Below, in pieces: positions 1 to 64,000 of a DNA stretch of 64,000 bases (positions are counted from its first letter, which is position 1; every line of letters begins with the position of its first letter). The notes beneath the pieces were generated by a model. The model was not told where the DNA came from. It made no database searches and worked only from the letters and a program-made list of their open reading frames with translations. The stretch is from Amycolatopsis deserti (GTDB lineage Bacteria > Actinomycetota > Actinomycetes > Mycobacteriales > Pseudonocardiaceae), in assembly GCF_014653945.1 (NCBI RefSeq), contig NZ_BNAU01000003.1, positions 558,001 through 622,000 on the forward strand, written 5' to 3'. Position numbers and translations under genes: made by a program.

Positions 1-73
1 CGCGCCCGAAGGGATTCGAACCCCTAACCTTCTGATCCGTAGTCAGATGCTCTATCCGTTGAGCTACGGGCGC
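1..73 (-). tRNA. tRNA-Arg (anticodon ACG)
   Basis: The reverse strand folds as a full cloverleaf. The 7-bp acceptor stem pairs 67-73 with 2-8 and the discriminator is G at position 1. The anticodon loop reads CTACGGA, giving ACG, and the T arm carries GGTTCGAATCC. No CCA is encoded within the window, because the 3' end sits at the window edge. It would read CGN arginine codons after A34 is modified to inosine. Confidence 0.95.
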
Positions 74-92
74 TTGTTCAGTTTTCACTCTA

Positions 93-111
93 GCACTCGG
101 GGTCCGAGTGC
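93..111. terminator. Hairpin between the two tRNA genes
   Basis: Perfect 8-bp stem (GCACTCGG with CCGAGTGC) and a 3-nt loop in the 42-bp spacer between the tRNA genes. There is no clear U tract in either direction, so it may be a terminator-like or processing hairpin. Confidence 0.45.
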
Positions 112-115
112 CTTG

Positions 116-205
116 CGGAGGCTCCGGGATTTGAACCCGGGAGGGGGGGTTACCCCCAACCGCATTAGCAGTGCGGCGCCATAGACCAGACTAGGCGAAG
201 CCTCC
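116..205 (-). tRNA. tRNA-Ser (anticodon GCT)
   Basis: Reverse-strand cloverleaf with a 7-bp acceptor stem (199-205 with 117-123) and a long class II variable arm made of G and C runs. The anticodon loop CTGCTAA gives GCT, which reads AGC and AGT. It is transcribed toward the tRNA-Arg gene. Confidence 0.95.
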
Positions 206-228
206 CGGATCACGACCACTGCTGAGAT

Positions 229-258
229 AGCGTACACAGCCCCGAAACGCAGCCGCAA
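229..258 (-). promoter_or_regulatory. Promoter for tRNA-Ser
   Basis: On the minus strand a TTGCGG -35 box (258-253) and a TACGCT -10 box (234-229) are separated by 18 bp. The -10 box lies about 24 bp before the mature tRNA-Ser 5' end, the usual layout for a vegetative actinobacterial tRNA promoter. Confidence 0.6.
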
Positions 259-267
259 AGGACCCCC

Positions 268-1989
268 TCATCGCCGCAACAAGCGGCGCAACCTGGGGGA
301 ACGTCCGGCGAGCCCCTCGGCCTCGAAGACGGCCACCCCGACGCGCGGCAGCTCGCGGACCCCCGGGTACACCAGGTACCGCGGCACCCACCGCGGCTGG
401 AACTTCGCGTTGAACCGGTACAGCGTCTCGATCTGCACCCAGTGTGACATCCACCCCAGGAACTTCGCCGACGCGCGCGCGACCGGGCCGGCTCCGATCC
501 GCCTGCCCTGCTCCATCAGCTTCCGGAACGCGGCGAAGTTGAGCGAGACGTACCTCACACCGTGATCGCGGGCGGCGAGCAGCAGCTCCGAGATCATCAG
601 CTCGTTGATGCCGTTGTCGGCGGTCCGGTCGCGGCGCATCACGTCCAGCGACAGCCCGTCCTCGCCCCACGGCACGAACTGCAGCAGCCCCCGCACGACG
701 CCGTCCTGCTCGGCCGTCACCAGCACCGAACCGGGGTCACCCATCCGGCCCAGCGCCATCGAGAACCCCCGCTCCGTGTCGCTCCCCCGCCACTTCGCGG
801 CCAGCGCCTCCAGCTCGGCCAGCTCGCCCTCGGCCAGCTCCTCCGGCCGCCGCACCCGGACGCTGTACCCGGCCCGCTTCGTCTTCGCCACCGCCTGGCG
901 CACCCCGCGCATCACGCGGCCGTCCAGGGTGAACGTGTCGGCGTCGACGACCGCCTCGTCGCCGATCTCCAGCACGTCCAGGTCGAACCGGGCCCACGCC
1001 GTCGCGCCCAGCTCGGAGCACCCCATGGCCGCCGGGACCCAGCCGTGCCGCCGGCACACCGCCAGGAACTCCTCGATCGCGCCCGGCCAGGCCTCGTTGT
1101 CGCCCAGCGGATCGGCCGACGCGATCGCCGCCCCGGCGATCACCCGGTACGTCACGGCCGCCTTGCCGGTCCTGGAGAAGACCGCGAACTTGTCGTCGCG
1201 CAGCGCGAAGTAGCCCAGCGAGTCGCGGGCGCCGTGCTTGTCCAGCAGCGCCTTCAGCCGGGCCTTCTCGTCCTCGCTCAGGCTCGGCGCCGGCTCGGCC
1301 GAGCGCAGCAGGAAGTACGCCGCGAGCAGCACCGCTCCGAGCCCGAACAGCAACCCGACCGTCGCGGTCAGGTCGTCCATCCACTCCACGTGGAACTCGG
1401 CCGGCCCGCTGACCCCGAACAGCGCCAGCGCCGCCTCGGCCATCCGGTCCGGGAAGGACAGGGGTGTCATGAACCGCGCGGGGGCCACCGACAGCAGCGC
1501 GACGTTGATCACGAACCCGGCCACCAGCAGCTGCACGAACACCCGCAGCGCGACCCACTTGCCGGTCACCGGGTCCGGCAGCGCGACGAAGTGCCGCCGG
1601 TTCAGCACCAGCGTCACGGCCAGCGCGACCGCCACCACCCCGGCGCCGAACACGTGCTGCATCCCGAGGTGCGACACGGCCAGCACGACGCTGGCGGCGA
1701 GCGCGAGCTGCCAGGCCCGGCGCTTGCGCCGCTTCAACCCGGAGGCGAGCATGATCAACAGGACGCCGACGGCCAGCACGACGGCGGCCGCGGCCGTCGT
1801 CGCCTCCTGGGGCAGCCCGAGCCACACGGCGACGTGACCACGCATGCCGCGCCGCCCGGCGGGCAGGACGACCGAGATCACCGCCAGCAGCCCGACCAGC
1901 CTGGTCACCCAGGTGATCGCGAACACCGACGCGGCGCCCGTCACCCGCCACACCGCGGGCCGTTCCCCCGCCAACGTCCTCCCCGACAC
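268..1989 (-). CDS. Phosphatidylglycerol lysyltransferase (MprF/LPG synthase) domain membrane protein
   Basis: Predicted 573-residue membrane protein. The N-terminal half has about six hydrophobic segments. The C-terminal half is a cytosolic DUF2156 (LPG synthase C-terminal, GNAT-like) domain that includes the segments FAVFSRTG, ASADPLGD and YVSLNFA. The family transfers aminoacyl groups from aminoacyl-tRNA to membrane lipids or makes related lipids. No lysyl-tRNA synthetase domain is attached, unlike mycobacterial LysX. The GTG at 1989 was chosen because it lies 8 nt after the stop of the upstream gene and is preceded by G/A-rich Shine-Dalgarno sequence (GGGGGAAG). A longer reading frame would run 120 bp into the synthetase gene. 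It is probably the last gene of a three-gene operon with the acetoacetyl-CoA synthetase and hydrolase genes. The actual lipid substrate is not known. Confidence 0.85.
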   Translation of the reverse strand: MSGRTLAGERPAVWRVTGAASVFAITWVTRLVGLLAVISVVLPAGRRGMRGHVAVWLGLPQEATTAAAAVVLAVGVLLIMLASGLKRRKRRAWQLALAASVVLAVSHLGMQHVFGAGVVAVALAVTLVLNRRHFVALPDPVTGKWVALRVFVQLLVAGFVINVALLSVAPARFMTPLSFPDRMAEAALALFGVSGPAEFHVEWMDDLTATVGLLFGLGAVLLAAYFLLRSAEPAPSLSEDEKARLKALLDKHGARDSLGYFALRDDKFAVFSRTGKAAVTYRVIAGAAIASADPLGDNEAWPGAIEEFLAVCRRHGWVPAAMGCSELGATAWARFDLDVLEIGDEAVVDADTFTLDGRVMRGVRQAVAKTKRAGYSVRVRRPEELAEGELAELEALAAKWRGSDTERGFSMALGRMGDPGSVLVTAEQDGVVRGLLQFVPWGEDGLSLDVMRRDRTADNGINELMISELLLAARDHGVRYVSLNFAAFRKLMEQGRRIGAGPVARASAKFLGWMSHWVQIETLYRFNAKFQPRWVPRYLVYPGVRELPRVGVAVFEAEGLAGRSPRLRRLLRR

Positions 1990-1997
1990 CCTTCCCC

Positions 1998-3962
1998 CTA
2001 ACTCCCCCTCGCCATGTCGACGAACGGTTCCAGTGCCGCCGGGTTGGCGAGCGCGTCCCGGCTGACCGCCCGCTCCGGCGCCATCCCGGTCAGGATCTTC
2101 TTGACCGGCACCTCGCACTTCTTACCGTTCAGCGTCCGCGGCACCTCCGCCACCTCGACGAACCGATCGGGTACGTGTCGCGGCGAGAGGGCGCGCCGCA
2201 GCTGGACGCGCAGCTCCGGCTCGACCGCGGCAAGATCCGCCCCGGGCGCCATCACGACGAAACACAGCAGCTCACCGTCGGTATTCCCGGCTCGCGTGGT
2301 GTCGATGACGAGCGAGTCGGCGATCTCGTCGAAGCCCTCGACGATCCGGTAGAACTCGGCGGTGCCCATCCGCACGCCACCGCGGTTGAGGGTCGAGTCG
2401 CTGCGGCCGTAGATCACCGCCGAGCCGCGGGGCGTGATCCGGATCCAGTCGCCGTGCCGCCACACACCCGGGTACATGTCGAAGTAGGCCTCGCGCAGCC
2501 GCGACCCGTCCTCGTCGTTCCAGAAGAACACCGGCATCGACGGCATCGGCTTGGTCACCACCAGCTCGCCGACCTCGTCGACGACCTCGCGGCCCTCCTC
2601 GTCGAACGCGGTCACCGCCGCGCCGAGCGCCCGGCAGGACAGCTCGCCCAGCCACACCGGGACGTCCGGCGCGGCGGCGACGAACGCGGCGCACAGGTCG
2701 GTGCCGCCGGACACCGAGCAGATCTGCACCGACCGGCCGACCTCGTCGGCGATCCAGCGGAACCCGTCGTCGGACAGCGGCGCGCCGGTCGACCCAAGCG
2801 CCCGCAACGAGGACAGGTCGACCGACGCGGCCGGGCGAATCCGGGCCTTGAGGCAGCTCTGGATGAACGGCGCGGACGTGCCGAAGTAGGTGATCCGCTC
2901 CTCGGCCGCCAGCCGCCACAGCGTGTTCAGGTCCGGGTGCCCCGGGCTGCCGTCGAACATCACGATCGTCGAGCGCGCCAGCAGCCCGCCGATCAGGAAG
3001 TTCCACATCATCCAGCCGGTGGTGGTGAACCAGAAGAAGCGGTCGCCGGGCCCGAGGTCCATCTGCAGCACCGTCGCCTTGAGGTGCTCCAGCACGATCC
3101 CGCCGTGCCCCTGCACGATGCCCTTCGGCAGGCCGGTGGTGCCGGACGAGTACAGCACCCACAGCGGGTGGTCGAACGGCACCGGCTCGTAGGCCATCTC
3201 CGCGCCGGCGTGCTCGGCGAGCAGCGTGTCCCAGTCGAGGGAGTCGTCGACCGTGCCGCCGCCGGCGTAGTCGACCAGCACGGTCGCGGTCAGCGACGGC
3301 ATCTGCGCGCGCAGCTCGCCGATCGTCGGCCGCACGTCGAAGGACCGTCCGTTGTAGACGTAGCCGTTGATCGCGACCAGGACCTTCGGCTCGATCTGGG
3401 TGAACCGGTCGCTGATCGCGCGCACCCCGAAGTCCGGCGAACAGGACGACCAGATCGCGCCCAGGCTCGCGGTGGCCAGGAACGCGACCAGGGTCTGCGG
3501 GCAGTTCGGGGCGAGCGCGACCACGCGGTCCCCCCGGCCGACGCCGAGCGCGACGAGCGCCGACCGCGCCGCGGCGACCTGCTCGCGCAGCTCGCGGTAG
3601 GTGAGGCGGGCGCTCCGGCCGTCCTCGCGCCGGAAGATCACCGCGAGGGCGTCGTCGGCGCCGGTCAGCGCGTGTTCGGTGTAGTTGAGGGTGCCGCCGG
3701 GGAACCACCGCGCGCCGGGCATGCGCGCGTCGCCGAGGACCGCGGCCGGCCGGTCGTGCCAGCGGAGGCCGAGGAACTCCGCCGCCGCGCCCCAGAACTC
3801 CTCGGGCCGGTCGACGGAGAACCGCCACAACTCGTCGTAGTCGTCGAGGGACAGGTCGCGCTCCGCGCGCAGCCAGTCGCGGAACGCCTGGATCCTGCTC
3901 GTGGCGACCCGCTCCGGGTCCGGGCGCCACAACACTTCCGGGGTGTCAGCAACGTTGGTCAC
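1998..3962 (-). CDS. aacS: Acetoacetyl-CoA synthetase
   Basis: 654-residue acyl-adenylate-forming ligase, expected to activate acetoacetate to acetoacetyl-CoA with ATP and CoA in the cytosol. The N-terminal ACS domain is present (DYDELWRFSVDRPEEFWGA). The ATP-binding loop reads YSSGTTGLPKGIVQGHGG, and the adenylation motifs GSTGAPLS and YGRSDSTLNRGGVRMGTAE follow. The C-terminal catalytic lysine motif is RTLNGKKCEVPVKKIL. Length and motif order match the acetoacetate-CoA ligase branch rather than plain acetyl-CoA synthetase. The start is a GTG at 3962. The gene lies 12 nt after the dienelactone-hydrolase-like gene and 8 nt before the lysyltransferase-domain gene, which indicates one operon. 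A role in ketone-body, leucine or polyhydroxybutyrate carbon use is inferred from the family. Confidence 0.93.
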   Translation of the reverse strand: MTNVADTPEVLWRPDPERVATSRIQAFRDWLRAERDLSLDDYDELWRFSVDRPEEFWGAAAEFLGLRWHDRPAAVLGDARMPGARWFPGGTLNYTEHALTGADDALAVIFRREDGRSARLTYRELREQVAAARSALVALGVGRGDRVVALAPNCPQTLVAFLATASLGAIWSSCSPDFGVRAISDRFTQIEPKVLVAINGYVYNGRSFDVRPTIGELRAQMPSLTATVLVDYAGGGTVDDSLDWDTLLAEHAGAEMAYEPVPFDHPLWVLYSSGTTGLPKGIVQGHGGIVLEHLKATVLQMDLGPGDRFFWFTTTGWMMWNFLIGGLLARSTIVMFDGSPGHPDLNTLWRLAAEERITYFGTSAPFIQSCLKARIRPAASVDLSSLRALGSTGAPLSDDGFRWIADEVGRSVQICSVSGGTDLCAAFVAAAPDVPVWLGELSCRALGAAVTAFDEEGREVVDEVGELVVTKPMPSMPVFFWNDEDGSRLREAYFDMYPGVWRHGDWIRITPRGSAVIYGRSDSTLNRGGVRMGTAEFYRIVEGFDEIADSLVIDTTRAGNTDGELLCFVVMAPGADLAAVEPELRVQLRRALSPRHVPDRFVEVAEVPRTLNGKKCEVPVKKILTGMAPERAVSRDALANPAALEPFVDMARGS

Positions 3963-3974
3963 CCCGGGAGCGTA

Positions 3975-4601
3975 TTAGCGCAGGTGGGCGTCGAACCAGC
4001 TCAGCGTGCGCTGCCAGGCCTCGATCGCGGCCTGCGGGTCCGCGTCGAACCGGTGGTTGGCCCCCGGGTAGCGGACCACGTTGGTCGCCACCCGCGACTC
4101 GGCCGCCGCCTCGCGCAGCTTTTCCACCTCGGCGGCACTCAGCTCGTCACCGGCGTCGCCGTACAGGCCGAGCCACGGGCTGACCAGCTCGCGGGCGATT
4201 TCGACCAGCCCCGGCTTCTCGGCCACGCTGTGCCCGCCCACGCTGACCGCGGCCCCGAGCTTGCGGTTCGCCGCCACCAGCAGCGCGGCCGTGCCGCCGA
4301 GGTCGAAGCCGACCACGCCGAGCAGATCGGCCTGCACACCGCGCTCGACCAGCCACGCCAGCGCGATGTCGGTGGCGGCCAGGACGCTGTCCGGCGTCGG
4401 CGTGTCCTCGATGTGCGGAGCGGCGACCAGCCAGCCCTCCGCGGCCAGGCTCGAGATCAGCAGCCGTACCCCGTCGGTGATGCCGCCGACCTCGTGCAGC
4501 ACCACGAGCCCGCCACGGACGACGTTCTCGGGTTCGGCGTAGGTCAGCTCGATGGCCCGGCCGTCGTTCCGCTCGTAGTGCGAGGTGTGCGTCTGCGTCA
4601 T
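3975..4601 (-). CDS. Dienelactone hydrolase-family alpha/beta hydrolase with Asp at the nucleophile elbow
   Basis: 208-residue cytosolic alpha/beta hydrolase of the dienelactone hydrolase family (HEVGGITDGVR oxyanion region, C-terminal GANHRFDAD with the likely catalytic His). The nucleophile elbow reads GFDLGG, whereas the family usually has GxCxGG, so Asp occupies the Cys position. The codon is GAC, read from 4301-4320 on the minus strand. Asp nucleophiles are known in other alpha/beta hydrolases such as haloalkane dehalogenases, but whether this protein is active is unknown. The ATG at 4601 is preferred over a TTG at 4613. It is the first gene of the run with acetoacetyl-CoA synthetase, and the substrate cannot be inferred. 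Confidence 0.8.
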   Translation of the reverse strand: MTQTHTSHYERNDGRAIELTYAEPENVVRGGLVVLHEVGGITDGVRLLISSLAAEGWLVAAPHIEDTPTPDSVLAATDIALAWLVERGVQADLLGVVGFDLGGTAALLVAANRKLGAAVSVGGHSVAEKPGLVEIARELVSPWLGLYGDAGDELSAAEVEKLREAAAESRVATNVVRYPGANHRFDADPQAAIEAWQRTLSWFDAHLR

Positions 4602-4705
4602 CGCACTACTCAACCATCCCCGGGTGAACGGGAGTCAACACCAATCGCGATCAAGTGTTCGGGATAACGTGGCACCAGCGCGTTCGACCCGAAGGAGTGC
4701 CCGCC

Positions 4706-5758
4706 ATGTCCGTGCGTACCCGTCCCGATCTCGGCTCGCTGCCCGCCTACGTCGCCGGGCGGACGGTGCCGGGTGCGATCAAGCTCGCGAGCAACGAGGT
4801 CCCCGGCGGTCCGCTGCCGAGCGTGCGGGACGCGATCGCCGACGCCGCCGCGGACGTGAACCGCTACCCGGACATGGGTGTGACCGCGCTGGCGAACCGG
4901 CTGGCGCGCAAGTACGACTTCCCGGTGGAGCAGGTCGCGGTCGGTTGCGGCTCGGTCGCGCTGTGCCAGCAGCTCACACAAGCCCTGTGCGAGCCCGGCG
5001 ACGAGGTCCTGTTCGCGTGGCGCTCGTTCGAGGCGTACCCGATCGTCACCCAGATCGCCGGCGCGACGTCGGTGAAGGTGCCGCTGGACTCGACGCACAC
5101 GCACGACCTGGACGCGATGCTCGCCGCGATCACGCCGAAGACGAAACTGGTCTTCGTCTGCAACCCGAACAACCCGACGGGCACCGCGAACCGCCGCGAG
5201 GAGCTGGTGCGCTTCCTCGACCAGGTGCCGCCGCACGTGGTCGTGGCGCTGGACGAGGCCTACCGCGAGTTCGTCACCGACCCGGACGTGCCGGACGGCA
5301 TGGAGTTCGCCCGCACCCGCGACAACGTGGTGGTGCTGCGGACCTTCTCCAAGGCCTACGGACTGGCCGGGCTGCGCGTCGGCTACCTGGTCGGCCCGGC
5401 CGAGCTGGCCGAGGTGGTGCGCAAGGTCTACATCCCGTTCAGCGTGAACTCGCTGGCGCAGATCGCCGCGATGGCCTCGCTGGACGCCGAGGACGAGATG
5501 CGGCAGCGCTGCGCCGCGATCGTCACCGAGCGGCAGCGCGTCGCCGACGAGCTGCTCGCACTGGGCTACGAGGTGCCCGAGACGCACGCCAACTTCGTGT
5601 GGATGCCGCTGGGCGACCGCGCGCTGGAGTTCGCCGAGCACGCGCTGGCGAACAAGGTGGTCGTGCGCGCCTTCGCCGGCGACGGCGTGCGGATCACGGT
5701 GAGCACCCGCGAGGAGAACGACGCGTTCCTGCAGGCGGCGCGCGGCTTCAGCCGTTGA
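4706..5758 (+). CDS. pat: Histidinol-phosphate/aromatic aminotransferase (Pat/HisC-type)
   Basis: 350-residue class I/II PLP aminotransferase. The order is LASNEVPGGP near the N-terminus, then FVCNPNNPTG and the PLP-lysine motif TFSKAYGLAGLRVGY. A C-terminal RITVSTREEND segment binds the substrate carboxylate. The ATG at 4706 has a strong GAAGGAG Shine-Dalgarno 8 nt upstream. The protein belongs to the HisC2/Pat branch, which transaminates aromatic 2-oxo acids or histidinol phosphate. There is no adjacent his gene, so an aromatic aminotransferase is more likely. It converges with the TauE/SafE gene and overlaps it by 11 bp. Confidence 0.9.
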   Translation: MSVRTRPDLGSLPAYVAGRTVPGAIKLASNEVPGGPLPSVRDAIADAAADVNRYPDMGVTALANRLARKYDFPVEQVAVGCGSVALCQQLTQALCEPGDEVLFAWRSFEAYPIVTQIAGATSVKVPLDSTHTHDLDAMLAAITPKTKLVFVCNPNNPTGTANRREELVRFLDQVPPHVVVALDEAYREFVTDPDVPDGMEFARTRDNVVVLRTFSKAYGLAGLRVGYLVGPAELAEVVRKVYIPFSVNSLAQIAAMASLDAEDEMRQRCAAIVTERQRVADELLALGYEVPETHANFVWMPLGDRALEFAEHALANKVVVRAFAGDGVRITVSTREENDAFLQAARGFSR

Positions 5759-6512
5759 CCACCAGCTGGACGATCGCGGCGATCCCGACCACGACGATCA
5801 CGCCGCGCAGCACCGGCGCGGGCAGCCGGCGCCCGATCTTGGCGCCGAGCTGCCCGCCGATGGTGGACCCGACGGCGAGCAGCGCGACCACCGGCCAGCT
5901 GACCGGGGCGATGAACGCGTAGACGATCCCGGCGACCACGTTGACCACGGCGGCCAGGACGTTCTTGATGCCGTTGAGCCGCTGCAGCGGGTCGGTGAGC
6001 AGCATGCCCATGAACGCCATCAGCATCACACCCTGCGCCGCGGTGAAGTAGCCGCCGTAGATGCCGACCAGGAAGATCAGGAACAGCACGAGCCCGCCGT
6101 GCGAGCTGCCGCCGTCCCCGGCCTCGCGGCGGCGCGCCACCCACGCCGACACCCGCGGCTGGATGATCACCAGCACCACCGCGAGCCCGACCAGCACCGG
6201 CACGACCGTCTCGAACGCGTTGGGCGGCAAGGAAAGCAGCAGCACCGTGCCGCACACCGCGCCGAGCGCCGACGGCATCGCGTACCGCACCAGCCTCCTG
6301 CGCTGCCCGGTCAGCTCGTGCCGGTACCCGATCGCGCCGCTGATCGTGCCCGGCGCGAGCCCGATCGCGTTCGACGTCGTCGCGGTCACCGGCGAGTAGC
6401 CGAGCGCCACCAGCACCGGGAACGTGACGAGCGTGCCGGACCCGACGACCGTGTTGATCGTGCCGGCCCACACGCCCGCGAGGAATACGACCAGCGCCTC
6501 CCACCACTCCAT
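5748..6512 (-). CDS. TauE/SafE (TSUP) family membrane permease
   Basis: 254-residue integral membrane protein with about eight hydrophobic segments and two internally similar halves, each containing a G-N/T-x-V-G or GGYFTAAQG-type loop. It matches the sulfite exporter TauE/SafE family, which moves sulfite, sulfoacetate and similar anions across the plasma membrane. The ATG at 6512 (MEWWEALVVF) begins directly with the first membrane helix. It is divergent from the eRF1-like gene, which has its own sigma-F-type promoter in the 54-bp gap. The transported anion is not predictable from the sequence. Confidence 0.88.
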   Translation of the reverse strand: MEWWEALVVFLAGVWAGTINTVVGSGTLVTFPVLVALGYSPVTATTSNAIGLAPGTISGAIGYRHELTGQRRRLVRYAMPSALGAVCGTVLLLSLPPNAFETVVPVLVGLAVVLVIIQPRVSAWVARRREAGDGGSSHGGLVLFLIFLVGIYGGYFTAAQGVMLMAFMGMLLTDPLQRLNGIKNVLAAVVNVVAGIVYAFIAPVSWPVVALLAVGSTIGGQLGAKIGRRLPAPVLRGVIVVVGIAAIVQLVVNG

Positions 6513-6531
6513 GTCCCCATCAAACCGTGGC

Positions 6532-6556
6532 GTTTCGCGGCACCGGCCGACGGGTA
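6532..6556 (+). promoter_or_regulatory. Sigma-F/SigB-type promoter for the eRF1-like gene
   Basis: GTTT at 6532-6535, a 16-nt spacer, and GGGTA at 6552-6556. This matches the actinobacterial SigF/SigB consensus GTTT-N15-17-GGGTA. The ATG at 6567 follows only 10 nt after the -10 element, so the transcript would be leaderless or nearly so. Confidence 0.75.
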
Positions 6557-6566
6557 AGAAGCGGGC

Positions 6567-7622
6567 ATGGACACGACGACGCTGCGCCCGCTGGTGACCG
6601 CGACCGGTCCGTTCACGTCCGTCTACTTCGAGGACTCGCACGACACCGCGGACGCGGAGAAGCAACTCGAGCTGAAGTGGCGCGAGCTGAAGGACGCGCT
6701 GACCGCGCAGCACGCCCCGGACGGTGCGGTGGGCGCGCTGGAGAGCGCGATCCTGGACGGTCCGCGCGCGTCCGGCCGCAGCGGCCGCGCGCTGCTGGCC
6801 GCCGGCGAGCGGGTCCTGGTCGACGAGCACCTGCCGAGCCCGCCGGCGAGCACCATCGCCCGCGTGTCCGACCTGCCCTACCTGCTGCCGCTGGCGCGGT
6901 ACGGGGAGCTGGCACTGCCGCACGTGGTCGCCGAGGTCGACCAGGTCAGCGCCACCATCCGGGCCTACGACGAGCACGGGGACGAGATGGCCGTGGAGGA
7001 GGTCAGCGGCCAGGAGCACCCGGTGCACAAGACGCGCGGCGGTGGTGAGGCGCACCACCGCATGCAGCACCGCACCGAGGAGGTCCGGCACCACAACGTC
7101 GCCGACATCGCCGACGCGGTCGCCCGTCTCGCCGAACGCACCCACGCGGAGCTGATCGTGGTGGCCGGCGAGGTGCAGGGCCGCACGGCCGTGATCGAGG
7201 AACTGCCCGAGGCCGCGAAGGCCATCGCGCGGGAGGCCACGCACTCCGACGTCGCCGACGAGCTGGCCGAAGCGGTCCGGCAGAGCCGGTTGAACGATGT
7301 GGTCGAGCGGTTCCGCGGCGCGCTGAGCCGGCCGGACGGCCTTGCGGTGCAAGGGCTCGAGGCCGTGACCGCCGCTCTGCGGGAGGCCGATGTGGAGACC
7401 CTGCTCGTCGGCGATCCGGGCGAGGACGTGGTGTGCACAGGGGCGACCCCGGCGCAGATCGCGCTGGGTGAGGAAGAACTCAAGGCCTACGGCGCGACGG
7501 AGATCCACCGTTGCCGGGCCGACGAGGCGGTCCCCGCCGCAGCGATCGCCGTGGACGCGGACCTGGTGCACGTCGACGAGGAGCTCGTCGACGGATTCGG
7601 CGCGATCTTGCGCCATCGGTGA
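6567..7622 (+). CDS. eRF1/Vms1-like peptidyl-tRNA hydrolase (baeRF, Rv2629 family)
   Basis: 351-residue cytosolic protein of the bacterial eRF1-like (baeRF) group related to M. tuberculosis Rv2629. The central section reads ISG-like beta strands followed by HPVHKTRGGGEAHHRMQHR, which occupies the place of the catalytic release-factor loop. A C-terminal L7Ae-like half contains ELIVVAGEVQGR and ETLLVGDPGEDVVCTG. Known relatives cleave peptidyl-tRNA or aid ribosome rescue and dormancy survival. The gene starts at 6567 right behind a sigma-F-type promoter and lies just upstream of the anti-sigma/sigma-F pair, so stress induction is likely. It lacks a canonical GGQ, so catalysis is an inference. 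Confidence 0.8.
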   Translation: MDTTTLRPLVTATGPFTSVYFEDSHDTADAEKQLELKWRELKDALTAQHAPDGAVGALESAILDGPRASGRSGRALLAAGERVLVDEHLPSPPASTIARVSDLPYLLPLARYGELALPHVVAEVDQVSATIRAYDEHGDEMAVEEVSGQEHPVHKTRGGGEAHHRMQHRTEEVRHHNVADIADAVARLAERTHAELIVVAGEVQGRTAVIEELPEAAKAIAREATHSDVADELAEAVRQSRLNDVVERFRGALSRPDGLAVQGLEAVTAALREADVETLLVGDPGEDVVCTGATPAQIALGEEELKAYGATEIHRCRADEAVPAAAIAVDADLVHVDEELVDGFGAILRHR

Positions 7623-7739
7623 GGAGACAGTGATAACCGCAGCTACAGAATGCTTCCGGACGGTAACCGTACCGAGCGAACTTCCCTCGTTCGAGGCATG
7701 ATGGTTCCGAAGCAACACTCGAACGACGGTGAGGTGAAC

Positions 7740-8174
7740 GTGACGGACTGGGAGCCACCGTCCTTGCGCGCGCAGAACGAGATCGAACTCTGGCTCGGTG
7801 CCGACCTGGCACACCTGCCGATCGTCCGGTCGGTGGTGGCGACGCTCGCCACCCGTGCCGACTTCGACCTGGACTCGATCGCGGACCTGCGGCTGGCCGT
7901 GGACGAAGCGTGCTCGACGCTGATCACCCGGGCACTGCCGGGCTCCACCATGCGCTGCCGCTTCGTCGTGGAGGACGACGAACTGCGGTTCCAGGGCACG
8001 GTGCTGTCCGACAGCGACAGCGCGCCGAGCACCAAGTCGTTCGGCTGGCGGGTCCTGAGCACGCTCACGGACTCGGTGGACGCGCACGTGAAGTCGAACG
8101 GCCAGGGCCACCAGGTGGACATCGAACTCGCCAAGCGACGCATCGCCGTCGACGTCCCAGGGGCAGGCGCGTGA
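7740..8174 (+). CDS. rsbW: Anti-sigma factor RsbW/UsfX-type
   Basis: 144-residue GHKL-type ATP-binding kinase fold. The N box is visible as DLRLAVDEACSTLI, and the later box is a degenerate FGWRVLSTLTDSV without the canonical DxGxG, as in M. tuberculosis UsfX. It is expected to bind and hold the sigma factor encoded next to it until an anti-anti-sigma factor releases it. The GTG at 7740 has a GGTGAGG Shine-Dalgarno at 7728-7734. Upstream in-frame codons are not needed. Its stop overlaps the sigma gene start by 4 bp (GTGA), indicating translational coupling. No anti-anti-sigma gene is present in the window. Confidence 0.88.
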   Translation: MTDWEPPSLRAQNEIELWLGADLAHLPIVRSVVATLATRADFDLDSIADLRLAVDEACSTLITRALPGSTMRCRFVVEDDELRFQGTVLSDSDSAPSTKSFGWRVLSTLTDSVDAHVKSNGQGHQVDIELAKRRIAVDVPGAGA

Positions 8175-8977
8175 CCGGTTCCCGGACGGAGCCGACCAAA
8201 CCCACCGCGTCGAACGAATACGGTCACCTGGCACCGCTGTTCGACGAGCTGGCGGAACTGTCGGCCGATGACCCCCGCCGCGCCGAGCTGCGCGACGAGC
8301 TCGTCACCGGGCACCTGCCGCTGGCCGAGCACATCGCGCAGCGGTTCTCCGGGCGCGGGGTGGCGAAGGAGGACCTGGTCCAGGTCGCCACGGTCGGGTT
8401 GATCAACGCGGTGGACCGGTTCGACGCCAGCCGCGGCTCGGACTTCCTGTCCTTCGCCGTGCCCACGGTGATGGGTGAGGTGCGCCGCCACTTCCGGGAC
8501 ACCGGCTGGCTGGTGCGGGTGCCGCGCCGGCTCAAGGAGCTGCACCTGTCGATCTCGGCGGCGAGCACCGAGCTCGCGCAGCGGCTGGGCCGCGCGCCCA
8601 CGCCGAGCGAGATCGCGAGCCACCTGGGCGTCAGCCAGGACGAGGTGTACGAGGGCCTGGAGGCCGGCAACGCCTACCACTCGATGTCACTGGACGAGGT
8701 GCTGTCCGGGGACACCGAGAACCTCGCGCTCGGCGACACGCTGGGCGAGGAGGACGCCGGGCTGGAGGGCGTGGAGAACCACGAGGCGCTGCTGCCGCTG
8801 ATCCAGGAGCTGCCCGAACGGGAGCGCAAGATCCTCGGCCTGCGGTTCGTGCACAACATGACGCAGACCCAGATCGCGGAGCGGATCGGCGTGTCGCAGA
8901 TGCACGTGTCCCGCCTGCTCGCCCGCACCCTGCAGCGGCTGCGCGAGGGCCTCACCGAGCCGGACGGAGAGTCCTGA
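8171..8977 (+). CDS. sigF: RNA polymerase sigma factor, SigF/SigB/SigG family
   Basis: 268-residue group 3 sigma-70 factor. Region 2 is visible as EDLVQVATVGLINAVDRFD and SFAVPTVMGEVRRHFRD. Region 3 is VPRRLKELHLSISAASTELAQRLGR with the following HTH, and region 4 is LPERERKILGLRFVHNMTQTQIAERIGVSQMHVSR. It should direct polymerase to GTTT/GGGTA stress promoters. Start is GTG at 8171, overlapping rsbW by 4 bp. Two such promoters flank it within 2.5 kb (upstream of the eRF1-like gene and of the DNA ligase), but none was found in front of rsbW, so positive autoregulation is not evident. Confidence 0.93.
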   Translation: MTGSRTEPTKPTASNEYGHLAPLFDELAELSADDPRRAELRDELVTGHLPLAEHIAQRFSGRGVAKEDLVQVATVGLINAVDRFDASRGSDFLSFAVPTVMGEVRRHFRDTGWLVRVPRRLKELHLSISAASTELAQRLGRAPTPSEIASHLGVSQDEVYEGLEAGNAYHSMSLDEVLSGDTENLALGDTLGEEDAGLEGVENHEALLPLIQELPERERKILGLRFVHNMTQTQIAERIGVSQMHVSRLLARTLQRLREGLTEPDGES

Positions 8978-8982
8978 CCTGC

Positions 8983-9008
8983 GGTTTTGCCCACCGCTTC
9001 GCAGGGTA
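8983..9008 (+). promoter_or_regulatory. Sigma-F/SigB-type promoter for the ligase-Ku operon
   Basis: GGTTT at 8983-8987, a 16-nt spacer and GGGTA at 9004-9008, followed by the ligase ATG at 9019. It matches the same consensus and spacing as the element at 6532-6556. The sigma gene stop is 5 nt upstream of the -35 box, so this promoter separates the DNA-repair pair from the sigma operon. Confidence 0.8.
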
Positions 9009-9018
9009 ACCGGCGATC

Positions 9019-9960
9019 ATGGCAGATCCCGGGTGGCGCGCGCCGATGCTCGCGACGCTGACCCAGCGGCCGTTCTCGCGGGAGAACTGGCTGTTCGAGC
9101 GCAAGCTCGACGGGGTCCGGGCCATCTGCTCGCGCGACGGCGGCGCGCCGGTGCTGTGGTCGCGCAACCACAACGACATCAGCGCGGGTTACCCCGAGCT
9201 CGGGGAGGCGCTCGCGGAGGCGGGTGCCTCCTCGTTCGTCGCCGACGGTGAGATCGTCGCGTTCGACGGCACCCAGACCAGCTTCGCGCGGCTGCAACAG
9301 CGCATCCACCTGACCGAGCGGCGGCGCATCGAGGCCACCGGGGTCGCGGTCTACCTGTACCTGTTCGACCTGCTGGCCTTCGACGGCCACGACATGACCG
9401 GGTTGCCGCTGCGGCACCGCAAGCAGTTGCTGCGCAAGGCGTTCGACTGGGGCGGGCCGCTGCGGTACGCCACGCATCGCAACGGCACGGGCGAGGAGTA
9501 CTTCGCCTACGCGTGCGCGCACGGCTGGGAGGGCGTGATCGCCAAGCGCGCGGACGCGCCGTACCGGTCCGGGCGCACGAACGACTGGCTGAAGTTCAAG
9601 TGCGTCAAGGAGCAGGAGTTCGTCGTCGGCGGGTTCAGCGCGCCGGGCGGGGCGCGGACCGGGTTCGGGGCGCTGCTGGTCGGCTACTACGACCGCGGCC
9701 GGTTGCGGTACGCGGGCAAGGTCGGCGCGGGCTACACGGAGGCCACGCTGCGTGAGCTGACCGGGACGCTGACCGGGTTGGAGCGCCGCCGGTCGCCGTT
9801 CGACGAGCCGGTGCCGGAGCGTGGGCCGCGCTGGGTCGAGCCGTCGGTGGTGGTGCAGGTGCGGTTTTCGGAGTGGACCGGGGACGGGAAGCTGCGGCAT
9901 CCTCGGTTCACCGGGGTGCGTGACGACAAGCCGGCCGCCGAAGTCGTCCGGGAGGCGTGA
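9019..9960 (+). CDS. ATP-dependent DNA ligase (LigC/LigD ligase-domain type)
   Basis: 313-residue stand-alone ATP-dependent DNA ligase. The adenylation-domain motifs are FERKLDGVRAIC (motif I, covalent AMP lysine), VADGEIVAFD (motif III), WEGVIAKRADAPY (motif IV) and DWLKFKC (motif V). An OB domain follows (YYDRGRLRYAGKVGAGY). It lacks the polymerase and nuclease domains of full LigD. It is expected to seal DNA ends together with Ku, whose gene overlaps this stop codon (TGATG). Expression is probably driven by the sigma-F-type promoter at 8983-9008, with an almost leaderless mRNA. Confidence 0.92.
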   Translation: MADPGWRAPMLATLTQRPFSRENWLFERKLDGVRAICSRDGGAPVLWSRNHNDISAGYPELGEALAEAGASSFVADGEIVAFDGTQTSFARLQQRIHLTERRRIEATGVAVYLYLFDLLAFDGHDMTGLPLRHRKQLLRKAFDWGGPLRYATHRNGTGEEYFAYACAHGWEGVIAKRADAPYRSGRTNDWLKFKCVKEQEFVVGGFSAPGGARTGFGALLVGYYDRGRLRYAGKVGAGYTEATLRELTGTLTGLERRRSPFDEPVPERGPRWVEPSVVVQVRFSEWTGDGKLRHPRFTGVRDDKPAAEVVREA

Positions 9961-10955
9961 TGGCGCGAGCGATCTGGAGCGGTGCGATCAACTTCGGCCT
10001 GGTCACGGTGCCGGTCGAGCTGTACTCCGCGACCGAGGACCACACCGTGCACTTCCGGCAGTTCGAGCGCGGGACGTCGGACCGGATCCGGTACAAGCGC
10101 GTGAACGAGCGGACCGGCGAAGAGGTGGCCTACGAGAACATCGTGAAGGGCTACGACCTCGGCGACGGCGACTACGTGCTGGTCGAGCAGGACGAGCTGG
10201 ACCAGATCGCGCCCGGCCGGTCGCGGTCGATCGACATCGAGTCGTTCGTGGACCTCGGTGACATCGACCCGCTGTACTTCCAGAAGAGCTATTGGCTGGC
10301 GCCGACGAAGGAGGAGTTCGGGCGCGCGTACGGGCTGCTGATGCAGGCCATGGCGGAGACGAACAAGGCCGGCATCGCGCGCTTCGTGATGCGGGGCAAG
10401 GAGTACATGGCGGCGGTGCGCGCCGGGGACGGTGTGCTGGTGCTGGACACGCTGCTGTTCGCCGAGGACGTGCGGGACCCGGCGAAGGAGCTGAAGAAGC
10501 TGCCGGAGAAGGCGGCGCCGCGAGGGCGCGAACTGGAGATGGCGATCGCGCTGGTGGACTCCATGGCGGACGAGTGGCGGCCGGAGGCGTACCACGACCA
10601 GTACACCGAGCGGGTCCTGAAGCTGATCGACGACAAGAAGGCCGGGCGCACGGTGAGCGTCGAGGAGGAGCCCTCGGAGCCGACCAAGGTGGTCGACCTG
10701 TTCGAAGCGCTGTCCCGCAGCGTCGAGCGGCGAAAGGGCGGTGCCCCGGCGAAGGGCGGCTCGGGTTCTGGTTCGTCCGGGAAGAAGGCCTCCCGCAAGG
10801 CGGCGGAGCCGGACCTGTCGGAGCTGAGCAAGGCGGAGCTGGACCAGTTGGCGCGAGAGCTGGACATCAAGGGCAGGTCGAAACTCAAGCGCGCGGAGCT
10901 GGAAAAAGCAGTGCGAGAAGCCCGCTCGGGCGGGTCGCGCAAGCGGGCCTCCTGA
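9960..10955 (+). CDS. ku: Ku DNA end-binding protein (NHEJ)
   Basis: 331-residue bacterial Ku. The core begins MARAIWSGAINFGLVTVPV, a hallmark of the family, and includes RIRYKRVNERTGEEV. The central bridge region (ARFVMRGKEYMAAVR) follows. The C-terminus is Lys/Ser/Gly-rich, with a final SAP/Rho-N-like helix pair (LSKAELDQLARELDIKGRSKLKRAELEKAV) that may bind DNA. The ATG at 9960 is preferred over the GTG at 9957, because GGAGG at 9951-9955 spaces better to it. It homodimerises on broken ends and recruits the ligase encoded just upstream. Confidence 0.95.
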   Translation: MARAIWSGAINFGLVTVPVELYSATEDHTVHFRQFERGTSDRIRYKRVNERTGEEVAYENIVKGYDLGDGDYVLVEQDELDQIAPGRSRSIDIESFVDLGDIDPLYFQKSYWLAPTKEEFGRAYGLLMQAMAETNKAGIARFVMRGKEYMAAVRAGDGVLVLDTLLFAEDVRDPAKELKKLPEKAAPRGRELEMAIALVDSMADEWRPEAYHDQYTERVLKLIDDKKAGRTVSVEEEPSEPTKVVDLFEALSRSVERRKGGAPAKGGSGSGSSGKKASRKAAEPDLSELSKAELDQLARELDIKGRSKLKRAELEKAVREARSGGSRKRAS

Positions 10956-11610
10956 CGGCCGAAGGATCACCAGCACCGGGCCGACGTCGGGGTGCTGGGT
11001 TGTCGCCCCCCGTCTCCGCGCCACCGCGTCACCCCATCCCCGCGTCACCGCCCAGCCGCGTGACCTGCAGCCCTCCGTCACCCATCCCTCGGGGCCCTGC
11101 CACCGGCACCCCACAGCCGTCCGCCAGCTGCCTGCTGCCTAACCCAGGCCGCCCGTCCACTCCCACCCACTCATCCGGCTCGGCCGCCGCGCACCACCAG
11201 CCCTCCGGCCTCCGCCACCCATCCCCCGGGGCTCACCGCCCGCCGAATGCGGCGCCCCACCCCCGTCCGCCAGCCGCCTACCCCAGACAGCCCCTCCACT
11301 CCCACCCTTCATCCGTATCCACCACCGCCCCAGCGCCACCCGCTCCACCGCACTCACCGCCCGCCCACCACCGGCACCCCCACACCCGCCTATCCCAAGC
11401 CGTCCGTCCACTCCCACCACCCATCCGGCGCGCCACCGCACCACCGCCAGCCCTCCGCCACCCATCCCCCGGCACTCACCACCCCCGCCCCGCCCGCCCG
11501 TCCCCGGCGCGCACAGGCAACCCCGCCCTCCACCGCCCCACCCCACTCCCGCCGAACCACCCACCGAAACCACCGCGCCCCACCTCCGCCGGGGCAATAC
11601 GATCACCTGC
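10956..11610. repeat. 655-bp C-rich spacer with degenerate ~120-150-bp repeats
   Basis: I see no convincing gene between ku and the cyclase. The plus strand is extremely C-rich and G-poor. Blocks resembling each other recur at about 11113-11178, 11266-11315 and 11386-11428 (CGTCCGCCAGC to CCACTCCCACC to CATCCG). A second block type (CAGCCCTCCG to CACCCATCCCCCGG to CTCACC) lies at 11192-11238 and 11441-11480. They look like decayed copies of a unit about 120-150 bp long. Proline-rich reading frames here are low-complexity shadows. Confidence 0.55.
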
Positions 11611-13092
11611 GTGCCGAAGTTCGCCCAGCTCGCGAAGTTCCGCGTGGTGCTGCGCACGGGGCTGGGCTTCGTGGCGCTCGGCGTCGGGTCGAGTGTGTGC
11701 GGCGCGGCGGCCGTCGGGCTGTTGCTGTTCCTCCAGGGCATCCCCGCCGACATGGGCGGCCGCAACTGGGTCCTGCTCACCTGCGCCGGCGCCTACGTCC
11801 TGCTGTCGGTGCTCGTCGGCTCCGCGTGGACGGCCATCCTGCACCGCCGCACCGCCGTCTGGTTCGCCCAGGGCCGCCGCCCGACACCGCCGGAAGCCCG
11901 CCGCGCGCTCCGCCTGCCCCGCGACCTCGCGCTGGTCAGCGGCACCCTGTGGCTCGGCGGCACGATCATCCTCGGCACCCTGACCAGCATCCTCGGCTCG
12001 GCGCTCGACGCCCTGGGCGTCACCCTCGCCGTCGGTCTCGGCGGGCTGCTCACCGTCGGTCTGATGTACCTGGTGGCGGAGTGGGTCGCGCGCCCGATCC
12101 TGATCCTCGCCCTCGAGGTGAGCCCGCCGCGCAACGCGGTGTCGGTCAGCGTCCTGTCGCGCCTCGCGATCACCTGGGCCGTGGCGAGCGGCGTTCCGCT
12201 GCTCGGGGTGCTGATCGTCGCCGCGCCGCCGAACATCGGCAAGGCCGACGAGACCGCGAGCCTGATCATGCTGTCGATCGTCGGGCTCATCTCCGGCGCG
12301 CTCGGCACCGCGCTGCTCGCACGAGCGGTCGCCGCGCCGCTGCACCGGTTGCGGATGGCGGTCGGCCTCATCACCCGCGGCCGCAAGGACGTTTCGGTGC
12401 GCGTCGACGACGCCAGTGAGATCGGCTCGCTCCAGGTGTCGGTCAACAGCATGGTCACCGGGCTGCGGGAACAGGACCGGCTACGCGACCTGTTCGGCCG
12501 GCACGTGGGCATCGACGTCGCCCGGCACGCCCTCGAGCACGGCGCGTCCCTGAGCGGCGACGTGCGTGAGGTGGCGGCGCTGTTCGTCGACGTCGTGGAC
12601 TCGACCGCCCTGGCCTACCGGCTGCCGCCCGAAGAAATCGTGCGCAAGTTGAACCGGCTGTTCGACCACGTGGTGTCGGCCGTCGACGCACGCGGTGGGC
12701 TGGTGAACAAGTTCCAGGGCGACGCGGCGTTGTGCGTCTTCGGCGCGCCGACCCGGTTGTCGGACGCGGCGACCGCCGCCCTGTCCGCGGCGCGCGCCAT
12801 CCGGGACGCGGTCCGCGAAGAGGGCGAGCTGGACCTGGGCATCGGCGTCGCGTGGGGCCGCGTGTTCGCCGGACAGCTCGGCAGCAGCAGCCGGCTCGAG
12901 TACACGGTCATCGGCGACGCGGTGAACGAAGCGGCGCGGCTGACCGAGCACGCGAAACACGTGCCCGGCCGCGTCCTCGCCAGCGACAGCGTGTGGTCGC
13001 AGGCCACAGCCAGTGAGCAGGCGCAGTGGTCGCGTCACGAGACGATCCAGCTCCGCGGGCGGGACACCCCCACGAAGACCTGGACGAACTAG
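11611..13092 (+). CDS. Membrane-bound adenylate/guanylate cyclase with HAMP domain
   Basis: 493-residue class III nucleotidyl cyclase. About six transmembrane helices occupy residues 10-250. A HAMP linker follows (LARAVAAPLHRLRMAVGLITRG), then the catalytic domain. A metal-binding Asp lies in VAALFVDVVDST and the second metal/substrate segment is LVNKFQGDAALCVFG. The base-reading and transition-state segment is LEYTVIGDAVNEAARL. The order TM-HAMP-CYC is that of mycobacterial Rv1318c-Rv1320c-type cyclases, which probably sense membrane or extracellular signals and make cAMP. Start is GTG at 11611. It converges with fabH and their ends overlap by 4 bp. Confidence 0.92.
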   Translation: MPKFAQLAKFRVVLRTGLGFVALGVGSSVCGAAAVGLLLFLQGIPADMGGRNWVLLTCAGAYVLLSVLVGSAWTAILHRRTAVWFAQGRRPTPPEARRALRLPRDLALVSGTLWLGGTIILGTLTSILGSALDALGVTLAVGLGGLLTVGLMYLVAEWVARPILILALEVSPPRNAVSVSVLSRLAITWAVASGVPLLGVLIVAAPPNIGKADETASLIMLSIVGLISGALGTALLARAVAAPLHRLRMAVGLITRGRKDVSVRVDDASEIGSLQVSVNSMVTGLREQDRLRDLFGRHVGIDVARHALEHGASLSGDVREVAALFVDVVDSTALAYRLPPEEIVRKLNRLFDHVVSAVDARGGLVNKFQGDAALCVFGAPTRLSDAATAALSAARAIRDAVREEGELDLGIGVAWGRVFAGQLGSSSRLEYTVIGDAVNEAARLTEHAKHVPGRVLASDSVWSQATASEQAQWSRHETIQLRGRDTPTKTWTN

Positions 13093-14096
13093 GCCTCGCC
13101 GCCCGGTTTGACGTCGGGCCAGGTCAGCAGCGTCGAACCCCACGTCAGGCCGGCGCCGAACGCGGTCAGCAGCACCCGGTGACCCGGCTGGAGATCACCG
13201 TCGTCGCAGGCGTCGGCCAGCGCGAGCGGGATCGAAGCGGCACTCGTGTTGCCGACGCGCTCGATGTTCGCCACGACCCGGTCGTTCGCCATGCCCAGCT
13301 GCCTGGCGGTGGCCTGCAGGATGCGGATGTTGGCCTGGTGACCCACGAACCGGTCCACGTCGGCCACCCCGAGCCCGGACCGGCCCAGCACGGCGCGCGC
13401 CGACTCGGCCATGCGCGCGCAGGCGTGCCGGAACACCGCAGTGCCCTGCATCGTGAGGAAGTGGTCGTGCGGGTTGTCCGACTGGCGTTGTTTCGCACCG
13501 CCGGCCGGGACGATCAGCAGGTCGGCGTTCTCACCCTCGCTGTGCAGGTCGAACGGCCCCAGAGCGCCTGGTTCGTCGGCGGTTCCGGCCCGCAGCACGA
13601 CCGCGCCGGCGCCGTCGCCGAAGATCGGCACCGTGGTGCGGTCCGCGGGGTCGCAGTAGCGGCTGAAGGCGTCGGCGCCCACGACGAGCACCTGGCCGGC
13701 CATCCCGCCGGCGATCAGGCCCGCACCGGTGGCCAGGGCGTAGATGAAGCCGCTGCAGACGGCGTTGACGTCGAAGGCGGCGACACCGCTGAGCCCCAGC
13801 GCCGAGGCGACCTGGGGGGCGCTGGCCGGGCAGAGCTGGTCGGGCGTCGCGGTCGCGAGCACCACCGCGTCGACCGTGTCCGTGCCGGCGCTGCGCAGAG
13901 CGTTGCGCCCCGCGGCGACAGCCATGTCCACAGTGGACGTATCGGCGTCGGCGATGCGGCGCTCACGGATACCGGTGCGGGCGCGGATCCATTCGTCAGA
14001 CGTGTCCAGATTCCGGGCGAGGTCGTCGTTGTCCACCACCCGCGGCGGCAGCCAGGCTCCCAGGCCGGCAAGGACCGCGTGGTGTCCTTCATGCAT
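13089..14096 (-). CDS. fabH: Beta-ketoacyl-ACP synthase III (FabH-like)
   Basis: 335-residue thiolase-fold condensing enzyme with the complete KAS III triad: Cys114 in AVCSGF, His in VGHQANIRI, and Asn in RVGNTSAAS. Typical segments TSDEWIRARTGIRERR and GDGAGAVVLR are present. It condenses an acyl-CoA starter with malonyl-ACP in fatty-acid or polyketide initiation. No other fatty-acid genes are adjacent, so it may be a secondary FabH with its own starter preference. Upstream, GGGG-CTA-CCCC and a nearby GGGTAG form a small dyad at about 14107-14125 that could be an operator. The ATG at 14096 was chosen from alignment with the family start. Confidence 0.92.
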   Translation of the reverse strand: MHEGHHAVLAGLGAWLPPRVVDNDDLARNLDTSDEWIRARTGIRERRIADADTSTVDMAVAAGRNALRSAGTDTVDAVVLATATPDQLCPASAPQVASALGLSGVAAFDVNAVCSGFIYALATGAGLIAGGMAGQVLVVGADAFSRYCDPADRTTVPIFGDGAGAVVLRAGTADEPGALGPFDLHSEGENADLLIVPAGGAKQRQSDNPHDHFLTMQGTAVFRHACARMAESARAVLGRSGLGVADVDRFVGHQANIRILQATARQLGMANDRVVANIERVGNTSAASIPLALADACDDGDLQPGHRVLLTAFGAGLTWGSTLLTWPDVKPGGEA

Positions 14097-14215
14097 GCAA
14101 CACTTGTAGGGGCTACCCCTGGGTAGACCGGTGAGTTGTGTTCCAGGTCACAAAATCGGCCCCCTAAAGGACTACGCGGCCCGGAACTGTCACCGATAGG
14201 TTCTAGGGTTCGGCC

Positions 14216-15325
14216 ATGTCGGACACGCTGGGGCCCCGGGCGCTCAACCGCGCGCTGCTCGCCCGCCAACTGCTGCTGCAGCCGGCAGAGGTCACACCAC
14301 TCGAAGCCGTCCGGCACCTCTGCGGGCTCCAGGCGCAGGCGCCGTTCCCGCCGTATTACGGACTGTGGTCGCGCCTGCGCGGCTTCCGGCCCGAGCAGCT
14401 CGGGCAGCTCCTGCTCGACCGGCAGGTGGTCCGGATCGCGTTGATGCGCGGCACGGTGCACCTGGTCGCGGCGGAGGACTGCCTGTGGCTGCGCCCGCTC
14501 GTGCAACCGCTGTTCGAGCGTGACCTGCGCACGAATACGGCGTACAAGAAACCGCTTGCCCCGCTTGATCTGGACGCGGTCGCGGAGCGGGCGCGTGCGG
14601 TGCTGGCGGAGGAGCCGCACACCCCGTCGGCCTTGGGCAAGCGGCTCGCGGAGGAGTGGCCGGACACGCCGCCGGCGGCGCTCGCCCACGCGGCCCGCGG
14701 CCTGCTCCCGCTGGTGCAGGTCCCGCCGCGGGCGGTGTGGGGCCGCAGCGGGCGGACCACGCTGGCCGAGGCGGAGGACTGGCTCGGCCGGCCACTGGAT
14801 CGGCACGGCTCGCTGGACGATCTCGTGTCGCGGTACCTGGCGGCGTTCGGGCCGGCGAGCGTGGCGGACGTACAGGTGTGGAGCGGGCTGACCCGGCTCG
14901 GTGAAGTGGTGGACCGGTTGCGCCCGCGCCTGCGCGTGTTCCGGACCGAGCAGGGCCGGGAGGTGTTCGACCTGCCCGAAGCGCCGCGCCCGGATCCGGC
15001 GACGCCCGCCCCGCCGCGGTTCATCGCCGAGTTCGACAACCTGCTGCTGTCCCACGCCGACCGGACCCGCGTGCTGCCCGAGGACGCACGCAAGCGGGTG
15101 TTCGGGGTGCCGAACGGGGTGTTCCCGGGGACGATCCTGGTCGACGGGCTGGTGCGGGGCAGCTGGCGGATCACGCGCTCGGGGAAGGCCGCGACGCTGG
15201 AGATCGAGCCGTACGAACGAGTCTCCACAAAGGACCGGCAAGCGCTGGAGGACGAGGGGGCGCGACTGCTGCGTTTCGCTGTCGGCGAAGAAGCCGGCGA
15301 CATCCGCGTCGCACCCCTTGCGTGA
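14216..15325 (+). CDS. Winged-helix DNA-binding protein, candidate AlkZ-like DNA glycosylase (HTH_42)
   Basis: 369-residue HTH_42 (YcaQ/AlkZ) superfamily protein. The diagnostic N-terminal segment reads CGLQAQAPFPPYYGLWSRL, with Gln39-Ala40-Gln41. In characterised Streptomyces AlkZ the catalytic motif is Gln-hydrophobic-Gln, whereas the AlkX/YcaQ branch has an acidic third residue. The RGTVHLV segment and C-terminal tandem winged-helix region (EFDNLLLSHADRTR, GSWRI) are also present. It is therefore more like the AlkZ-like branch, which unhooks bulky or crosslinked alkyl lesions. No biosynthetic cluster is adjacent, so a housekeeping repair role is inferred. The start is ATG at 14216. Confidence 0.8.
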   Translation: MSDTLGPRALNRALLARQLLLQPAEVTPLEAVRHLCGLQAQAPFPPYYGLWSRLRGFRPEQLGQLLLDRQVVRIALMRGTVHLVAAEDCLWLRPLVQPLFERDLRTNTAYKKPLAPLDLDAVAERARAVLAEEPHTPSALGKRLAEEWPDTPPAALAHAARGLLPLVQVPPRAVWGRSGRTTLAEAEDWLGRPLDRHGSLDDLVSRYLAAFGPASVADVQVWSGLTRLGEVVDRLRPRLRVFRTEQGREVFDLPEAPRPDPATPAPPRFIAEFDNLLLSHADRTRVLPEDARKRVFGVPNGVFPGTILVDGLVRGSWRITRSGKAATLEIEPYERVSTKDRQALEDEGARLLRFAVGEEAGDIRVAPLA

Positions 15326-15362
15326 GCCGCGTCGCAAGCCCGGTTGTGGTTACGATGCGGTG

Positions 15363-15839
15363 GTGCCCGCCGCTGACCTGGACAAACTCGACTACGAGAT
15401 TCTGAGGCGCCTGCAGGACGACTCACGCACGATCGCCGAGACGATCGGCGCTGAGGTCGGTCTGTCGGCCGCCGCGGTGCAGCGTCGTATCAAGCGGTTG
15501 CGGCATGCCGGCGTGATCTCCCGCGAGGTCGCGGTGATCGATCCGGCGTCGGTCGGGGTCCACATGACGTTCATCGTGATGGTGGAGATGGAGCGCGAGC
15601 GGCTGGAGGTGCTGGAGGCGTTCCGGAAGCAGGTGCTGGCTGATTCCGCTGTGCAACAGTGCTACTACGTTACGGGGTCGGCGGACTTCATCCTTGTCGT
15701 GCAGTGCCGGGACATGGGGGAGTTCGAGGCGTTCACGCGCCGGATGTTCTTCGACAACGGCGAGGTGCGGCACTTCACGACGAGTGTCGCGATGGACCGC
15801 GTCAAGGTGGGCCTGACCGTTCCCCTGAACGGGGGCTGA
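15363..15839 (+). CDS. Lrp/AsnC family transcriptional regulator
   Basis: 158-residue regulator. An N-terminal winged HTH (LDKLDYEILRRLQDDSRTIAETIGAEVGLSAAAVQRRIKRL) is followed by a RAM ligand/oligomer domain (HMTFIVMVEMERER to DFILVVQCRDMGEFEAF). It is expected to bind an amino acid and act as a local or global regulator. The GTG at 15363 lies 7 nt after a TACGAT -10 element (15351-15356), suggesting leaderless translation. A GTG one codon earlier is equally possible. The target is unknown; neighbours give no strong clue. Confidence 0.9.
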   Translation: MPAADLDKLDYEILRRLQDDSRTIAETIGAEVGLSAAAVQRRIKRLRHAGVISREVAVIDPASVGVHMTFIVMVEMERERLEVLEAFRKQVLADSAVQQCYYVTGSADFILVVQCRDMGEFEAFTRRMFFDNGEVRHFTTSVAMDRVKVGLTVPLNGG

Positions 15840-15992
15840 TCGGCGTGGGCCCGCGTGTTACAGGTTGGAAGGTTTTGCAGCCGATCGCGTGAAAGTCGTC
15901 GGCGAGGCATCATTTTCGGCGCCCGCTTACATCTCATCGCTGTCCGACCCGTTCGCGCCGGGAGCGCGAACCAAGACCGCGAGAGGTGGCAC

Positions 15993-16397
15993 GTGAACAC
16001 CGATACCGTCACCCAGAGCCAGTTCGTGTCACTCAACGGCTCCAGTGCTCCAGTCCTGTCTCGACTGTCGTACGTCGCGAGCGAACCGTTCGCCGTGAAC
16101 ATCGCGTTCCGCACGGAGCGTGGCCGTTGGGTGGAGTGGACCTTCGCCCGCGAGCTGCTCGTGACGGGCCTGCGCGAGCCCTCCGGCATCGGCGACGTGC
16201 GTGTCCGCCCCGACCTGTCGACCGACGAGGGAATCCTGATCCTGGAGATCGAGTCCCCCGACGGCTACGCGCTGGTGGAAATCGAGCGCGAGGACGTCGA
16301 GCGTTTCCTCGACGCCGCTACGGATCTCGTGCCCCTGGGCACGGAGAGCGACCGCTTCGACGTGGACGCCTTCATCGACGAGATCACGAACGTCTGA
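15993..16397 (+). CDS. ssgB: SsgA-family sporulation/cell-division regulator (SsgB-like)
   Basis: 134-residue SsgA-like protein. Family features in order are LSRLSYVASEPFAVNIAF, VEWTFARELLVTGL, GIGDVRVRPD, LEIESPDGYALVEI and a final FLDAATDLVPLGTES. These proteins occur only in morphologically complex actinomycetes. SsgB helps place FtsZ at septa of sporulating hyphae. The GTG at 15993 has a GAGAGGTGG Shine-Dalgarno at 15981-15989. It is the main reason to place the window in a differentiating actinomycete. No regulatory site was identified in the 153-bp upstream gap. Confidence 0.9.
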   Translation: MNTDTVTQSQFVSLNGSSAPVLSRLSYVASEPFAVNIAFRTERGRWVEWTFARELLVTGLREPSGIGDVRVRPDLSTDEGILILEIESPDGYALVEIEREDVERFLDAATDLVPLGTESDRFDVDAFIDEITNV

Positions 16398-17331
16398 CGC
16401 CCGGCACCGCACCCCCTCGCTGCGGTGCCGGCTTTCAGCCCGCTTGATCCCGGCTGCGGCAGCCCCGCCAGATCGCTCGGCGCCACCCGCACTGACGACG
16501 TCACGCCGGCTCCGCCCCTGGCAGCCGCACCCACGGACGGCGTCGCGCCAGCTCGCCCCCTGGCGCCCGCCCCGACGGACGGCGTCAGGCCAGCTCGCCC
16601 CCTGGCAGCCGCACCCACCGACGACGTCATGCCCGGCTCGACCCCCGGCCGCCGCCCCCACCGACGACGTCACGCCCGGCTCGACCCCCGGCAGCCGCCC
16701 CCAGGGACGGCGTCGCGCCAGCTCGGCCCTTGGTAGCCATCCCGCGGCGGCCACCTCACGGAGGGTGCCACGTCAACTCCGCCCATGCCGGCCACGGCCC
16801 ACCGCTGGTGTCAGGCCGACTCCACACCTCGCGGCCATCCCCACACGCCGACTGAGCTCCTGGCGACACCCGCACCGACGACGCCATGCCGACCCACCTC
16901 CGGCGACCACCCGCAGCGACGGCGCCATGCCAACTCACCTCCCGCGACCACCCGCGCCGAGGGCGTCATGCCAACTCACCTTCGGCGACCACCCGCACCG
17001 ACGACCTCATGCCGACCCACCTCCGGCGACTACCCGCACCGGCGTGATCCGGACTCGGCTGATCCCGCGGGGCGTTCCAGCTCCACGCCAAAACACCCCA
17101 CACCAGCACGCGCGGCTTCCGCCCCACCACGGCGGGGCTGGACCTTGTCGGCCCTGAACGCGGCATCTCGAGCGCCACGAGCGCCACTTTCGAGCGCAGG
17201 GTGTCGACGCGGGGCGGCTCGAGCGCTCGGCCTCGTGCCGTTCGGCAACGTCTCGTCGAGACCCGACAGCATCACGTCGGCAGCTTCTCGCCGATTCCTC
17301 CCGGGCCCGTGCAGCGCTGCCAGCCGACTCG
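16398..17331. repeat. Repeat-filled spacer: degenerate 41-42-bp tandem repeats (core 16496-17045)
   Basis: No gene is supported between ssgB and the convergent hypothetical gene. From 16496 to about 16745 there are about six degenerate 42-bp units, each starting GACGNCGTCNNGCC and ending CCGCNCCCACC. From about 16844 to 17045 a related 41-bp unit recurs exactly in phase, with its CATGCC core at 16885, 16926, 16967 and 17008. The segment between contains more diverged units, giving about 12-13 in total. Reading frames through it (237 residues on plus, GRAGxTPSVGA repeats on minus) look like by-products of the repeat. Confidence 0.75.
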
Positions 17332-18033
17332 TCAGCGCCCCAGCGGCCCGAAGGACCTCGGCGACCGGTCCTGTTCCTCGTCGAAGTCACCGCGCAGATC
17401 GGGCTGGTTCCAGGTCCAGACCTCGAACAGCTGCTGGATCTGCTCATCGATCGCCCGGCCGAGCGGCTTGTTCTCCTTGCCTGTCTCCTCGACGGGCTCA
17501 TTGCGCGCCTCGCCGTTCCCCGAAGGCGAGTTGCGAGTAGGAGACACCTTCTTCTGCGCCGGCGGAGATGTCTTCGACAGCTGCGGGGGTGCACTCGGCT
17601 GCATCGTCGCCGGCGGCACCTGAGGAACGGGACTCGTGCTCGGCGGCGGTTGCACCGGCTCCACAGGACCCGCGCTCGGCACGACCCCAACCGCCACTGC
17701 CGGGGCGGTGTCGGAGTCATGGCCGGAACCGAAGGCGCCACCCGCGAACCAACCGATACCCACGAGGACGACCGCCGCAGCAGCGACCAGCACATTGCGC
17801 CGGACCCGGCGGAGCAAGCGCCGCTCGTCACCCGCCCCAGGCCGGCAAGCCACCGGAGCGAGCGCGACGTTGAGCTGCCCGGACACCGACGCGAACTCGC
17901 CGAGGATCGGCTCGTGGTCTTCGTACGGCTCGACGGGTTTGGGCGCGCTGGCCGCGACGATTCCCGTGCGGTCCGCCAGTTGCACGCTCCGCACGAGGTC
18001 ATCCGACCTGTCACGCAGGATCGTGCGCGCCAT
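17332..18033 (-). CDS. Hypothetical single-pass membrane protein with Pro/Ser-rich outer part
   Basis: 233-residue protein of unknown function. Residues 1-79 are cytoplasmic and polar. One transmembrane helix spans about 80-102 (NVLVAAAAVVLVGIGWFAGGAFG). Residues 110-185 are Pro/Ser/Thr-rich, as in extracytoplasmic linkers, and the C-terminus is charged (GRAIDEQIQQLFEVWTW). The ATG at 18033 has a GGAGGG Shine-Dalgarno 5 nt upstream. A longer frame to 18174 adds only low-quality sequence. The architecture resembles stalked envelope proteins or anti-sigma-like proteins, but no such domain is recognised. Confidence 0.7.
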   Translation of the reverse strand: MARTILRDRSDDLVRSVQLADRTGIVAASAPKPVEPYEDHEPILGEFASVSGQLNVALAPVACRPGAGDERRLLRRVRRNVLVAAAAVVLVGIGWFAGGAFGSGHDSDTAPAVAVGVVPSAGPVEPVQPPPSTSPVPQVPPATMQPSAPPQLSKTSPPAQKKVSPTRNSPSGNGEARNEPVEETGKENKPLGRAIDEQIQQLFEVWTWNQPDLRGDFDEEQDRSPRSFGPLGR

Positions 18034-18289
18034 CAACACCCTCCATCGGCACGGCGTGGACCTTCCCCAATGCCTTGCCGCTCGCCAGGCGTCACTCGAC
18101 CACCCCACAGAGCCAGCTACGGCTCGGCAAAAACTACCAGCGCGATGAGTGGGTCGATGCCGAGAGACTCTCACTTTCCCCGATCACGGAAAAAGATAAC
18201 TCCATCGGGTGATGATCAAGTACACAATCCTGCGGACCGTAGTCAATGGTCCCCTCCCGCCGCTCCACGTCTTGTTACCTTCTGACCTT

Positions 18290-18940
18290 TCACGCCCTCG
18301 CCGCGCTGGTTTCCCACCCCCATGCCGCGATCGCGACCCGGTTACGCAGGTCCAGCTTCCGCTGGATGCTCCTCAGGTGCGTTTTCACCGTTCCGACCGT
18401 GATTCCCAGGGACTGCGCGATCTCCACGTTCGTCTTCGCCTCGGAGACGAGATGCACGATCTCCCATTCCCGTCCGGACAGCACCCCTGGCCGCCGGCTA
18501 CCGGCATCCGGTCGGCCCATCTGCCGGAAGAGCCGGAGGGTCATCTCGGGGCTGATCAGCATGTCGCCCGAAACCGCGGCGCGAACACCTTCCACCAGCA
18601 GTCCGGGCCCTGATCTCTTGAGCAGGAACCCGCAGGCACCGTTCCGGATCGCGGCGCACGCGTACTCGTCGAGTTCGAACGTCGTGATCACTATGACTCG
18701 CAACGGATTCGCCACGTCCGGGCCGGCAAGTTCCCGCGTCACCGACAACCCGTCTCGCCCCGGCATCCGAACGTCAACCAAGAGGACGTCGGGCCTCAAC
18801 TCTCGTGCCCGCTTCACCGCCGACTCCCCATCGGCTGCCTCACCGATCACCTCGAGATCGTCTTCGGCCTCCAGGATGTGGCGCAGGTTGCGGCGAACCA
18901 CCTCCTGATCATCTGCAACGAGCACTCTGATCGCGGTCAC
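18290..18940 (-). CDS. NarL/LuxR-type response regulator
   Basis: 216-residue two-domain response regulator. The receiver domain contains the acidic pair ADD, the phospho-acceptor Asp56 in LLVDVRMPG and the conserved K in FLLKRS. The C-terminal LuxR HTH reads LSGREWEIVHLVSEAKTNVEIAQSLGITVGTVKTHL. The GTG at 18940 overlaps the kinase stop by 4 bp (GTGA), so the pair is translationally coupled. The target regulon is unknown, although the oxidoreductase gene immediately upstream of the kinase is an obvious candidate. Confidence 0.93.
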   Translation of the reverse strand: MTAIRVLVADDQEVVRRNLRHILEAEDDLEVIGEAADGESAVKRARELRPDVLLVDVRMPGRDGLSVTRELAGPDVANPLRVIVITTFELDEYACAAIRNGACGFLLKRSGPGLLVEGVRAAVSGDMLISPEMTLRLFRQMGRPDAGSRRPGVLSGREWEIVHLVSEAKTNVEIAQSLGITVGTVKTHLRSIQRKLDLRNRVAIAAWGWETSAARA

Positions 18941-20121
18941 GAGACCACCGGCAGCACCGCATGCACCGCCCAGCCAGCCTGCCCCATAGGTCCTGCCCAG
19001 GAGGTTCCGCCCAATGCGATGGCCCGTTCGGCCAATCCCTGCAGTCCGGATCCTCCGCCGCGGGCCCGCTTGAGCAACCCCTGCCGTCGCACGCCGTCGT
19101 TGACCACCCGAACGATCACGTGCGCACCGTTGCGCCGCACCGCCACGGACACCTGACGCGCCGCCGGCGCATGCCTTCGGACATTCGTAAGCGCTTCCAA
19201 CACGATCCGGTGCACGGTTCTCGTGATCTCTGGGCGCACATCCCTTACCTGGTCGTCCAGGTCCAGCTCCACGCGCACCGACCCGAACGCCTCGAACCGG
19301 TTCACCAGAGCAGGGATGTCGCTCACCGTCGCCGACCGCTCCCACTCGAGCATCCCGGCCGTCCGATCGTCGGCGCGCAACCAGCACAAAGCCCTGTCGA
19401 CCGAGTCGAGGACACGGACGCCGGCTTCTTCGATGCGCTCCAACGCACGGCGCACTTCACCTGGTTCCCGGTCATTGATCCGCGCGGCCTGAGCCTCCAG
19501 TACCAGCCCGGTCACCTCGTGGCCGAGCCAGTCATGCAGGTCACTCGCGAGCCGCAGGCGTTGCTCGCGGCGTGCTGCGTGAATCGACTCCTCCCGCACT
19601 TCGTCGAGGGACCGCAAGTAGAGACCGACCGCGATGGCGCAAGCCGCCAGCAATCCGCACGCGACGCACCACTCGCCTGCTGACGCCACCCCGGGAGACG
19701 CTCGAGGGCCGCTCGCGAGCCTCAACGGCGCCAGAACGATCGCACTCGTCACCGTTCCGGCTGACAGCAGCGTCCCCGGCCCCCTCGTCCGGCGGACCGC
19801 CTGGACGAGGACGCACAGCAGGAGTGCGCACTCCATCAGCAACCACGAGCTGAGACTCTGGTTGGCCGGCTCGCCGCTTCCGAACGTCGCCAGGAGTGAA
19901 CTGCCGGCCGCGACAACCGCGACAGCGACCGTGCCCCTGGGCTGCCCAGCACGACGCAGCGCGATCCCCAGCGCAGCAAGGAGAACCACCAGGGTCGAGG
20001 TGGTCGCGAGGACCGTGCCCACGGGCATCGCCGCGAGCGCCACACATACAGCACCGAGAACCGGGACAGGCCAACCCAGTTCGAGCTTCATCCGTCGACT
20101 GGTTCCGGGCGTGGTGTTCAT
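18937..20121 (-). CDS. Sensor histidine kinase (HisKA_3, NarL-type partner)
   Basis: 394-residue membrane kinase. Four to six hydrophobic segments occupy residues 15-168. The dimerisation/phospho-acceptor region follows, with His196 in LASDLHDWLGHEVTG. The ATPase domain shows VLEALTNVRRHAPA (N box), and RARGGGSGLQGLAERAIALGG (G box). There is no separate extracellular sensor domain, so the signal is probably intramembrane, as in DesK-like kinases. The ATG at 20121 has an AGGAG Shine-Dalgarno. It is coupled to the downstream response regulator. The upstream 250-bp gap is locally AT-richer (20200-20275) and probably holds the promoter. Confidence 0.92.
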   Translation of the reverse strand: MNTTPGTSRRMKLELGWPVPVLGAVCVALAAMPVGTVLATTSTLVVLLAALGIALRRAGQPRGTVAVAVVAAGSSLLATFGSGEPANQSLSSWLLMECALLLCVLVQAVRRTRGPGTLLSAGTVTSAIVLAPLRLASGPRASPGVASAGEWCVACGLLAACAIAVGLYLRSLDEVREESIHAARREQRLRLASDLHDWLGHEVTGLVLEAQAARINDREPGEVRRALERIEEAGVRVLDSVDRALCWLRADDRTAGMLEWERSATVSDIPALVNRFEAFGSVRVELDLDDQVRDVRPEITRTVHRIVLEALTNVRRHAPAARQVSVAVRRNGAHVIVRVVNDGVRRQGLLKRARGGGSGLQGLAERAIALGGTSWAGPMGQAGWAVHAVLPVVS

Positions 20122-20372
20122 GTCCGATCTCCTCGCTCGGCGATGTGGTGGTGATTCGAGAATGCACGAATCGGTCCAGGCGCACCATCTACCGAAAGAC
20201 AGATATTTGCGAGACGCGCCGACAGAATCAATCGATCGGGTTAGAACACAGATTCGATATTCGTGTACTGTCGAAGACACCGCGGACGGCGCCCACAGCC
20301 GGATCTGCTGCAGTACAAGGAAAATCGATGACAAGGAGCGCTCATGGAGCACACCGTGCCCGCGCCGCGGAT

Positions 20373-22670
20373 CTACACGTCGCGCTTGCGCGAGATGACC
20401 GGTGGTCGATTCACGACAATGCCAGGTGGTTCGCCCGCGAAACGCTCGATCTCGACGAGCACGTGCTGTCCCGTGCACCCCTGGGACAGTTGCGACGAGG
20501 GCAGGTCCGCGGTCAGCACGTTGGGGTTGCCGTGGACGCACATGGTTCCGTGCGGATCGAACCAGGCGCCAGTCGGCAGCTGTACCACGCCAGGACGAAG
20601 ATCGGTGGTGAGAACCGCTCCGGCCAGGCAAGCGCCGCGGTCGTTGAAGATCCGGACGACGTCGCCCTCGTTGATGCCCCGAGGCCCGGCGTCCTCGGGG
20701 TGCAGGCGGACAGCCTCCCGGCCCGCGACCTTCGCCGCCTGGCTGACAGCACCACCGTCGAGCTGGCCGTGCAGGCGTGCGTGGGGCTGATTGGCGATGA
20801 GCAGCAACGGGAATCGGCTCGCTCGCTCGCCGCCGAGCCACTCGACGGGCTCCAGCCAAGCGGGGTGTCCCGGACAGTCGTCGTAGCCGAACGAGGCCAC
20901 TCGCTTGGAGACGATCTCGATCCTGCCGCTCGGGGTCGGGAGGCGATGCGCGACGGGGTCGGCGCGGAAGTCAGCCCAGAGCGTCCGGTGGATTTCCGTG
21001 TTCGGCAAGCGGTACTGCCCGGTCTCCCAGAATTCCGGAAAGGATGGTACGGAGATGCCTTTCCCGGCCAGGTGCTGTCGCCACGAGTCATAAAGATGCT
21101 CGAGCCACTCCCATGCGGTGCGCCCCTCGGTGAACCTGTCCTCGATGCCCAGCCGGGCAGCCAGCCCGGCGAAGATCGCGTAGTCGTCCCGGGACTGCGC
21201 ACGAGGCTCAGCGATCCGATGCATCGCGATGAGGTGGGTGTCGCGGCGGCCGGAACCGAAGTCCTCACGCTCCAACGCCGTGGTGGTGGGCAGGACGATG
21301 TCCGCGTGCCGTGCAGTGGCGGTCCAGAAGGGCTCGTGCACGACGACGGTGTCCGGCCGCGCGAAGGCCCTCCGTAGCCGGTTGAGGTCCTGGTGATGGT
21401 GAAACGGGTTGCCACCGGCCCAGTACACGAGGCGGATGTCCGGGTAGGTGCGTTCCGCACCGTCGTACTGGTAGCGGCTACCGGGCCGGAGGAGCATGTC
21501 CGCGATCCGGGCTACCGGAATGTACTGCCTCACAGGGTTGATTCCCTGCGACAGGTAGGGCACCCGGAAGTCCGGGCCGATGTCACCGCTGTCACCCATG
21601 GATCCGTACCCGTGGCCGAATCCACCACCGGGTAGTCCGATCTGGCCGAGCATGGCGGCCAGCGCGATGGCCGCCCAGACGGGCTGCTCGCCGTGCTCGA
21701 TGCGCTGGAGGCTCCAGGTGACGGTGATGAAGGTTCGGCGTGCGGCCATGCGTCGAGCGAGAGCGACGATGTCCGCGGCCGGGATGTCGGTCAGAGCACT
21801 GGCCCAGGCGGCATCCTTGGCGATTCCGTCGTCGAGACCGAGGAGGTAGCGCTCGAACTCGTCGTAACCGGCGCAGTAGCGGTCCAGGAATCGTCGGTCG
21901 TGCAGGCCCTCGACCACAAGGGTGTGCGCGAGCGCGAGCATGAATGCGGTGTCGGTCGCGGGGCGGATGGGATACCACCGCGCATCGAGTCGCGCCGGCA
22001 GGTCGGCGCGCAGCGGACTGATCAGGGCGACCTCGACGTCCCGGTCAGCGAGCTGGGCGAGGAAGCCCGGGGTGTGGTGCCGGGTGACTCCGCCGGGCGT
22101 GACGAAGACGTTCTTCTCGGGCACACCGCCGAAAGCCACGAGGAGTTCGGTGTTCGCCACGATCGTCGGCCAGCTCGAACCATTGCGCAGGACGTCGGTG
22201 GCAGTGCCGACGATGTGCGGGAGCACCACCGTGCTGGTGCCGTTGCTGTACGTGTTGCGAGAGGAGGTGAAACCGCCGAAAGCATTGAGAAACCGGTGCA
22301 ACTGGCTCTGGGCGTGATGGAACCGGCCGGCGCTCGCCCAGCCGTAGGAGCCGCCGTAGATCGCCTCGTTGCCGTGCTCGGATCGCACCCGGAGGAGTTC
22401 CGCCGAGAGCAGATCAAGCGCTTCGTCCCAGCCGACTTCGACGAACTCCTCGTGACCGCGCTTCGGATCCGGGCCAGGCCCGCGTTCGAGCCACCCTCGT
22501 CGGATCGCCGGCGCCGCGATCCGGGTGGGGTCGGTCAAGGCGCTGGGCAGATTGCCGAGCAGAGGCGACGGCGCCGGGTCCTCGGGGTGTGCGGAGACCT
22601 GGAGGTGTCCGTTCTCGTCGAGTCCGGCTGAGAAGGCTCCCCAGTGCGAGGTGCTCGGCCGCAGGCGCAT
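20373..22670 (-). CDS. bisC: Molybdopterin oxidoreductase, biotin/DMSO sulfoxide reductase type (BisC-like)
   Basis: 765-residue cytosolic bis-MGD enzyme. It begins STSHWGAFSAG and contains GSYGWASAGRFHHAQSQLHRFLNAFGG, the molybdenum-ligand segment of the BisC/TorA/DmsA branch, where a Ser ligates Mo. The C-terminal molybdopterin-binding segment includes LLIANQPHARLHGQLD and GINEGDVVRIFNDRGACLAGAVL. No N-terminal CxxC cluster or twin-arginine signal is visible, consistent with a cytosolic sulfoxide reductase such as E. coli BisC (777 aa). The ATG at 22670 is chosen from family length; its Shine-Dalgarno is weak. It lies between the rhodanese fusion and the two-component genes on the same strand. 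Methionine sulfoxide or biotin sulfoxide are plausible substrates. Confidence 0.87.
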   Translation of the reverse strand: MRLRPSTSHWGAFSAGLDENGHLQVSAHPEDPAPSPLLGNLPSALTDPTRIAAPAIRRGWLERGPGPDPKRGHEEFVEVGWDEALDLLSAELLRVRSEHGNEAIYGGSYGWASAGRFHHAQSQLHRFLNAFGGFTSSRNTYSNGTSTVVLPHIVGTATDVLRNGSSWPTIVANTELLVAFGGVPEKNVFVTPGGVTRHHTPGFLAQLADRDVEVALISPLRADLPARLDARWYPIRPATDTAFMLALAHTLVVEGLHDRRFLDRYCAGYDEFERYLLGLDDGIAKDAAWASALTDIPAADIVALARRMAARRTFITVTWSLQRIEHGEQPVWAAIALAAMLGQIGLPGGGFGHGYGSMGDSGDIGPDFRVPYLSQGINPVRQYIPVARIADMLLRPGSRYQYDGAERTYPDIRLVYWAGGNPFHHHQDLNRLRRAFARPDTVVVHEPFWTATARHADIVLPTTTALEREDFGSGRRDTHLIAMHRIAEPRAQSRDDYAIFAGLAARLGIEDRFTEGRTAWEWLEHLYDSWRQHLAGKGISVPSFPEFWETGQYRLPNTEIHRTLWADFRADPVAHRLPTPSGRIEIVSKRVASFGYDDCPGHPAWLEPVEWLGGERASRFPLLLIANQPHARLHGQLDGGAVSQAAKVAGREAVRLHPEDAGPRGINEGDVVRIFNDRGACLAGAVLTTDLRPGVVQLPTGAWFDPHGTMCVHGNPNVLTADLPSSQLSQGCTGQHVLVEIERFAGEPPGIVVNRPPVISRKRDV

Positions 22671-22894
22671 ACGTCTACAACTACCAGGAAGGATGGTGAT
22701 CGATGGTGCTGTGAGACGGTGACGTCCGTTGGCGGCGGGCAACCAGGCAGGCTGCTCACGGTGGTCGCGATCGTCGTGCGTGGGTGCAGCCTGGCGTGAC
22801 ATCGACGACCGGTGATCACGGGTGGCGGTACGCGCTGCTCAGGCCGGCTCCGTTGCGCGAAGCAGCCGGCCCGAGCAGCATGACGATGCTCTGC

Positions 22895-24700
22895 CTACGG
22901 GTTCGGCCCCGTTGCCGCGGGACGGTCGGGCTGGTTCGACCACTGCGACCACGAACCGGGGTAGAGGGCCGCGTCGATCCCGACGATGGCCAGCGCTGCG
23001 ATCTCGTGCGCCGCGGTCACACCGGAACCGCAGTACACCCCGACCGGGCCTGCGGTGACGCCGAGCTCGCGGAAGCGGGACGCGAGTTCGGCCGCCGGTT
23101 GGAACCGGCCGTCGGCGGTGAGGTTGTCGCCGGTCGGTGCGCTGACGGCGCCGGGAATGTGCCCAGCGCGCGGGTCGACGGGTTCCTGCTCGCCGCGGTA
23201 GCGCTCGCCGGCCCTGGCGTCGAGCAGCGTGCCCTCGCTCGGCAGCGCCGCGGCCTCGTCGATGGAAAGAACGGGCAGGTGACCGGGCTTGAGCACGATG
23301 TCACCCGGCTCCGGTGCGCGGCCGAAACCGGTCTCCAGCGGCCGGTCGCCCCACGCGGCGAGTCCGCCGTCGAGGAGCCGGACGTCCGTGACGCCCGCCC
23401 AGCGGAGCAGCCACCAGGCGCGCGCGGCGGCAAGGTTGCCGCTGTTGTCGTAGGCGACGACGGAGGAGCCGTCGCGGATGCCCCATCGGCGTGCCGCCGC
23501 CTGGAGGGCTTCGACGTCCGGTAGCGGGTGGCGTCCCTCGGCGGGAGACGGCGGTGTGGCCAGCTCGGTGTCGAGGTCCACGTAAACCGCCCCCGGCAGG
23601 TGGCCGTCGAGGTAGTGGCGGTGTCCGTTCGGATCGCCCAGTGCCCACCGGACATCCAGCAGGACAGGTGGGGTGGACGATTCGAGCTGCCGGTGCAGTT
23701 CGTCGGCGCTGATGAGAACCGGCGGCCGGGGCACGTCGATTTCGGACGGGTCCGCCGAGCCCGGCGCCTCACCACGTGCGGCGGCGAGCGCGAGACGACG
23801 CTGCACCGCGGCGTTGAGCGGGGCCGGAACGCCGTGCAACCGTCCGAGCAGGACGATTTCGCCGTTGAGGAAATCGCCCTCCACCGATCCAGCGCCGCGC
23901 GCCAGGCTCTGCCTGGTTGAGCTGCCGGCGCGCGGACGTCCTGGGATCTCGGCGGGGTCTGCGGCCGAAGTGTCTAGTTCGGACGCTTCGCGCAGATTGA
24001 CCGGATCGATGCCTGCCGCGGCCAGCACTCGGCGCCCCTCGGCGCGGAGCTCCCGGCCGAGCGATGCCGTGCGTTCGTCGTGACCGAAGAGTGCGTCGAC
24101 GGCGTTGCCGAGGTTGGCTAGGAGTTTGCCTGCCTTCCAGCGCAGCAGGTCCGGCACGAGCTGGACGCCGAAGCCGGCGGTGCGCAGGTCGGCGGCGATG
24201 GTGTCCAGGCGCGGGTCGGCACCGGACGGGAACTGGCCGAGCCACAGGATGCCCGGCAGTTCGGCGCCCTGGGCGCTGACCTCGCCCGGTTCCAGGTAGG
24301 TCGCCGGCATCCACAGCGACGCCCCGAACACCGTGGCGAAGCGGCGCAACGCCGCTCGTTCGTTCTCCAGGCCGTTCTGCAGCATCAGCACCGGCAGATC
24401 GGCGGCCAGGCCGGTGCCGGCCGGGCGCCACGACCACTCCTGGAGGGCTTCCTCGGTGTTCTGGGTCTTGGTGGCCACGACCAGGACGTCATCCGGAGCG
24501 AGTTCGACCTCCTCGGCGTTGCCGGCGACCGGCACGCGGACGAGCTGCTCGCCCGTGGGGCGGAAGTACCGCAGCCCGCGCTCGCGGATGTTGGCGCCGT
24601 GCTCGCCGCGCGCGATGAGCACGGCCGGAATGCCGGCGAGGTGGAGCTGAGCGGCGACGGTCGAGCCGACCGCGCCCGCTCCGATGATGACGTAGCGCAT
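22895..24700 (-). CDS. Fusion of ketopantoate reductase-family and tandem rhodanese (sulfurtransferase) domains
   Basis: 601 residues in one uninterrupted frame. Residues 1-315 form a PanE/ApbA-type NAD(P)-dependent reductase: Rossmann motif VIIGAGAVGSTVAAQL, then VVATKTQNTEEAL, LMLQNGLEN and KLLANLGNAVDAL. Residues 325-601 form a two-rhodanese 3-mercaptopyruvate/thiosulfate sulfurtransferase (PPVLISADELHRQL, GHLPGAVYVDLD), with the active Cys557 in VYCGSGVTAAHE. Each half is normally a separate enzyme. No Shine-Dalgarno precedes the potential internal GTG at the junction. The ATG at 24700 is close to the family start. It lies upstream of the BisC-like gene on the same strand, which suggests a sulfur-linked function, but the reaction of the first half is unknown. 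Confidence 0.82.
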   Translation of the reverse strand: MRYVIIGAGAVGSTVAAQLHLAGIPAVLIARGEHGANIRERGLRYFRPTGEQLVRVPVAGNAEEVELAPDDVLVVATKTQNTEEALQEWSWRPAGTGLAADLPVLMLQNGLENERAALRRFATVFGASLWMPATYLEPGEVSAQGAELPGILWLGQFPSGADPRLDTIAADLRTAGFGVQLVPDLLRWKAGKLLANLGNAVDALFGHDERTASLGRELRAEGRRVLAAAGIDPVNLREASELDTSAADPAEIPGRPRAGSSTRQSLARGAGSVEGDFLNGEIVLLGRLHGVPAPLNAAVQRRLALAAARGEAPGSADPSEIDVPRPPVLISADELHRQLESSTPPVLLDVRWALGDPNGHRHYLDGHLPGAVYVDLDTELATPPSPAEGRHPLPDVEALQAAARRWGIRDGSSVVAYDNSGNLAAARAWWLLRWAGVTDVRLLDGGLAAWGDRPLETGFGRAPEPGDIVLKPGHLPVLSIDEAAALPSEGTLLDARAGERYRGEQEPVDPRAGHIPGAVSAPTGDNLTADGRFQPAAELASRFRELGVTAGPVGVYCGSGVTAAHEIAALAIVGIDAALYPGSWSQWSNQPDRPAATGPNP

Positions 24701-25205
24701 GGGCCCATGGTGCCGGACGAGCGTTTGGGAGGTGCCTGTGCTGGGTGGGGTGACGGTACTGGGGGACGGGATGGGGCTGGCGGAAAGGGAGGTCAGTCGC
24801 CGGGAGGAGAGTGCTGGACCGAGGGGCTGGTGTTCGTCGGAGGGACGGGGCCGGGCGGAGGGGCCCGTGTCAGCTGGCGGGGACTGTGCTGGGCACGGGG
24901 CCCGTGTCTGCTGGCGGGACTGTGCTGGGCACCGGGCCCGTGTTTGCCGGAGGGATTGTGCGGGCGCGGCGGCCGAGGCCGGATACGGCTGCGGCTGGCG
25001 GAGCGGACGGCGAGGCCGACAACCTGGTGCTCTGGGTGTCGACGCGCGGGTACCAGCGCGGGCACCACCACATGCTCACCCGACGGAGTGAAAACCCGCC
25101 TCAAACCCGGTGCAACAAGATCGTGACCTCGGCCGCTCAACCACGACCACCCCCGCAGCGTCTATGCGCTGTAGGGATCATCGAAATCACTGGGGGAACG
25201 TACAA
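24701..25205. repeat. 505-bp G-rich spacer with ~36-bp repeats and G-quadruplex-prone runs
   Basis: No gene is supported between the divergent fusion gene and the L,D-transpeptidase. The plus strand from 24715 to 25015 is strongly G-rich. A 36-bp unit (core ACTGTGCTGGGCAC then GGGCCCGTGT) is repeated about two and a half times at 24862-24955. G runs at 24743-24780 (GGGTGGGG, GGGGG, GGG, GGGG) could form a quadruplex. The last 90 bp hold the likely promoter and Shine-Dalgarno of the transpeptidase. Confidence 0.5.
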
Positions 25206-25823
25206 GTGACCGTCAAGAAGCTGGTGCTGGCCGTCATGGCCGGAGCCACCGCGCTGGTGCTCACCGCCTGTGGGGGTGGCTCCCAGCAGGCCGCGGACGT
25301 GCAGCAGGTCGCGGTGACCACCGCAGCGCCCACCACCACCGCCCCCAGCTCTACCACGCCGCCGGTCAGCACCACCTCGGCCGCGCCCTCGACGACCAGC
25401 ACCACCACCAAGCCGTCGACCAGTTCGAAGACCTCCACCAAGAAGACCACGACGACCAAGGCCCCGGCGCCCGCCGGCGTCCCGTGCGCGGCCACCGTCG
25501 ACGCCTGCGTCGACCTCTCCGCGAAGAAGGCGTGGCTCCTCCAGGACGGAAAGGTCGTCTACGGCCCCGTCCAGATCATGCCCGGCTCGGCCGCCAACCC
25601 GACGCCCATCGGCACCTTCCGGGTCTCCGGGAAGGTCAAGGACTACCACAGCCGCGAGTTCGACGCCCCCATGCCGAACTCGGTCTTCTTCCAGCCCGGC
25701 ATCGCCTTCCACCAGGGCAGCCTGTCCAAGTACTCGCACGGCTGCATCCACCTGTCGACCGGCGCCTCGCAAAAATTCTTCAGCACGCTGGCGACCGGGG
25801 ACACCGTGCAGGTCGTCCGCTAG
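25206..25823 (+). CDS. L,D-transpeptidase lipoprotein (YkuD domain)
   Basis: 205-residue exported protein. The signal peptide ends in a lipobox (LVLTACGGG), so it is probably membrane-anchored. A Thr/Ser/Pro-rich linker spans roughly 40-90. The YkuD catalytic domain contains CVDLSAKKAWLLQDGKVVYGP, PTPIGTFRV and the active-site motif YSHGCIHLS with the catalytic Cys. L,D-transpeptidases form 3-3 peptidoglycan crosslinks. The GTG at 25206 has a GGGGAA Shine-Dalgarno. It converges with the iniR-like gene and overlaps it by 4 bp. Confidence 0.93.
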   Translation: MTVKKLVLAVMAGATALVLTACGGGSQQAADVQQVAVTTAAPTTTAPSSTTPPVSTTSAAPSTTSTTTKPSTSSKTSTKKTTTTKAPAPAGVPCAATVDACVDLSAKKAWLLQDGKVVYGPVQIMPGSAANPTPIGTFRVSGKVKDYHSREFDAPMPNSVFFQPGIAFHQGSLSKYSHGCIHLSTGASQKFFSTLATGDTVQVVR

Positions 25824-28114
25824 GACGCCACCTGCACGATCTCCCGCAGCTCGGCCAGCAGCTCACCCCGGCTCGACGCACCCAGGCGCTGCCGCATCCG
25901 CGCCATGTGGTGCTCGACCGTCTTCGCCGAGATGAACAACCGGTCGCCGATCTGCTTGTACGTCAACCCGGCGACCACGAGCTCCGCGACCTGCCGCTCC
26001 CGCTCGCTCAGCCGCACCCCGCCCGTGTGCTCCACCGCTTCCCGGCCCGGCCGGCCCTGGAGCACACGGGCACAATCCAGCAGGGTCACCATCGCCTTGC
26101 GGTCGGACGTCCGGATCGCCGCCTGGCCGGCCAGCCGCGCGCCGTCCCAGCACAGGCCCACCCCGTGCAGGTCCCGCGCCGCCGACTCGACCGCCGCCGC
26201 GTCGACCTCGCCGCCCAGCACCTCCAGCCAGCACCCCGCCGCCCGGGCGATCGTCGCGAAGTACGGGCCCGCCGACGCGGCCTCCGCCAGCGCCGCGGCG
26301 TGCGAAGCCGCCTCCTCCGGCTGCTCCGCGATCACCGCCGCGTGCAGGCCGCTCCAGTGCAACGCGCTCGCCCACAACGGCGGGTCGCCGAGCCCGGCCA
26401 GCAGCTCCCGCGCCTGCCGCAGGTGCGGCGCCAGCCGGTCCCGCTCCCCGAGCCGCGCCGCCGCCACCTCGAACTCGCCGAACGGCAGGAACGTGAACAG
26501 GTCGACCGGGTGCCGGACCACCGCCTCGCGCGCCTGGATCCAGATCCGCCGCAGCCCCGCCAGGTCACTCGCCCGGCGCGCCAGCCCGACCCGCAACCCG
26601 ACCGCGAACAACCAGTCCCGCGGCGACAACTGCTCGCCCGCCGACCTCAGCTGCGCGTTCGCGCCCTCCTCGTCGCCGCGCAGCATCGCGATCCACGCCA
26701 GCAGCAACCGGTGCCGCGGCACCAGCACACCCGAGGACACCGCCCGCTCCAGCAACGGCTCGGCGATCGCCGCCTCACCCGAGTGCAGCGCCACCAGCGC
26801 GCCCAGCGCCGCCGGGCTGTCCGGCAGCAGCACGCGGTCCGACACCGGCTCCAGCATCTCCGCCGACCGGATCAAAGTGGACAGTGCCACCGTCGGCTGA
26901 CCCGTCACCGACTCCAGCACGCCTTCCGCCGCCGACGACACCGCGCCCGCGAGCAGCGTCGGCGGACCGTCCACTGAGGACTTCGCCAGCAGCTTCTCCG
27001 CCTCCGCGAGGCGCCCGGATCCGGTCAGGCCGATCACCGCGAAACAGCGCGCGGCCGCCGTGTCCGACCACTGGAACAGCTCCGCGCTGCGCGCCAGCTG
27101 GCCCCGGTGCGCCAGCGCGGCGCCCGCCACCTGCGCGCCCTCGGCCCGGTCCGCCGCGTCGTCGGAGGCGATCACCTGGTCGGCCAGCTGCAGCGCGGTG
27201 TCGAAGTCCCCGGCTCGCGCGACCGCCTCGGCCCAGCGGGTCCCCACGGCCGCGATCGGCCGCCCGGCTCGCACCGCCGCCTCGTACAACCGCGCGGCCA
27301 GCGCCGGTTCGCCGGTCGCCTCGCCCGCGGCCACCTCGAACGCCCTCGCCACGTCGGCGCCGGTCACGCCGGTCCCGATCAGCGGCCGGACCAGGCTCAG
27401 CACCGGCCCGCTGCGGTCCAGCTGCCGCTGGATGAGCCGCAGCCGCAGGGCGATCCGCCGGTCGGCGGGCACCAGCTCCCGCAGGGCCCGCGCGGCGACC
27501 GGCAGCAGCCGCCCATCCGGCCCCAGGTAACCAGTCGCGCGCACGGCTTCGACCGTCGACGCGGGCAGCTTCAGCGCGGCGAGCAGGTCCGGATCGGCCC
27601 CGGCTTCGACCGCGAGCAGGTAGCACAGCGAATCCTCGCCGGCCTGATCCAGCTCGTGCCGGAACGCCGCGACCAGTTCACCGTCGCCGCCGGCCAGCAG
27701 GCGCACGAACCCCGGCACACCGCCGGTCTGCGCCAGCACGGTGTCGACCGCCAGCGGCCGCCCGGCCCTGGCCAGGAACGTCTCCGTGCGCACCCGGTCG
27801 AACGGCCGCAGCACCAGCTGCCCGGTCAACCGGCCGAGCACCTGGTTCAGCGCGGCCGGCCGCGGGTGCGGGCGGGCCGCGATGACCAGCCCGGCCGACT
27901 CGTCGTCGAGCTGACGGGCCACTTCGGACAGTTCGGCGTCGCCCAGCAGGTGGGCGTCGTCGACCAGCCGCACGCCGGGCGCGCCGGCGAGGTGGTCGAG
28001 CACGGCGGTCTTGCCGTAGCCGCCGGGGGCCACGATCGCGAGGCGGACCGGCGCGAGCTGACCGGATTTGATCGCCGCGCAGACCCGCTCGGTGGGTTCG
28101 TCCAGCAGGATCAC
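25820..28114 (-). CDS. iniR: LuxR-family ATPase regulator, IniR-like
   Basis: 764-residue STAND/LAL-type regulator. An N-terminal P-loop ATPase has Walker A VAPGGYGKTAVLD and Walker B VRLVDDAHLL. A long helical-repeat middle region follows. The C-terminal LuxR HTH is VRLSERERQVAELVVAGLTYKQIGDRLFISAKTVEHHMARMRQRLG. In mycobacteria IniR (Rv0339c), a protein of this build, activates the iniBAC operon in response to cell-wall stress and free trehalose. Here it sits two genes from an iniB-iniA-iniC set. The GTG at 28114 overlaps the Hsp70-like stop by 4 bp. The longer frame to 28624 is antisense to the chaperone gene and was rejected. Confidence 0.87.
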   Translation of the reverse strand: MILLDEPTERVCAAIKSGQLAPVRLAIVAPGGYGKTAVLDHLAGAPGVRLVDDAHLLGDAELSEVARQLDDESAGLVIAARPHPRPAALNQVLGRLTGQLVLRPFDRVRTETFLARAGRPLAVDTVLAQTGGVPGFVRLLAGGDGELVAAFRHELDQAGEDSLCYLLAVEAGADPDLLAALKLPASTVEAVRATGYLGPDGRLLPVAARALRELVPADRRIALRLRLIQRQLDRSGPVLSLVRPLIGTGVTGADVARAFEVAAGEATGEPALAARLYEAAVRAGRPIAAVGTRWAEAVARAGDFDTALQLADQVIASDDAADRAEGAQVAGAALAHRGQLARSAELFQWSDTAAARCFAVIGLTGSGRLAEAEKLLAKSSVDGPPTLLAGAVSSAAEGVLESVTGQPTVALSTLIRSAEMLEPVSDRVLLPDSPAALGALVALHSGEAAIAEPLLERAVSSGVLVPRHRLLLAWIAMLRGDEEGANAQLRSAGEQLSPRDWLFAVGLRVGLARRASDLAGLRRIWIQAREAVVRHPVDLFTFLPFGEFEVAAARLGERDRLAPHLRQARELLAGLGDPPLWASALHWSGLHAAVIAEQPEEAASHAAALAEAASAGPYFATIARAAGCWLEVLGGEVDAAAVESAARDLHGVGLCWDGARLAGQAAIRTSDRKAMVTLLDCARVLQGRPGREAVEHTGGVRLSERERQVAELVVAGLTYKQIGDRLFISAKTVEHHMARMRQRLGASSRGELLAELREIVQVAS

Positions 28115-29271
28115 TCGTCGTCCTCGCTTCGGGAGCCGCCGCGGCGGGAGGGCGCGAACCGGCGGCGGGGCGGTTCGAGCGGGGTCAGTACGACGGGCGG
28201 CCGCGGCGGAACGGGTTCGTCGTCGTACGCGTCTTCGGGTTCCAGGTCGGGGAAGCCGGTCACCTTCGGCACGAGCGCGGTCGACTCGACCGGGGCGCCT
28301 TCCCCGAGCCGCGCGACCAGGGCCGCCCCGCGCGCGACCGCGAACGCCGGCTCCGGCTCGGCGACGACCCGGCACCCGGTCAGCTCGCCGGCCAGCTCGG
28401 CCAGTAGCGGCACCGCCGCCGTGCCGCCGACCAGCAGCACCGCGCTCAGCCGCTCGTACCGGCGCAGCGGGTCCAGCGTCGCGAGCAGACCGGGCCGCGC
28501 CAGGCGGTCGAACTCGGCGCGCGTCACCCGCACCGGCCCGATCTCGGTCTCGGGCACCGCCGACAGCCGCTCCTTGGCCTCCGCGCACACCAGTCGCAAC
28601 GCCGAGGGCGCCACATCGCCGCACCGCTCGCGGACGTGGTCGAACAGCAGGTCGTCGAGCGTCTTGCCGGCCGTCGGCTCGGCCGGCTCGGCGTGCGCGA
28701 CCAGGTCGAACGTCGCGGGCCCGCGCCGCAGCACGGCGAGGTCGGCGTGCTCGCCCCCGATCCGGACCACCCCGACCAGGGTCTGCGGGTCGATGCGCTC
28801 ACGCGCGAGATGCCCCTCCGCGGCCGCGACCGGCGTCGGCAGCAGCATCGCGGGCGGCAACCCGGCCGCGGCCAGCGCGTCGAGCAGCAGCTTGCGCCGG
28901 TAGGTGCCCCAGGACGGCGGGTGCGTGACCGCGATGCGCTCGGCCGGCTCGCCCTCGTCGGCGGCGATCTGGTCGACGACCCAGCCCGCGACGGCCGCGG
29001 TCAACGCCTCCGCCGTGTACAGCTCGTCACCGAGCAGGAACGGAACGTCATCACCGATTCGGCGCAGGAACCCCCGCGCCACCCGGTCGGGTTCCCCGAC
29101 CGAACGCCGCAAGGCCTCCGCGCCGACCGACACGGTCGCGTCGAAAGCGACGTGCACGACGGACTCGACCAGGGGTCCGGCCACCGGCTCCGACCAGCGT
29201 TCGCCCACGTCACGGCACACGGCAGCGGCGATGCCGGTGCTGCCGATGTCGATGCCGAGAACGTGACGCAT
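28111..29271 (-). CDS. Hsp70/DnaK-like ATPase-domain protein of the ini locus
   Basis: 386-residue Hsp70-superfamily protein with only the actin-like ATPase domain: N-terminal phosphate loop VLGIDIGSTGIAAAV, RIAVTHPPSWG, TLVGVVRIGGEHADLAVL, and VLLVGGTAAVPLLAELAG. A substrate-binding domain is absent. The C-terminus is a Pro/Arg-rich tail. It is divergent from iniB and co-transcribed with, and overlapping, iniR. In mycobacteria a small unrelated gene separates iniR and iniB, so this chaperone-like partner is characteristic of this relative. It may modulate IniR or assist IniB. The ATG at 29271 has a GTGAGGA Shine-Dalgarno, but a GTG at 29292 is also possible. Confidence 0.8.
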   Translation of the reverse strand: MRHVLGIDIGSTGIAAAVCRDVGERWSEPVAGPLVESVVHVAFDATVSVGAEALRRSVGEPDRVARGFLRRIGDDVPFLLGDELYTAEALTAAVAGWVVDQIAADEGEPAERIAVTHPPSWGTYRRKLLLDALAAAGLPPAMLLPTPVAAAEGHLARERIDPQTLVGVVRIGGEHADLAVLRRGPATFDLVAHAEPAEPTAGKTLDDLLFDHVRERCGDVAPSALRLVCAEAKERLSAVPETEIGPVRVTRAEFDRLARPGLLATLDPLRRYERLSAVLLVGGTAAVPLLAELAGELTGCRVVAEPEPAFAVARGAALVARLGEGAPVESTALVPKVTGFPDLEPEDAYDDEPVPPRPPVVLTPLEPPRRRFAPSRRGGSRSEDDE

Positions 29272-29498
29272 AGGGGTTGAATCCTCACTCACGGGGTCGC
29301 CCCTTCGTACCAAAGTCGCCCGTTGGGGTCACATCCCCTAATCCCCTAACGGGTGGCCCCGATGGCCTCGGCGAAGGTTGCGGACCGATCCCCGATGCCT
29401 CGGTAACGGAACGGTCACTAGGTTCGGCCCAGGCGTCCTGCGGTGCACCCTGGACGCCTTGTCCGTTTTCAACCCCCCGAGATCCGCGGAGATATTCC
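29272..29498. promoter_or_regulatory. Divergent ini control region with CCCCTAA repeats
   Basis: 227-bp region between the Hsp70-iniR and iniB-iniA-iniC transcripts. CCCCTAA occurs twice in tandem at 29335-29341 and 29343-29349. Related inverted copies are TAGGGGTTG at 29271-29279 and GTTGGGG at 29322-29328. CCCCGATG-CCTCGG is also repeated near 29357 and 29390. The CCCCTAA group is a plausible IniR operator. A TAGGTT at 29419-29424 may be the -10 box for iniB. Confidence 0.45.
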
Positions 29499-31694
29499 TT
29501 GTCTCTCCCCGCCCAGAACCTGCACGAGTTCGTGCTGACCCTGCTGAACGACGAGGCTGCCCGGGCCGCGTTCGCCGCCGACCCGACCAGCGCGCTCGCC
29601 GCCGCCGGCTTGAGCGACGTCACGCCGCAGGACATCCAGGAAGTCGCCCCGCTGGTCGCCGACTACGCCCCCGCTCCGCTGGCCGAGGCGCTGTCCGCGC
29701 TGCCGCTGGACGCCGACGTAACCGACCTGCAGGGCGCGATCGCCCAGCTGCAGGCCGTCGCGGACGCCGCCGACGCGCTGCCCGTCGCGACCCCCGAGCT
29801 GCCCCTGGACGTCCCGGCCCGCGCCGACCTGCCGGTCGACACCTCGGCCCTGCCGCTGGACGCCTCGGCCCTCCCGCTCGACGCCTCGGCCCTCCCGCTC
29901 GACGCCTCGGCCCTCCCGCTCGACGCCTCGGCCCTCCCGCTCGACGCCTCGGCCCTTCCGGTCGGCGGCGAGCTGCTGGGCGACCTGCCGCTCGAGCTGC
30001 CCGAGCTGGGCGACCTGCCGCTCGACGTCCCGGCCCTCGACGGCCTCCCGCTGGACGTCCCGGCCCGCGAGGACCTGCCGGTCAACGCGCTGCCGGTCGA
30101 CCAGCTGCCGCTGGACGCGCTGCCCACCGACGGCCTGCCGACCGACGCGCTGCCGCTCGACCTGCCCGAGTTGGGTGACGTGCCGGTCGAGCTGCCCGCG
30201 CTGGGCGACCTGCCCCTGCAGCCGCCCGCCGTCGGCGACCTCCCGCTGGACGCCCGCAACGACCTGCCCACCGACGCGCTGCCGGTCGACGCGCTGCCCA
30301 CCGACGCCCTGCCGACGGACGCGCTGCCGCTTGACGCGCTGTCCACCGACGCGCTGCCGGTCGACGCCCCCGAGCTGGGCGAGCTGCCGGTGTCGCTCCC
30401 CGAGGTCGAGGGCCTCCAGGGCGCGCTGCCCGGGCTCCCGGTCCAGCTGCCCGCGCTGGGCGAGCTGCCGTCGCTGCCGACCGTCGGCGCCGAGCGTGCC
30501 GACGTCCCGAGCGAGCTGACCGGCCTGCCGGTCGACGCGAGCGCCCTGCCCCTCGACGCGAGCGCGCTGCCCGTCGGCACCGAGGACGTCACCGGCCTCG
30601 CCGAGACCGTCGGCCTGACCGAGCTGCCGGAGACCGGCGGCCTGCCCGTCGACTTCGACACGCTGGGCTCGCTGCCGGTGGACGCCCCGTCGCTGGGCGA
30701 CAAGCCGTTCACCGCGCCCGACCTGGACGTTCCGGGTGTCGGCCGCTTCGACACCGCGAGCGCCGGTTCCGCCGACGGCTACGCCACCACCGTCTCCTAC
30801 GAGGGTGACCTGGCCGAGGGTGCCGCCGCGGCCGCCGCCGCCCCGGAGGGCGCCGGTGTCGCCGGCACCGCGGGCACCCCGGCCGGTGCCTTCATCGGCA
30901 GCGCCGCGGGCAGCACCGAGGGCTTCACCGGCGGCTTCGCCGTCGAGAACAACGAGGGTGAGCTGCAGGGCGGCCTGACCGCCGGTGAGGACGCCGTCCT
31001 CGCGGGCGCTCGCACCGACTCCGCCCTGGGCACCTACACCCTCGGCTTCGACGGCCTGCCCGCCGACCTGCCCACCGACGTCCCGAGCCTCGACGGCCTG
31101 CCCGCCGACGTGCCGAGCTTCGACCAGGCCGGTGACCTGGCCGGTTCGCTCGACTCGGACGTCCTCGGCCGCGCCGAGCCGGCCGCCGGCACGATCGCCG
31201 ACTACATCTCGATCGGTGGTGACCTGGTCGGCGGCGGTGTCGCCCAGAACTCGGCCACCCTCGGCGAGTACCTGACCCTCGGCGGCGCGCAGGCCGGTGA
31301 CCTGGTCACCAACGCCGGCGCCCAGGCCGGCACCGCGATCTCCGACGGTGGCCACCAGGCCGCGGACCTCGCGAGCGACCTGCCCGCCGCCCCCGGCGTG
31401 CCGTCCGTGCTGCCCGCCGCCGTCCCGGCCGAGATCCCGGCCGAGGCGCCCGGCGACGTGCCGGTCCACTTCGGCGCCGAGCTGCCGCAGGGCCTGCCGC
31501 ACCTGCCGGTCGCGAACCCGCTGCCCGAGGTGACCAACCACGTCGAGCACGCGCTGACCACCGACCCGGTCAAGGAGGTCGTGTCGGTCACGAACAGCCC
31601 GCTGTCCGACGCGATCGGCCCGCTGAACCACGCGCCGCTGCCCGAGGCCGCTGACCTCGACAACCTGCACGGCGACCTGCCCCTGGGTCACTGA
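29499..31694 (+). CDS. iniB: IniB-like repetitive envelope-stress protein
   Basis: 731-residue protein. The N-terminal domain (NLHEFVLTLLNDEAARAAFAADPTSALAAAGL) matches IniB N-termini. Residues ~95-400 are a long low-complexity run of SALPLDA, DALPTDALPLD and LGDLPLD repeats. Residues ~410-650 are Gly/Ala-rich, and the end is a Pro/Leu/Asp-rich tail. There is no signal peptide. The TTG at 29499 is the only start that places the Shine-Dalgarno GCGGAG 8 nt away and gives the conserved N-terminus. IniB is induced by isoniazid and ethambutol in mycobacteria; its exact role is unclear. Two hairpins separate it from iniA. The repeat region is prone to length change. Confidence 0.85.
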   Translation: MSLPAQNLHEFVLTLLNDEAARAAFAADPTSALAAAGLSDVTPQDIQEVAPLVADYAPAPLAEALSALPLDADVTDLQGAIAQLQAVADAADALPVATPELPLDVPARADLPVDTSALPLDASALPLDASALPLDASALPLDASALPLDASALPVGGELLGDLPLELPELGDLPLDVPALDGLPLDVPAREDLPVNALPVDQLPLDALPTDGLPTDALPLDLPELGDVPVELPALGDLPLQPPAVGDLPLDARNDLPTDALPVDALPTDALPTDALPLDALSTDALPVDAPELGELPVSLPEVEGLQGALPGLPVQLPALGELPSLPTVGAERADVPSELTGLPVDASALPLDASALPVGTEDVTGLAETVGLTELPETGGLPVDFDTLGSLPVDAPSLGDKPFTAPDLDVPGVGRFDTASAGSADGYATTVSYEGDLAEGAAAAAAAPEGAGVAGTAGTPAGAFIGSAAGSTEGFTGGFAVENNEGELQGGLTAGEDAVLAGARTDSALGTYTLGFDGLPADLPTDVPSLDGLPADVPSFDQAGDLAGSLDSDVLGRAEPAAGTIADYISIGGDLVGGGVAQNSATLGEYLTLGGAQAGDLVTNAGAQAGTAISDGGHQAADLASDLPAAPGVPSVLPAAVPAEIPAEAPGDVPVHFGAELPQGLPHLPVANPLPEVTNHVEHALTTDPVKEVVSVTNSPLSDAIGPLNHAPLPEAADLDNLHGDLPLGH
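29844..29948 (+). repeat. iniB: 21-bp tandem repeats inside iniB
   Basis: Five head-to-tail 21-bp units coding SALPLDA. The last four (29865-29948) are identical at the DNA level and the first differs at two positions. Identity at silent positions points to recent expansion or homogenisation. Confidence 0.95.
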
Positions 31695-31695
31695 C

Positions 31696-31780
31696 CGGTA
31701 GCCGCAACGGCGCGGCTACCGCTCACCGACGAAGCGGCGGGGTTCGTCTCAGAACGGACCCCGCCGCTTCACGTTTTGGT
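31696..31780 (+). terminator. Tandem hairpins between iniB and iniA
   Basis: First hairpin 31696-31721: perfect 9-bp stem (CGGTAGCCG/CGGCTACCG). Second hairpin 31731-31770: perfect 13-bp stem (GAAGCGGCGGGGT/ACCCCGCCGCTTC, 14-nt loop) followed by ACGTTTTGG. This is an intrinsic terminator or attenuator that would lower iniA-iniC relative to iniB. Confidence 0.75.
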
Positions 31781-31803
31781 CACGACACGGCACACTCCTC
31801 CGC

Positions 31804-33603
31804 GTGCTTGCACCGCCCTGGCTCGACGTACTGGACGACACCGCCCACGTCTGCGCCACCCAACGGCGTCCGGATCTCCTCGACCGCATCCGCAGACGCA
31901 GAGCGCAGCTGCTCGACGAGAAGCTGCGGGTGGTCGTGATCGGCGAGACCGGCCAGGGCAAGAGCCAGCTGGTGAACGCCCTGGTCAACGCGCCGGTGTG
32001 CGCGGTCGGCGAGGACGCGACGACCACCGTCCCGGCCGTCGTCACGCACGCCGAGACCCCGACCGCGGCCGTCGTCACGGCCGGTCCGCGGGCCATCGAA
32101 GGCCCGGCCCGGCAGCCGGTCCCGGTCGAGTCGGTCACCGGGCAGGCCAATCGGGAAGCGGTCGCCGTGAGCGGTCCACCGGTCGTGCGGGCCGAGGTCG
32201 GCCTGCCCCGCGCGCTGCTGTCCGGCGGCCTGGCGCTGGTCGACACGCCGGCGCGGGCGGCCATGGAGACCGTCGACTCGGCGGACGCCGTGCTGATGGC
32301 CACCGACGCCACGAGCGAGCTGTCGGCGTCGGAGATCCAGCTGCTCGAGCAGGTCGTGCGGCTGTGCCCGACCGTGCTCGTGGTGCTCACCAAGATCGAC
32401 CTGGTCCCCGGCTGGCGAGCGGTGGCGCAGCGCAACCGCAACCGCCTCGACCAGCGCGGGCTGATGGCGTCGCTGATCCCGGTGTCCGCCGCGCTGCGGC
32501 TGGCCGCGGCCCGCACCGGCGACCAGGCGCTCAACGCCGAGTCCGGGTTCGGCGAGCTGGTCAAGTGCCTGCACCAGGACCTGCCCGGCCAGGCCGACCT
32601 GCTGGCCCGCCGCTCGGTCGCCGCGCTGAGCACCACCACCGTCGAGGCCCTGCAGAACTCCCTGACCGAGGAATACGCCGCGACGCAGCAGCCGGACAAC
32701 GGCGACGCGGTCGCCCGCTGGCACGCCGCCGGGCGACGGCTGGAGAAGCTGCAGCGGGACGCCAGCCGCTGGCAGACGCTGCTGTCCGACGAGGTGTCCG
32801 ACCTGATCTCGGACGTCGAGTTCGACCTGCGCGACCGGACCCGCAAGATCCTGGTCGAGGTCGACGAGTACTTCGAGACCGCGGACCCGGCGAAGACGTG
32901 GCCCGAGTTCGAGGAGTGGCTGCGGGAGAACCTGACCACGGTCGCGGAGACGAACTCGGAATGGCTGCTGGACCGGTTCGAATGGATCGCGCGCAAGATC
33001 GCGCGGCAGGTCGCCCCGCACCGCGAGGACGCGCTGCCCGACTCGCTGCCGCGCGAGGTGCCCGGTGACGCGGTCGGCGACCTGCGGATGCCGCGGGTCG
33101 AGCGGTTCGGCGTCGGGCAGAAGCTGTTCGTCGGCATGCGCGGGTCCTACAGCGGCCTGCTGATGTTCGGGCTCGCCACCACCATCGCCGGACTGCCGCT
33201 GATCAACCCGATCTCGCTCGGCGCGGGCGCGGCCTTCGGCGCGAAGAGCGTGTTCGAGGAGCGCGGCAACCGGCTCAAGCGGCGCCAGCACGCCGCGAAG
33301 ACCGCCGCGCACCGGTACGTCGACGACTTCTTCCTGCGCTACAGCAAGCACAGCAAGGACACCGCGCGGCAGATCCACCGCGCGCTGCGCGACCGGCTCA
33401 ACGGGGTCGCCGACGAACTGCGTGGCGAGATCACCGAGACCGCGAAGACGTTCAAGCAGGCCATCGACGACGACACCACCCGTCGAACGGTCCGGGCGAA
33501 CGAGATCCGGCGGATGATGGACGAACTGAACGTGCTGCGCCGCCGCGCCCAGGCCCTGGCCACGCCCGCGCAGCTGCCCACCCAGCGGGGGATCACCGCG
33601 TGA
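31804..33603 (+). CDS. iniA: IniA-like dynamin-family GTPase
   Basis: 599-residue bacterial dynamin-like protein. The GTPase domain shows G1 IGETGQGKS (residues ~45-53), a Thr-rich switch I (DATTTVPAV), G3 LALVDTPAR and G4 VLTKIDLV. A long helical stalk follows, with a hydrophobic segment (YSGLLMFGLATTIAGLPLI) near residue 450 that could be the membrane paddle. M. smegmatis IniA mediates membrane fission and contributes to tolerance of cell-wall drugs. The GTG start at 31804 follows the terminator region. Its stop overlaps the iniC start (GTGA), so the two are translationally coupled. Confidence 0.88.
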   Translation: MLAPPWLDVLDDTAHVCATQRRPDLLDRIRRRRAQLLDEKLRVVVIGETGQGKSQLVNALVNAPVCAVGEDATTTVPAVVTHAETPTAAVVTAGPRAIEGPARQPVPVESVTGQANREAVAVSGPPVVRAEVGLPRALLSGGLALVDTPARAAMETVDSADAVLMATDATSELSASEIQLLEQVVRLCPTVLVVLTKIDLVPGWRAVAQRNRNRLDQRGLMASLIPVSAALRLAAARTGDQALNAESGFGELVKCLHQDLPGQADLLARRSVAALSTTTVEALQNSLTEEYAATQQPDNGDAVARWHAAGRRLEKLQRDASRWQTLLSDEVSDLISDVEFDLRDRTRKILVEVDEYFETADPAKTWPEFEEWLRENLTTVAETNSEWLLDRFEWIARKIARQVAPHREDALPDSLPREVPGDAVGDLRMPRVERFGVGQKLFVGMRGSYSGLLMFGLATTIAGLPLINPISLGAGAAFGAKSVFEERGNRLKRRQHAAKTAAHRYVDDFFLRYSKHSKDTARQIHRALRDRLNGVADELRGEITETAKTFKQAIDDDTTRRTVRANEIRRMMDELNVLRRRAQALATPAQLPTQRGITA

Positions 33604-34847
33604 GCCTGGCCGCGAGGACGCGTGCGGTCCTGCAGGAGGCGCTGGAGGTCTACCAGGACAGCCCGCGCGCGACGAGCTGGCTGCAGCGCCAGCTGACCCG
33701 GTTCGAGGACCCGCTGCGGCTGGCGGTGGTGGGGCCGCGCGGCTCGGGCCGGTCGACACTGGTCGCCGCGCTGGCCGGGGAGCCGCCGCGGGGCGAGATG
33801 ACGTGGTTCCGGACCTCGCCGGGCCGGTCGCCGGACGAGCTGATGCTGATGGACACGCCGGCGATCGACGGCGGCGCGGCGCCGAGCACGATCGAGGGAA
33901 TCTGCATGGACGCCGACGCGGTCCTCCACCTCGTGCGGCGGCCGTCGGAGGCCGATCTGTCGTTCCTGCACACGCTGCAGGACCACCCGGTGGCGCGGGC
34001 GGCCGCGGTGAACGCGCTGGTCGTGTTGTCCCGCGCCGACGAGCTGGGTGGCGGCCGGGTGGACGCCGTGATCTCGGCCCGGCAGGTCGCGCGCCGCTAC
34101 CGGGTGGCGCCGGAGGTGGCCGGGCTGTGCCAGGACGTCGTGCCGGTGGCCGGGCTGCTCGCCGCGGCGGCGCGCACGCTGACCGAGCCGGAGTTCGCGG
34201 TGCTGCGCGCGCTCGCGGCCGTGCCGCGGGAGGAGCTGGAGCCGCGGTTGCTGTCGGCGGACCGGTTCGCGGCGGCGGAGTTCCCGGCGCCGGTGGCCGC
34301 GTCCGACCGCGCCGCACTGCTCGCGCGGTTCGGGATCTTCGGCGTGCGGCTGGCGTTGACGTTGATCCGCCGTGGCGCGGACACGTTGCCGGCGCTGGCC
34401 GGTCAGCTCGTGCCGCGCAGCGGACTGGCCGACCTGCGCGAGGCGATCGACGGGTACTTCGTGGCGCGGCGGGACGCGCTCAAGGCGCGGTCGGCGTTGA
34501 TCGGGCTGGAAGTGGTGCTGCGCATGGAACCGCGCCCGGCCGCGGCCGGGTTGGCGGCCGGGCTGGAACGGTTGCTGGCCGGCGCCCACGATTTCCGGGA
34601 GCTGCGGCTGGTGGCCGCGCTGCAAACCGGACGGACGTCTTTTTCGGCGGACCTGAAGGCGGAAGCCCTGCGGCTGATCGGAGCCGCGGGAACGTCCCGG
34701 ACCGAGCGACTGGGGGCGGAGCCGGTGCTGCTCGCCGTGCGGCGGTGGCGGGACCAGGTGGAGAACCCGGAGCTGAGCGCCGGGGAGCGTCGCGCCGCGG
34801 CAGTCGTGTTGCGCAGCTGCGAAGCGATGGCGAACGGGACGATCTGA
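33600..34847 (+). CDS. iniC: IniC-like dynamin-family GTPase
   Basis: 415-residue partner of IniA, with G1 VVGPRGSGRST, G3 LMLMDTPA and a degenerate G4 (LSRADEL instead of N/TKxD). The helical C-terminal half is shorter than that of IniA. As in other bacterial dynamin pairs, the two may form heteromeric membrane-remodelling complexes. The GTG at 33600 overlaps the iniA stop by 4 bp. Transcription runs toward a 7-bp hairpin at 34869-34892 that separates it from the convergent peptide gene. Confidence 0.85.
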   Translation: MSLAARTRAVLQEALEVYQDSPRATSWLQRQLTRFEDPLRLAVVGPRGSGRSTLVAALAGEPPRGEMTWFRTSPGRSPDELMLMDTPAIDGGAAPSTIEGICMDADAVLHLVRRPSEADLSFLHTLQDHPVARAAAVNALVVLSRADELGGGRVDAVISARQVARRYRVAPEVAGLCQDVVPVAGLLAAAARTLTEPEFAVLRALAAVPREELEPRLLSADRFAAAEFPAPVAASDRAALLARFGIFGVRLALTLIRRGADTLPALAGQLVPRSGLADLREAIDGYFVARRDALKARSALIGLEVVLRMEPRPAAAGLAAGLERLLAGAHDFRELRLVAALQTGRTSFSADLKAEALRLIGAAGTSRTERLGAEPVLLAVRRWRDQVENPELSAGERRAAAVVLRSCEAMANGTI

Positions 34848-34868
34848 GGCCGTTCGTCACGAGGCTGC

Positions 34869-34892
34869 GGGCTCGCCCGGTTCGACGAGCCC
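34869..34892. terminator. Hairpin between convergent iniC and the 68-residue peptide gene
   Basis: GGGCTCG/CGAGCCC 7-bp perfect stem with a 10-nt loop, located 21 bp after the iniC stop and 8 bp after the peptide stop. There is no U tract, so it is a weak bidirectional terminator candidate. Confidence 0.4.
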
Positions 34893-34899
34893 GGCCGGT

Positions 34900-35106
34900 T
34901 CAGTCGTCGGTGGAGTCGGCGGGCTTGAGGTAGGCGGTGCCACCGGTCGGCATGCGGCGGAAGAAATCCACCCGGGTGACCGGCTGACCGCAAGGCTGAC
35001 GGCCGAGGCCGGGATTCGGGGAAACAATCCCGTTCTCCGGTCGGGGCACCATCGTTTCGCCGGGCCGGTTTTCGTGTCTCCGGCGAGGGTCCCACTGGAC
35101 TGACAT
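34900..35106 (-). CDS. 68-residue peptide coupled to the HExxH enzyme (candidate modified peptide)
   Basis: 68-residue polar peptide, unrecognised. The N-terminal part is Arg/Pro/Glu-rich (MSVQWDPRRRHENRPGE). The middle is Pro/Gly/Asn-rich (GIVSPNPGLGRQPCGQP, one Cys), and the end is RMPTGGTAYLKPADSTDD. It has no membrane segment or known domain. The ATG at 35106 overlaps the stop of the HExxH gene by one base (TGATG), with a good GGAAGG Shine-Dalgarno inside the preceding codons, so translation is coupled. HExxH-family enzymes usually act on small gene-encoded peptides, and this is the only small gene attached, so it is the best substrate candidate. It could also be an accessory factor. Confidence 0.65.
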   Translation of the reverse strand: MSVQWDPRRRHENRPGETMVPRPENGIVSPNPGLGRQPCGQPVTRVDFFRRMPTGGTAYLKPADSTDD

Positions 35107-36359
35107 CAGTTTCCTTCCGACGCGTGTGTTCCGTCCGAAGAGGACAGTACTCTCCCGCGCGGGGTGGCACGAACCAAGGTCGCCTCCACCAGCGCGGCGA
35201 GTACGGCCGCACGTTCGGCACCGATTTCCGGCAGGGACTTCCCCGCCGGGGCCTGACCAATCTCGACGGCCAGATCTGCCGCTTCCCCGTCGAGCCAGTG
35301 CAATTCCGGTGGGTTGCCGGGACGTCCGGCGAGCACCCGGCCGGTGGACTCCATCCGGGCGAGCCGCAGCAGCGGATCCAGCGCATAGTGGCCGGGGGGC
35401 ACCGGACGGGTGACCGAAGACAGTGGTTCGGGTCCGGTCCCATCACACATCAAGGTGCGCAGGAGCCACTTGGCGTCGAATTCCAGCGCGTCCTCTTCGC
35501 CGAGCAGCCAGCGGCCGATTTCGGTGGCTCGCTCCCGGGCGCGCGACAGCAGCGAATTCGGGCCCAGTTCCGGTGTTTCGCCACGCCGCTCGACGTCCTC
35601 GGCGAACTGCGCGAGGCAGGTGTAGGCGTGGAACGCGGCCACGACCTGCTCCACCGGCCACACGGCCGACGACCAGGACGGCCGGAAGACCCGTCCCTCC
35701 GCGACATCGGCGCCGAGGAAGCTGCGCGTGATCGCGAAGTCGAAGAGCTTGACGTGCGCGCCCTCGTGGATGATCGCCTCGGCCACGTCGTACGCCGACG
35801 ACGGCCGGTCGATCAGGATGAGCCCCGGGAACAGCCGCGACGACGCGGAGATCAGCCCGCCGGAGGTCGCCGGATCGAGGATCACCAGCAGTCCGACGTG
35901 CGCCAGCAGGTCGTCGGCCAGCGCCGGGCTCACCTCGCGGACCTTGCGCAGGCCGGCCTCGACCGTGGCCAGGGCTTCGTCGTCACCGGTCAGCAGCCGC
36001 GGCGGGCGCCGGCCGGGCAGGCTCTGCGTCTGGATGACCCGCATGGCGTCGGCCATCACGTCGTTCGCTCCGGCCCCGGTGGCCACGCGGATCGAGACCG
36101 GTCCCGCGGACAGTTCCGTCGTGATGGGGCCGAGGTCGTCGTCGGCGTCGGTGAAGGGCAGCCGTCCGGCCAGCGCCTCACCGATCCGGAACCGGAACAG
36201 GGGGTTGTCCAGCTGCGCCACCGGAACCGGCTCGTGGCCCGGCGACAGCAGCTCGAGACCCATCCGGTAGAGCGCGCGGCGCTCCTCGATCACCGCGTGC
36301 GCGGGCGCCAGTGCCGCGTGCACGGCCGTGGCATCCGGCCAGGCAGATCTGGAGTGCAT
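35106..36359 (-). CDS. HExxH-motif peptide-modification enzyme (aKG-HExxH beta-hydroxylase-like)
   Basis: 417-residue protein of the HEXXH putative peptide-modification family. The motif AIIHEGAHVKLFDF holds HEGAH at residues 198-202, followed by downstream helices with acidic residues. Members accompany RiPP precursors, often with FxsB-type radical SAM enzymes. Some relatives are reported as alpha-ketoglutarate/iron peptide beta-hydroxylases. No radical SAM gene is nearby here. The ATG at 36359 has a poor Shine-Dalgarno, so the true start could be a few codons inside. A GntR-type operator copy lies 87 bp upstream (36446-36456). It is followed immediately by the coupled 68-residue peptide gene. 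Confidence 0.75.
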   Translation of the reverse strand: MHSRSAWPDATAVHAALAPAHAVIEERRALYRMGLELLSPGHEPVPVAQLDNPLFRFRIGEALAGRLPFTDADDDLGPITTELSAGPVSIRVATGAGANDVMADAMRVIQTQSLPGRRPPRLLTGDDEALATVEAGLRKVREVSPALADDLLAHVGLLVILDPATSGGLISASSRLFPGLILIDRPSSAYDVAEAIIHEGAHVKLFDFAITRSFLGADVAEGRVFRPSWSSAVWPVEQVVAAFHAYTCLAQFAEDVERRGETPELGPNSLLSRARERATEIGRWLLGEEDALEFDAKWLLRTLMCDGTGPEPLSSVTRPVPPGHYALDPLLRLARMESTGRVLAGRPGNPPELHWLDGEAADLAVEIGQAPAGKSLPEIGAERAAVLAALVEATLVRATPRGRVLSSSDGTHASEGN

Positions 36360-36437
36360 CCGAGCGTGCGGCTTCCACTAGGAGGGAACAGCCATGGACC
36401 GCGCGAGAGTACAACTCGGGCGACCGGCCCCCACACC

Positions 36438-36473
36438 GGGGGCGGCTGTCAGACAACAGACGGAGCCGCCCCC
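36438..36473 (-). terminator. Strong hairpin with an operator-like loop between small membrane gene and HExxH gene
   Basis: Perfect 10-bp stem (GGGGGCGGCT at 36438-36447 with AGCCGCCCCC at 36464-36473) and a 16-nt loop, 13 bp after the stop of the small membrane gene. The loop contains most of CTGTCAGACAA (36446-36456), an 11-bp near-palindrome matching the sites in front of the GntR gene. It may be both terminator and operator. Confidence 0.6.
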
Positions 36474-36485
36474 CAGGTTTCGCTC

Positions 36486-36644
36486 CTACGCGCCGGAGCC
36501 GAGGAACGAAACGATCTGCACGAACCCCAGGACCGCCAGTACGAAGCCCGCCGTCAGGGTCATCACGATGACGGTCCGCCACCCGATGATGGTCACCCCG
36601 AGAGCCACCAAGAAAATCACAGCGAACAGAGATTCCGAGTTCAT
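36486..36644 (-). CDS. 52-residue small two-helix membrane protein
   Basis: Short gene read directly from the minus strand. It has ATG at 36644, stop TAG at 36488-36486 and a strong AGGAGGT Shine-Dalgarno 6-7 nt upstream. Two hydrophobic helices (SLFAVIFLVALGVTII and VIVMTLTAGFVLAVLGFVQIVSFL) are separated by a GWRT turn, and third codon positions are mostly G/C. It lies upstream of the HExxH gene on the same strand, separated by the hairpin at 36438-36473, and divergent from the GntR gene. Function is unknown. Position suggests a membrane partner of the peptide locus, or an independent small membrane protein under the same regulator. Confidence 0.75.
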   Translation of the reverse strand: MNSESLFAVIFLVALGVTIIGWRTVIVMTLTAGFVLAVLGFVQIVSFLGSGA

Positions 36645-36736
36645 TGCGAACACCTCCTCACTGGCCGAGGTGACGGCCCGGCTGGTGGCCGGCCGCTCAC
36701 CTGCTGTCGGCAGTTGTATGATCTCGTCGCTGTCGG

Positions 36737-36768
36737 TTGTCTGTCAAGTGACGACACCTGACAGACAA
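36737..36768. promoter_or_regulatory. Paired operator sites for the GntR regulator
   Basis: Two 11-bp near-palindromes, TTGTCTGTCAA (36737-36747) and CTGACAGACAA (36758-36768), with centres 21 bp apart (two helical turns). Together they form a perfect outer inverted repeat with 11-bp arms (36736-36746 and 36759-36769). The idealised half-site pattern is TTGTC-N-GACAA, of the kind bound by FCD-type GntR proteins. They sit between the divergent small membrane gene and gntR. A third copy is at 36446-36456. Confidence 0.75.
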
Positions 36769-36839
36769 CTTGCGTCTGGCATCAGTTTGGAGTTATGGTT
36801 CTCCGAAGCTCGGGGACCCAAGAGCGCGAGAGGTTGACG

Positions 36840-37613
36840 ATGGATGACGAGAGCTGGGCTCTCTCACCGAACACGCGCAAGCCGCTGCCCGAACTGATCG
36901 AGGACAAGATCAGGTCGCTGATCAAGAGCGGCAAGTTCAAGGCGGGTGACCGGCTGCCCACCGAACCGGAGCTGGCCCAGCGGATGGCCGTGGCGCGCAG
37001 TTCGCTGCGCACCGCGCTGCAGCGGCTCCAGCTCCAGGGTGTGGTCGAGGTGATGCGGGGCCGCGGCTGGTACGTCCGGTCGACCGACGTGTCCGACCAC
37101 GACGAGCCGCTGGTGTTCGACCGGCGCGTGAGCGACGCGGACCTGATGGAGGTCCGGATCGCGCTGGAGGCCACCGCGGCGAGTCTGGCCGCGACCAGGG
37201 CGACGGCGGGCGAGCTGGACGACATCGCGAAGCTGGCGAAGCTGCACCAGTCCGCGTCCATCGACGACAAGGACGAGCTGCTGCAGACCGACGAGGACTT
37301 CCACGCGGCGGTCGTGCGGGCGAGCCACAACGAGCTGCTCGACCAGCTGTACCGGTCGCTCGTGCCGCAGCTGCGCGGCTACCGGCGCAACAGCTACAGC
37401 AGCTCCGAGGTGCACGTCCGCTCCGCGAACGACCACAACCAGGTCACCTGGTTCCTCAAGCGCCGCGACGAGGGCGGCGCCCGCGCGGCGATGGCCACGC
37501 ACCTGCTCGGTCTGTACAGCGACCTGGTCGCCCAGACCGGCACCCCACCGGGCGAGCGGGCCACGCTGACGACGTACGCGCTGGAGGACGAGCCACGCTG
37601 GCAGCGGGAGTGA
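36840..37613 (+). CDS. GntR-family regulator, FCD (FadR) subfamily
   Basis: 257-residue regulator. The N-terminal winged HTH (KPLPELIEDKIRSLIKSGKFKAGDRLPTEPELAQRMAVARSSLRTALQRLQLQGVVEVMRGRGWYV) is followed by an all-helical FCD domain. The latter has the metal-binding pattern EDFHAAVVRASHN (Asp/His) and later His residues (NDHNQ, ATHLLG). It is expected to bind a small carboxylate and repress its own and divergent genes through the TTGTCNGACAA-like sites at 36737-36768. The ATG at 36840 has a GAGAGG Shine-Dalgarno. Confidence 0.9.
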   Translation: MDDESWALSPNTRKPLPELIEDKIRSLIKSGKFKAGDRLPTEPELAQRMAVARSSLRTALQRLQLQGVVEVMRGRGWYVRSTDVSDHDEPLVFDRRVSDADLMEVRIALEATAASLAATRATAGELDDIAKLAKLHQSASIDDKDELLQTDEDFHAAVVRASHNELLDQLYRSLVPQLRGYRRNSYSSSEVHVRSANDHNQVTWFLKRRDEGGARAAMATHLLGLYSDLVAQTGTPPGERATLTTYALEDEPRWQRE

Positions 37614-37640
37614 ATTAAGCCTATCGGCCGCTTTCGCCGG

Positions 37641-37692
37641 CACAGCCTCTCCGCCGATCATGGTTCCTGTCGAACCGGGCGGAGAGGCTGTG
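37641..37692 (+). promoter_or_regulatory. Perfect 15-bp inverted repeat sequestering Shine-Dalgarno and GTG start
   Basis: CACAGCCTCTCCGCC at 37641-37655 is the exact reverse complement of 37678-37692, leaving a 22-nt loop. The 3' arm contains both the Shine-Dalgarno (GGAGAGG, 37681-37687) and the GTG start (37690-37692) of the following gene. In RNA this would mask initiation completely. It could also act as the gntR terminator, 28 bp after its stop. Confidence 0.75.
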
Positions 37693-38865
37693 ACAGCTGG
37701 GGAGAAACAGCGGCCTGGTGTCGAGGCGCGCCCGAAACCCCGCCCGGGTGTCCTGCGCGTCGCGTCCGGTTTGGTGCTCGCCGGGGTCGCCGCGCTGCTG
37801 ACGGTCGTGTCCTGGCACGCCGGAGCCGGCTGGCCCACCGCACTGCACGACGTGCTGGAGGCGGTGTTTCCGCTGGTCATCGTGGCGGGGGCGGCGATCG
37901 GCGGGTACGAGCTGTTCGTCCACCCGTGGCTGGTGAGCGAGATGGCGCGGATCTCCGGGCCGCGGATCGTCGAGGCGCTGCTCCCCCAGCAGGTCATGGA
38001 GACCTTCCTGCACTCGATCTACGGCGACAACGAGGCCAACCGCGACGTGGTGACCGGCGTGCTGGGCGGGGAGGGGCTGCGCCCGCTCGGCGGGGACCTG
38101 ACGATCAGCACCCACACCGGGGTGACGTTCGAGCTGAGCGCGGTGGACCACGAGATCTACCACCTGACCACCGCGGTGACGTACAGCTTCAAGAAGAACG
38201 TGCACGTCGACCGGTTCATCATCTTCGCGACGTGCGACGCGCTGCTGCGGGACTCGATCAGCGCCGGGTGCCAGCTGCCGCTGTTCGAGCTGTGGTTCGT
38301 GCCGGACAGTTCGCTGTTCGAAAGCTCGGTGGACGACATGCTGCCGTCCGTGCGCCTGCGGATCGAGTACCTCGACGGCGCGGGCAGGCACCACGTGGCG
38401 TCGTCGAGCAGGCTCGAACTGCGCGAGGTGAAGTACCAGCAGTGGGCCGACTACCTGACGTTCTTCCGCACCAACATGGGCCCGCTCCCCCGGCAGAACA
38501 CGCTCGACCACCTCGCCGACCTGCGCATCTTCGAGTGCGACCTGTCCGACATCGCCGGCGACGACCACACGGTGGCCGCGATCGAACGCCTGTCCATGCG
38601 GGCGACGGCGCTGCAACGCATCGACGACGGGTATTGCTACTGGCAGGCGCCGTACCCGTGCTACGTCGAGCGGATCTCCATGTCGGCCAAGGAGCTGGAC
38701 CTCGAGGGCGGGGACGCGTTCGAGTTCCGGGTGGTGCCGTTCACGTTCCGGTCGAACACGGCGTCGGCGCGGTGGTTGAAGCCGGAGGAGCTGACCGACC
38801 TGGACGTGCGGTCCTGGCTGCTGCCGGGCCACGGGGTGGCGCTGTTGTGGCGGCCGGCGAAGTGA
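37690..38865 (+). CDS. Hypothetical two-helix membrane protein with large cytosolic domain
   Basis: 391-residue protein of unknown function. Two hydrophobic helices lie near the N-terminus (about residues 20-38, VLRVASGLVLAGVAALLTVV, and 55-75, EAVFPLVIVAGAAIGGYEL). A soluble domain of about 310 residues follows, with mixed alpha/beta character and segments such as HEIYHLTTAVTYSFKK and YCYWQAPYPCYVERI. No known domain or motif is recognised. The GTG at 37690 is supported by an ideal Shine-Dalgarno but lies inside the 15-bp inverted repeat. An alternative ATG at 37660 sits in the hairpin loop without a Shine-Dalgarno. It follows gntR on the same strand. Confidence 0.75.
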   Translation: MTAGEKQRPGVEARPKPRPGVLRVASGLVLAGVAALLTVVSWHAGAGWPTALHDVLEAVFPLVIVAGAAIGGYELFVHPWLVSEMARISGPRIVEALLPQQVMETFLHSIYGDNEANRDVVTGVLGGEGLRPLGGDLTISTHTGVTFELSAVDHEIYHLTTAVTYSFKKNVHVDRFIIFATCDALLRDSISAGCQLPLFELWFVPDSSLFESSVDDMLPSVRLRIEYLDGAGRHHVASSSRLELREVKYQQWADYLTFFRTNMGPLPRQNTLDHLADLRIFECDLSDIAGDDHTVAAIERLSMRATALQRIDDGYCYWQAPYPCYVERISMSAKELDLEGGDAFEFRVVPFTFRSNTASARWLKPEELTDLDVRSWLLPGHGVALLWRPAK

Positions 38866-38879
38866 CCCACTTGGAACGA

Positions 38880-39233
38880 ACGAGTCAGCGGCGCTCGAGC
38901 ACCTCGACACCTTCTGCAAGGCGGGCTTCCTCGAGCCGATCAGCCTAGTCGGGGACCAAGCGGGCTGGATACCAAATCCAGGGAAACGCCCTCGCGACTC
39001 TGGCCAAACCCATCACCCGGAAAACGGCGGATCGCCTTCTGCAGGGTGTGATCGACCGGGCAAGCACTTACAACAGCGACCCGGAGAATCGATGAACTGT
39101 TCTGGCCGCGACGCGAGTTGATCCGCCACCTGAAGAATCGCAGTTCACCGATCGCCACGAGCGGATCTACGACATCCGCGCGGACCCCACCGCGATTCAG
39201 CCGCCGGCGGGAGCGCCGGTGCAGCAGTGGTGA
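38880..39233 (+). pseudogene. Frameshifted remnant of a nucleotidyltransferase-type (MNT/HTH) protein
   Basis: Several frames must be joined to read a sensible protein. One frame gives DTFCKAGFLEPISLVGDQAGWIPNPG. After a one-base shift near 38983-38985 it continues NALATLAKPITRKTADRLLQGVIDRASTYNSDPENR and stops. A third piece gives IDELFWPRRELIRHLKNRSS and then, shifted again, RHERIYDIRADPTAI. The pieces resemble the start and end of actinobacterial nucleotidyltransferase-domain proteins related to MNT antitoxins. The middle part holding the catalytic GS...DxD is missing. No start or Shine-Dalgarno is intact. Confidence 0.6.
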
Positions 39234-39275
39234 CCAAGGCGGATCGCTATCGGTAATCCGCCCTGGTCACGGACG

Positions 39276-39360
39276 CGGAAGCGGAGGGATTTGAACCCCC
39301 GGTCGGTTTCCCGACGCTCGCTTTCAAGGCGAGTGCATTCGGCCGCTCTGCCACGCTTCC
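39276..39360 (-). tRNA. tRNA-Ser (anticodon TGA)
   Basis: Minus-strand class II cloverleaf with acceptor GGAAGCG (39360-39354) pairing 39283-39277 and discriminator G. The anticodon loop CTTGAAA gives TGA, which reads TCA/TCG-type codons, and a long variable arm is present. The decayed nucleotidyltransferase lies just beyond its 3' end, which could mark an old integration site, but no attachment repeat was found. Confidence 0.95.
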
Positions 39361-39380
39361 CTGGGCCTCAGGGTAGCGGC

Positions 39381-39845
39381 TCAGCCGCCCAGGCCTTCGA
39401 GGTGCTCGTCGACCCGGGAGAAGACCCGGGCGAGCACCGCCTGCTCCTCCGGGGTCATCAGATCGATCAGGTGCGCCCGGACGCCCTCCACGTGCGTCGG
39501 CGCGGCTTCTTTCAGCAGGGCCTCCCCGCCGGGGGTCAGTTCGGCCACCACGCCGCGCTTGTCGTCCGGGTCGGGCGCGCGCCGGGCCAGGCCGGCGGCT
39601 TCCATGCGCGCGATCTGGTGCGACAGGCGGCTCTTCGTGGAACCCATCATCGTCGCCAGCTCGGACATGCGCATCCGCCGCTCCGGCGCCATCTCCAGGC
39701 ACACGAGGACCTCGTAGTCGGTCAGTGACACGTCGTGCGCGGCGGCCAGTTCGCGGTGCAGCCGCTGCCGGAGCCGCAGCGTGGCGACGATGTACGCGCG
39801 CCACGCCGACATCTCCGGCTCGCTCAGCCAGCGCACCTCAGCCAT
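39381..39845 (-). CDS. MarR-family transcriptional regulator
   Basis: 154-residue winged-HTH regulator. Helices are followed by LTDYEVLVCLEMAPERRMRMSELATMMGSTKSRLSHQIARMEAAGLARRAPDPDDKRGVVAELT, the typical MarR DNA-binding core with the DxR wing. The ATG at 39845 is preceded by a TACTGT -10-like element about 10 nt upstream, suggesting a leaderless or short-leader mRNA. No neighbouring transporter or enzyme is divergently paired with it, so the target is unknown. Confidence 0.9.
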   Translation of the reverse strand: MAEVRWLSEPEMSAWRAYIVATLRLRQRLHRELAAAHDVSLTDYEVLVCLEMAPERRMRMSELATMMGSTKSRLSHQIARMEAAGLARRAPDPDDKRGVVAELTPGGEALLKEAAPTHVEGVRAHLIDLMTPEEQAVLARVFSRVDEHLEGLGG

Positions 39846-40321
39846 GTACCGCACAGTAGCCCGGAACCGCGATTACCAACCAACGAGGGACGGCGCTGCG
39901 GTTGAGGATTCGAGCCCACAGGCGCATGCTTGGGGGCAACGGCGGATCGGTCACCGGTCCAGGGACGCACTACCCGGGTGCGGTCCATCGAGCCGTCCGC
40001 CGGGAGAGGGTCAGGTGGTTCAATGACGAGAAGTTCCTCGCGGTTGACTACCGGATACAGCTGTGGACCCACAGCCGGGATGCGGTGAACCCAGTCCGGC
40101 TGTGACTGTGAGCAGCAACGGGTTTCCATCTCGATGCGCCTCGACCATCGCTTGCGCACTACGGCGATTTCGAGCCTGCTTCCGTGCGGTCTCCGTGTCC
40201 GCACAGCAGAGCCACTCGCCGGCCCGCGACGTGGTCAGCCGCCGATTACAATTGACAACCTCGGTAATCCTGGGTGCGGACTCGCTCGAGTCCGCACCCA
40301 GGCTTGTGTGAGGGAGACGCG
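39846..40321. other. 476-bp gap without a supported gene
   Basis: Reading frames here (for example minus 39824-40204 and plus 39902-40105) lack recognisable domains, good Shine-Dalgarno sequences and typical codon bias. GC is lower than that of surrounding genes, as in decayed DNA. The right end holds a TTGACA (40253-40258) and the hairpin at 40269-40300 in front of the metallopeptidase. Confidence 0.5.
40269..40300. promoter_or_regulatory. Perfect 13-bp inverted repeat upstream of the zinc metallopeptidase
   Basis: CTGGGTGCGGACT (40269-40281) and its exact complement (40288-40300) flank a 6-nt centre that itself can pair, so the whole is a near-continuous 32-bp palindrome. It ends 21 bp before the GTG at 40322 and follows a TTGACA at 40253-40258. 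It is an operator or 5'-leader hairpin; there is no U tract. Confidence 0.65.
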
Positions 40322-41233
40322 GTGAGGTTTGACGAAGGCGCCGGGCTGGACACGTCCGAGGTCGACGACCTCCGGGGCGGCGGTGGGGGCATCGGGAGCC
40401 GGGTCGCGCTCGGCGGCGGTGGGCTCGGCATCGTCGGCGTGATCATCTACTTCGTGCTCTCCCAGATCGGCGGCGTGAGCCCGAGCGGTGTGGGCGGCCT
40501 GGGCGAACTCGGGTCCGGCGAGCAGGTCAGCAACGGCACGCTGGCCCAGGAATGCCGCACCGGCGCGGACGCCAATTCCAATCACGACTGCGCGATCGTC
40601 GCCATCGTGAACTCCATCCAGGACTACTGGAGCGACCAGTTCGCCCGCTCCGGCCGCACCTACCGCAGCGCGCAGACGAACTTCTTCAGCGGCGGCGTGC
40701 GCACCGGCTGCGGCAGCGCCACCTCCGACGTCGGACCGTTCTACTGCCCGGCCGACTCGGAGGTCTACATCGACCTGTCCTTCTACGACGAACTGCGCAC
40801 CCGGTTCGGCGCGGAGGGCGGCACGTTCGCCGAGGCGTACGTGCTCGCGCACGAGTACGGGCACCACGTGCAGAACCTGCTCGGCACGTCGCGCCGGGTC
40901 GGCAACGAGACGGGGCCGACGTCGGGTTCGGTGCGGCTCGAACTGCAGGCCGACTGCTACGCCGGGGTGTGGGCCAACCACGCGACGACCACGCCGTCGT
41001 CGACCGGGCGGCCGCTGATCAGCGAGGTGACGCAGGACGACATCGACCGCGCGCTGGACACCGCGTCCCGCATCGGGGACGACTACATCCAGTCCCACCT
41101 CGGCGGCGGGCAGGTGGACGAGTCGCAGTTCTCGCACGGCACGTCGGCCCAGCGGGAGCGGTGGTTCACGACCGGTTTCCAGACCGGCGATCCGGCGCGG
41201 TGCGACACGTTCGGGACGAAGAACCTCGGGTGA
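40322..41233 (+). CDS. Neutral zinc metallopeptidase (YpfJ family)
   Basis: 303-residue membrane-anchored protein. The N-terminal Gly-rich cytosolic stretch is followed by one transmembrane helix (residues ~33-48, GLGIVGVIIYFVLSQI). The outer metallopeptidase domain has ALAHEYGHHVQNLLG (HExxH zinc site) and LELQADCYAGVWA, giving the third acidic ligand. Family features NFFSGGVRTGCG and GPFYCPADSEVYIDLSFY are present. The physiological substrate of the family is unknown. The GTG at 40322 has a GAGGGAG Shine-Dalgarno. The strong palindrome at 40269-40300 lies in its leader or promoter. Confidence 0.92.
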   Translation: MRFDEGAGLDTSEVDDLRGGGGGIGSRVALGGGGLGIVGVIIYFVLSQIGGVSPSGVGGLGELGSGEQVSNGTLAQECRTGADANSNHDCAIVAIVNSIQDYWSDQFARSGRTYRSAQTNFFSGGVRTGCGSATSDVGPFYCPADSEVYIDLSFYDELRTRFGAEGGTFAEAYVLAHEYGHHVQNLLGTSRRVGNETGPTSGSVRLELQADCYAGVWANHATTTPSSTGRPLISEVTQDDIDRALDTASRIGDDYIQSHLGGGQVDESQFSHGTSAQRERWFTTGFQTGDPARCDTFGTKNLG

Positions 41234-41688
41234 CGCGGCTGCGCGAGTGGACCGTTCGCGCGGGAGCGAGTGGGATTCTCGTGGGCCGATGAATGGGACT
41301 CTCGTGGGCTGGCGAGTGGGACTCTCGTGGGTGGAAGCGGCGGACTTCAGCGAGTGGACCACTCGCGCGCCGGCGAGCGGAACTTTCGCGCGAGGGCGAA
41401 GGCTCGGCGCCGCGAAGGGGCCACTCGTGGGCCGGTGAGCGGGACTCTCGTGTACCCATGAATGGGACTCTCGTGGGCTGGTTAGTGGGACTCTCGTGGG
41501 TGGAAGCGGCGGACTGCAGCGAGTGGACCACTCGCGCCGGCGGATGGGACTTTCGTGAGTCGGCGAGGGGGCCGCTCGTTCGCCGGTGAAACGGGCTCTC
41601 GTCAGGCGCGCCCTTGAAGCAAGGCGCGACACTGCAAGCGCGGCACTGCAGGTGGGTGCCGCCCGAGGAGCGGCACCCACCCACCAAC
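41234..41688. repeat. Repeat spacer with ACTCTCGTGGG units and a 78-bp near-identical duplication
   Basis: No gene is supported between two convergent peptidase genes. A short unit GAATGGGACTCTCGTGGG (variants GAGTGG..., GAGCGG...) occurs about eight times, with related GAGTGGACCACTCGCG dyads. A 78-bp block at 41291-41368 recurs at 41460-41537 with only about three differences, 169 bp apart. The inverted ACTCTCGT/CGAGTGG relationships could form small hairpins. Confidence 0.8.
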
Positions 41689-43170
41689 TCACGCCGCGGC
41701 TAGCCTCGCCTCCTGCGCTGCCGGCGAGCGGTGTGGCTTCACCGCTGCCTTGCCTGGCCCCACACCGTTCACGGACTCCGTGCTCAGCGCGAACGTGCCC
41801 AGCGTCCAGGCGATCGCGTCCGCGTTGCGGTCCAGCGCCACCCGGTCCACGTTCCCCAGGTTGTCGCACGCCTGGTGGTAGCACGGGTCGTACGGCACGC
41901 CCGCCTGGCCGCCCCACTTCGCGGCCTGCTCGGGCGTCTTCGCATCCTCCGCGCCCGTGAACAGGCCACCCGCGGGGATCCCGACCGCGATGAACTCGCC
42001 GTAGTCCGAACGGCCGTCGAAGTCCGTGCCCTCTGTCAGGACGCCTCGTCCGTTCAAATACCTCGTCAGCGCAGCCTCGATCTGCGCCGAACCGTACGGG
42101 CCCGGCCCAGCGCCCTCGGCGTCCGAATCGTCGCCGTCGTAAGCGAAGTACGCCGCGTTCGGGGAGCCGATCATGTCGAAGTTCAGGTACAGCGCGATGT
42201 CCAGCTGCTGCTCGAAACTCAGCGAATCGACGTAGTGCGTCGAGCCGACCAGGCCGAACTCCTCGGCGCTCCACCACGCGAACCGCACCGCGTTCTCCAC
42301 CTTCGGCTTTCCGCCGAGCTGCAACGCGATCTCCAACAACGCCGCCGAACCCGTGCCGTTGTCGTTGATGCCCGGGCCCTCCGGCACGCTGTCCAGGTGC
42401 GCGCCGGCCATCACGACGTTGTCCTTGCGGCCGGTCTTCGTCTCGGCGATCACGTTGTAGGACGTGCGCTCCTCCTGGAACTCACGCAGGTCCAACGTCA
42501 CCGTGGCGCCGTTCTGCCCGGCCAGCGCCTGCCCGTCGGCCTGGGAGATGCCGCCCGTCGGGATGCGGGCGGCCGCCGGGTCGCCCAAGGTGCCGTTGAG
42601 CGGCCCGGCCTCGTTGTTGTAGATGATCGCGCCGATCGCGCCCGCGTCCGCCGCGGCCGCCTGCTTCTGCGCGAACGGGCAGGCACCACGCGACACCAGC
42701 ACGATCTTGCCCGCCACACCGGCGTAATCCGACACCTCACAACCGGGCGTCGCGTCCACCGGGACCACCGCCAGCGGCGCGGTGATCCCGCCCGCCGGGG
42801 TCGACGCCGAATACGTCATCACGATGATCGGCACGTCGGCACCGTTCACCGTCAGCTTTTCCTCGATCGTTTCCGTGTAGGTGAACGGGAACTCCTGCCG
42901 CGTCACCGAATACCCGGCGGCTTCCAGCTTGCCGGCGATGTATTCGGCGGACTCGGCGTGCCCGTCGGTTCCGGCCGCGCGGTTTCCGTCGTTGCGGTCG
43001 GCGATGCGTTGCAACGCGATCAGGTGCCGGTTGATGGCACGCGCGTCGGTCTTCTCGACGAGCTGGTCGGGTAGCGGGGACGGGGCTGCGCTCGCGGCCG
43101 GGGTGGCGGCCGTCGCCAATGCGGCGGTCAGCACCAGGGCGGCAAAGGGTCTCTTTGGCCGGAGTGACAT
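41689..43170 (-). CDS. Secreted M28 zinc aminopeptidase with PA domain
   Basis: 493-residue exported enzyme. The signal peptide spans residues 1-28 (ALVLTAALATAATPAASA). A protease-associated domain (CEVSDYAGVAGKIVLVSRGACPFAQK) is inserted in the M28 fold. Zinc and catalytic residues are visible in AGAHLDSV (His/Asp), GINDNGTGSA (bridging Asp), SAEEFGLVGS (Glu pair), LNFDMIGS (Asp) and PCYHQACDN (His). It resembles Streptomyces aminopeptidase S, which removes N-terminal hydrophobic residues. A C-terminal 25-residue Ala/Pro-rich tail is extra. The ATG at 43170 has a weak Shine-Dalgarno. Confidence 0.93.
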   Translation of the reverse strand: MSLRPKRPFAALVLTAALATAATPAASAAPSPLPDQLVEKTDARAINRHLIALQRIADRNDGNRAAGTDGHAESAEYIAGKLEAAGYSVTRQEFPFTYTETIEEKLTVNGADVPIIVMTYSASTPAGGITAPLAVVPVDATPGCEVSDYAGVAGKIVLVSRGACPFAQKQAAAADAGAIGAIIYNNEAGPLNGTLGDPAAARIPTGGISQADGQALAGQNGATVTLDLREFQEERTSYNVIAETKTGRKDNVVMAGAHLDSVPEGPGINDNGTGSAALLEIALQLGGKPKVENAVRFAWWSAEEFGLVGSTHYVDSLSFEQQLDIALYLNFDMIGSPNAAYFAYDGDDSDAEGAGPGPYGSAQIEAALTRYLNGRGVLTEGTDFDGRSDYGEFIAVGIPAGGLFTGAEDAKTPEQAAKWGGQAGVPYDPCYHQACDNLGNVDRVALDRNADAIAWTLGTFALSTESVNGVGPGKAAVKPHRSPAAQEARLAAA

Positions 43171-43245
43171 GGGCAGTCACTTTTGTCCCGATCCGCGCGG
43201 AGGTCAATCGTGCATTCGGTGTACCCCGGCAATAGGGTCGGGCAC

Positions 43246-44223
43246 ATGCATGCGATCAAGCTCCGTGAACCCGGCGGCCCGGACAACCTCGAGTGGGTCG
43301 AGGTCCCCGATCCGCGACCGGGCCCCGGTGAGGTCCTCCTCGACGTCGCCGCGAGCGCGGTGAACCGGGCCGATCTGCTGCAGCGCCAAGGCAACTACCC
43401 GCCGCCGCCCGGGGCGAGCGACATCCTCGGGCTCGAGTGCTCGGGCACGATCGCCGAGCTGGGCGAGGGCGTCGAGGGCTGGCAGGTCGGCGACGAGGTG
43501 TGCGCGCTGCTCGCAGGCGGCGGTTACGCCGAACGCGTCGTCGTGCCCGCCGGGCAGCTGCTGCCCGTCCCCGGCGAGGTCGACCTCATCACCAGCGCCG
43601 GCCTGCCCGAGGTCGCCTGCACCGTGTGGTCGAACGTGGTCATGCACGCGAACCTGGCCGAGGGCGAGGTGCTGCTCGTGCACGGCGGCGCCGGCGGCAT
43701 CGGCACCCACGCGATCCAGGTCGGCAAGGCGCTCGGCGCGACGGTCGCCGTCACCGCGGGTTCGGCCGACCGGCTGGACCGCTGCCGGCAGCTCGGCGCC
43801 GACCTCGCGATCAACTACAAGGAGCAGGACTTCGTCGAGGTCCTCCAGCACGAGACCGGCGGCGCCGACGTCATCCTCGACAACATGGGCGCGAAGTACC
43901 TGGACCGCAACGTCAGCGCGCTGAAGACCGGCGGCCGCCTGATGATCATCGGGATGCAGGGCGGCGTCAAGGGCGAGCTGAACATCGGCAAGCTGATGGC
44001 CAAGCGCGCCAGCGTCGCGGGAACCACCCTGCGGGCGCGGCCGGTGGACGACAAGACCCGGATCGTCGCCGACGTGCGGGAACGGCTGTGGCCGCTGGTC
44101 GCCGAGGGCACGATCCGGCCGGTGATCGGTCAGGTCGTGCCGATGTCCGAGGCCGCCAAGGCGCACCAGGCCCTCGAGGAGGGCGGCGTGTTCGGCAAGG
44201 TGCTGCTCTCGGTCCGCGGCTAG
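43246..44223 (+). CDS. NAD(P)H quinone oxidoreductase / zinc-binding-type dehydrogenase (PIG3-like)
   Basis: 325-residue MDR-family oxidoreductase without the structural zinc cysteines. Motifs are ASAVNRADLLQRQGNYPPPPGASDILGLECSG, the NADPH loop LLVHGGAGGIGTHAIQVGKALG, and the PIG3/QOR-type end GTIRPVIGQVVPMSEAAKAHQALEEG. It is the counterpart of M. tuberculosis Rv3777 by order. The ATG at 43246 follows a TAGGGT -10 box (43233-43238) by 7 nt, so the mRNA is probably leaderless. It converges with the desulfurase-like gene, overlapping by 4 bp, the same arrangement as Rv3777/Rv3778c. Confidence 0.9.
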   Translation: MHAIKLREPGGPDNLEWVEVPDPRPGPGEVLLDVAASAVNRADLLQRQGNYPPPPGASDILGLECSGTIAELGEGVEGWQVGDEVCALLAGGGYAERVVVPAGQLLPVPGEVDLITSAGLPEVACTVWSNVVMHANLAEGEVLLVHGGAGGIGTHAIQVGKALGATVAVTAGSADRLDRCRQLGADLAINYKEQDFVEVLQHETGGADVILDNMGAKYLDRNVSALKTGGRLMIIGMQGGVKGELNIGKLMAKRASVAGTTLRARPVDDKTRIVADVRERLWPLVAEGTIRPVIGQVVPMSEAAKAHQALEEGGVFGKVLLSVRG

Positions 44224-45419
44224 CGCAGCTCGTCCAGCACCCGCACCAGCTGGTTGACCTCGAAGACGTTGGAGTAGTGGGCGAGCGCGATCCGCACCGC
44301 GCCGCCCACCTCTCCGACGCCGAGCGCGGCGAACACGCCGCTGGTGCCGAGGTCGGCGAACGCGCACAGGCCCTGCGCGGCCAGGTACTCGGCGACCTCC
44401 GGCGCCTTCTTGCCCATGACCGTGAACGCCAGCGCCGGGATGCGGCGCATCGCGTCGCCGATGACCATGACGTGCCGCAGCGCGCGCAGTTCCGTGCTGA
44501 GCTGGGCGAGCAGCCCGGCGTGGTACGACTTCGCCGAGCCGAGCGAGGTCACCAGCCGTTCGCGGCGGGAGCCGGTGGCCGCGTCGTCCAGGCCGGCGAG
44601 GTAGTCGATCGAGGCGATCAGCCCGGCCAGCAGCGGGTACGCGTGCGGGCCCAGCTCCAGCCGGGCCGGGCCGCGGGCGCCCGGGTCGAGCGACGCGGAC
44701 GGCAGCCGTTCCAGCAGGTCGGGGTCGCGGAAGACGAGCGCGCCGACGGCCGGGCCGCCCCAGGCCTGCGCGGACACCACGAGCACGTCCGCGCCGAGGG
44801 CGTTCATGTCGAGCGGGAGGAACGGCGCCGCGGCGGTGGCGTCGACGACGACGAGCGCGCCGACGCGCTTGGCGAACTCGGCGATCGTCGGCACGTCGGG
44901 CCGGGTGCCGACCGCGCCGGAGGCGGCGGTGACGGCGACGGCCTTCGTGCGGGCGTTGACCAGGTTCTCGTACTGCCAGGCCGGCAGCTCGCAGTTCTCG
45001 ATGTCGATCTCGGCCCAGCGCACCACCGCGCCCACGCGTTTCGCGCCGTGCGTCCAGGGCGCGATGTTGGCCTGCTCGTCCAGGCGCGAGACCACCACCT
45101 CGTCGCCCAGGGTCCAGCGCTCCGAGAGCACGTCGACAAGTCGACGCAGCAGCACCGCCGCGCTCGAACCGAGCACGACCCCGGCCGGGTCCGCTCCGAC
45201 GAGGTCGGCCACCGCCCGCCGGGCAGCGGTCACGATGCTCTCCGCGCGCTGGGACGCCGGGAACGCGCCACCCGGGCCGGAGACCGGGGCACGCATCGCC
45301 GTCGACACGGCCGAGGCCACCTGTTCGGGTACCAGCATTCCGGCAGGGCCGTCGAAGTGGATCCAGCCGTCACCCAGCGCGGGGAACAACCCACGAATTC
45401 GAGCGACGTCGAACGCCAT
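44220..45419 (-). CDS. Cysteine desulfurase-like class V aminotransferase fold lacking the PLP lysine
   Basis: 399-residue protein of the cysteine desulfurase-like family, in the position of M. tuberculosis Rv3778c. Fold segments are recognisable: WIHFDGPAGMLVPEQV, VVVSRLDEQANIAPW, GALVVVDATAAAPFLPLD and the C-terminal VRIALAHYSNVFEVNQLVRVLDEL. The segment that should read SxxKxxGP reads SAQAWGGP, so Ala219 replaces the Schiff-base lysine. The Cys loop is also not evident. It may be a pseudoenzyme, a PLP-independent binding protein, or use another lysine. The ATG at 45419 is the conserved start. Confidence 0.85.
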   Translation of the reverse strand: MAFDVARIRGLFPALGDGWIHFDGPAGMLVPEQVASAVSTAMRAPVSGPGGAFPASQRAESIVTAARRAVADLVGADPAGVVLGSSAAVLLRRLVDVLSERWTLGDEVVVSRLDEQANIAPWTHGAKRVGAVVRWAEIDIENCELPAWQYENLVNARTKAVAVTAASGAVGTRPDVPTIAEFAKRVGALVVVDATAAAPFLPLDMNALGADVLVVSAQAWGGPAVGALVFRDPDLLERLPSASLDPGARGPARLELGPHAYPLLAGLIASIDYLAGLDDAATGSRRERLVTSLGSAKSYHAGLLAQLSTELRALRHVMVIGDAMRRIPALAFTVMGKKAPEVAEYLAAQGLCAFADLGTSGVFAALGVGEVGGAVRIALAHYSNVFEVNQLVRVLDELR

Positions 45420-45452
45420 GGACAACACCGTACGGACGGGTAGTTTCGCAGT

Positions 45453-45497
45453 GCGTCCGGGGTTGGGCTGTCGCCGACCGCGGGCGTCCCCGGACGC
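45453..45497 (+). promoter_or_regulatory. 10-bp inverted repeat at the bpa promoter
   Basis: GCGTCCGGGG (45453-45462) and CCCCGGACGC (45488-45497) are exact complements 25 bp apart. The right arm abuts a TAGGCT -10 box (45498-45503), and the bpa ATG is 40 bp downstream. It is a possible operator overlapping the -35 region. Confidence 0.5.
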
Positions 45498-45542
45498 TAG
45501 GCTCGAACACAGCGGCGTTGCCGAACCAGCCAGGATGGAGCA

Positions 45543-46091
45543 ATGACGGAACCGAGGTTTTCCGAGTCACCCGACGAGCAGCCGCACCGCGTGGTCGTGG
45601 TGGGGCCTGACGGCTCGCCGGTGGGGACCGCGCGAATCCCGAACAACGACGACGAGCAGCAGGAGTCGGTCGGTGACCTGGTCGAAGAGCCGGCGAAGGT
45701 CATGCGGATCGGCACCATGATCAAGCAGCTGCTGGAGGAGGTGCGGGCCGCGCCGCTGGACGACGCGAGCCGCGACCGGCTGCGGGAGATCCACCAGACC
45801 TCCGTGAAGGAGCTGGAGCAGGCGCTCGCGCCGGAGCTGCAGAGCGAGCTGGAGCGGCTGGTCAAGCCGTTCACCGACGGCACCACCCCGTCGGACGCCG
45901 AGCTGCGCATCGCGCAGGCTCAGCTGGTCGGCTGGCTGGAGGGCCTGTTCCACGGCATCCAGACGGCGTTGTTCGCGCAGCAGATGGCCGCGCGGGTGCA
46001 GCTGGAGCAGATGCGCCGCGGGCTGCCCGCCGGGCGCGGCGGCCAGGAGGGCCAGGCGCCGGGGATCAGCGGCACGGGTCAGTACCTGTGA
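45543..46091 (+). CDS. bpa: Bacterial proteasome activator Bpa
   Basis: 182-residue homologue of mycobacterial Bpa/PafE (Rv3780). The central four-helix region (MRIGTMIKQLLEEVRAAPLDDASRDRLREIHQTSVKELEQALAPELQSELERLV) forms the ring. The C-terminus ends GQYL, the family's variant of the HbYX gate-opening motif that docks on the 20S proteasome. It delivers unfolded proteins to the proteasome without ATP. The ATG at 45543 has a GGATGGAG Shine-Dalgarno. Its location beside the desulfurase-like and cell-wall genes matches mycobacteria. The promoter carries an inverted repeat (45453-45497). Confidence 0.93.
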   Translation: MTEPRFSESPDEQPHRVVVVGPDGSPVGTARIPNNDDEQQESVGDLVEEPAKVMRIGTMIKQLLEEVRAAPLDDASRDRLREIHQTSVKELEQALAPELQSELERLVKPFTDGTTPSDAELRIAQAQLVGWLEGLFHGIQTALFAQQMAARVQLEQMRRGLPAGRGGQEGQAPGISGTGQYL

Positions 46092-46109
46092 CGGGTGCCC
46101 GCGCGCGGA

Positions 46110-47732
46110 TCAGGCGTCGGCGCGCGGGCAGACCACCACGTCGTCGTTCGTGATCGCCCGCGAGCAGTCGAACCGGGTCTCGACCAGGTCCGGCGGCAGG
46201 GCGGCGACGTCGATCCACAGGGGCTGGATCACGACGTAGGCGGCCGACGGATCGGACAGGCAGGCGACGTTCTCCGCGTAGCTCGCCGTGTCCCGCAGCG
46301 ACGGCAGGTACGTGCCCCGCCGCAGGTAGGCCGGCGACGGATAGCGGCACGGCGTCGGGTTGCCCATGAAGTACGCGATGTCGCCGAAGGCCAGGTAGAC
46401 CACCGGCGTGTCCGCGCCGATGCGGTCCCGGACGGCCAGCATCTCCTCGGTGAACTTGTGCTCGATCTCCACCCGGCCGGCGTTGGTGTAGTCCGCGTGG
46501 ACCCCGTCGAACGAGTACGGCGTCGTCGGCAGGATGGGCACCGTCAGCGCGAGCACCCCGACCAGCACCGGCACCGACAGCACCTGCCGTCCGCCACGGC
46601 CGGGCTCCACCGCGCAGGCCAGCATCGCCACCACCACCAGGCCGCCGAGCAGGCCGTACGCGAGCGTGCCGTGACCGGAGCGCCAGTCGAACGACGCGCC
46701 GAGGCACACCCGCGCGGCGAACAGGACCACGACCGTCGCCCCGACCAGCGTCCACGGCGGCCGCCCGTGCACCAGTGTCCAGCGCGCCACGGCCAGCGCC
46801 CACACTCCCGCGGCCAGCGGGACCCACGCGGCCAGGTGGTACTGGAACCACTGCCCCTGGATCACCGCCGCGCCCAGCACGAGCGCCAGCGCGAGCACCG
46901 TCAGGACCGGCCAGGCCCACCGCCGCCGCGACAGCCGCACCAGCACCACCAGGCTCGCCGGCAGCAGCGCGACCAGCGGCACGAGCATGGCCTCGTTGGC
47001 CGCGAACTTCACCACCGCGCCGAAGTCCCGGGCCGCACCCTCGTCGAGCAGCCACGCCTCACGCAGCCACCGCCACTCGCGCGGCGCGAGCAGGCTCAGC
47101 CCGAACAGGCCGAACCCGGACACCACGGCGCTGACCCCGGCGACCAGCGCGCGCCGCCGGTCGAGCACGACGATCACCCCGAGTGCGATCAGCGCGGTCG
47201 GCAGGGTCGTGTACTTGACCAGCACCGCCAGCGCCAGCAGCACCCCGCCGAGCACGCTCGACGTCCGGAACGCGGACCCGATCGCGGCCACCCCGAGCAG
47301 GGCCGCGACCCACTCCGGCTGCAGGAAGTCCCAGTTCGGCGCCAGCGCCAGGGCCAGCCCGACCGCCGCGGCCACCGCGGACGCCTCACCCGACGGCAGC
47401 CGCTGCCGCAGCCCGGCCCGCAGCCACCAGGCGGCCGCGGCGACGAGGACCAGCGCGACCAGCCGGATCAGACCCTCGCCGACCCCGACCGGCCCCACGT
47501 CGAACACGCTCAGCGCTTCGGCCAGCCAGCGGTACGCCAGCGGCCGGTGCACGAACGTCCCGGTCGCGCCGAACGGGCTGACGTCCAGCCCGCCGAGCAC
47601 GTAGCGGATGTCGTGGCCGAGCCCGATCCACGAGGCGGTCAGCGCCACCGGCAGCGCCGCGACCGCCGCCCACACCCATCCCCGGATCGGCTTGCGACGT
47701 CCCTGCTCACGGACCGGATGGGTGGCCGTCAT
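46110..47732 (-). CDS. Polytopic GT-C-like membrane protein, last gene of the nonulosonate operon
   Basis: 540-residue integral membrane protein with about ten hydrophobic helices between residues 18 and 420, then an extracytoplasmic C-terminal domain (HADYTNAGRVEIEHKFTEEMLAVRDRIGADTPVVYL). This layout is common in GT-C glycosyltransferases and in Rv3779-like proteins, which lie at a similar place in mycobacteria. No exact family motif was identified. The ATG at 47732 directly follows the stop of the coiled-coil gene, so it belongs to the same operon as the sialic-acid-like genes. It may transfer or polymerise a lipid-linked sugar. It converges with bpa. Confidence 0.75.
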   Translation of the reverse strand: MTATHPVREQGRRKPIRGWVWAAVAALPVALTASWIGLGHDIRYVLGGLDVSPFGATGTFVHRPLAYRWLAEALSVFDVGPVGVGEGLIRLVALVLVAAAAWWLRAGLRQRLPSGEASAVAAAVGLALALAPNWDFLQPEWVAALLGVAAIGSAFRTSSVLGGVLLALAVLVKYTTLPTALIALGVIVVLDRRRALVAGVSAVVSGFGLFGLSLLAPREWRWLREAWLLDEGAARDFGAVVKFAANEAMLVPLVALLPASLVVLVRLSRRRWAWPVLTVLALALVLGAAVIQGQWFQYHLAAWVPLAAGVWALAVARWTLVHGRPPWTLVGATVVVLFAARVCLGASFDWRSGHGTLAYGLLGGLVVVAMLACAVEPGRGGRQVLSVPVLVGVLALTVPILPTTPYSFDGVHADYTNAGRVEIEHKFTEEMLAVRDRIGADTPVVYLAFGDIAYFMGNPTPCRYPSPAYLRRGTYLPSLRDTASYAENVACLSDPSAAYVVIQPLWIDVAALPPDLVETRFDCSRAITNDDVVVCPRADA

Positions 47733-48170
47733 CTACTCGCCCGCTCTCTCGGCCCGCACCGACAGCGCCTCCTCGAGCCGCGCCAGCCGCTCCTCGTACC
47801 GGGCCACCGCGGACAGCCTCGCCCGCACGCGCGCGTGCTCCGCGCGGACCTCCTCGACCGCCGAGACCGGCGCGCTGCCGTCGGTGCCCGGGCGCTCCAG
47901 GCCGGCCAGCCTGCTGTCCAGCCCCGCCACGTGCGCGGCCAGGCGGCGCAGCTCGTCGTCGTGCCAGCGGTAGTGCCCGGCCAGCTCGTCGCATCGGCCG
48001 GTCAACCCGTCCCGCAGCTCACGCAGCTCACCGCGCAGCCCGTCCAGCTCCGCGTGCAGGTGCCCGAACCGCGGCCCGGACCGCTCGTCGGTGACCTGCT
48101 CGATCCGCCACCGCAGCCGCTTCCACACCGGGAAGCCGGCGGCCTTGACCAGTTTCTTCGCGGCGTTCAC
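47733..48170 (-). CDS. Small coiled-coil protein in the nonulosonate operon
   Basis: 145-residue protein with a basic N-terminus (NAAKKLVKAAGFPVWKRLRWRIEQV) and long heptad-rich helices (LHAELDGLRGELRELRDGLTGR, then VRAEHARVRARLSAVARYEERLARLEEAL). It has no membrane segment or known domain. The GTG at 48170 overlaps the stop of the sialyltransferase-like gene by 4 bp, and its own stop abuts the next ATG, so it is tightly coupled in the operon. It might scaffold the glycosyltransferase at the membrane. This is inference only. Confidence 0.75.
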   Translation of the reverse strand: MNAAKKLVKAAGFPVWKRLRWRIEQVTDERSGPRFGHLHAELDGLRGELRELRDGLTGRCDELAGHYRWHDDELRRLAAHVAGLDSRLAGLERPGTDGSAPVSAVEEVRAEHARVRARLSAVARYEERLARLEEALSVRAERAGE

Positions 48171-48859
48171 GGCACCACCTCGATTCGGCCCGCGTCGCGC
48201 CAGGAACGCAGCAACGCGGATTCGGCGTGCAACCGGTGGTCCCCGGTCACCTTCACGTCCTCGCCCCACGCGTGGGCGAACGAAGTCTGCTCCGGCTCGT
48301 CGACGATCGAGAACCCGGCCAGCCGGATCTTCGCCTCGGGGAACAGGGTCACGGCCAGGTACGCGGTCAGCGTGCCGGTGGTCGCCCAGGTCGCCGACGC
48401 GGTGTCCAGCCCGAGGGCCCGGCTCAGCGGCACGACGTAGGGCCGGTTCGGGATCGGCACGAAGCCCAGGTCGGCGGGCCACCAGTCCGGGATGTTCGCC
48501 GGCTCCCAGTGCATCCGGCCCGGCTCGGCCAGCAGGTACAGGCGCGAGGTGTAGTCGGCGAAGGTGTGCGGGCTGGCGATCACGCCCCGGTGCAGCACCA
48601 CGACGTCGGTCCGGCGCCCGTAGCCCGGCTCGCCACCGGGCTCGTCGAGCGCGAACGTGGTCATCCGCACGACCAGGTCGCTGTCGTCGATCAACGCGGC
48701 CCGCTCCCCCGACGGCGGCATCGGCGCATTGCCGACCACGGTGAGGGTTTCCACGCGCCCGCCCCGGCCGTAGGCGGTCAGCAGGTCGCGGAGCGTGTCC
48801 TGCTCCGTCCCGACCGCGGCCGTCTCGGAGACGGTCTCGGCGAGGTACACGGCAATCAC
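48167..48859 (-). CDS. Sialyltransferase-like glycosyltransferase (GT29-like motifs)
   Basis: 230-residue protein with sialyltransferase-type motifs. An L-like motif reads LTVVGNAPMPPSGERAALIDDSDLVVRMTTF, an S-like motif reads ATTGTLTAYLAVTLFPEAKIRLAGF, and a final HxxxE-type segment reads HRLHAESALLRSW. These parallel the VGN...ID..D.VvRmN, (S/T)G..., and H...E signatures of GT29 enzymes. It should transfer a CMP-activated nonulosonic acid to a glycan. The upstream neuB and neuA/HAD genes would supply the donor. The start at 48859 lies 27 nt after neuB. No signal peptide is present. The family call is by motif pattern, so it is moderately sure. Confidence 0.7.
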   Translation of the reverse strand: MIAVYLAETVSETAAVGTEQDTLRDLLTAYGRGGRVETLTVVGNAPMPPSGERAALIDDSDLVVRMTTFALDEPGGEPGYGRRTDVVVLHRGVIASPHTFADYTSRLYLLAEPGRMHWEPANIPDWWPADLGFVPIPNRPYVVPLSRALGLDTASATWATTGTLTAYLAVTLFPEAKIRLAGFSIVDEPEQTSFAHAWGEDVKVTGDHRLHAESALLRSWRDAGRIEVVP

Positions 48860-48886
48860 CCTTCGTCGTCGAGGCGACGACTCTAG

Positions 48887-49753
48887 CTACGTTCGGCGGA
48901 GTCGGCGACGCGGAGCCTCTTCACCTGGGAAGACCCGCTTGACCCCGTCGCCGAGGGCGGCTTCCACGGCCCGGATGTCGCGCACCAGCCGGCGCAGCCC
49001 GTCCGGTTCGAGCGAGGCGGCCTGGTCCGACCCCCACATCGTGCGGTCCAGCGTCACGTGCCGCTCCACCACGCACGCGCCCAGCGCGACGGCGGCGATG
49101 GAGACCTGCAGCCCGCGCTCGTGGCCGGAGTAGCCGACCGGCACGCCGAAGCGCTCGGCGAGCGTGTGGATCGTGCGCAGGTTCGCCTCCTCCGGCGGGC
49201 ACGGGTAGGTCGAGGTCGCGTGCAGCAGCACCAGCCGGTCGGTGCCCAGCAGCTCGACCGCTGCGTCGATCTCGGCCATCGTGGACATGCCGGTGGACAG
49301 GATCACCGGGCGGCCGGTGTCGCGCAGCGCGGTGAGCAGCTCGCGGTCGGTCACCGAGGCGGACGCGACCTTGTGGCACACCACGTCGAACTTCTCCAGG
49401 AAGTCCACGCTCGGCACGTCCCACGGCGAGGCGAACCAGGCGATGCCCAGCTCGGCGCAGTACCGGTCGATCTCCTGGTACTCGTCGAGCCCGAACTCGA
49501 CCCGGTGCCGGTAGTCGAGGTAGGTCATCTCGCCCCACGGCGTCTCGCGCCGCGTGTCGCGCATGTCCGGCGGGGTCGCGATCTCCGGGGTCCGCTTCTG
49601 GAACTTCACCGCGTCCGCGCCGACCCGCGCCGCGATCTCGATCAGCCGCTTGGCGATCTCCACGTCGCCGTTGTGGTTGATCCCGATCTCCGCGACGGTG
49701 TAGACGGGCCGGCCGGGACCCACCTCGCGGTCCCCGATCCGCACGGCACTCAC
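48887..49753 (-). CDS. neuB: N-acetylneuraminate/nonulosonate synthase (NeuB-type, without SAF domain)
   Basis: 288-residue TIM-barrel PEP-condensing synthase. Motifs are TVAEIGINHNGDVEIAKRLI, ADAVKFQKRTPE, CHKVASASVTDRELL, STGMSTMAEIDAAVELL and VPVGYSGHERGLQVSIAAVALGACVVERHVTLDR. It condenses PEP with a hexose or hexosamine acceptor to make a nine-carbon acid. Typical NeuB proteins are about 340-350 residues and end in an antifreeze-like SAF domain that closes the partner's active site. This one stops after the barrel. The GTG at 49753 overlaps the neuA stop by 4 bp. No UDP-GlcNAc 2-epimerase gene is adjacent, so a deaminated sugar such as Kdn is possible. Confidence 0.87.
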   Translation of the reverse strand: MSAVRIGDREVGPGRPVYTVAEIGINHNGDVEIAKRLIEIAARVGADAVKFQKRTPEIATPPDMRDTRRETPWGEMTYLDYRHRVEFGLDEYQEIDRYCAELGIAWFASPWDVPSVDFLEKFDVVCHKVASASVTDRELLTALRDTGRPVILSTGMSTMAEIDAAVELLGTDRLVLLHATSTYPCPPEEANLRTIHTLAERFGVPVGYSGHERGLQVSIAAVALGACVVERHVTLDRTMWGSDQAASLEPDGLRRLVRDIRAVEAALGDGVKRVFPGEEAPRRRLRRT

Positions 49754-50943
49754 CGGTTGGTCCTCCGTTCGACGGCGTCCAGGACGAGATCGGTCAGCTC
49801 ACGGACCGCACCCGCGCCACCCGGCCGGGTCAGCACGAGCCGGGCGGCGCGGCGGACCTCCGGCAGCGCGTCGGCGACCGCGACCGGCCAGCCAACGAGG
49901 GCCATGCACTCCAGGTCGCGCAGGTCGTTGCCGACGTAGGCGACGCGCGCCGGGTCGAGCCGCTGCTCGGCGAGCCAGGTCTTGAGCACGGCGGCCTTGT
50001 CCCCCACCCCGTGCAGCACCGCCGCGCCGAGCTTGCGCGCCCGCGCGGCGACCACCGGGTTCTGCTCGACGGACAGGATCATCAGCGGGATCCCGGCCGC
50101 CTTGAGCCGGGCCGCGCCCGCCCCGTCGGAGCGGCTGACCACGACACCCTCGGTGCCGTCCTGCAGAACGATCGCGGTGTCGTCGGTGTGCACCCCGTCG
50201 AAGTCGGTGACCACGGCGTCCACGTCGATGCCGGTGTGCGGCGGCGGGTCGATGACGGCGGCCAGCGCGCGGGCGATCGCCAGGTCCTCCGGGGTGTCGA
50301 TCTCCACGGCGTGCTCGGCAGGGGTCTCCACCAGGCCGATCCGGCCGAAGAAGCGGTGGCCGGCGGCGCGGAAGCCGGGCACGCGCATGCCGTAGACGGC
50401 GCCGGTCTCGCGGTACTCCGGCTCGCGGTCCTGCCGGCGCGGCCGGAACGAGGCGTCGTGGTTGACCGCCACCGCGCCGCCCGCGGGGTCCCGGCGCCAC
50501 AGGAACTCGTGCACGCGCACCGCGGTGAACGCGCAGTCCCAGCCGCCGTCGACGATCAGCGAGATCACGTTGTCCACGGTCTCCGGCGCGATGAACGGCG
50601 AGGTGCACTGCACCAGCAGCACCACGTCCGGTTCGCCGTCGGCGGTGTCGCGCATCTCGTCCAGCACGTGGCGGAGAACGGCCTCGGAGCTGACCGAGTC
50701 GCCGGACAGCTCGGGCGGCCGGGGCAGGACCGTGGCGCCGCCGGCCTTGGCGACGGCGCTGATGTCACCGCTGTCCGTGCTCACCACGACCTCGTCGACG
50801 CGGGCCGCGGCGGCCAGCGACCGGATCGCCCTGGCGATCAGCGGGGCGTCGCCGACCTGCGCGAGGTTCTTGCCCGGTACGCCCTTGGAGCCGCCCCTGG
50901 CCGGGACGACCGCCAGCACGCGGGTCTTCGGGGTCTCAGGCAC
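49750..50943 (-). CDS. neuA: CMP-nonulosonate cytidylyltransferase fused to HAD phosphatase
   Basis: 397-residue bifunctional protein. Residues ~5-225 are a NeuA-type cytidylyltransferase (AVVPARGGSKGVPGKNLAQVG, VVVSTDSGDISAVA, VLLVQCTSPF). Residues ~235-397 are a KdsC/YrbI-like HAD phosphatase (VVTDFDGVHTDDTA, MILSVEQNPVVAARARKLG, VAYVGNDLRDLECMALVGWPVAVADA). It would dephosphorylate a 9-phosphate sugar acid and activate it with CTP, which fits a phosphorylated pathway such as Kdn-9-phosphate. The GTG at 50943 follows a TACCCT -10 element by 7 nt, so translation is probably leaderless. It is the first gene of the five-gene operon. Confidence 0.88.
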   Translation of the reverse strand: MPETPKTRVLAVVPARGGSKGVPGKNLAQVGDAPLIARAIRSLAAAARVDEVVVSTDSGDISAVAKAGGATVLPRPPELSGDSVSSEAVLRHVLDEMRDTADGEPDVVLLVQCTSPFIAPETVDNVISLIVDGGWDCAFTAVRVHEFLWRRDPAGGAVAVNHDASFRPRRQDREPEYRETGAVYGMRVPGFRAAGHRFFGRIGLVETPAEHAVEIDTPEDLAIARALAAVIDPPPHTGIDVDAVVTDFDGVHTDDTAIVLQDGTEGVVVSRSDGAGAARLKAAGIPLMILSVEQNPVVAARARKLGAAVLHGVGDKAAVLKTWLAEQRLDPARVAYVGNDLRDLECMALVGWPVAVADALPEVRRAARLVLTRPGGAGAVRELTDLVLDAVERRTNR

Positions 50944-51081
50944 GGGGGCGAGGGTACGTGACGATCCTGTGCACGCCTGCGTCCCGGACGGTCGCACAGC
51001 GTGATTTCCCACGATGATCAGCCGAACCGGACGTCTCCGCCCTGCCCGGAGTGCGTGTGTCCCGCTCGCTACGCTAGGTCC
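50944..51081. promoter_or_regulatory. Divergent promoter region, nonulosonate operon and wzm
   Basis: 138 bp shared by two opposite transcripts. On minus, TACCCT (50956-50951) lies 7 nt before the neuA GTG. On plus, TACGCT (51071-51076) lies 5 nt before the wzm GTG. Both mRNAs look leaderless, and the two envelope systems could be co-regulated here. Confidence 0.6.
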
Positions 51082-52035
51082 GTGCAAGCCACCAGCACGG
51101 TCCAGCAGACCAGCGACGATCTCGCCCGCCCGGCTGAGCTTCCGCCCTTGTCGGACAGCCGGACGTTCGGGCGCGCGTTCGGCGACATCAAGGAAGGCCT
51201 CCGCCAGCGCGAACTGTGGAGCCACCTCGGCTGGCAGGACATCAAGCAGCGCTACCGCCGGTCGGTGATCGGCCCGTTCTGGATCACCATCAGCCAGGGC
51301 GTCATCGCGCTCGGCCTGGGGCTGCTGTACTCGCAGCTGTTCAACATGCACATCCAGACGTTCCTGCCCTACATCAGCGCGGGTTTCATCGTCTGGGCCT
51401 TCATCAGCGGCTGCCTGACCGAAGGCATGGAGACGTTCATCGCGAACGAGGGTCTGATCAAGCAGATCCAGGCCCCGCTCACCGTCTACGCGCTGCGCAC
51501 GGTGTGGCGTCAGACGCTGATGTTCGCGCACAACCTGATCGTCATCGTGATCGTGGTGGCGGTCTTCTTCGGCAGCCTGAACCACGGGTACGGGCTGTCC
51601 GAGGGCGTCTGCACCGGTGACGGGATCTGCCACCCGGGTCTGGGCTGGTACAGCCTGACCGCGATCCCGGCGTTCTTCCTGCTGGCGTTCAACGGCGTGT
51701 GGGTCACGCTGCTGCTGGGCATCATCTCGACGCGGTACCGGGACATCCCGCAGGTGATCAACTCGCTGATCCAGCTGCTGTTCTACCTGACCCCGATCGT
51801 GTGGCCGATCGACCAGCTCACCGCGGGCGGAGCGCGGCACAGCGTCAGCTGGGCGGAGCCGATCATCAAGTTGAACCCCATCTACCACTTCGTCCAGATC
51901 CTGCGCGCGCCGCTGATCGGGCAGGCCGTCAGCCCGTGGAGCTGGGTCGCCGTGGGTGGCATCACGATCGTGGGCTGGCTGCTCGCGCTCGTCGCCATGC
52001 GCAACTACCGGGCCCGCGTCTCCTACTGGGTGTGA
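51082..52035 (+). CDS. wzm: Galactan/polysaccharide ABC exporter permease (Wzm-like, Rv3783 type)
   Basis: 317-residue ABC-2 permease with six membrane helices. The N-terminal amphipathic segment is WSHLGWQDIKQRYRRSVIGPFWITISQGV, the classic signature of polysaccharide exporters. Later RYRDIPQVINSLIQLLFYLTPIVWP and KLNPIYHFVQILRAPLIG are conserved. In mycobacteria this permease with its ATPase moves lipid-linked galactan across the plasma membrane. The GTG at 51082 is probably leaderless (TACGCT -10). It is followed by wzt after 10 nt and glfT1, so synthesis and export are in one operon. Confidence 0.93.
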   Translation: MQATSTVQQTSDDLARPAELPPLSDSRTFGRAFGDIKEGLRQRELWSHLGWQDIKQRYRRSVIGPFWITISQGVIALGLGLLYSQLFNMHIQTFLPYISAGFIVWAFISGCLTEGMETFIANEGLIKQIQAPLTVYALRTVWRQTLMFAHNLIVIVIVVAVFFGSLNHGYGLSEGVCTGDGICHPGLGWYSLTAIPAFFLLAFNGVWVTLLLGIISTRYRDIPQVINSLIQLLFYLTPIVWPIDQLTAGGARHSVSWAEPIIKLNPIYHFVQILRAPLIGQAVSPWSWVAVGGITIVGWLLALVAMRNYRARVSYWV

Positions 52036-52045
52036 GAACGAACCA

Positions 52046-52855
52046 ATGGTCAGCATTGATGTGCAGAACGCGTACGTCGACTTCCCCATCTTCGACGCCA
52101 AGACGCGCTCGCTGAAGAAGAAGGTCCTCGGCAAGGTCGGCGGCAAGATCGGCACCGAGTCGAAGGTGCCGATCATCGAGGCGCTGCAGGACATCACCCT
52201 GTCGCTGCGCGAGGGTGACCGGGTCGGGCTGGTCGGCCACAACGGCGCGGGCAAGTCGACCCTGCTGCGGCTGCTGTCGGGCATCTACGAGCCCACCCGC
52301 GGTCTCGCGCGGGTCGAGGGCAAGGTCGCGCCGGTGTTCGACCTGGGCGTCGGCATGGACCCGGAGATCTCCGGCTACGAGAACATCATGATCCGCGGCC
52401 TGTTCCTCGGCATGACGCGCAAGCAGATGGAGAAGCGGGTCGACGACATCGCCGAGTTCACCGAGCTGGGCGACTACCTGCAGATGCCGCTGCGCACCTA
52501 CTCGACCGGTATGCGGGTGCGGCTCGCGCTGGGTGTGGTGACCACGATCGACCCGGAGATCCTGATCCTGGACGAGGGCATCGGCGCGGTCGACGCGGCG
52601 TTCCTCAACAAGGCGCGGGACCGTCTGGTGGATCTGGTGAACCGCTCCGGCATGTTGGTCTTCGCCTCGCACGCCGACGACCTACTCTTGGAGCTGTGCA
52701 CCACGGCCATCTGGATGGACGAGGGCCGGATGAAGATGCGGGGCGGCCTGCGCGAAGTGCTCACCGCGTACAAGGGCCGGGACCCGTTCGAGAACATCAG
52801 CGCGGAAGCCGCGCAGCGGATCGAGGCCGCGCCGGCGGTACAGGGCGGGGAGTGA
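52046..52855 (+). CDS. wzt: Galactan/polysaccharide ABC exporter ATPase (Wzt-like, Rv3781 type)
   Basis: 269-residue ABC ATPase with Walker A GLVGHNGAGKSTLL, the Q loop region VFDLGVGMDPEISGYENI, signature YSTGMRVRLALGV, Walker B ILILDEGIGAVD and H loop FASHADDLL. The extended N-terminus (VDFPIFDAKTRSLKKKVLGKVGGKIG) is typical of polysaccharide exporters. There is no C-terminal glycan-binding domain. The ATG at 52046 is 10 nt after wzm and its stop is 1 nt before glfT1. Confidence 0.94.
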   Translation: MVSIDVQNAYVDFPIFDAKTRSLKKKVLGKVGGKIGTESKVPIIEALQDITLSLREGDRVGLVGHNGAGKSTLLRLLSGIYEPTRGLARVEGKVAPVFDLGVGMDPEISGYENIMIRGLFLGMTRKQMEKRVDDIAEFTELGDYLQMPLRTYSTGMRVRLALGVVTTIDPEILILDEGIGAVDAAFLNKARDRLVDLVNRSGMLVFASHADDLLLELCTTAIWMDEGRMKMRGGLREVLTAYKGRDPFENISAEAAQRIEAAPAVQGGE

Positions 52856-52856
52856 C

Positions 52857-53768
52857 ATGAGCGGTCCGGAGCAGGCTCCGATGCGACCGGGCGGTGTGGC
52901 GGCGGTGGTCGTCACGCGGCACCGCCGTGAGCTGCTCGCGGACTCGCTGAAGATCATCGCCGCGCAGACCCGGCCGGTGGACCACCTGGTGGTCGTGGAC
53001 AACGGTCCGGACCAGCCGGCGCGCGACGTCGTGGAGTCGTTCCCGGGGCAGTACACGTACCTTCCGTCGCACCACAACCTCGGTGGTGCGGGAGGGTTCG
53101 CGCTGGGGATCCTGCACGCGCTCGCGCTGGGCGCCGACTGGGTGTGGCTGGCCGACGACGACGGCCGACCGGCGGACGAGACGGTGCTGGCGGTGCTCCT
53201 GGAGGAGGCCGAAAAGCGCGGTCTGGCCGAGATCTCGCCGATGGTCACCAACATCAACGCGCCGGAGAAGCTGGCGTTCCCGCTGCGCCGCGGCCTGACC
53301 TGGAAGCGGTCCTCGGCCGAGCTGGGGGTCGATTTTCTGCCGGGGATCGCGTCACTGTTCAACGGCGCGCTGTTCCGGGCGTCCACTTTGGACGTGGTCG
53401 GCGTGCCGGACCTGAGGCTGTTCGTGCGTGGCGACGAGGTCGAGGTGCACCGGCGGCTGGTCCGGTCCGGGTTGCCGTTCGGCACGTCGCTGCGGGTGTC
53501 CTACCTGCACCCGGACGGCTCGGACGAGTTCAAGCCGATGCTCGGCGGGCGGTTCCACGCGCAGGACCCGGAGAACGAGGTCAAGCGCTACTACACCTAC
53601 CGCAACCGCGGGTACCTGCTGTCCCAGCCCGGGATGCGGAAGATCGGGGCGCTGGAGATCCTGCGGTTCGGGTTGTACTTCGTGGGTGTGAAGCGCGATC
53701 CGGCGGCGTTCGTGCAGTGGCTGAAGCTGGTGCGCCAGGGTCAGCGGGAGCGGTTCTTCCGCTACTGA
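52857..53768 (+). CDS. glfT1: Galactofuranosyltransferase GlfT1
   Basis: 303-residue GT2 enzyme, matching Rv3782. The nucleotide-binding start is VAAVVVTRHRRELLADSL, the linker VDNGPDQPARD is followed by HHNLGGAGGFALGI, and the metal-binding DDD is in WVWLADDDGRPADE. It adds the first galactofuranose residues to the decaprenyl-linked GlcNAc-Rha unit from UDP-Galf. Its gene is coupled to the exporter genes. The ATG at 52857 leaves one base after the wzt stop. Confidence 0.93.
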   Translation: MSGPEQAPMRPGGVAAVVVTRHRRELLADSLKIIAAQTRPVDHLVVVDNGPDQPARDVVESFPGQYTYLPSHHNLGGAGGFALGILHALALGADWVWLADDDGRPADETVLAVLLEEAEKRGLAEISPMVTNINAPEKLAFPLRRGLTWKRSSAELGVDFLPGIASLFNGALFRASTLDVVGVPDLRLFVRGDEVEVHRRLVRSGLPFGTSLRVSYLHPDGSDEFKPMLGGRFHAQDPENEVKRYYTYRNRGYLLSQPGMRKIGALEILRFGLYFVGVKRDPAAFVQWLKLVRQGQRERFFRY

Positions 53769-53846
53769 GGGCGCTTTCCGGGGCGGCGCTTGCGCTGTCC
53801 GCGAACTTTGTTGCCGGACAAGATCGGCTGCTGGTGTGCTGGGTGC

Positions 53847-54089
53847 ATGGCTGATGAAAAACCCGCGCTCGTCCTGCACCTCGCCACCGGCGGCGAGCCT
53901 CTGCTGTTCGCCCTGCCGCCGGAGGACGTCGACGAGCTGGAAAAGGACCTGCACCTGCACCTCGAGCACGGTTCGGTGCAGACCGTGCGCACGAAGGAAG
54001 GCTCCCGGGTCACGGTGAACTTCGCGCACGTGGCCGTGGCCTACATCGACGACCTGCAGCGGAAGAACAAGGTGTTCGGCTTGCATTGA
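53847..54089 (+). CDS. Small conserved-looking hypothetical protein
   Basis: 80-residue acidic cytosolic protein (KPALVLHLATGGEPLLFALPPEDVDELEKDLHLHLEHGSVQTVRTKEGSRVTVNFAHVAVAYIDDLQRKN), probably an alpha/beta fold. It has no membrane segment or known motif. Codon use is typical for the window. It follows glfT1 by 78 bp and may be its own unit. The ATG at 53847 gives the best N-terminus. Function unknown. Confidence 0.7.
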   Translation: MADEKPALVLHLATGGEPLLFALPPEDVDELEKDLHLHLEHGSVQTVRTKEGSRVTVNFAHVAVAYIDDLQRKNKVFGLH

Positions 54090-54125
54090 CGACCCGGCGC
54101 ACGGTGATCGAAGACCTGGCGGCGG

Positions 54126-55061
54126 TCAGCGCGGGATCGCCCAGCGCGGCACCCACGTCCCGGCAGCGTCGTGGCCGGCTGCGGTGGCGGCGAGGTGGGC
54201 GCGGAGGGTGGCCAGCGCCGGGTGGGGATTGTCGTGGCGCCAGAGGAGCGAGTGCGGGTAGACCGGCGTCGGGTCGGTCACCGGGATGCGGCGCAGGCCG
54301 TGGCCGGCGGGCCAGACGAGACGGGTCTGCTCGCCCATGAAGGTGGCCAGGGCCGGGGTGTCGGCGATGGTGTCGAGGAGCGCGTCGGAGCCGAAGTTGG
54401 GGCCGGTCGCCTCGATGGTGAGGCCGAACTCGGCGACGAGGTCGTCGTAGTAGGCGGCCCACTCGGTACCGGGGACGATGCCGGGCATCCAGATCCGGTG
54501 CCCGGCGAGCTGAGCGACGGTCACCGACTGGGCGCCCGCCAGCGCGTGAGCGGGGCCGGTGAGGAGCTGGAGCGGCTCGTCGAGCACCCGGGCGGACTCG
54601 ATGTCCTCGGGAAGAGGCCGGCCGGGCACGGCGACGGCGCGGAAGGACGCGTCGATCGCACCGGACCGGATGGCGGCGACGGCCGTCTCGATGTCGAACA
54701 GCCACACCACGTCGAGCTCGATCTCGGGGTGCGCGCGGTGGAAACCGCGCATCAGGCCCGACGCCGCGCTGCGCGAGGCGAGCACGTCGACGCGCAGCGG
54801 ACGGCTGCCGGCACGTACGGACGTGACCGCGCGCTCGGCGACGCGCAGCAGCTCGCGCGCGTGGGGCAGGAACGCCTGCCCGTCGATGGTGAGCTCGGCG
54901 CCGCGCGCGGTCCGGGTGAACAGCCGCACACCAAGCTCCTTCTCCAGCACGGCGATGCGCTTGGAGACGGCCTGCTGCGTGATCGACAGGTCGGCGGCGG
55001 CTTCCTGGAACTGACCCGCGTCGGCTGCGGCGACGAAGGTGCGCACGGCGTCGAGATCCAC
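54126..55061 (-). CDS. LysR-family transcriptional regulator
   Basis: 311-residue LysR regulator. The N-terminal HTH (LDAVRTFVAAADAGQFQEAAADLSITQQAVSKRIAVLEKELGVRLFTRTARGAELT) is followed by the periplasmic-binding-like effector domain. The GTG at 55061 follows a TAGGGT -10 element by 8 nt (leaderless). It is divergent from the MFS transporter gene, the usual arrangement for a regulator and its target, with a 137-bp shared region. Effector unknown. Confidence 0.92.
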   Translation of the reverse strand: MDLDAVRTFVAAADAGQFQEAAADLSITQQAVSKRIAVLEKELGVRLFTRTARGAELTIDGQAFLPHARELLRVAERAVTSVRAGSRPLRVDVLASRSAASGLMRGFHRAHPEIELDVVWLFDIETAVAAIRSGAIDASFRAVAVPGRPLPEDIESARVLDEPLQLLTGPAHALAGAQSVTVAQLAGHRIWMPGIVPGTEWAAYYDDLVAEFGLTIEATGPNFGSDALLDTIADTPALATFMGEQTRLVWPAGHGLRRIPVTDPTPVYPHSLLWRHDNPHPALATLRAHLAATAAGHDAAGTWVPRWAIPR

Positions 55062-55198
55062 GCCGATCCACCCTAGCGCACAACGCCTGGTTGTGACTTT
55101 ATCGCAGATCAGTTGTTTGACCTGCGGCGGCGTCATCGGGTCTGCTCTCACTGATCAACGTCGGTTTGTTCGGGTGGGACACAAGGGGTGCGCTACGC

Positions 55199-56521
55199 AT
55201 GGTGGGCAGGAGACGGTTGGGCCGACGGTTCGGGTGGCTGTGGGCGGCGTACGCGGTCAGTACGTTCGGCACGTGGCTCGCGTTCGACGCGTTCTCCCTG
55301 ATCGCGATCCTCGTGCTGCACGCCGGGCCGACCGAGGTGTCGGTGCTGGCAGCCGCGGGGCTGGCGGTGGGAGCGGTGGTCGCGGTGCCACTCGGGCCGT
55401 GGGTGGAGTTCCGCCGCAAGCGGCCGGTGATGGTCGCGATGGACCTGACCCGGTTCGTGGCACTGATGACCGTCCCCGCCGCGCACGCACTCGGTCTGCT
55501 CAGTCTCGTCCAGCTCCTGGTCGTGTCCGTCGTCGTCGGTGCGGCCGACATCGCCTTCAACGCGGCCAGTGGCGCGTACCTGAAGGCACTCGTGCGGCCG
55601 GCGGACCTGCTCGTCGCGAACGGGCGATTCGAGTCCACGACCTGGACCGCCACCGTGCTCGGACCGCCGGCCGGCACTGCCGCGATCGGGCTGTTCGGCC
55701 CGGCGACGACCGTCGTGGCCAACGCGGTCAGCTATCTGCTCTCAGCCTCGGGGATCCGTGCGATCGGCGGCGGTGAGCCGCGTCCCGTGCACACCGCCGC
55801 GCACGGGACGCGGCTGCGGCCCCGCGACCTGTTCGAAGGGTGGCGGTACATCCTGACCCACCCGACCCTGCGCCCCTTGTTCGTCAACACGGTCCTGGTC
55901 AGCAGCCTGGTCATGGCAACCATGCCCCTGCTCGCCGTCCTCATGCTCGGCGACCTCGGGTTCGCCCCCTGGCAATACGGCCTCGCGTTCGGCCTGCCCT
56001 GCGTCGGCGGCATCATCGGCGCGCGGCTGGCCCCCCGGCTCGTCTCCCGGTTCGGACAGCACAAGGTCATGCTCGCCGCCGGGGTCCTGCGTGCGTGCTG
56101 GTCGCTCGGACTGGCCTTCATCCAGCCCGGCGTGGCCGGGCTGGTGCTCGTCATCGCGGTCGAGTTCGGACTGATCACCTGCATGGGCGTGTTCAACCCG
56201 GTGTTCGCCACCTACCGGCTCGAGCGAGTCCCGGCGAACCGGATCGCCCGCACCCTGTCGGCGTGGTCGGTCACCAGCAAGGCGACTGTCGCGGCCATGA
56301 CCGGGCTGTGGGGCCTGCTGGCCGGCATCGTCGGCCCCCGCACCGCGATCGCCGTCGCCGGGCTGCTCATGCTGATCACCCCGGTGCTGCTCCCCCGGCG
56401 CGACCGCACGCCTGACAGCGGCGAAAAAGAACCGGCCCCGCCGCTGGAAGCAGCAGGGCCGGCTGGGAAACCACAAGACCTCAGAGCCGGTACAGCCGCT
56501 TCCAGTTTTCGCGGCTGGTGA
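55199..56521 (+). CDS. MFS transporter, drug/metabolite efflux type
   Basis: 440-residue membrane protein with twelve hydrophobic segments and the enterobactin-exporter/MFS_3-like arrangement (FGWLWAAYAVSTFGTWLAFDAF, GPWVEFRRKRPVMVAMDLTRF, a central RPRDLFEGWRYILTHPTLRPLF loop). The substrate cannot be predicted. It is divergent from the LysR gene, which probably regulates it. The ATG at 55199 precedes the basic start MVGRRRLGRRF. Its 3' end overlaps the convergent glfT2 by 41 bp, an unusually long convergent overlap. Confidence 0.9.
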   Translation: MVGRRRLGRRFGWLWAAYAVSTFGTWLAFDAFSLIAILVLHAGPTEVSVLAAAGLAVGAVVAVPLGPWVEFRRKRPVMVAMDLTRFVALMTVPAAHALGLLSLVQLLVVSVVVGAADIAFNAASGAYLKALVRPADLLVANGRFESTTWTATVLGPPAGTAAIGLFGPATTVVANAVSYLLSASGIRAIGGGEPRPVHTAAHGTRLRPRDLFEGWRYILTHPTLRPLFVNTVLVSSLVMATMPLLAVLMLGDLGFAPWQYGLAFGLPCVGGIIGARLAPRLVSRFGQHKVMLAAGVLRACWSLGLAFIQPGVAGLVLVIAVEFGLITCMGVFNPVFATYRLERVPANRIARTLSAWSVTSKATVAAMTGLWGLLAGIVGPRTAIAVAGLLMLITPVLLPRRDRTPDSGEKEPAPPLEAAGPAGKPQDLRAGTAASSFRGW

Positions 56522-58421
56522 GCTGCGGGAGGGCGCGCTTGTACTGCGCCTGCACCGCGTGTCCCTCCTTGCGCAGCCGGTTCAGGGTCTTCACCGCGCG
56601 CTTGCCCAGCTCGAACATCCGCTCCCGGTCGTACTTGCGCACCCGCACGCCCTCCTGGGACGCGTCGGTCACGACCGCCGTGTCGAACAGCGCCACGTGC
56701 CACCAGTGCGCCTCGTCGTTCGGCACGGCTCCCAGCGCGAAGCGGGAGCGGCCACGCAGCCGGTCGACGATCCGCTTCACCAGGATCAGCCGCTGCAGCG
56801 CGGGCCGCGGCGCGGCGTTGATGATCCCGATGTCGTTCGACGCGATGCCGGGCACCTCGGTCGCGTCGTGGCGCTTCGTCTCCGGGTACTGGGCCCGGAT
56901 CGCGCGGATCTCCTGCATCGCGGCGACACCGCCGTCCTCCAGGATCGACGGGCCCTCCAGGAAGTCCTCGACCGCCTTGATCAGCGTGTGCGTCAATCCG
57001 TACTGCATGCCCAGCAGGTAACGCACGACCTGCGCCATCAGCGTCCGGCACACCACGTTCAGGTTGAAGTCACTGTGCAGCGCCGCGGTGATGATCGAGT
57101 TGCGCAGGTTGAAGTACCGGTGCCACTCGTCCCAGTCCTTCCAGTGGAAGTCGGCGTGCCAGACGCCCGCGCCGGGCAGCGTGACCGTCGGGAAGCCGTG
57201 CGCCCGCGCCCGGTAGCTGTACTCGGCGTCGTCCCACTGGAAGAAGAACGGCATCGGGTACCCGATGGCCTTGACCACCTCGTACGGGATCAGGCACGAC
57301 CACCAGCCGTTGTAACCCGCGTCGAGCCGCTTCTCCTGGCGGTTCGGCTCGCCGGTCTCCTCGTCGACACCCAGCAGGTCCGCCGTGTGCAGGCTGTGCT
57401 CGACCGGCACACCCGGCTCCAGCTTCTCCAGCCGCGCGTACTCGGCACCCACGTGCAGCTGGTGCGGGTGCAGCAGGTTCAGCATCTGCCCGCCGACGAT
57501 GACCGGGTTCGCGGCCAGGTTCGAAAACGCCGTCATCCGCACGACCAGATCCGGCTCGAGCAGCACGTCGTCGTCCATGAACAGGACGTTCGCGTGCTCG
57601 GTCTCGGTGTGCCCGGCCACCTCGTACAGGCCGCGGGTGAAGCCGCCCGCGCCGCCGAGGTTCGGCTGGGTGATGTAGTGCAGCTTGTCGCCCAGATCGG
57701 CCGCGACCTGCGCGAACCCGTCCCGCGAGTCCACCCGGTCGGTGCCCTGGTCGGCGACGTAGATCGCGTCCAGGGTGTCCAGCGACTGGAGGTCACCGGC
57801 CAGCGCCCGCAGGTTCTTCAGGCAGTCGTCGGCGCGGTTCATCGTGCAGATGGTCACCGCGGTCGGCCGGATCTTCTCCGGCGGCTCGACCGTCCACCGC
57901 ACCCGCTCGACGGTCAGCCGCTGCCCGGCCTGGGTCTCCAGGTCCAGCCACAGCGCGCCGCCGTCGTAGAACTTGTCGATCTTCACGTCGAACTCGACGG
58001 ACGCCTGGTCGGCCCCCTCGACCTCGCGCGCCTCGATCGTGCGCGGCTCGCCCTCGACGTCGGACGCGCGCACCGCGAGCTGGCCGGCGCCGCTCACCAC
58101 GGCCTCGACGCGCACCTGGCGCACCTTCGTCCAGCGCTGCCAGTAGCTGGCCGGGAACCGGCCGAAGTAGGTGTTGCCGGACACGCGCGCCGACGGCTCC
58201 AGCGTCACGCCGTCGCGGCCGCGGTTCACCACGCCCTCGAGCACCTCGGAGTAGAGGTCCTTGGACACGATGGGCGACGGCCCGGCGTAGAGCCCGCGCT
58301 GCGCGGTCAGGCGGCCCTGCGGAACGTGTTCGGCGAACGTGGTCTGGTCCTGCGCCAACTGGGCTCCGTTGGTCTTCGCCTCAGCGGGGGCAGGCTGTCC
58401 CGCGGCAGTCTTGCCGGCCAT
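56481..58421 (-). CDS. glfT2: Galactofuranosyltransferase GlfT2
   Basis: 646-residue GT2 polymerase of arabinogalactan, matching Rv3808c. An N-terminal beta-sandwich precedes the GT-A core: TICTMNRADDCLKNL, ADQGTDRVD, ITQPNLGGAGGF, the DDD motif VLFMDDDVLLEPD, then FFFQWDDAEYSYRARAHG and the catalytic-site His in VWHADFHWKDWDEWHRYFNLRN. The C-terminal helical region mediates tetramerisation. It alternately adds beta-1,5 and beta-1,6 Galf from UDP-Galf. It heads away from gtrA, 67 bp upstream on the same strand. Confidence 0.95.
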   Translation of the reverse strand: MAGKTAAGQPAPAEAKTNGAQLAQDQTTFAEHVPQGRLTAQRGLYAGPSPIVSKDLYSEVLEGVVNRGRDGVTLEPSARVSGNTYFGRFPASYWQRWTKVRQVRVEAVVSGAGQLAVRASDVEGEPRTIEAREVEGADQASVEFDVKIDKFYDGGALWLDLETQAGQRLTVERVRWTVEPPEKIRPTAVTICTMNRADDCLKNLRALAGDLQSLDTLDAIYVADQGTDRVDSRDGFAQVAADLGDKLHYITQPNLGGAGGFTRGLYEVAGHTETEHANVLFMDDDVLLEPDLVVRMTAFSNLAANPVIVGGQMLNLLHPHQLHVGAEYARLEKLEPGVPVEHSLHTADLLGVDEETGEPNRQEKRLDAGYNGWWSCLIPYEVVKAIGYPMPFFFQWDDAEYSYRARAHGFPTVTLPGAGVWHADFHWKDWDEWHRYFNLRNSIITAALHSDFNLNVVCRTLMAQVVRYLLGMQYGLTHTLIKAVEDFLEGPSILEDGGVAAMQEIRAIRAQYPETKRHDATEVPGIASNDIGIINAAPRPALQRLILVKRIVDRLRGRSRFALGAVPNDEAHWWHVALFDTAVVTDASQEGVRVRKYDRERMFELGKRAVKTLNRLRKEGHAVQAQYKRALPQLTSRENWKRLYRL

Positions 58422-58488
58422 CAGTTCTCAGTCCTCCAGGGGAATCCGACTCGCGACCGCCAAGTTACACGGGTCACCTGTGAACGAA

Positions 58489-58971
58489 TCACGAGCCGGA
58501 CTCCGGCGAAACATCGGTCACATCCGGTTCCCGGAAGACAACCCACTTGAGCATCACGAAGTTGATCGCGGTCGCGGTGCCCTGCGAGATCACCCACGCG
58601 ACTGTCGGCTTGAACGCGAACTCGCCGAGCACGTGCAGCATCAGCGCGTTCACACCGACGGCGACGAAGAATGTGACGCCGTACAGCAGGACGAAGCCGC
58701 CGATCTGCCCCTTGCCGCCCTTGCGGCCACCGGAGAACGTGAACTTCCGGTTAAGGAAAAATGCGGTCGTCGTACCGATGATGAAACTGATCGCGCGGGC
58801 GACCGTGTCCCACGGAGCGTAATCGAGACCCAGCGCTCGCAACCCGGTGTAGGTACCGAGATCGAGCAACGCGCAAAATCCGCCGATCAGCGCGAATCGC
58901 ACCAACTGGCCGAGCAGGCCCGGGCTCGCCTTCGCGGTCACTGCCTGCTCCTGCGGTTCCGTAGACACCAC
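58489..58971 (-). CDS. GtrA-family membrane protein (Rv3789-like)
   Basis: 160-residue protein with four transmembrane helices and the GtrA pattern (VRFALIGGFCALLDLGTYTGLRALG, FIIGTTTAFFLNRKFTF, FVLLYGVTFFVAVGVNALMLHVL, AWVISQGTATAINFVMLKWVVFR). The homologue Rv3789 is proposed to assist decaprenyl-phosphate-arabinose flipping or AftA function. Here it lies between glfT2 and the divergent dprE1, the donor synthesis gene. Start is GTG at 58971 with a GAGG Shine-Dalgarno. Confidence 0.9.
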   Translation of the reverse strand: MVSTEPQEQAVTAKASPGLLGQLVRFALIGGFCALLDLGTYTGLRALGLDYAPWDTVARAISFIIGTTTAFFLNRKFTFSGGRKGGKGQIGGFVLLYGVTFFVAVGVNALMLHVLGEFAFKPTVAWVISQGTATAINFVMLKWVVFREPDVTDVSPESGS

Positions 58972-59065
58972 TGCACTACCTCACCAGCGTGCGATTTCCA
59001 GGACCGGAAAAGTGTAGAAGCGCCTCGGTCAAAGCCGCCCTTCGGGGATGGTTACCCTGGTCCGG

Positions 59066-60439
59066 GTGAACACGACACCGCATACCGAGCGGCGGACACT
59101 CACCGGGTGGGGTCGCACCGCCCCGACCGTCGCAGACGTGCTGACCACGCCGGACGTGGAGACGATCGCCCGCGCGGTGGCGCAGGCCGGCGAGCGCGGC
59201 GTGATCGCCCGCGGGCTCGGCCGCTCCTACGGGGACCCGGCGCAGAACGCCGGTGGACTCGTCATCGACATGACCGCCCTGAACACGATCCACTCGATCG
59301 ACCCGGACACCGGTGAGGTCGACCTGGACGCCGGGGTGAGCCTCGACCAGCTGATGAAGGCCGCGCTGCCGTACGGCCTGTGGGTCCCGGTGCTGCCCGG
59401 AACGCGCCAGGTGACCATCGGTGGCGCGATCGCCAACGACATCCACGGCAAGAACCACCACAGCGCGGGCAGCTTCGGCAACCACGTGCTGTCGATGGAC
59501 CTGGTCACCGCGGACGGCCAGATCCGCACCCTCACCCCGGAGGGCCCGGAGTCCGAGCTGTTCTGGGCGACGGTCGCCGGCATCGGCCTGACCGGCATCA
59601 TCGTGCGCGCGAAGATCCGCATGAAGAAGACCGAAAGCGCCTACTTCATCGTGGACGCCGACCGCACGTCGAGCCTGGACGAGACCCTGGAGCTGTTCAG
59701 CAACGGGTCCGACCTGAACTACGACTACTCGATGTCGGTGCCGGACCTCATCAACTCCGACAGCCGTCTCGGTCGTGCCACGTTCTCCCGCGGCTCGCTG
59801 GCGAAGCTGGACCAGCTGCCGCCGAAGCTGCGGGCCGATCCGCTGAAGTTCGACGCGCCGCAGCTGATGACGCTGCCCGACGTCTTCCCCAACGGCCTGG
59901 GCAACAAGCTCACGTTCGGGATGCTGAACAACATCTGGCAGCGCACGGTGCCGAAGAAGGGCGCGCGCGGCAAGATCCAGAACCTGACGCAGTTCTACCA
60001 CCCGCTGGACATGCTCAGCGAGTGGAACCGCGCCTACGGTTCCAAGGGTTTCCTGCAGTACCAGTTCTCCGTGCCGTTCGGCCGGGAGGACGCGCTCAAG
60101 GACCTGTGCCGCAAGATCGCGACGTCGGGTCACTACTCGTTCCTGAACGTGTTCAAGCGGATGGGCGAGGGCAACCGCGCGCCGCTGTCCTGGCCGTCGC
60201 CGGGCTGGATGCTGTCGGTGGACTTCCCGATCAAGGACGGCCTGGGCCGCTTCTGCACCGAACTCGACGAAGACGTCCTGGCGGCCGGTGGCCGGCTGTA
60301 CACCGCGAAGGACTCGCGCACCACGCCGGAGACCTTCGCGAAGATGTACCCCCGGCTGGAGGAGTGGCGCAAGATCCGCCAGTCGGTCGACCCCGAGGGC
60401 GTGTTCGCGTCCGACATGAGCCGGAGGCTTGAACTGTGA
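59066..60439 (+). CDS. dprE1: Decaprenylphosphoryl-beta-D-ribose oxidase DprE1
   Basis: 457-residue FAD-dependent oxidase of the vanillyl-alcohol oxidase fold. The FAD-binding segment is [19 protein letters not shown] and the covalent-type FAD loop is [18 protein letters not shown]. Substrate-domain motifs [19 protein letters not shown] and [16 protein letters not shown] are conserved. It oxidises DPR to the keto intermediate for arabinan donor synthesis. The benzothiazinone-target segment reads [13 protein letters not shown], with Ser384 where mycobacteria have Cys387. The GTG at 59066 is chosen because a TACCCT -10 box (59053-59058) lies 7 nt upstream. An ATG at 59048 would add six residues and overlap the promoter. 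Confidence 0.95.
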
Positions 60440-61194
60440 TCGACGCTGTTGGCAACCCCCAGTCCCTGCTGCTGCTCGGCGGCACGTCCGACATCGCGCT
60501 GGCGATCGCGCGGAAGTACCTGAGCGACGCGCCGGAGCTGCGTGTCGTGCTGGCCGCGCGGGCGTCCGAGCGCCGCAAGCTGGCCGCGGAGAAGCTGCGC
60601 GCGGCCGGCGCCACGGTGTCCGAAGTGGACTTCGACGCGACGGACACCGCCTCCCACCCCGCGGTGCTGGACCAGGCGTTCTCGGCCGGGGACATCGACG
60701 TGGCCGTGGTGGCGTTCGGCCTGCTCGGCGACAACGAGGAGGCGTGGCAGAACCACGCCACCGCGGTCGAGCTGGCGACGGTGAACTACACGGCGGCGGT
60801 GTCGGTCGGCGTGGCGCTGGCGGACAAACTCAAGAAGCAGGGCCACGGCTCGGTGATCGCGCTGTCCTCTGTGGCCGGTGAGCGCGTGCGGCGGTCGAAC
60901 TTCGTGTACGGCTCGACGAAGGCCGGGTTCGACGGGTTCTACCTGGGCCTTGGCGAGGCGCTGGCGCCGTTCGGCGTCAAGGTGACGGTCGTGCGGCCGG
61001 GCCAGGTCAAGACGAAGATGACCGAGGGCCTGGGCAAGGCGCCGCTGGAGCAGACGGCCGAACAGGTCGCCGAGATCGCCGTGGACGCCGCGCGCAAGGG
61101 CAAGGACCTGGTGTGGGCGCCGGCGCAGTTCCGCGCGGTGATGTCGATCCTGCGGCACGTGCCGCGGCCGATCTTCCGCAAGCTGCCCATCTGA
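60436..61194 (+). CDS. dprE2: Decaprenylphosphoryl-D-2-keto-erythro-pentose reductase DprE2
   Basis: 252-residue short-chain dehydrogenase completing the epimerisation to decaprenylphosphoryl-arabinose with NADH. The nucleotide-binding start is [18 protein letters not shown]. The catalytic Ser is in [16 protein letters not shown], and the Tyr/Lys pair is in [19 protein letters not shown]. The substrate end is [15 protein letters not shown]. The GTG at 60436 overlaps the dprE1 stop by 4 bp, so the two-enzyme complex is translationally coupled. A strong terminator follows at 61201-61248. Confidence 0.95.
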
Positions 61195-61200
61195 TCGTTC

Positions 61201-61248
61201 CACGAAAAAACGCCCCGGGCACCGCGATGGGCCCGGGGCGTTTTTCGT
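61201..61248. terminator. Bidirectional intrinsic terminator after dprE2
   Basis: Long near-perfect stem: CACGAAAAAACGCCCCGGGC at 61201-61220 with GCCCGGGGCGTTTTTCGTG at 61230-61248. It places a T run after the stem in both directions. It separates dprE2 from the convergent lipoprotein gene, whose stop is at 61251. Confidence 0.92.
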
Positions 61249-61250
61249 GT

Positions 61251-61784
61251 TCAGGCCACGCAACCCGCTGCCGTGGCCGCCACCGGGAGCCAGGCTTTCA
61301 GGAAGGCGACGAGGGCGTCCCGCCGCGCCGGGATCTCCTCGGGCACCGGTTCGGCGCGCTCCAGCCCGACGAAGCCCACGAACAGCCGCGGCTCGCCCTC
61401 GTACGTGCACTCGGCCGACGCCTGCGCCCCGTCGTTCGCGACCGCGGCCGCCTTCCCCACCCCCGCGACCGGGGTGGGATTTCCGCGGTTCGCCAGCTTC
61501 CAGCCCTCCTCGGCCAGCACGTCCCAGTCCCGTGGCGCCACGCCGTGGCCGAGGTAGAGCACGGTGCTGTTGTCCACCTCGACCCGGCAGGACCCGCTCC
61601 CGGCGCCCAGGTCGGTGCTCCGGTCGGCGATCTGCTCCCCGCCCGGCAGCAGCGGCGCGAGCACGGCGGGGTCCACCGGGACGCCGCACACGCGCTCGGG
61701 CACGGCGTACTCCCGGGACTGCTCGCACCCGGCCACGGTGACGGCCAGCGCGGCGGCCACCCCGGCCAGCGCGAATGCACGCAT
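61251..61784 (-). CDS. Secreted lipoprotein (DUF3558-like)
   Basis: 177-residue exported protein. The lipoprotein signal has lipobox VTVAGCEQS (Cys20). A compact outer domain with paired cysteines follows (VCGVPVDPAVLAPLLPGG, GSCRVEVDNSTVLYLG, ECTYEGEPRLFVGF). The overall look matches DUF3558-type lipoproteins of Pseudonocardiaceae and mycobacteria, whose function is unknown. The ATG at 61784 has a GGGAGA Shine-Dalgarno. The gene follows the large GT-C-like gene by 26 bp on the same strand, so it may share its operon and act at the cell surface. Confidence 0.82.
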   Translation of the reverse strand: MRAFALAGVAAALAVTVAGCEQSREYAVPERVCGVPVDPAVLAPLLPGGEQIADRSTDLGAGSGSCRVEVDNSTVLYLGHGVAPRDWDVLAEEGWKLANRGNPTPVAGVGKAAAVANDGAQASAECTYEGEPRLFVGFVGLERAEPVPEEIPARRDALVAFLKAWLPVAATAAGCVA

Positions 61785-61810
61785 CGTCCAGTCTCCCGAT
61801 GGAACCGAGG

Positions 61811-63943
61811 TTATTGGCTCAGCCAGTAACCGTAGGAGGTGTAGTCCGGGTACGGGTTCAGCAGCGGGCGCGGCTGCTGGATCTCGATGTGCGCCGAGGG
61901 GTCGGTGATCAGCTCCGCGGGGATCGTGAAGCTGTAGGTCGACCACACGCCGTCCCGCTCGTCGCGGGTCCACACGCCCGCGTCCACGCCGTTGACCAGC
62001 ACCCGCATGTCGAACACCGTGCCGTGCATCGCGGTGCGGGAGGTGATCGTCAGGGGGCGGCCGGGCACCAGGTTGTGCGCCGTGAACGCCTCGCCACCCA
62101 CGATGGGGCGGAAACTGTCGATCACGTCGCCCACGCGGCCCAGCGACGTCCACGGCTGCGCGCCCACCTGGGCCGCCACCGGCGCGTACCCGTGCTCAGC
62201 CTCGCTGCGCAGGTCGCCCACGTTCACGTAGTCCCGCAGCTCACCGGGCACCGCCTGCTCGTCGCCGCTGCCGGCCAGCGACCAGTCCGCCTCGTAGACG
62301 CTCAGCCACCGGAACGGCACGATCAAGCGCCCGCCGAGGTCCGGCTGCGCCTGCACCTCGAAGTTCATCTCCGCCGGCGTCCGCAGCACCCCGACGTCCT
62401 TCAGCGGCTCCATCGACGGGCCGGGCGCCGGGTCGTACACCGCGAAGTAGGCCGGCCGCTGCGCCGCGGGAAGGTGCTTCAGCGCCTCGTACAGCGAACC
62501 GGTGCCGTTGTTCGCCGGCGCCGCGAACCCGTTGGTGCCCAGGCCGATCAGATCCAGCACCCGGTGCTCGCCGAAGTAGGCGACCGCGCCCACGTCCTTC
62601 ACCGCGACGATCGCCTCCGGCGGCAGGTTTCCGCGCACCCACTGCGCCACCGACACGTCCGTGTCGCGGATCGCCGCCGTCGCCCGGCCGAAGCGGACCG
62701 ACCAGCTGGGCAGCGTCGCGAGCGACAGCACCAGCACCACCACCAGAGCGCCGTGCAGCGAAATGCGCCGGGCGCGCTCGCGGGCGGCGATCCGGCTCAG
62801 CCCGTACACGCCGATCACCACGAACAGGACGAACACCGGCATGAACGGCTGCACGTACCGCAGCTCGTGCACCAGCGCGGTGTTCAAAGTGGACACCGAT
62901 ACCAGGATCAGCAGCAAGCCGGCCGCCAGCGCGTACAGCATCGGCCGCCAGGTCGGCCGCGTGAGGAACACGTAGACCATCCCCGCCGCGAACACCAGCA
63001 GCGCGCCCGGGAACGCGTAGTCCTGCCCGTCGAACCCCAGGAAGATGTTCAGGAACCCGCGCGCGTTGGCCATCGTGCGGTCGGTGAACTCGCTGAACCA
63101 GAACAGCGGCCGGTCGTGCAGGAACGACTTCGACTGGATGCCGTTCGCCGACGCCGTTCCAGTCGCGATCTTGTAGAACAGCAGCTGGGCCGCGCCGACC
63201 GCGATCGGCAGCAGTGTCCACAGTGCCCGCGGCACCGCCCGGCGCGGACGCGTCATGTGCCGGTGCGCCCACACCGTCCACAGTGCCGCGAACGCGAGCG
63301 TCACCGCCAGGATCAGGCCCTCGGTGCGTACCAGCGCCAGCAGACCGCCCAGCACCGGCGTCCACCGGAACCGCGCCCACGGCTGCTCGGTCACGAACGC
63401 CAGCAGCGTCGCGACCACCAGCAGCATGACCAGGCCGACCTCCATGCCGCTGGCCGAGCCCCACGCCAGCGGGCCGCTCAGCGCGACCAGGACACCCGAC
63501 CACACCCCGACCGAACGCGACACCAACTTCGTGCCCAGCACCGTGACCAGCCCGGTCGCCAGCGCGAAGCACAGGATGCCGAAGCCGGTCGCGAAGGCCA
63601 GGAAGAACGTGCCCTGGAAACCCACCGCGTACGCGGCGCCGAGCACCAGCGCGTACAGCAGGCTGCTCGCCCCAGCGCTGATCTCGTCGCCGGCGTTGAA
63701 CTGGAAGAAGTGCCCCAGGCCCAGCTGACGCCCGTACTGCAGGTGGATGTAGACGTCGTCGAGCGGCGCGATCAGCTTGCCCTGGTTCCAGGCCAGGCCG
63801 CTCGCGACGAACACGACGCCGACCAGCGCGGCCAGCGTTGCGGTGAGCCAGAAGGCCCGGTCGCCGGGCAGTACGCGGCGCGGCCGGCGGGTGGTGCGGT
63901 CGACCTCGTCCGAACGGTCCAGAACTTGTGTCACTTCACGCAC
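61811..63943 (-). CDS. GT-C-type membrane glycosyltransferase-like protein
   Basis: 710-residue polytopic protein. A short cytosolic start is followed by about ten transmembrane helices (residues ~30-425) and an extracytoplasmic domain of about 280 residues. The first outer loop reads APLDDVYIHLQYGRQLGLG with the acidic DD pair that GT-C enzymes such as AftB use for catalysis. A later VRTEGLILAVTLAF segment also matches that group. Its neighbourhood (dprE1-dprE2, glfT2) suggests use of decaprenylphosphoryl-arabinose, but AftB itself is shorter and I cannot assign the linkage. Start is GTG at 63943; another GTG is three codons later. Confidence 0.8.
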   Translation of the reverse strand: MREVTQVLDRSDEVDRTTRRPRRVLPGDRAFWLTATLAALVGVVFVASGLAWNQGKLIAPLDDVYIHLQYGRQLGLGHFFQFNAGDEISAGASSLLYALVLGAAYAVGFQGTFFLAFATGFGILCFALATGLVTVLGTKLVSRSVGVWSGVLVALSGPLAWGSASGMEVGLVMLLVVATLLAFVTEQPWARFRWTPVLGGLLALVRTEGLILAVTLAFAALWTVWAHRHMTRPRRAVPRALWTLLPIAVGAAQLLFYKIATGTASANGIQSKSFLHDRPLFWFSEFTDRTMANARGFLNIFLGFDGQDYAFPGALLVFAAGMVYVFLTRPTWRPMLYALAAGLLLILVSVSTLNTALVHELRYVQPFMPVFVLFVVIGVYGLSRIAARERARRISLHGALVVVLVLSLATLPSWSVRFGRATAAIRDTDVSVAQWVRGNLPPEAIVAVKDVGAVAYFGEHRVLDLIGLGTNGFAAPANNGTGSLYEALKHLPAAQRPAYFAVYDPAPGPSMEPLKDVGVLRTPAEMNFEVQAQPDLGGRLIVPFRWLSVYEADWSLAGSGDEQAVPGELRDYVNVGDLRSEAEHGYAPVAAQVGAQPWTSLGRVGDVIDSFRPIVGGEAFTAHNLVPGRPLTITSRTAMHGTVFDMRVLVNGVDAGVWTRDERDGVWSTYSFTIPAELITDPSAHIEIQQPRPLLNPYPDYTSYGYWLSQ

Positions 63944-63947
63944 ACGC

Positions 63948-63983
63948 CCTGGCCCGGTTCCGTGGTTGCCTCATCGGGCCAGG
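63948..63983 (-). promoter_or_regulatory. 5'-leader hairpin upstream of the GT-C-like gene
   Basis: CCTGGCCCG (63948-63956) and its exact complement (63975-63983), with an 18-nt loop. On the minus strand a TAGCCT -10-like element (63987-63982) overlaps its outer arm, so the hairpin would lie at or just after the transcript start, immediately before the GTG at 63943. Confidence 0.45.
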
Positions 63984-64000
63984 CTATCCCGCGACTCTCG

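Follow-up and report, generated by a model that had tools for sequence, protein, structure and literature searches.

The closest described systems include PflC/PosC of Pseudomonas. According to PMC12636437, the HExxH enzyme of PflC/PosC stands alone and is encoded next to a small peptide whose C-terminal motif is conserved, an arrangement shared by the locus reported here. According to the same paper, the PflC/PosC clusters also hold an MNIO-nitroreductase, an acetyltransferase and transporters, and their motif is Gln-rich with ARMD, whereas the motif here is hairpin-like and occurs with a GntR regulator and a membrane protein, orf401. PesO of the nitrilobacillin pathway (PMC13060819) also belongs to the aKG-HExxH enzymes, and the residue it hydroxylates is a conserved proline close to the C-terminal end of its peptide; it differs in that its partners are an MNIO, an AS-like enzyme, peptidases and a transporter. 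The aKG-HExxH peptide beta-hydroxylases ChlH/ChlBH, which are radical SAM-associated or fused, have the HExxH domain in common with our enzyme, whose profile matches that of ChlH (8s5f) at E 0.004. In contrast, the enzyme of this locus has 417 residues, has no radical SAM part or neighbor among the window proteins scanned, and falls into a separate group.

We analyzed a stretch of 64,000 nucleotides from Amycolatopsis deserti, hereafter the window. The gene for the stand-alone aKG-HExxH-type enzyme (35106..36359, minus strand) encodes HEGAH at residues 198–202, and its stop codon has one base in common (TGATG) with the start of a gene for a 68-residue peptide (34900..35106, minus strand), which is preceded by its own ribosome-binding-like GGAAGG. 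The conserved C-terminal motif of the peptide, GQPVTRVDFFRRMPTGGTAYLKP, comprises 23 residues (residues 40–62; 34921..34989, minus strand; alignments A3 and A6). A 52-residue membrane protein with two helices and GWR between them is encoded at 36486..36644 on the minus strand, with its ATG at 36644 and AGGAGGT upstream. The FCD-type GntR regulator gene (36840..37613, 257 residues) and orf401 (37660..38865) are on the plus strand; orf401 consists of N-terminal hydrophobic segments and a conserved domain of about 300 residues. The initial annotation had proposed one regulated unit made of the HExxH enzyme, the 68-mer, the two-helix gene, the GntR/FCD gene and near-palindromes. All of these parts are present in the window and the idea of a single unit holds, but the gene list was incomplete, as orf401 had been overlooked. 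The sequences point to a chromosomal, GntR-regulated peptide-modification module in which the enzyme would oxidize its partner and the product would act in the cell with orf401, a reading to which we give a probability of roughly 0.55.

The enzyme matches TIGR04267 (aKG-HExxH-type peptide beta-hydroxylase) with 81.5 bits against a curated cut-off of 40, in agreement with its earlier assignment to a peptide-modifying HExxH family. All 21 aligned members match the same model (E ≤ 0.001), and H198, E199 and H202 are invariant in 21/21, leaving the HExxH motif intact. Alignments A1 and A2 contain 21 sequences each, out of 38 loci. Zincins too have HExxH as their signature, and the protein could act as a zinc metalloprotease whose cleavage of the small protein would be a form of regulated proteolysis. 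We consider this quite improbable: the family match is to a hydroxylase model, and the profile matches to solved proteins, the strongest being 22nu (E 7.5e-6), are of that kind. In the tree, the enzyme sequences form their own group (support 100/98). A long branch of 2.31 changes per column lies between this group and the remaining HExxH domains of the class, and because of this distance the cofactor use of the group could differ. Around other HExxH proteins of the class, the motif pattern was absent from the 30 loci scanned, except for L217 of the own genome.

The C-terminal part of the enzyme shows a weak profile match to TfuB1 (6jx3, E 0.04), a peptide-recognition protein of a lasso-peptide pathway. 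The likeness to PqqD-like RiPP recognition elements extends over this C-terminal part, but the match to PF05402 (PqqD) is weak and limited to 4 of the 21 members (best E 0.0012); it is absent from the other 17, the window's own enzyme among them. NCBIfam and Pfam scans show no radical SAM domain in the enzyme, and none of the 17 window proteins scanned belongs to a radical SAM family, consistent with the earlier remark that such a partner is missing.

The enzyme, the peptide and orf401 were also searched in 297 genomes of the family; counts for the genus include the own genome. The enzyme set consists of 50 of the 59 genomes with hits, kept at E ≤ 1e-30, and nine with weak or partial hits were left out (G080, G109, G150, G159, G179, G190, G204, G221 and G291). 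In G179, the enzyme is split over contig ends. Neighborhoods were read for 37 of the 50 enzyme genomes, giving 38 loci (two from G020). The four genes gntR, orf401, enzyme and peptide occur together in 38/38 neighborhoods, in three gene orders; in genera g3 and g5 they lie on one strand throughout, in the order just given. In each of the 38 loci read (37 plus L090), the peptide gene follows that of the enzyme on the same strand, and orf401 is beside gntR and the enzyme in all 38, with only a partial match at L087. The sole genus member without the enzyme, G010, also lacks the peptide and orf401. In a search of 345 genomes of the class, orf401 was found in two, the own genome and, as a weak match, G334, and the peptide only in the own genome; a motif query against plasmids gave no match.

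The 68-residue frame is a real gene. It is retained in 18 of the 19 genus genomes, own included, which leaves the initial annotation unrefuted on this point, and the proposed partnership with the enzyme is borne out by profile in 49 of the 50 family genomes that carry the enzyme, the 50th having a divergent motif. In alignments the N-terminal part of the peptide is variable and the C-terminal motif conserved. The pN/pS ratio is 0.19 in the 19-codon block of the motif (18 sequences); for the N-terminal part, it was computed on the 7 of 18 genus peptides that are easily aligned. Pro53 is invariant in alignment A3, which holds 24 peptides of the 46 listed plus that of L090, but is absent from the divergent G280 peptide, which A3 leaves out. 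No single motif residue appears beyond doubt as the target of modification. A hairpin between the enzyme and peptide genes was seen in several species, with conservation too low to support a claim.

A small precursor-like gene beside a modifying enzyme, a criterion for RiPP loci, was found in 38/38 loci. The product might be a secreted RiPP, with the 68-mer as precursor, the enzyme decorating its core, and general proteases and exporters finishing and releasing it. That the peptide gene follows the enzyme gene immediately and has a ribosome-binding-like sequence to itself would suit such a pathway, as would the weakly PqqD-like, and in this sense RiPP-recognition-like, C-terminal part of the enzyme. 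Other aKG-HExxH enzymes work in RiPP clusters also without a protease gene, as stated in PMC12636437. However, it is the C-terminal end of the peptide that is conserved, whereas precursors usually combine a conserved leader with a variable core; a conserved follower would be compatible with the order seen here. Of two nearby peptidases (40274–43170), one is present in 11 and the other in 7 of the 18 genus loci, and neither is found in the 20 loci of other genera. Because none of the 17 window proteins scanned is an exporter, the peptidases are absent from the loci of other genera, and the motif is also found on larger phage proteins, we regard a secreted product as unlikely.

In the intracellular module that we favor, orf401 is linked to the unit as tightly as the peptide is. 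It is present in 58 of the 297 family genomes, six of which (G105 and five of genus g42) have it without the enzyme and peptide. No Pfam family reaches E ≤ 1e-3 with this protein (the nearest has E 0.022), and its best PDB match has E 0.16. The two-helix protein is found in 18/18 genus loci, 10/12 loci of genus g8 and the single g23 locus, and was not found in the seven loci of g3 and g5. We considered it as a TMcin-like membrane RiPP precursor and rejected this, as the HExxH protein there is an S2P-clan protease of another family (PMC13252029). Co-transfer of the module with a neighboring dynamin-like pair was also considered. The pair flanks the module in 18/18 genus loci and was set aside because it is found in none of the 20 loci of other genera.

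The GntR protein matches PF00392 (E 2.5e-18) and PF07729 (E 1.4e-25). Its start was moved from 36795 to the ATG at 36840, the most likely start, because in the relative L057 an in-frame stop lies shortly before the equivalent Met. Three operator-like sites are present, read on the plus strand: site 1, TTGTCTGTCAA (36737..36747); site 2, CTGACAGACAA (36758..36768), 21 bases from site 1; and site 3, CTGTCAGACAA (36446..36456), about 100 bases before the enzyme start. Each differs by one or two bases from the exact word TTGTCNGACAA, which itself occurs at two other positions in the genome. Sites 1 and 2 are each present in 18/18 genus loci and 11/12 g8 loci, and site 3 in 18/18 genus loci, as a weak match in 1/12 g8 loci, and in the one g23 locus. 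The near-palindrome that had been recorded twice between gntR and the membrane gene and once before the HExxH gene is conserved in all 18 genus loci. In the outer parts of the loci, matches at 8 or more of 10 bases have a background of 0.26 per kb. Since all three sites are found at near-fixed spacing in 18/18 genus loci, own included, they exceed chance. The PF00392 and PF07729 domains, the divergent gene and the palindromic sites are as in other FCD-type GntR regulators; the difference is that this gntR adjoins a peptide module.

Taking these sequences together, we infer that the HExxH protein, probably an iron/2-oxoglutarate oxygenase, binds the hairpin-like motif of its small partner, a contact for which its PqqD-like C-terminal part may serve. 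It would then modify the partner within this motif or close to it, either by hydroxylation or by oxidative cleavage. The product would act inside the cell and would not be exported, most likely binding to or being sensed by orf401. GntR is predicted to bind the two sites between gntR and the two-helix gene and the third before the enzyme gene. Because it would bind at all of them, the gntR, two-helix and enzyme genes would answer to one signal. An orphan aKG-HExxH clade is in this way tied to three things that can be named: a defined motif in its partner, a regulator whose candidate sites are mapped, and a membrane protein of no known family. The hosts are Amycolatopsis species that include named strains, and with the motif, the sites and the membrane partner in hand, every step is therefore open to testing.

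Outside the module loci, the only strong motif matches in the 297 genomes are three prophage proteins, which carry the motif near the N-terminus. All three prophages sit in hosts that carry the module, and two viral contigs add one further motif-bearing protein. These phage proteins are larger than the 68-mer and have mainly the motif in common. Such sharing would be expected if the motif bound a common host protein and were used independently by the small protein and the phage proteins, with the enzyme acting on something else. That reading seems very improbable, as the motif (E ≤ 1e-3) was not found in any family genome without orf401, where the target should still be present. Matches of the motif profile from E 0.004 upward, listed to about E 0.08, occur in hosts with and without the module and were treated as noise. 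One of the noise-range matches listed, G020:C46, is a known module peptide. Among INPHARED phages, neither the N-terminal part of the G202 prophage protein nor the G015 prophage and L170 proteins have a match, and the motif query returned three Erwinia phage records, which at E about 3 we regard as noise. The viral contigs contain no relative of the enzyme or of the G202 prophage protein.

The phage-borne motif hints at a contest over the module pathway. More speculatively, and on balance rather unlikely, the motif may be a transferable tag for a new 2-oxoglutarate oxygenase clade, in which modification of the tagged protein would switch orf401, a membrane protein that would monitor the cell, and phages of these hosts would place the tag near the N-terminus of otherwise unlike proteins and so compete for or hijack the pathway. 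If so, host and phage would both employ a post-translational tag in their conflict, the role of peptide hydroxylases would extend beyond the making of natural products to cell physiology or phage conflict, and the tags on phage proteins could serve to probe the function of the pathway. We place no weight on mimicry of the own host. Compared with 38 host motif instances fitting one regular expression, from 31 loci, two of the three prophage motifs score best against the own host's peptide, by 1 and 3 points only; the third ranks its own host 16th, and when DNA is compared, none of the three has its own host as the best match.

The module could also be a phage-related defense or abortive system, in which the modified peptide would be the trigger, orf401 the membrane effector and the phage motifs decoys. 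That the strong outside matches are prophage proteins in module hosts, with one more on viral contigs, and that orf401 is a membrane protein of no known family would agree with such a system. We nevertheless find it doubtful: only three prophages are involved, the enzyme, orf401 and the peptide have no PADLOC match at E ≤ 0.1, and the flanking genes on one side are the same across all 18 genus loci, unlike those of a mobile defense island. GntR gave one weak PADLOC match (Csa3, E 0.03), and the L160 homologue of the second membrane protein gave weak matches to LmuB (best E 2e-4).

The enzyme gene occupies 36359-35106 of the minus strand, and its product has the HEGAH motif at residues 198-202. 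Reading the sequence bore out this assignment from the initial annotation, together with the shared base between the enzyme stop codon and the start of the 68-codon peptide frame (34900-35106, minus strand), the two-helix frame of 52 codons with AGGAGGT upstream of the enzyme gene, and the divergent orientation of gntR. The start of gntR is probably at 36840, because the frame at locus L057 has a stop shortly before the equivalent methionine. The three near-palindromes that had been described as shared operators are present at 36446-36456, 36737-36747 and 36758-36768. All are similar to TTGTCNGACAA and none matches it exactly (0/3); the exact word is found at two other places in the A. deserti genome. 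A further gene, orf401 (37660-38865, plus strand), encodes a membrane protein.

gntR, orf401, the enzyme and the peptide make up a module that recurs across Pseudonocardiaceae. Among 297 genomes of this family, the enzyme clade is found in 50 (E <= 1e-30), the peptide in 51 and orf401 in 58; enzyme and peptide occur together in 49, and orf401 is present in 50/50 enzyme genomes. The one enzyme genome without a peptide profile match, G280, has a divergent motif. G117 and G179, the two genomes that have the peptide and no enzyme match above the limit, are both fragmented, and the genes lie at contig ends. The sole Amycolatopsis genome without the enzyme, G010, lacks the peptide and orf401 as well. 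All four genes are together in each of the 38 loci read (37 genomes), with orf401 partly matched in L087. In Amycolatopsis, in genus g23 and at 11 of 12 loci of genus g8, gntR and orf401 are divergent from the enzyme and peptide; in genome G202 the order is enzyme, peptide, then gntR and orf401; and in genera g3 and g5 the four genes lie on one strand, gntR first. The genomes are related and these counts do not represent independent events; despite this relatedness, the retention of the gene set through three arrangements is telling. The A. deserti genome is close to that of Amycolatopsis thermalba, with an enzyme identity of 92%. No description of the module was found in titles and abstract openings, most subscription journals being outside reach; as far as searched, it is an undescribed, real and conserved mix of known and unknown parts.

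The 68-residue peptide, previously listed as unrecognised, proves to be a conserved gene, present in 18 of 19 Amycolatopsis genomes including that of A. deserti. In the 38 loci read it lies downstream of, and in the same orientation as, the enzyme gene. Within the genus the junction ranges from a one-base overlap to a gap of about 200 bases, and the longest gap, 1.8 kb, occurs at one locus of another genus. In alignments, conservation falls in the last third, V-D/E-F/W-F-R-R-M-P-x-G-G-T-x-Y-x-K/R-P, and the 23-residue motif (residues 40-62) looks like a beta-hairpin in which two aromatic-rich stretches flank P-N/T-G-G. The motif block of 19 codons has a pN/pS of 0.19 in 18 Amycolatopsis sequences; in the seven that are easily aligned, it is 0.14 there, against 0.54 across the 37 N-terminal codons. 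The A. deserti peptide has no Pfam or NCBIfam match at E <= 1, and 24 relatives yield a single weak NCBIfam match (E 0.12). Tandem peptides follow the enzyme at three g8 loci (L072, L075 and L077). A strong hairpin, about 11-12 base pairs long, is located in the enzyme-peptide interval before the peptide start at L060, L063, L065 and L067, and weaker hairpins precede the peptide start in some other species; such a hairpin possibly sets the peptide:enzyme ratio.

The enzyme scores 81.5 bits against TIGR04267 (aKG-HExxH-type peptide beta-hydroxylase; cut-off 40), a model also matched by all 21 aligned enzyme sequences. The profile of these 21 sequences finds four solved chains: 22nu, a radical SAM core domain protein (E 7.5e-6); ChlH 8s5f (E 0.004); TfuB1 6jx3, matched weakly by the C-terminal part (profile positions 320-411, E 0.04); and last an unrelated chain (E 1.1). 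TfuB1 is a PqqD-like protein from a lasso-peptide pathway. A Pfam scan of the 21 members detected PqqD (PF05402) in four, with a best E of 0.0012, and not in the A. deserti enzyme itself. Since PqqD-like domains are known to bind precursor peptides, these weak matches raise the possibility of a peptide-docking domain in the enzyme. In a tree that also included 24 HExxH domains of other genomes in the class, the 21 enzymes of the module group together (support 100/98) on a long branch. Eighteen of the 24 other domains lie in open frames of at least 600 residues, a length that fusions, perhaps with radical SAM domains, would have.

The orf401 protein has hydrophobic segments in its N-terminal part, and its conserved domain ends in PGHGVxLxW (PGHGF in one member). 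Among 21 members none has a Pfam match at E <= 1e-3 (the best is DUF998, 0.022); there is no PDB relative (best E 0.16) and no convincing PHROG (best 0.009). Genome G105 and five genomes of genus g42 carry orf401 without enzyme and peptide; retention of orf401 therefore does not require the peptide. At L155 and L159, the two g42 loci inspected closely, a gene that by eye is GntR-like adjoins orf401. At g8 loci L072 and L078, another motif peptide lies about 4-5 kb away, followed by a second membrane protein that is a distant relative of orf401. Second copies of orf401 adjoin the first at L059 (genome G015) and, in pieces, at L065 (G012), and genome G009 has one on a separate contig (L163). A 123-residue protein at L166:7052-7420, from a genome of another family of the class (G334), matches only the last ~80 orf401 positions.

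Against a background density of 0.26 sites per kb, all 18 Amycolatopsis loci have a pair of operator-like sites spaced by 21-22 bases and a third site that lies about 87-122 bases upstream of the enzyme start. The pair is found in 11 of 12 g8 loci, and pair and third site in the one g23 locus; among the seven loci from g3 and g5, six have no site within the stretch scanned and one has a single site. Because gntR is the divergent gene, we infer that its product binds these candidate sites.

We propose that the enzyme would be an oxygenase, as its family membership suggests, that binds the partner peptide and modifies it at or near the motif. The linkage, the constraint on the peptide and the weak PqqD-like part point to this substrate, and the motif may act as the docking site, as the site of modification or as both. 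The product would be an intracellular modified small protein working with orf401, a contact suggested by the linkage and by the satellite peptide beside the second membrane protein, and the module would be under GntR control. By likeness to PesO (PMC13060819), the turn proline is our guess for the modified residue. The PesO report has other family members hydroxylating His, Asp, Phe and Gln, and oxidative cleavage by members of the family is described in PMC12636437.

The most interesting piece, not part of the initial annotation, is that phages carry the motif. A motif-only profile run on the 297 genomes at E <= 1e-3, with weaker matches from E 0.004 upward treated as noise, recovered module loci, g8 satellites, fragmented contigs of module genomes and three other matches; the peptide profile recovered the same three. 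These lie in prophage regions, with an antirepressor in G015 and terminase genes in G013 and G202. Taking the likeliest start codons, the proteins are 157, 169 and 328 residues long and bear the motif close to their N-terminus; in G015 and G202, longer frames with earlier starts also exist. A pattern scan of viral contigs returned two records, L169, which is the G013 prophage, and L170, which adds a further, distinct tagged protein. L202 has a relative of the L170 protein that keeps the motif, with its frame broken further on. The motif-bearing phage proteins, with the motif near the N-terminus, are at L070:7782-8249, L164:7294-7800, L165:7023-8006, L170:11460-11942 and L202:5001. In BLAST comparisons the four distinct tagged proteins align mainly over the motif. 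The G013-G202 pair aligns over ~128 residues (29%, E 2e-5 to 4e-5), and further kinship between these two is possible. The G202 protein has 72 relatives in INPHARED, many from Gordonia phages; among the 15 of 72 matches listed, the alignments start at residue 81 or later, beyond the tag, and the tagged N-terminal part has no match in INPHARED. The module is present in 3/3 prophage hosts. This should not be over-read: the number of prophages is small, phages are host-limited in any case, and the test for similarity between each prophage motif and its own host's peptide is weak.

The module is adjoined at 28111-34847 by an Hsp70-like gene, a gene for a 720-residue protein without a Pfam match, and two consecutive dynamin-like GTPase genes, a row that presumably resembles an iniBAC-like operon. 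Of the two GTPases, the first has a match to PADLOC LeoBC (E 5e-11). The dynamin-like pair flanks the module in 18/18 Amycolatopsis loci and in 0/20 loci of other genera.
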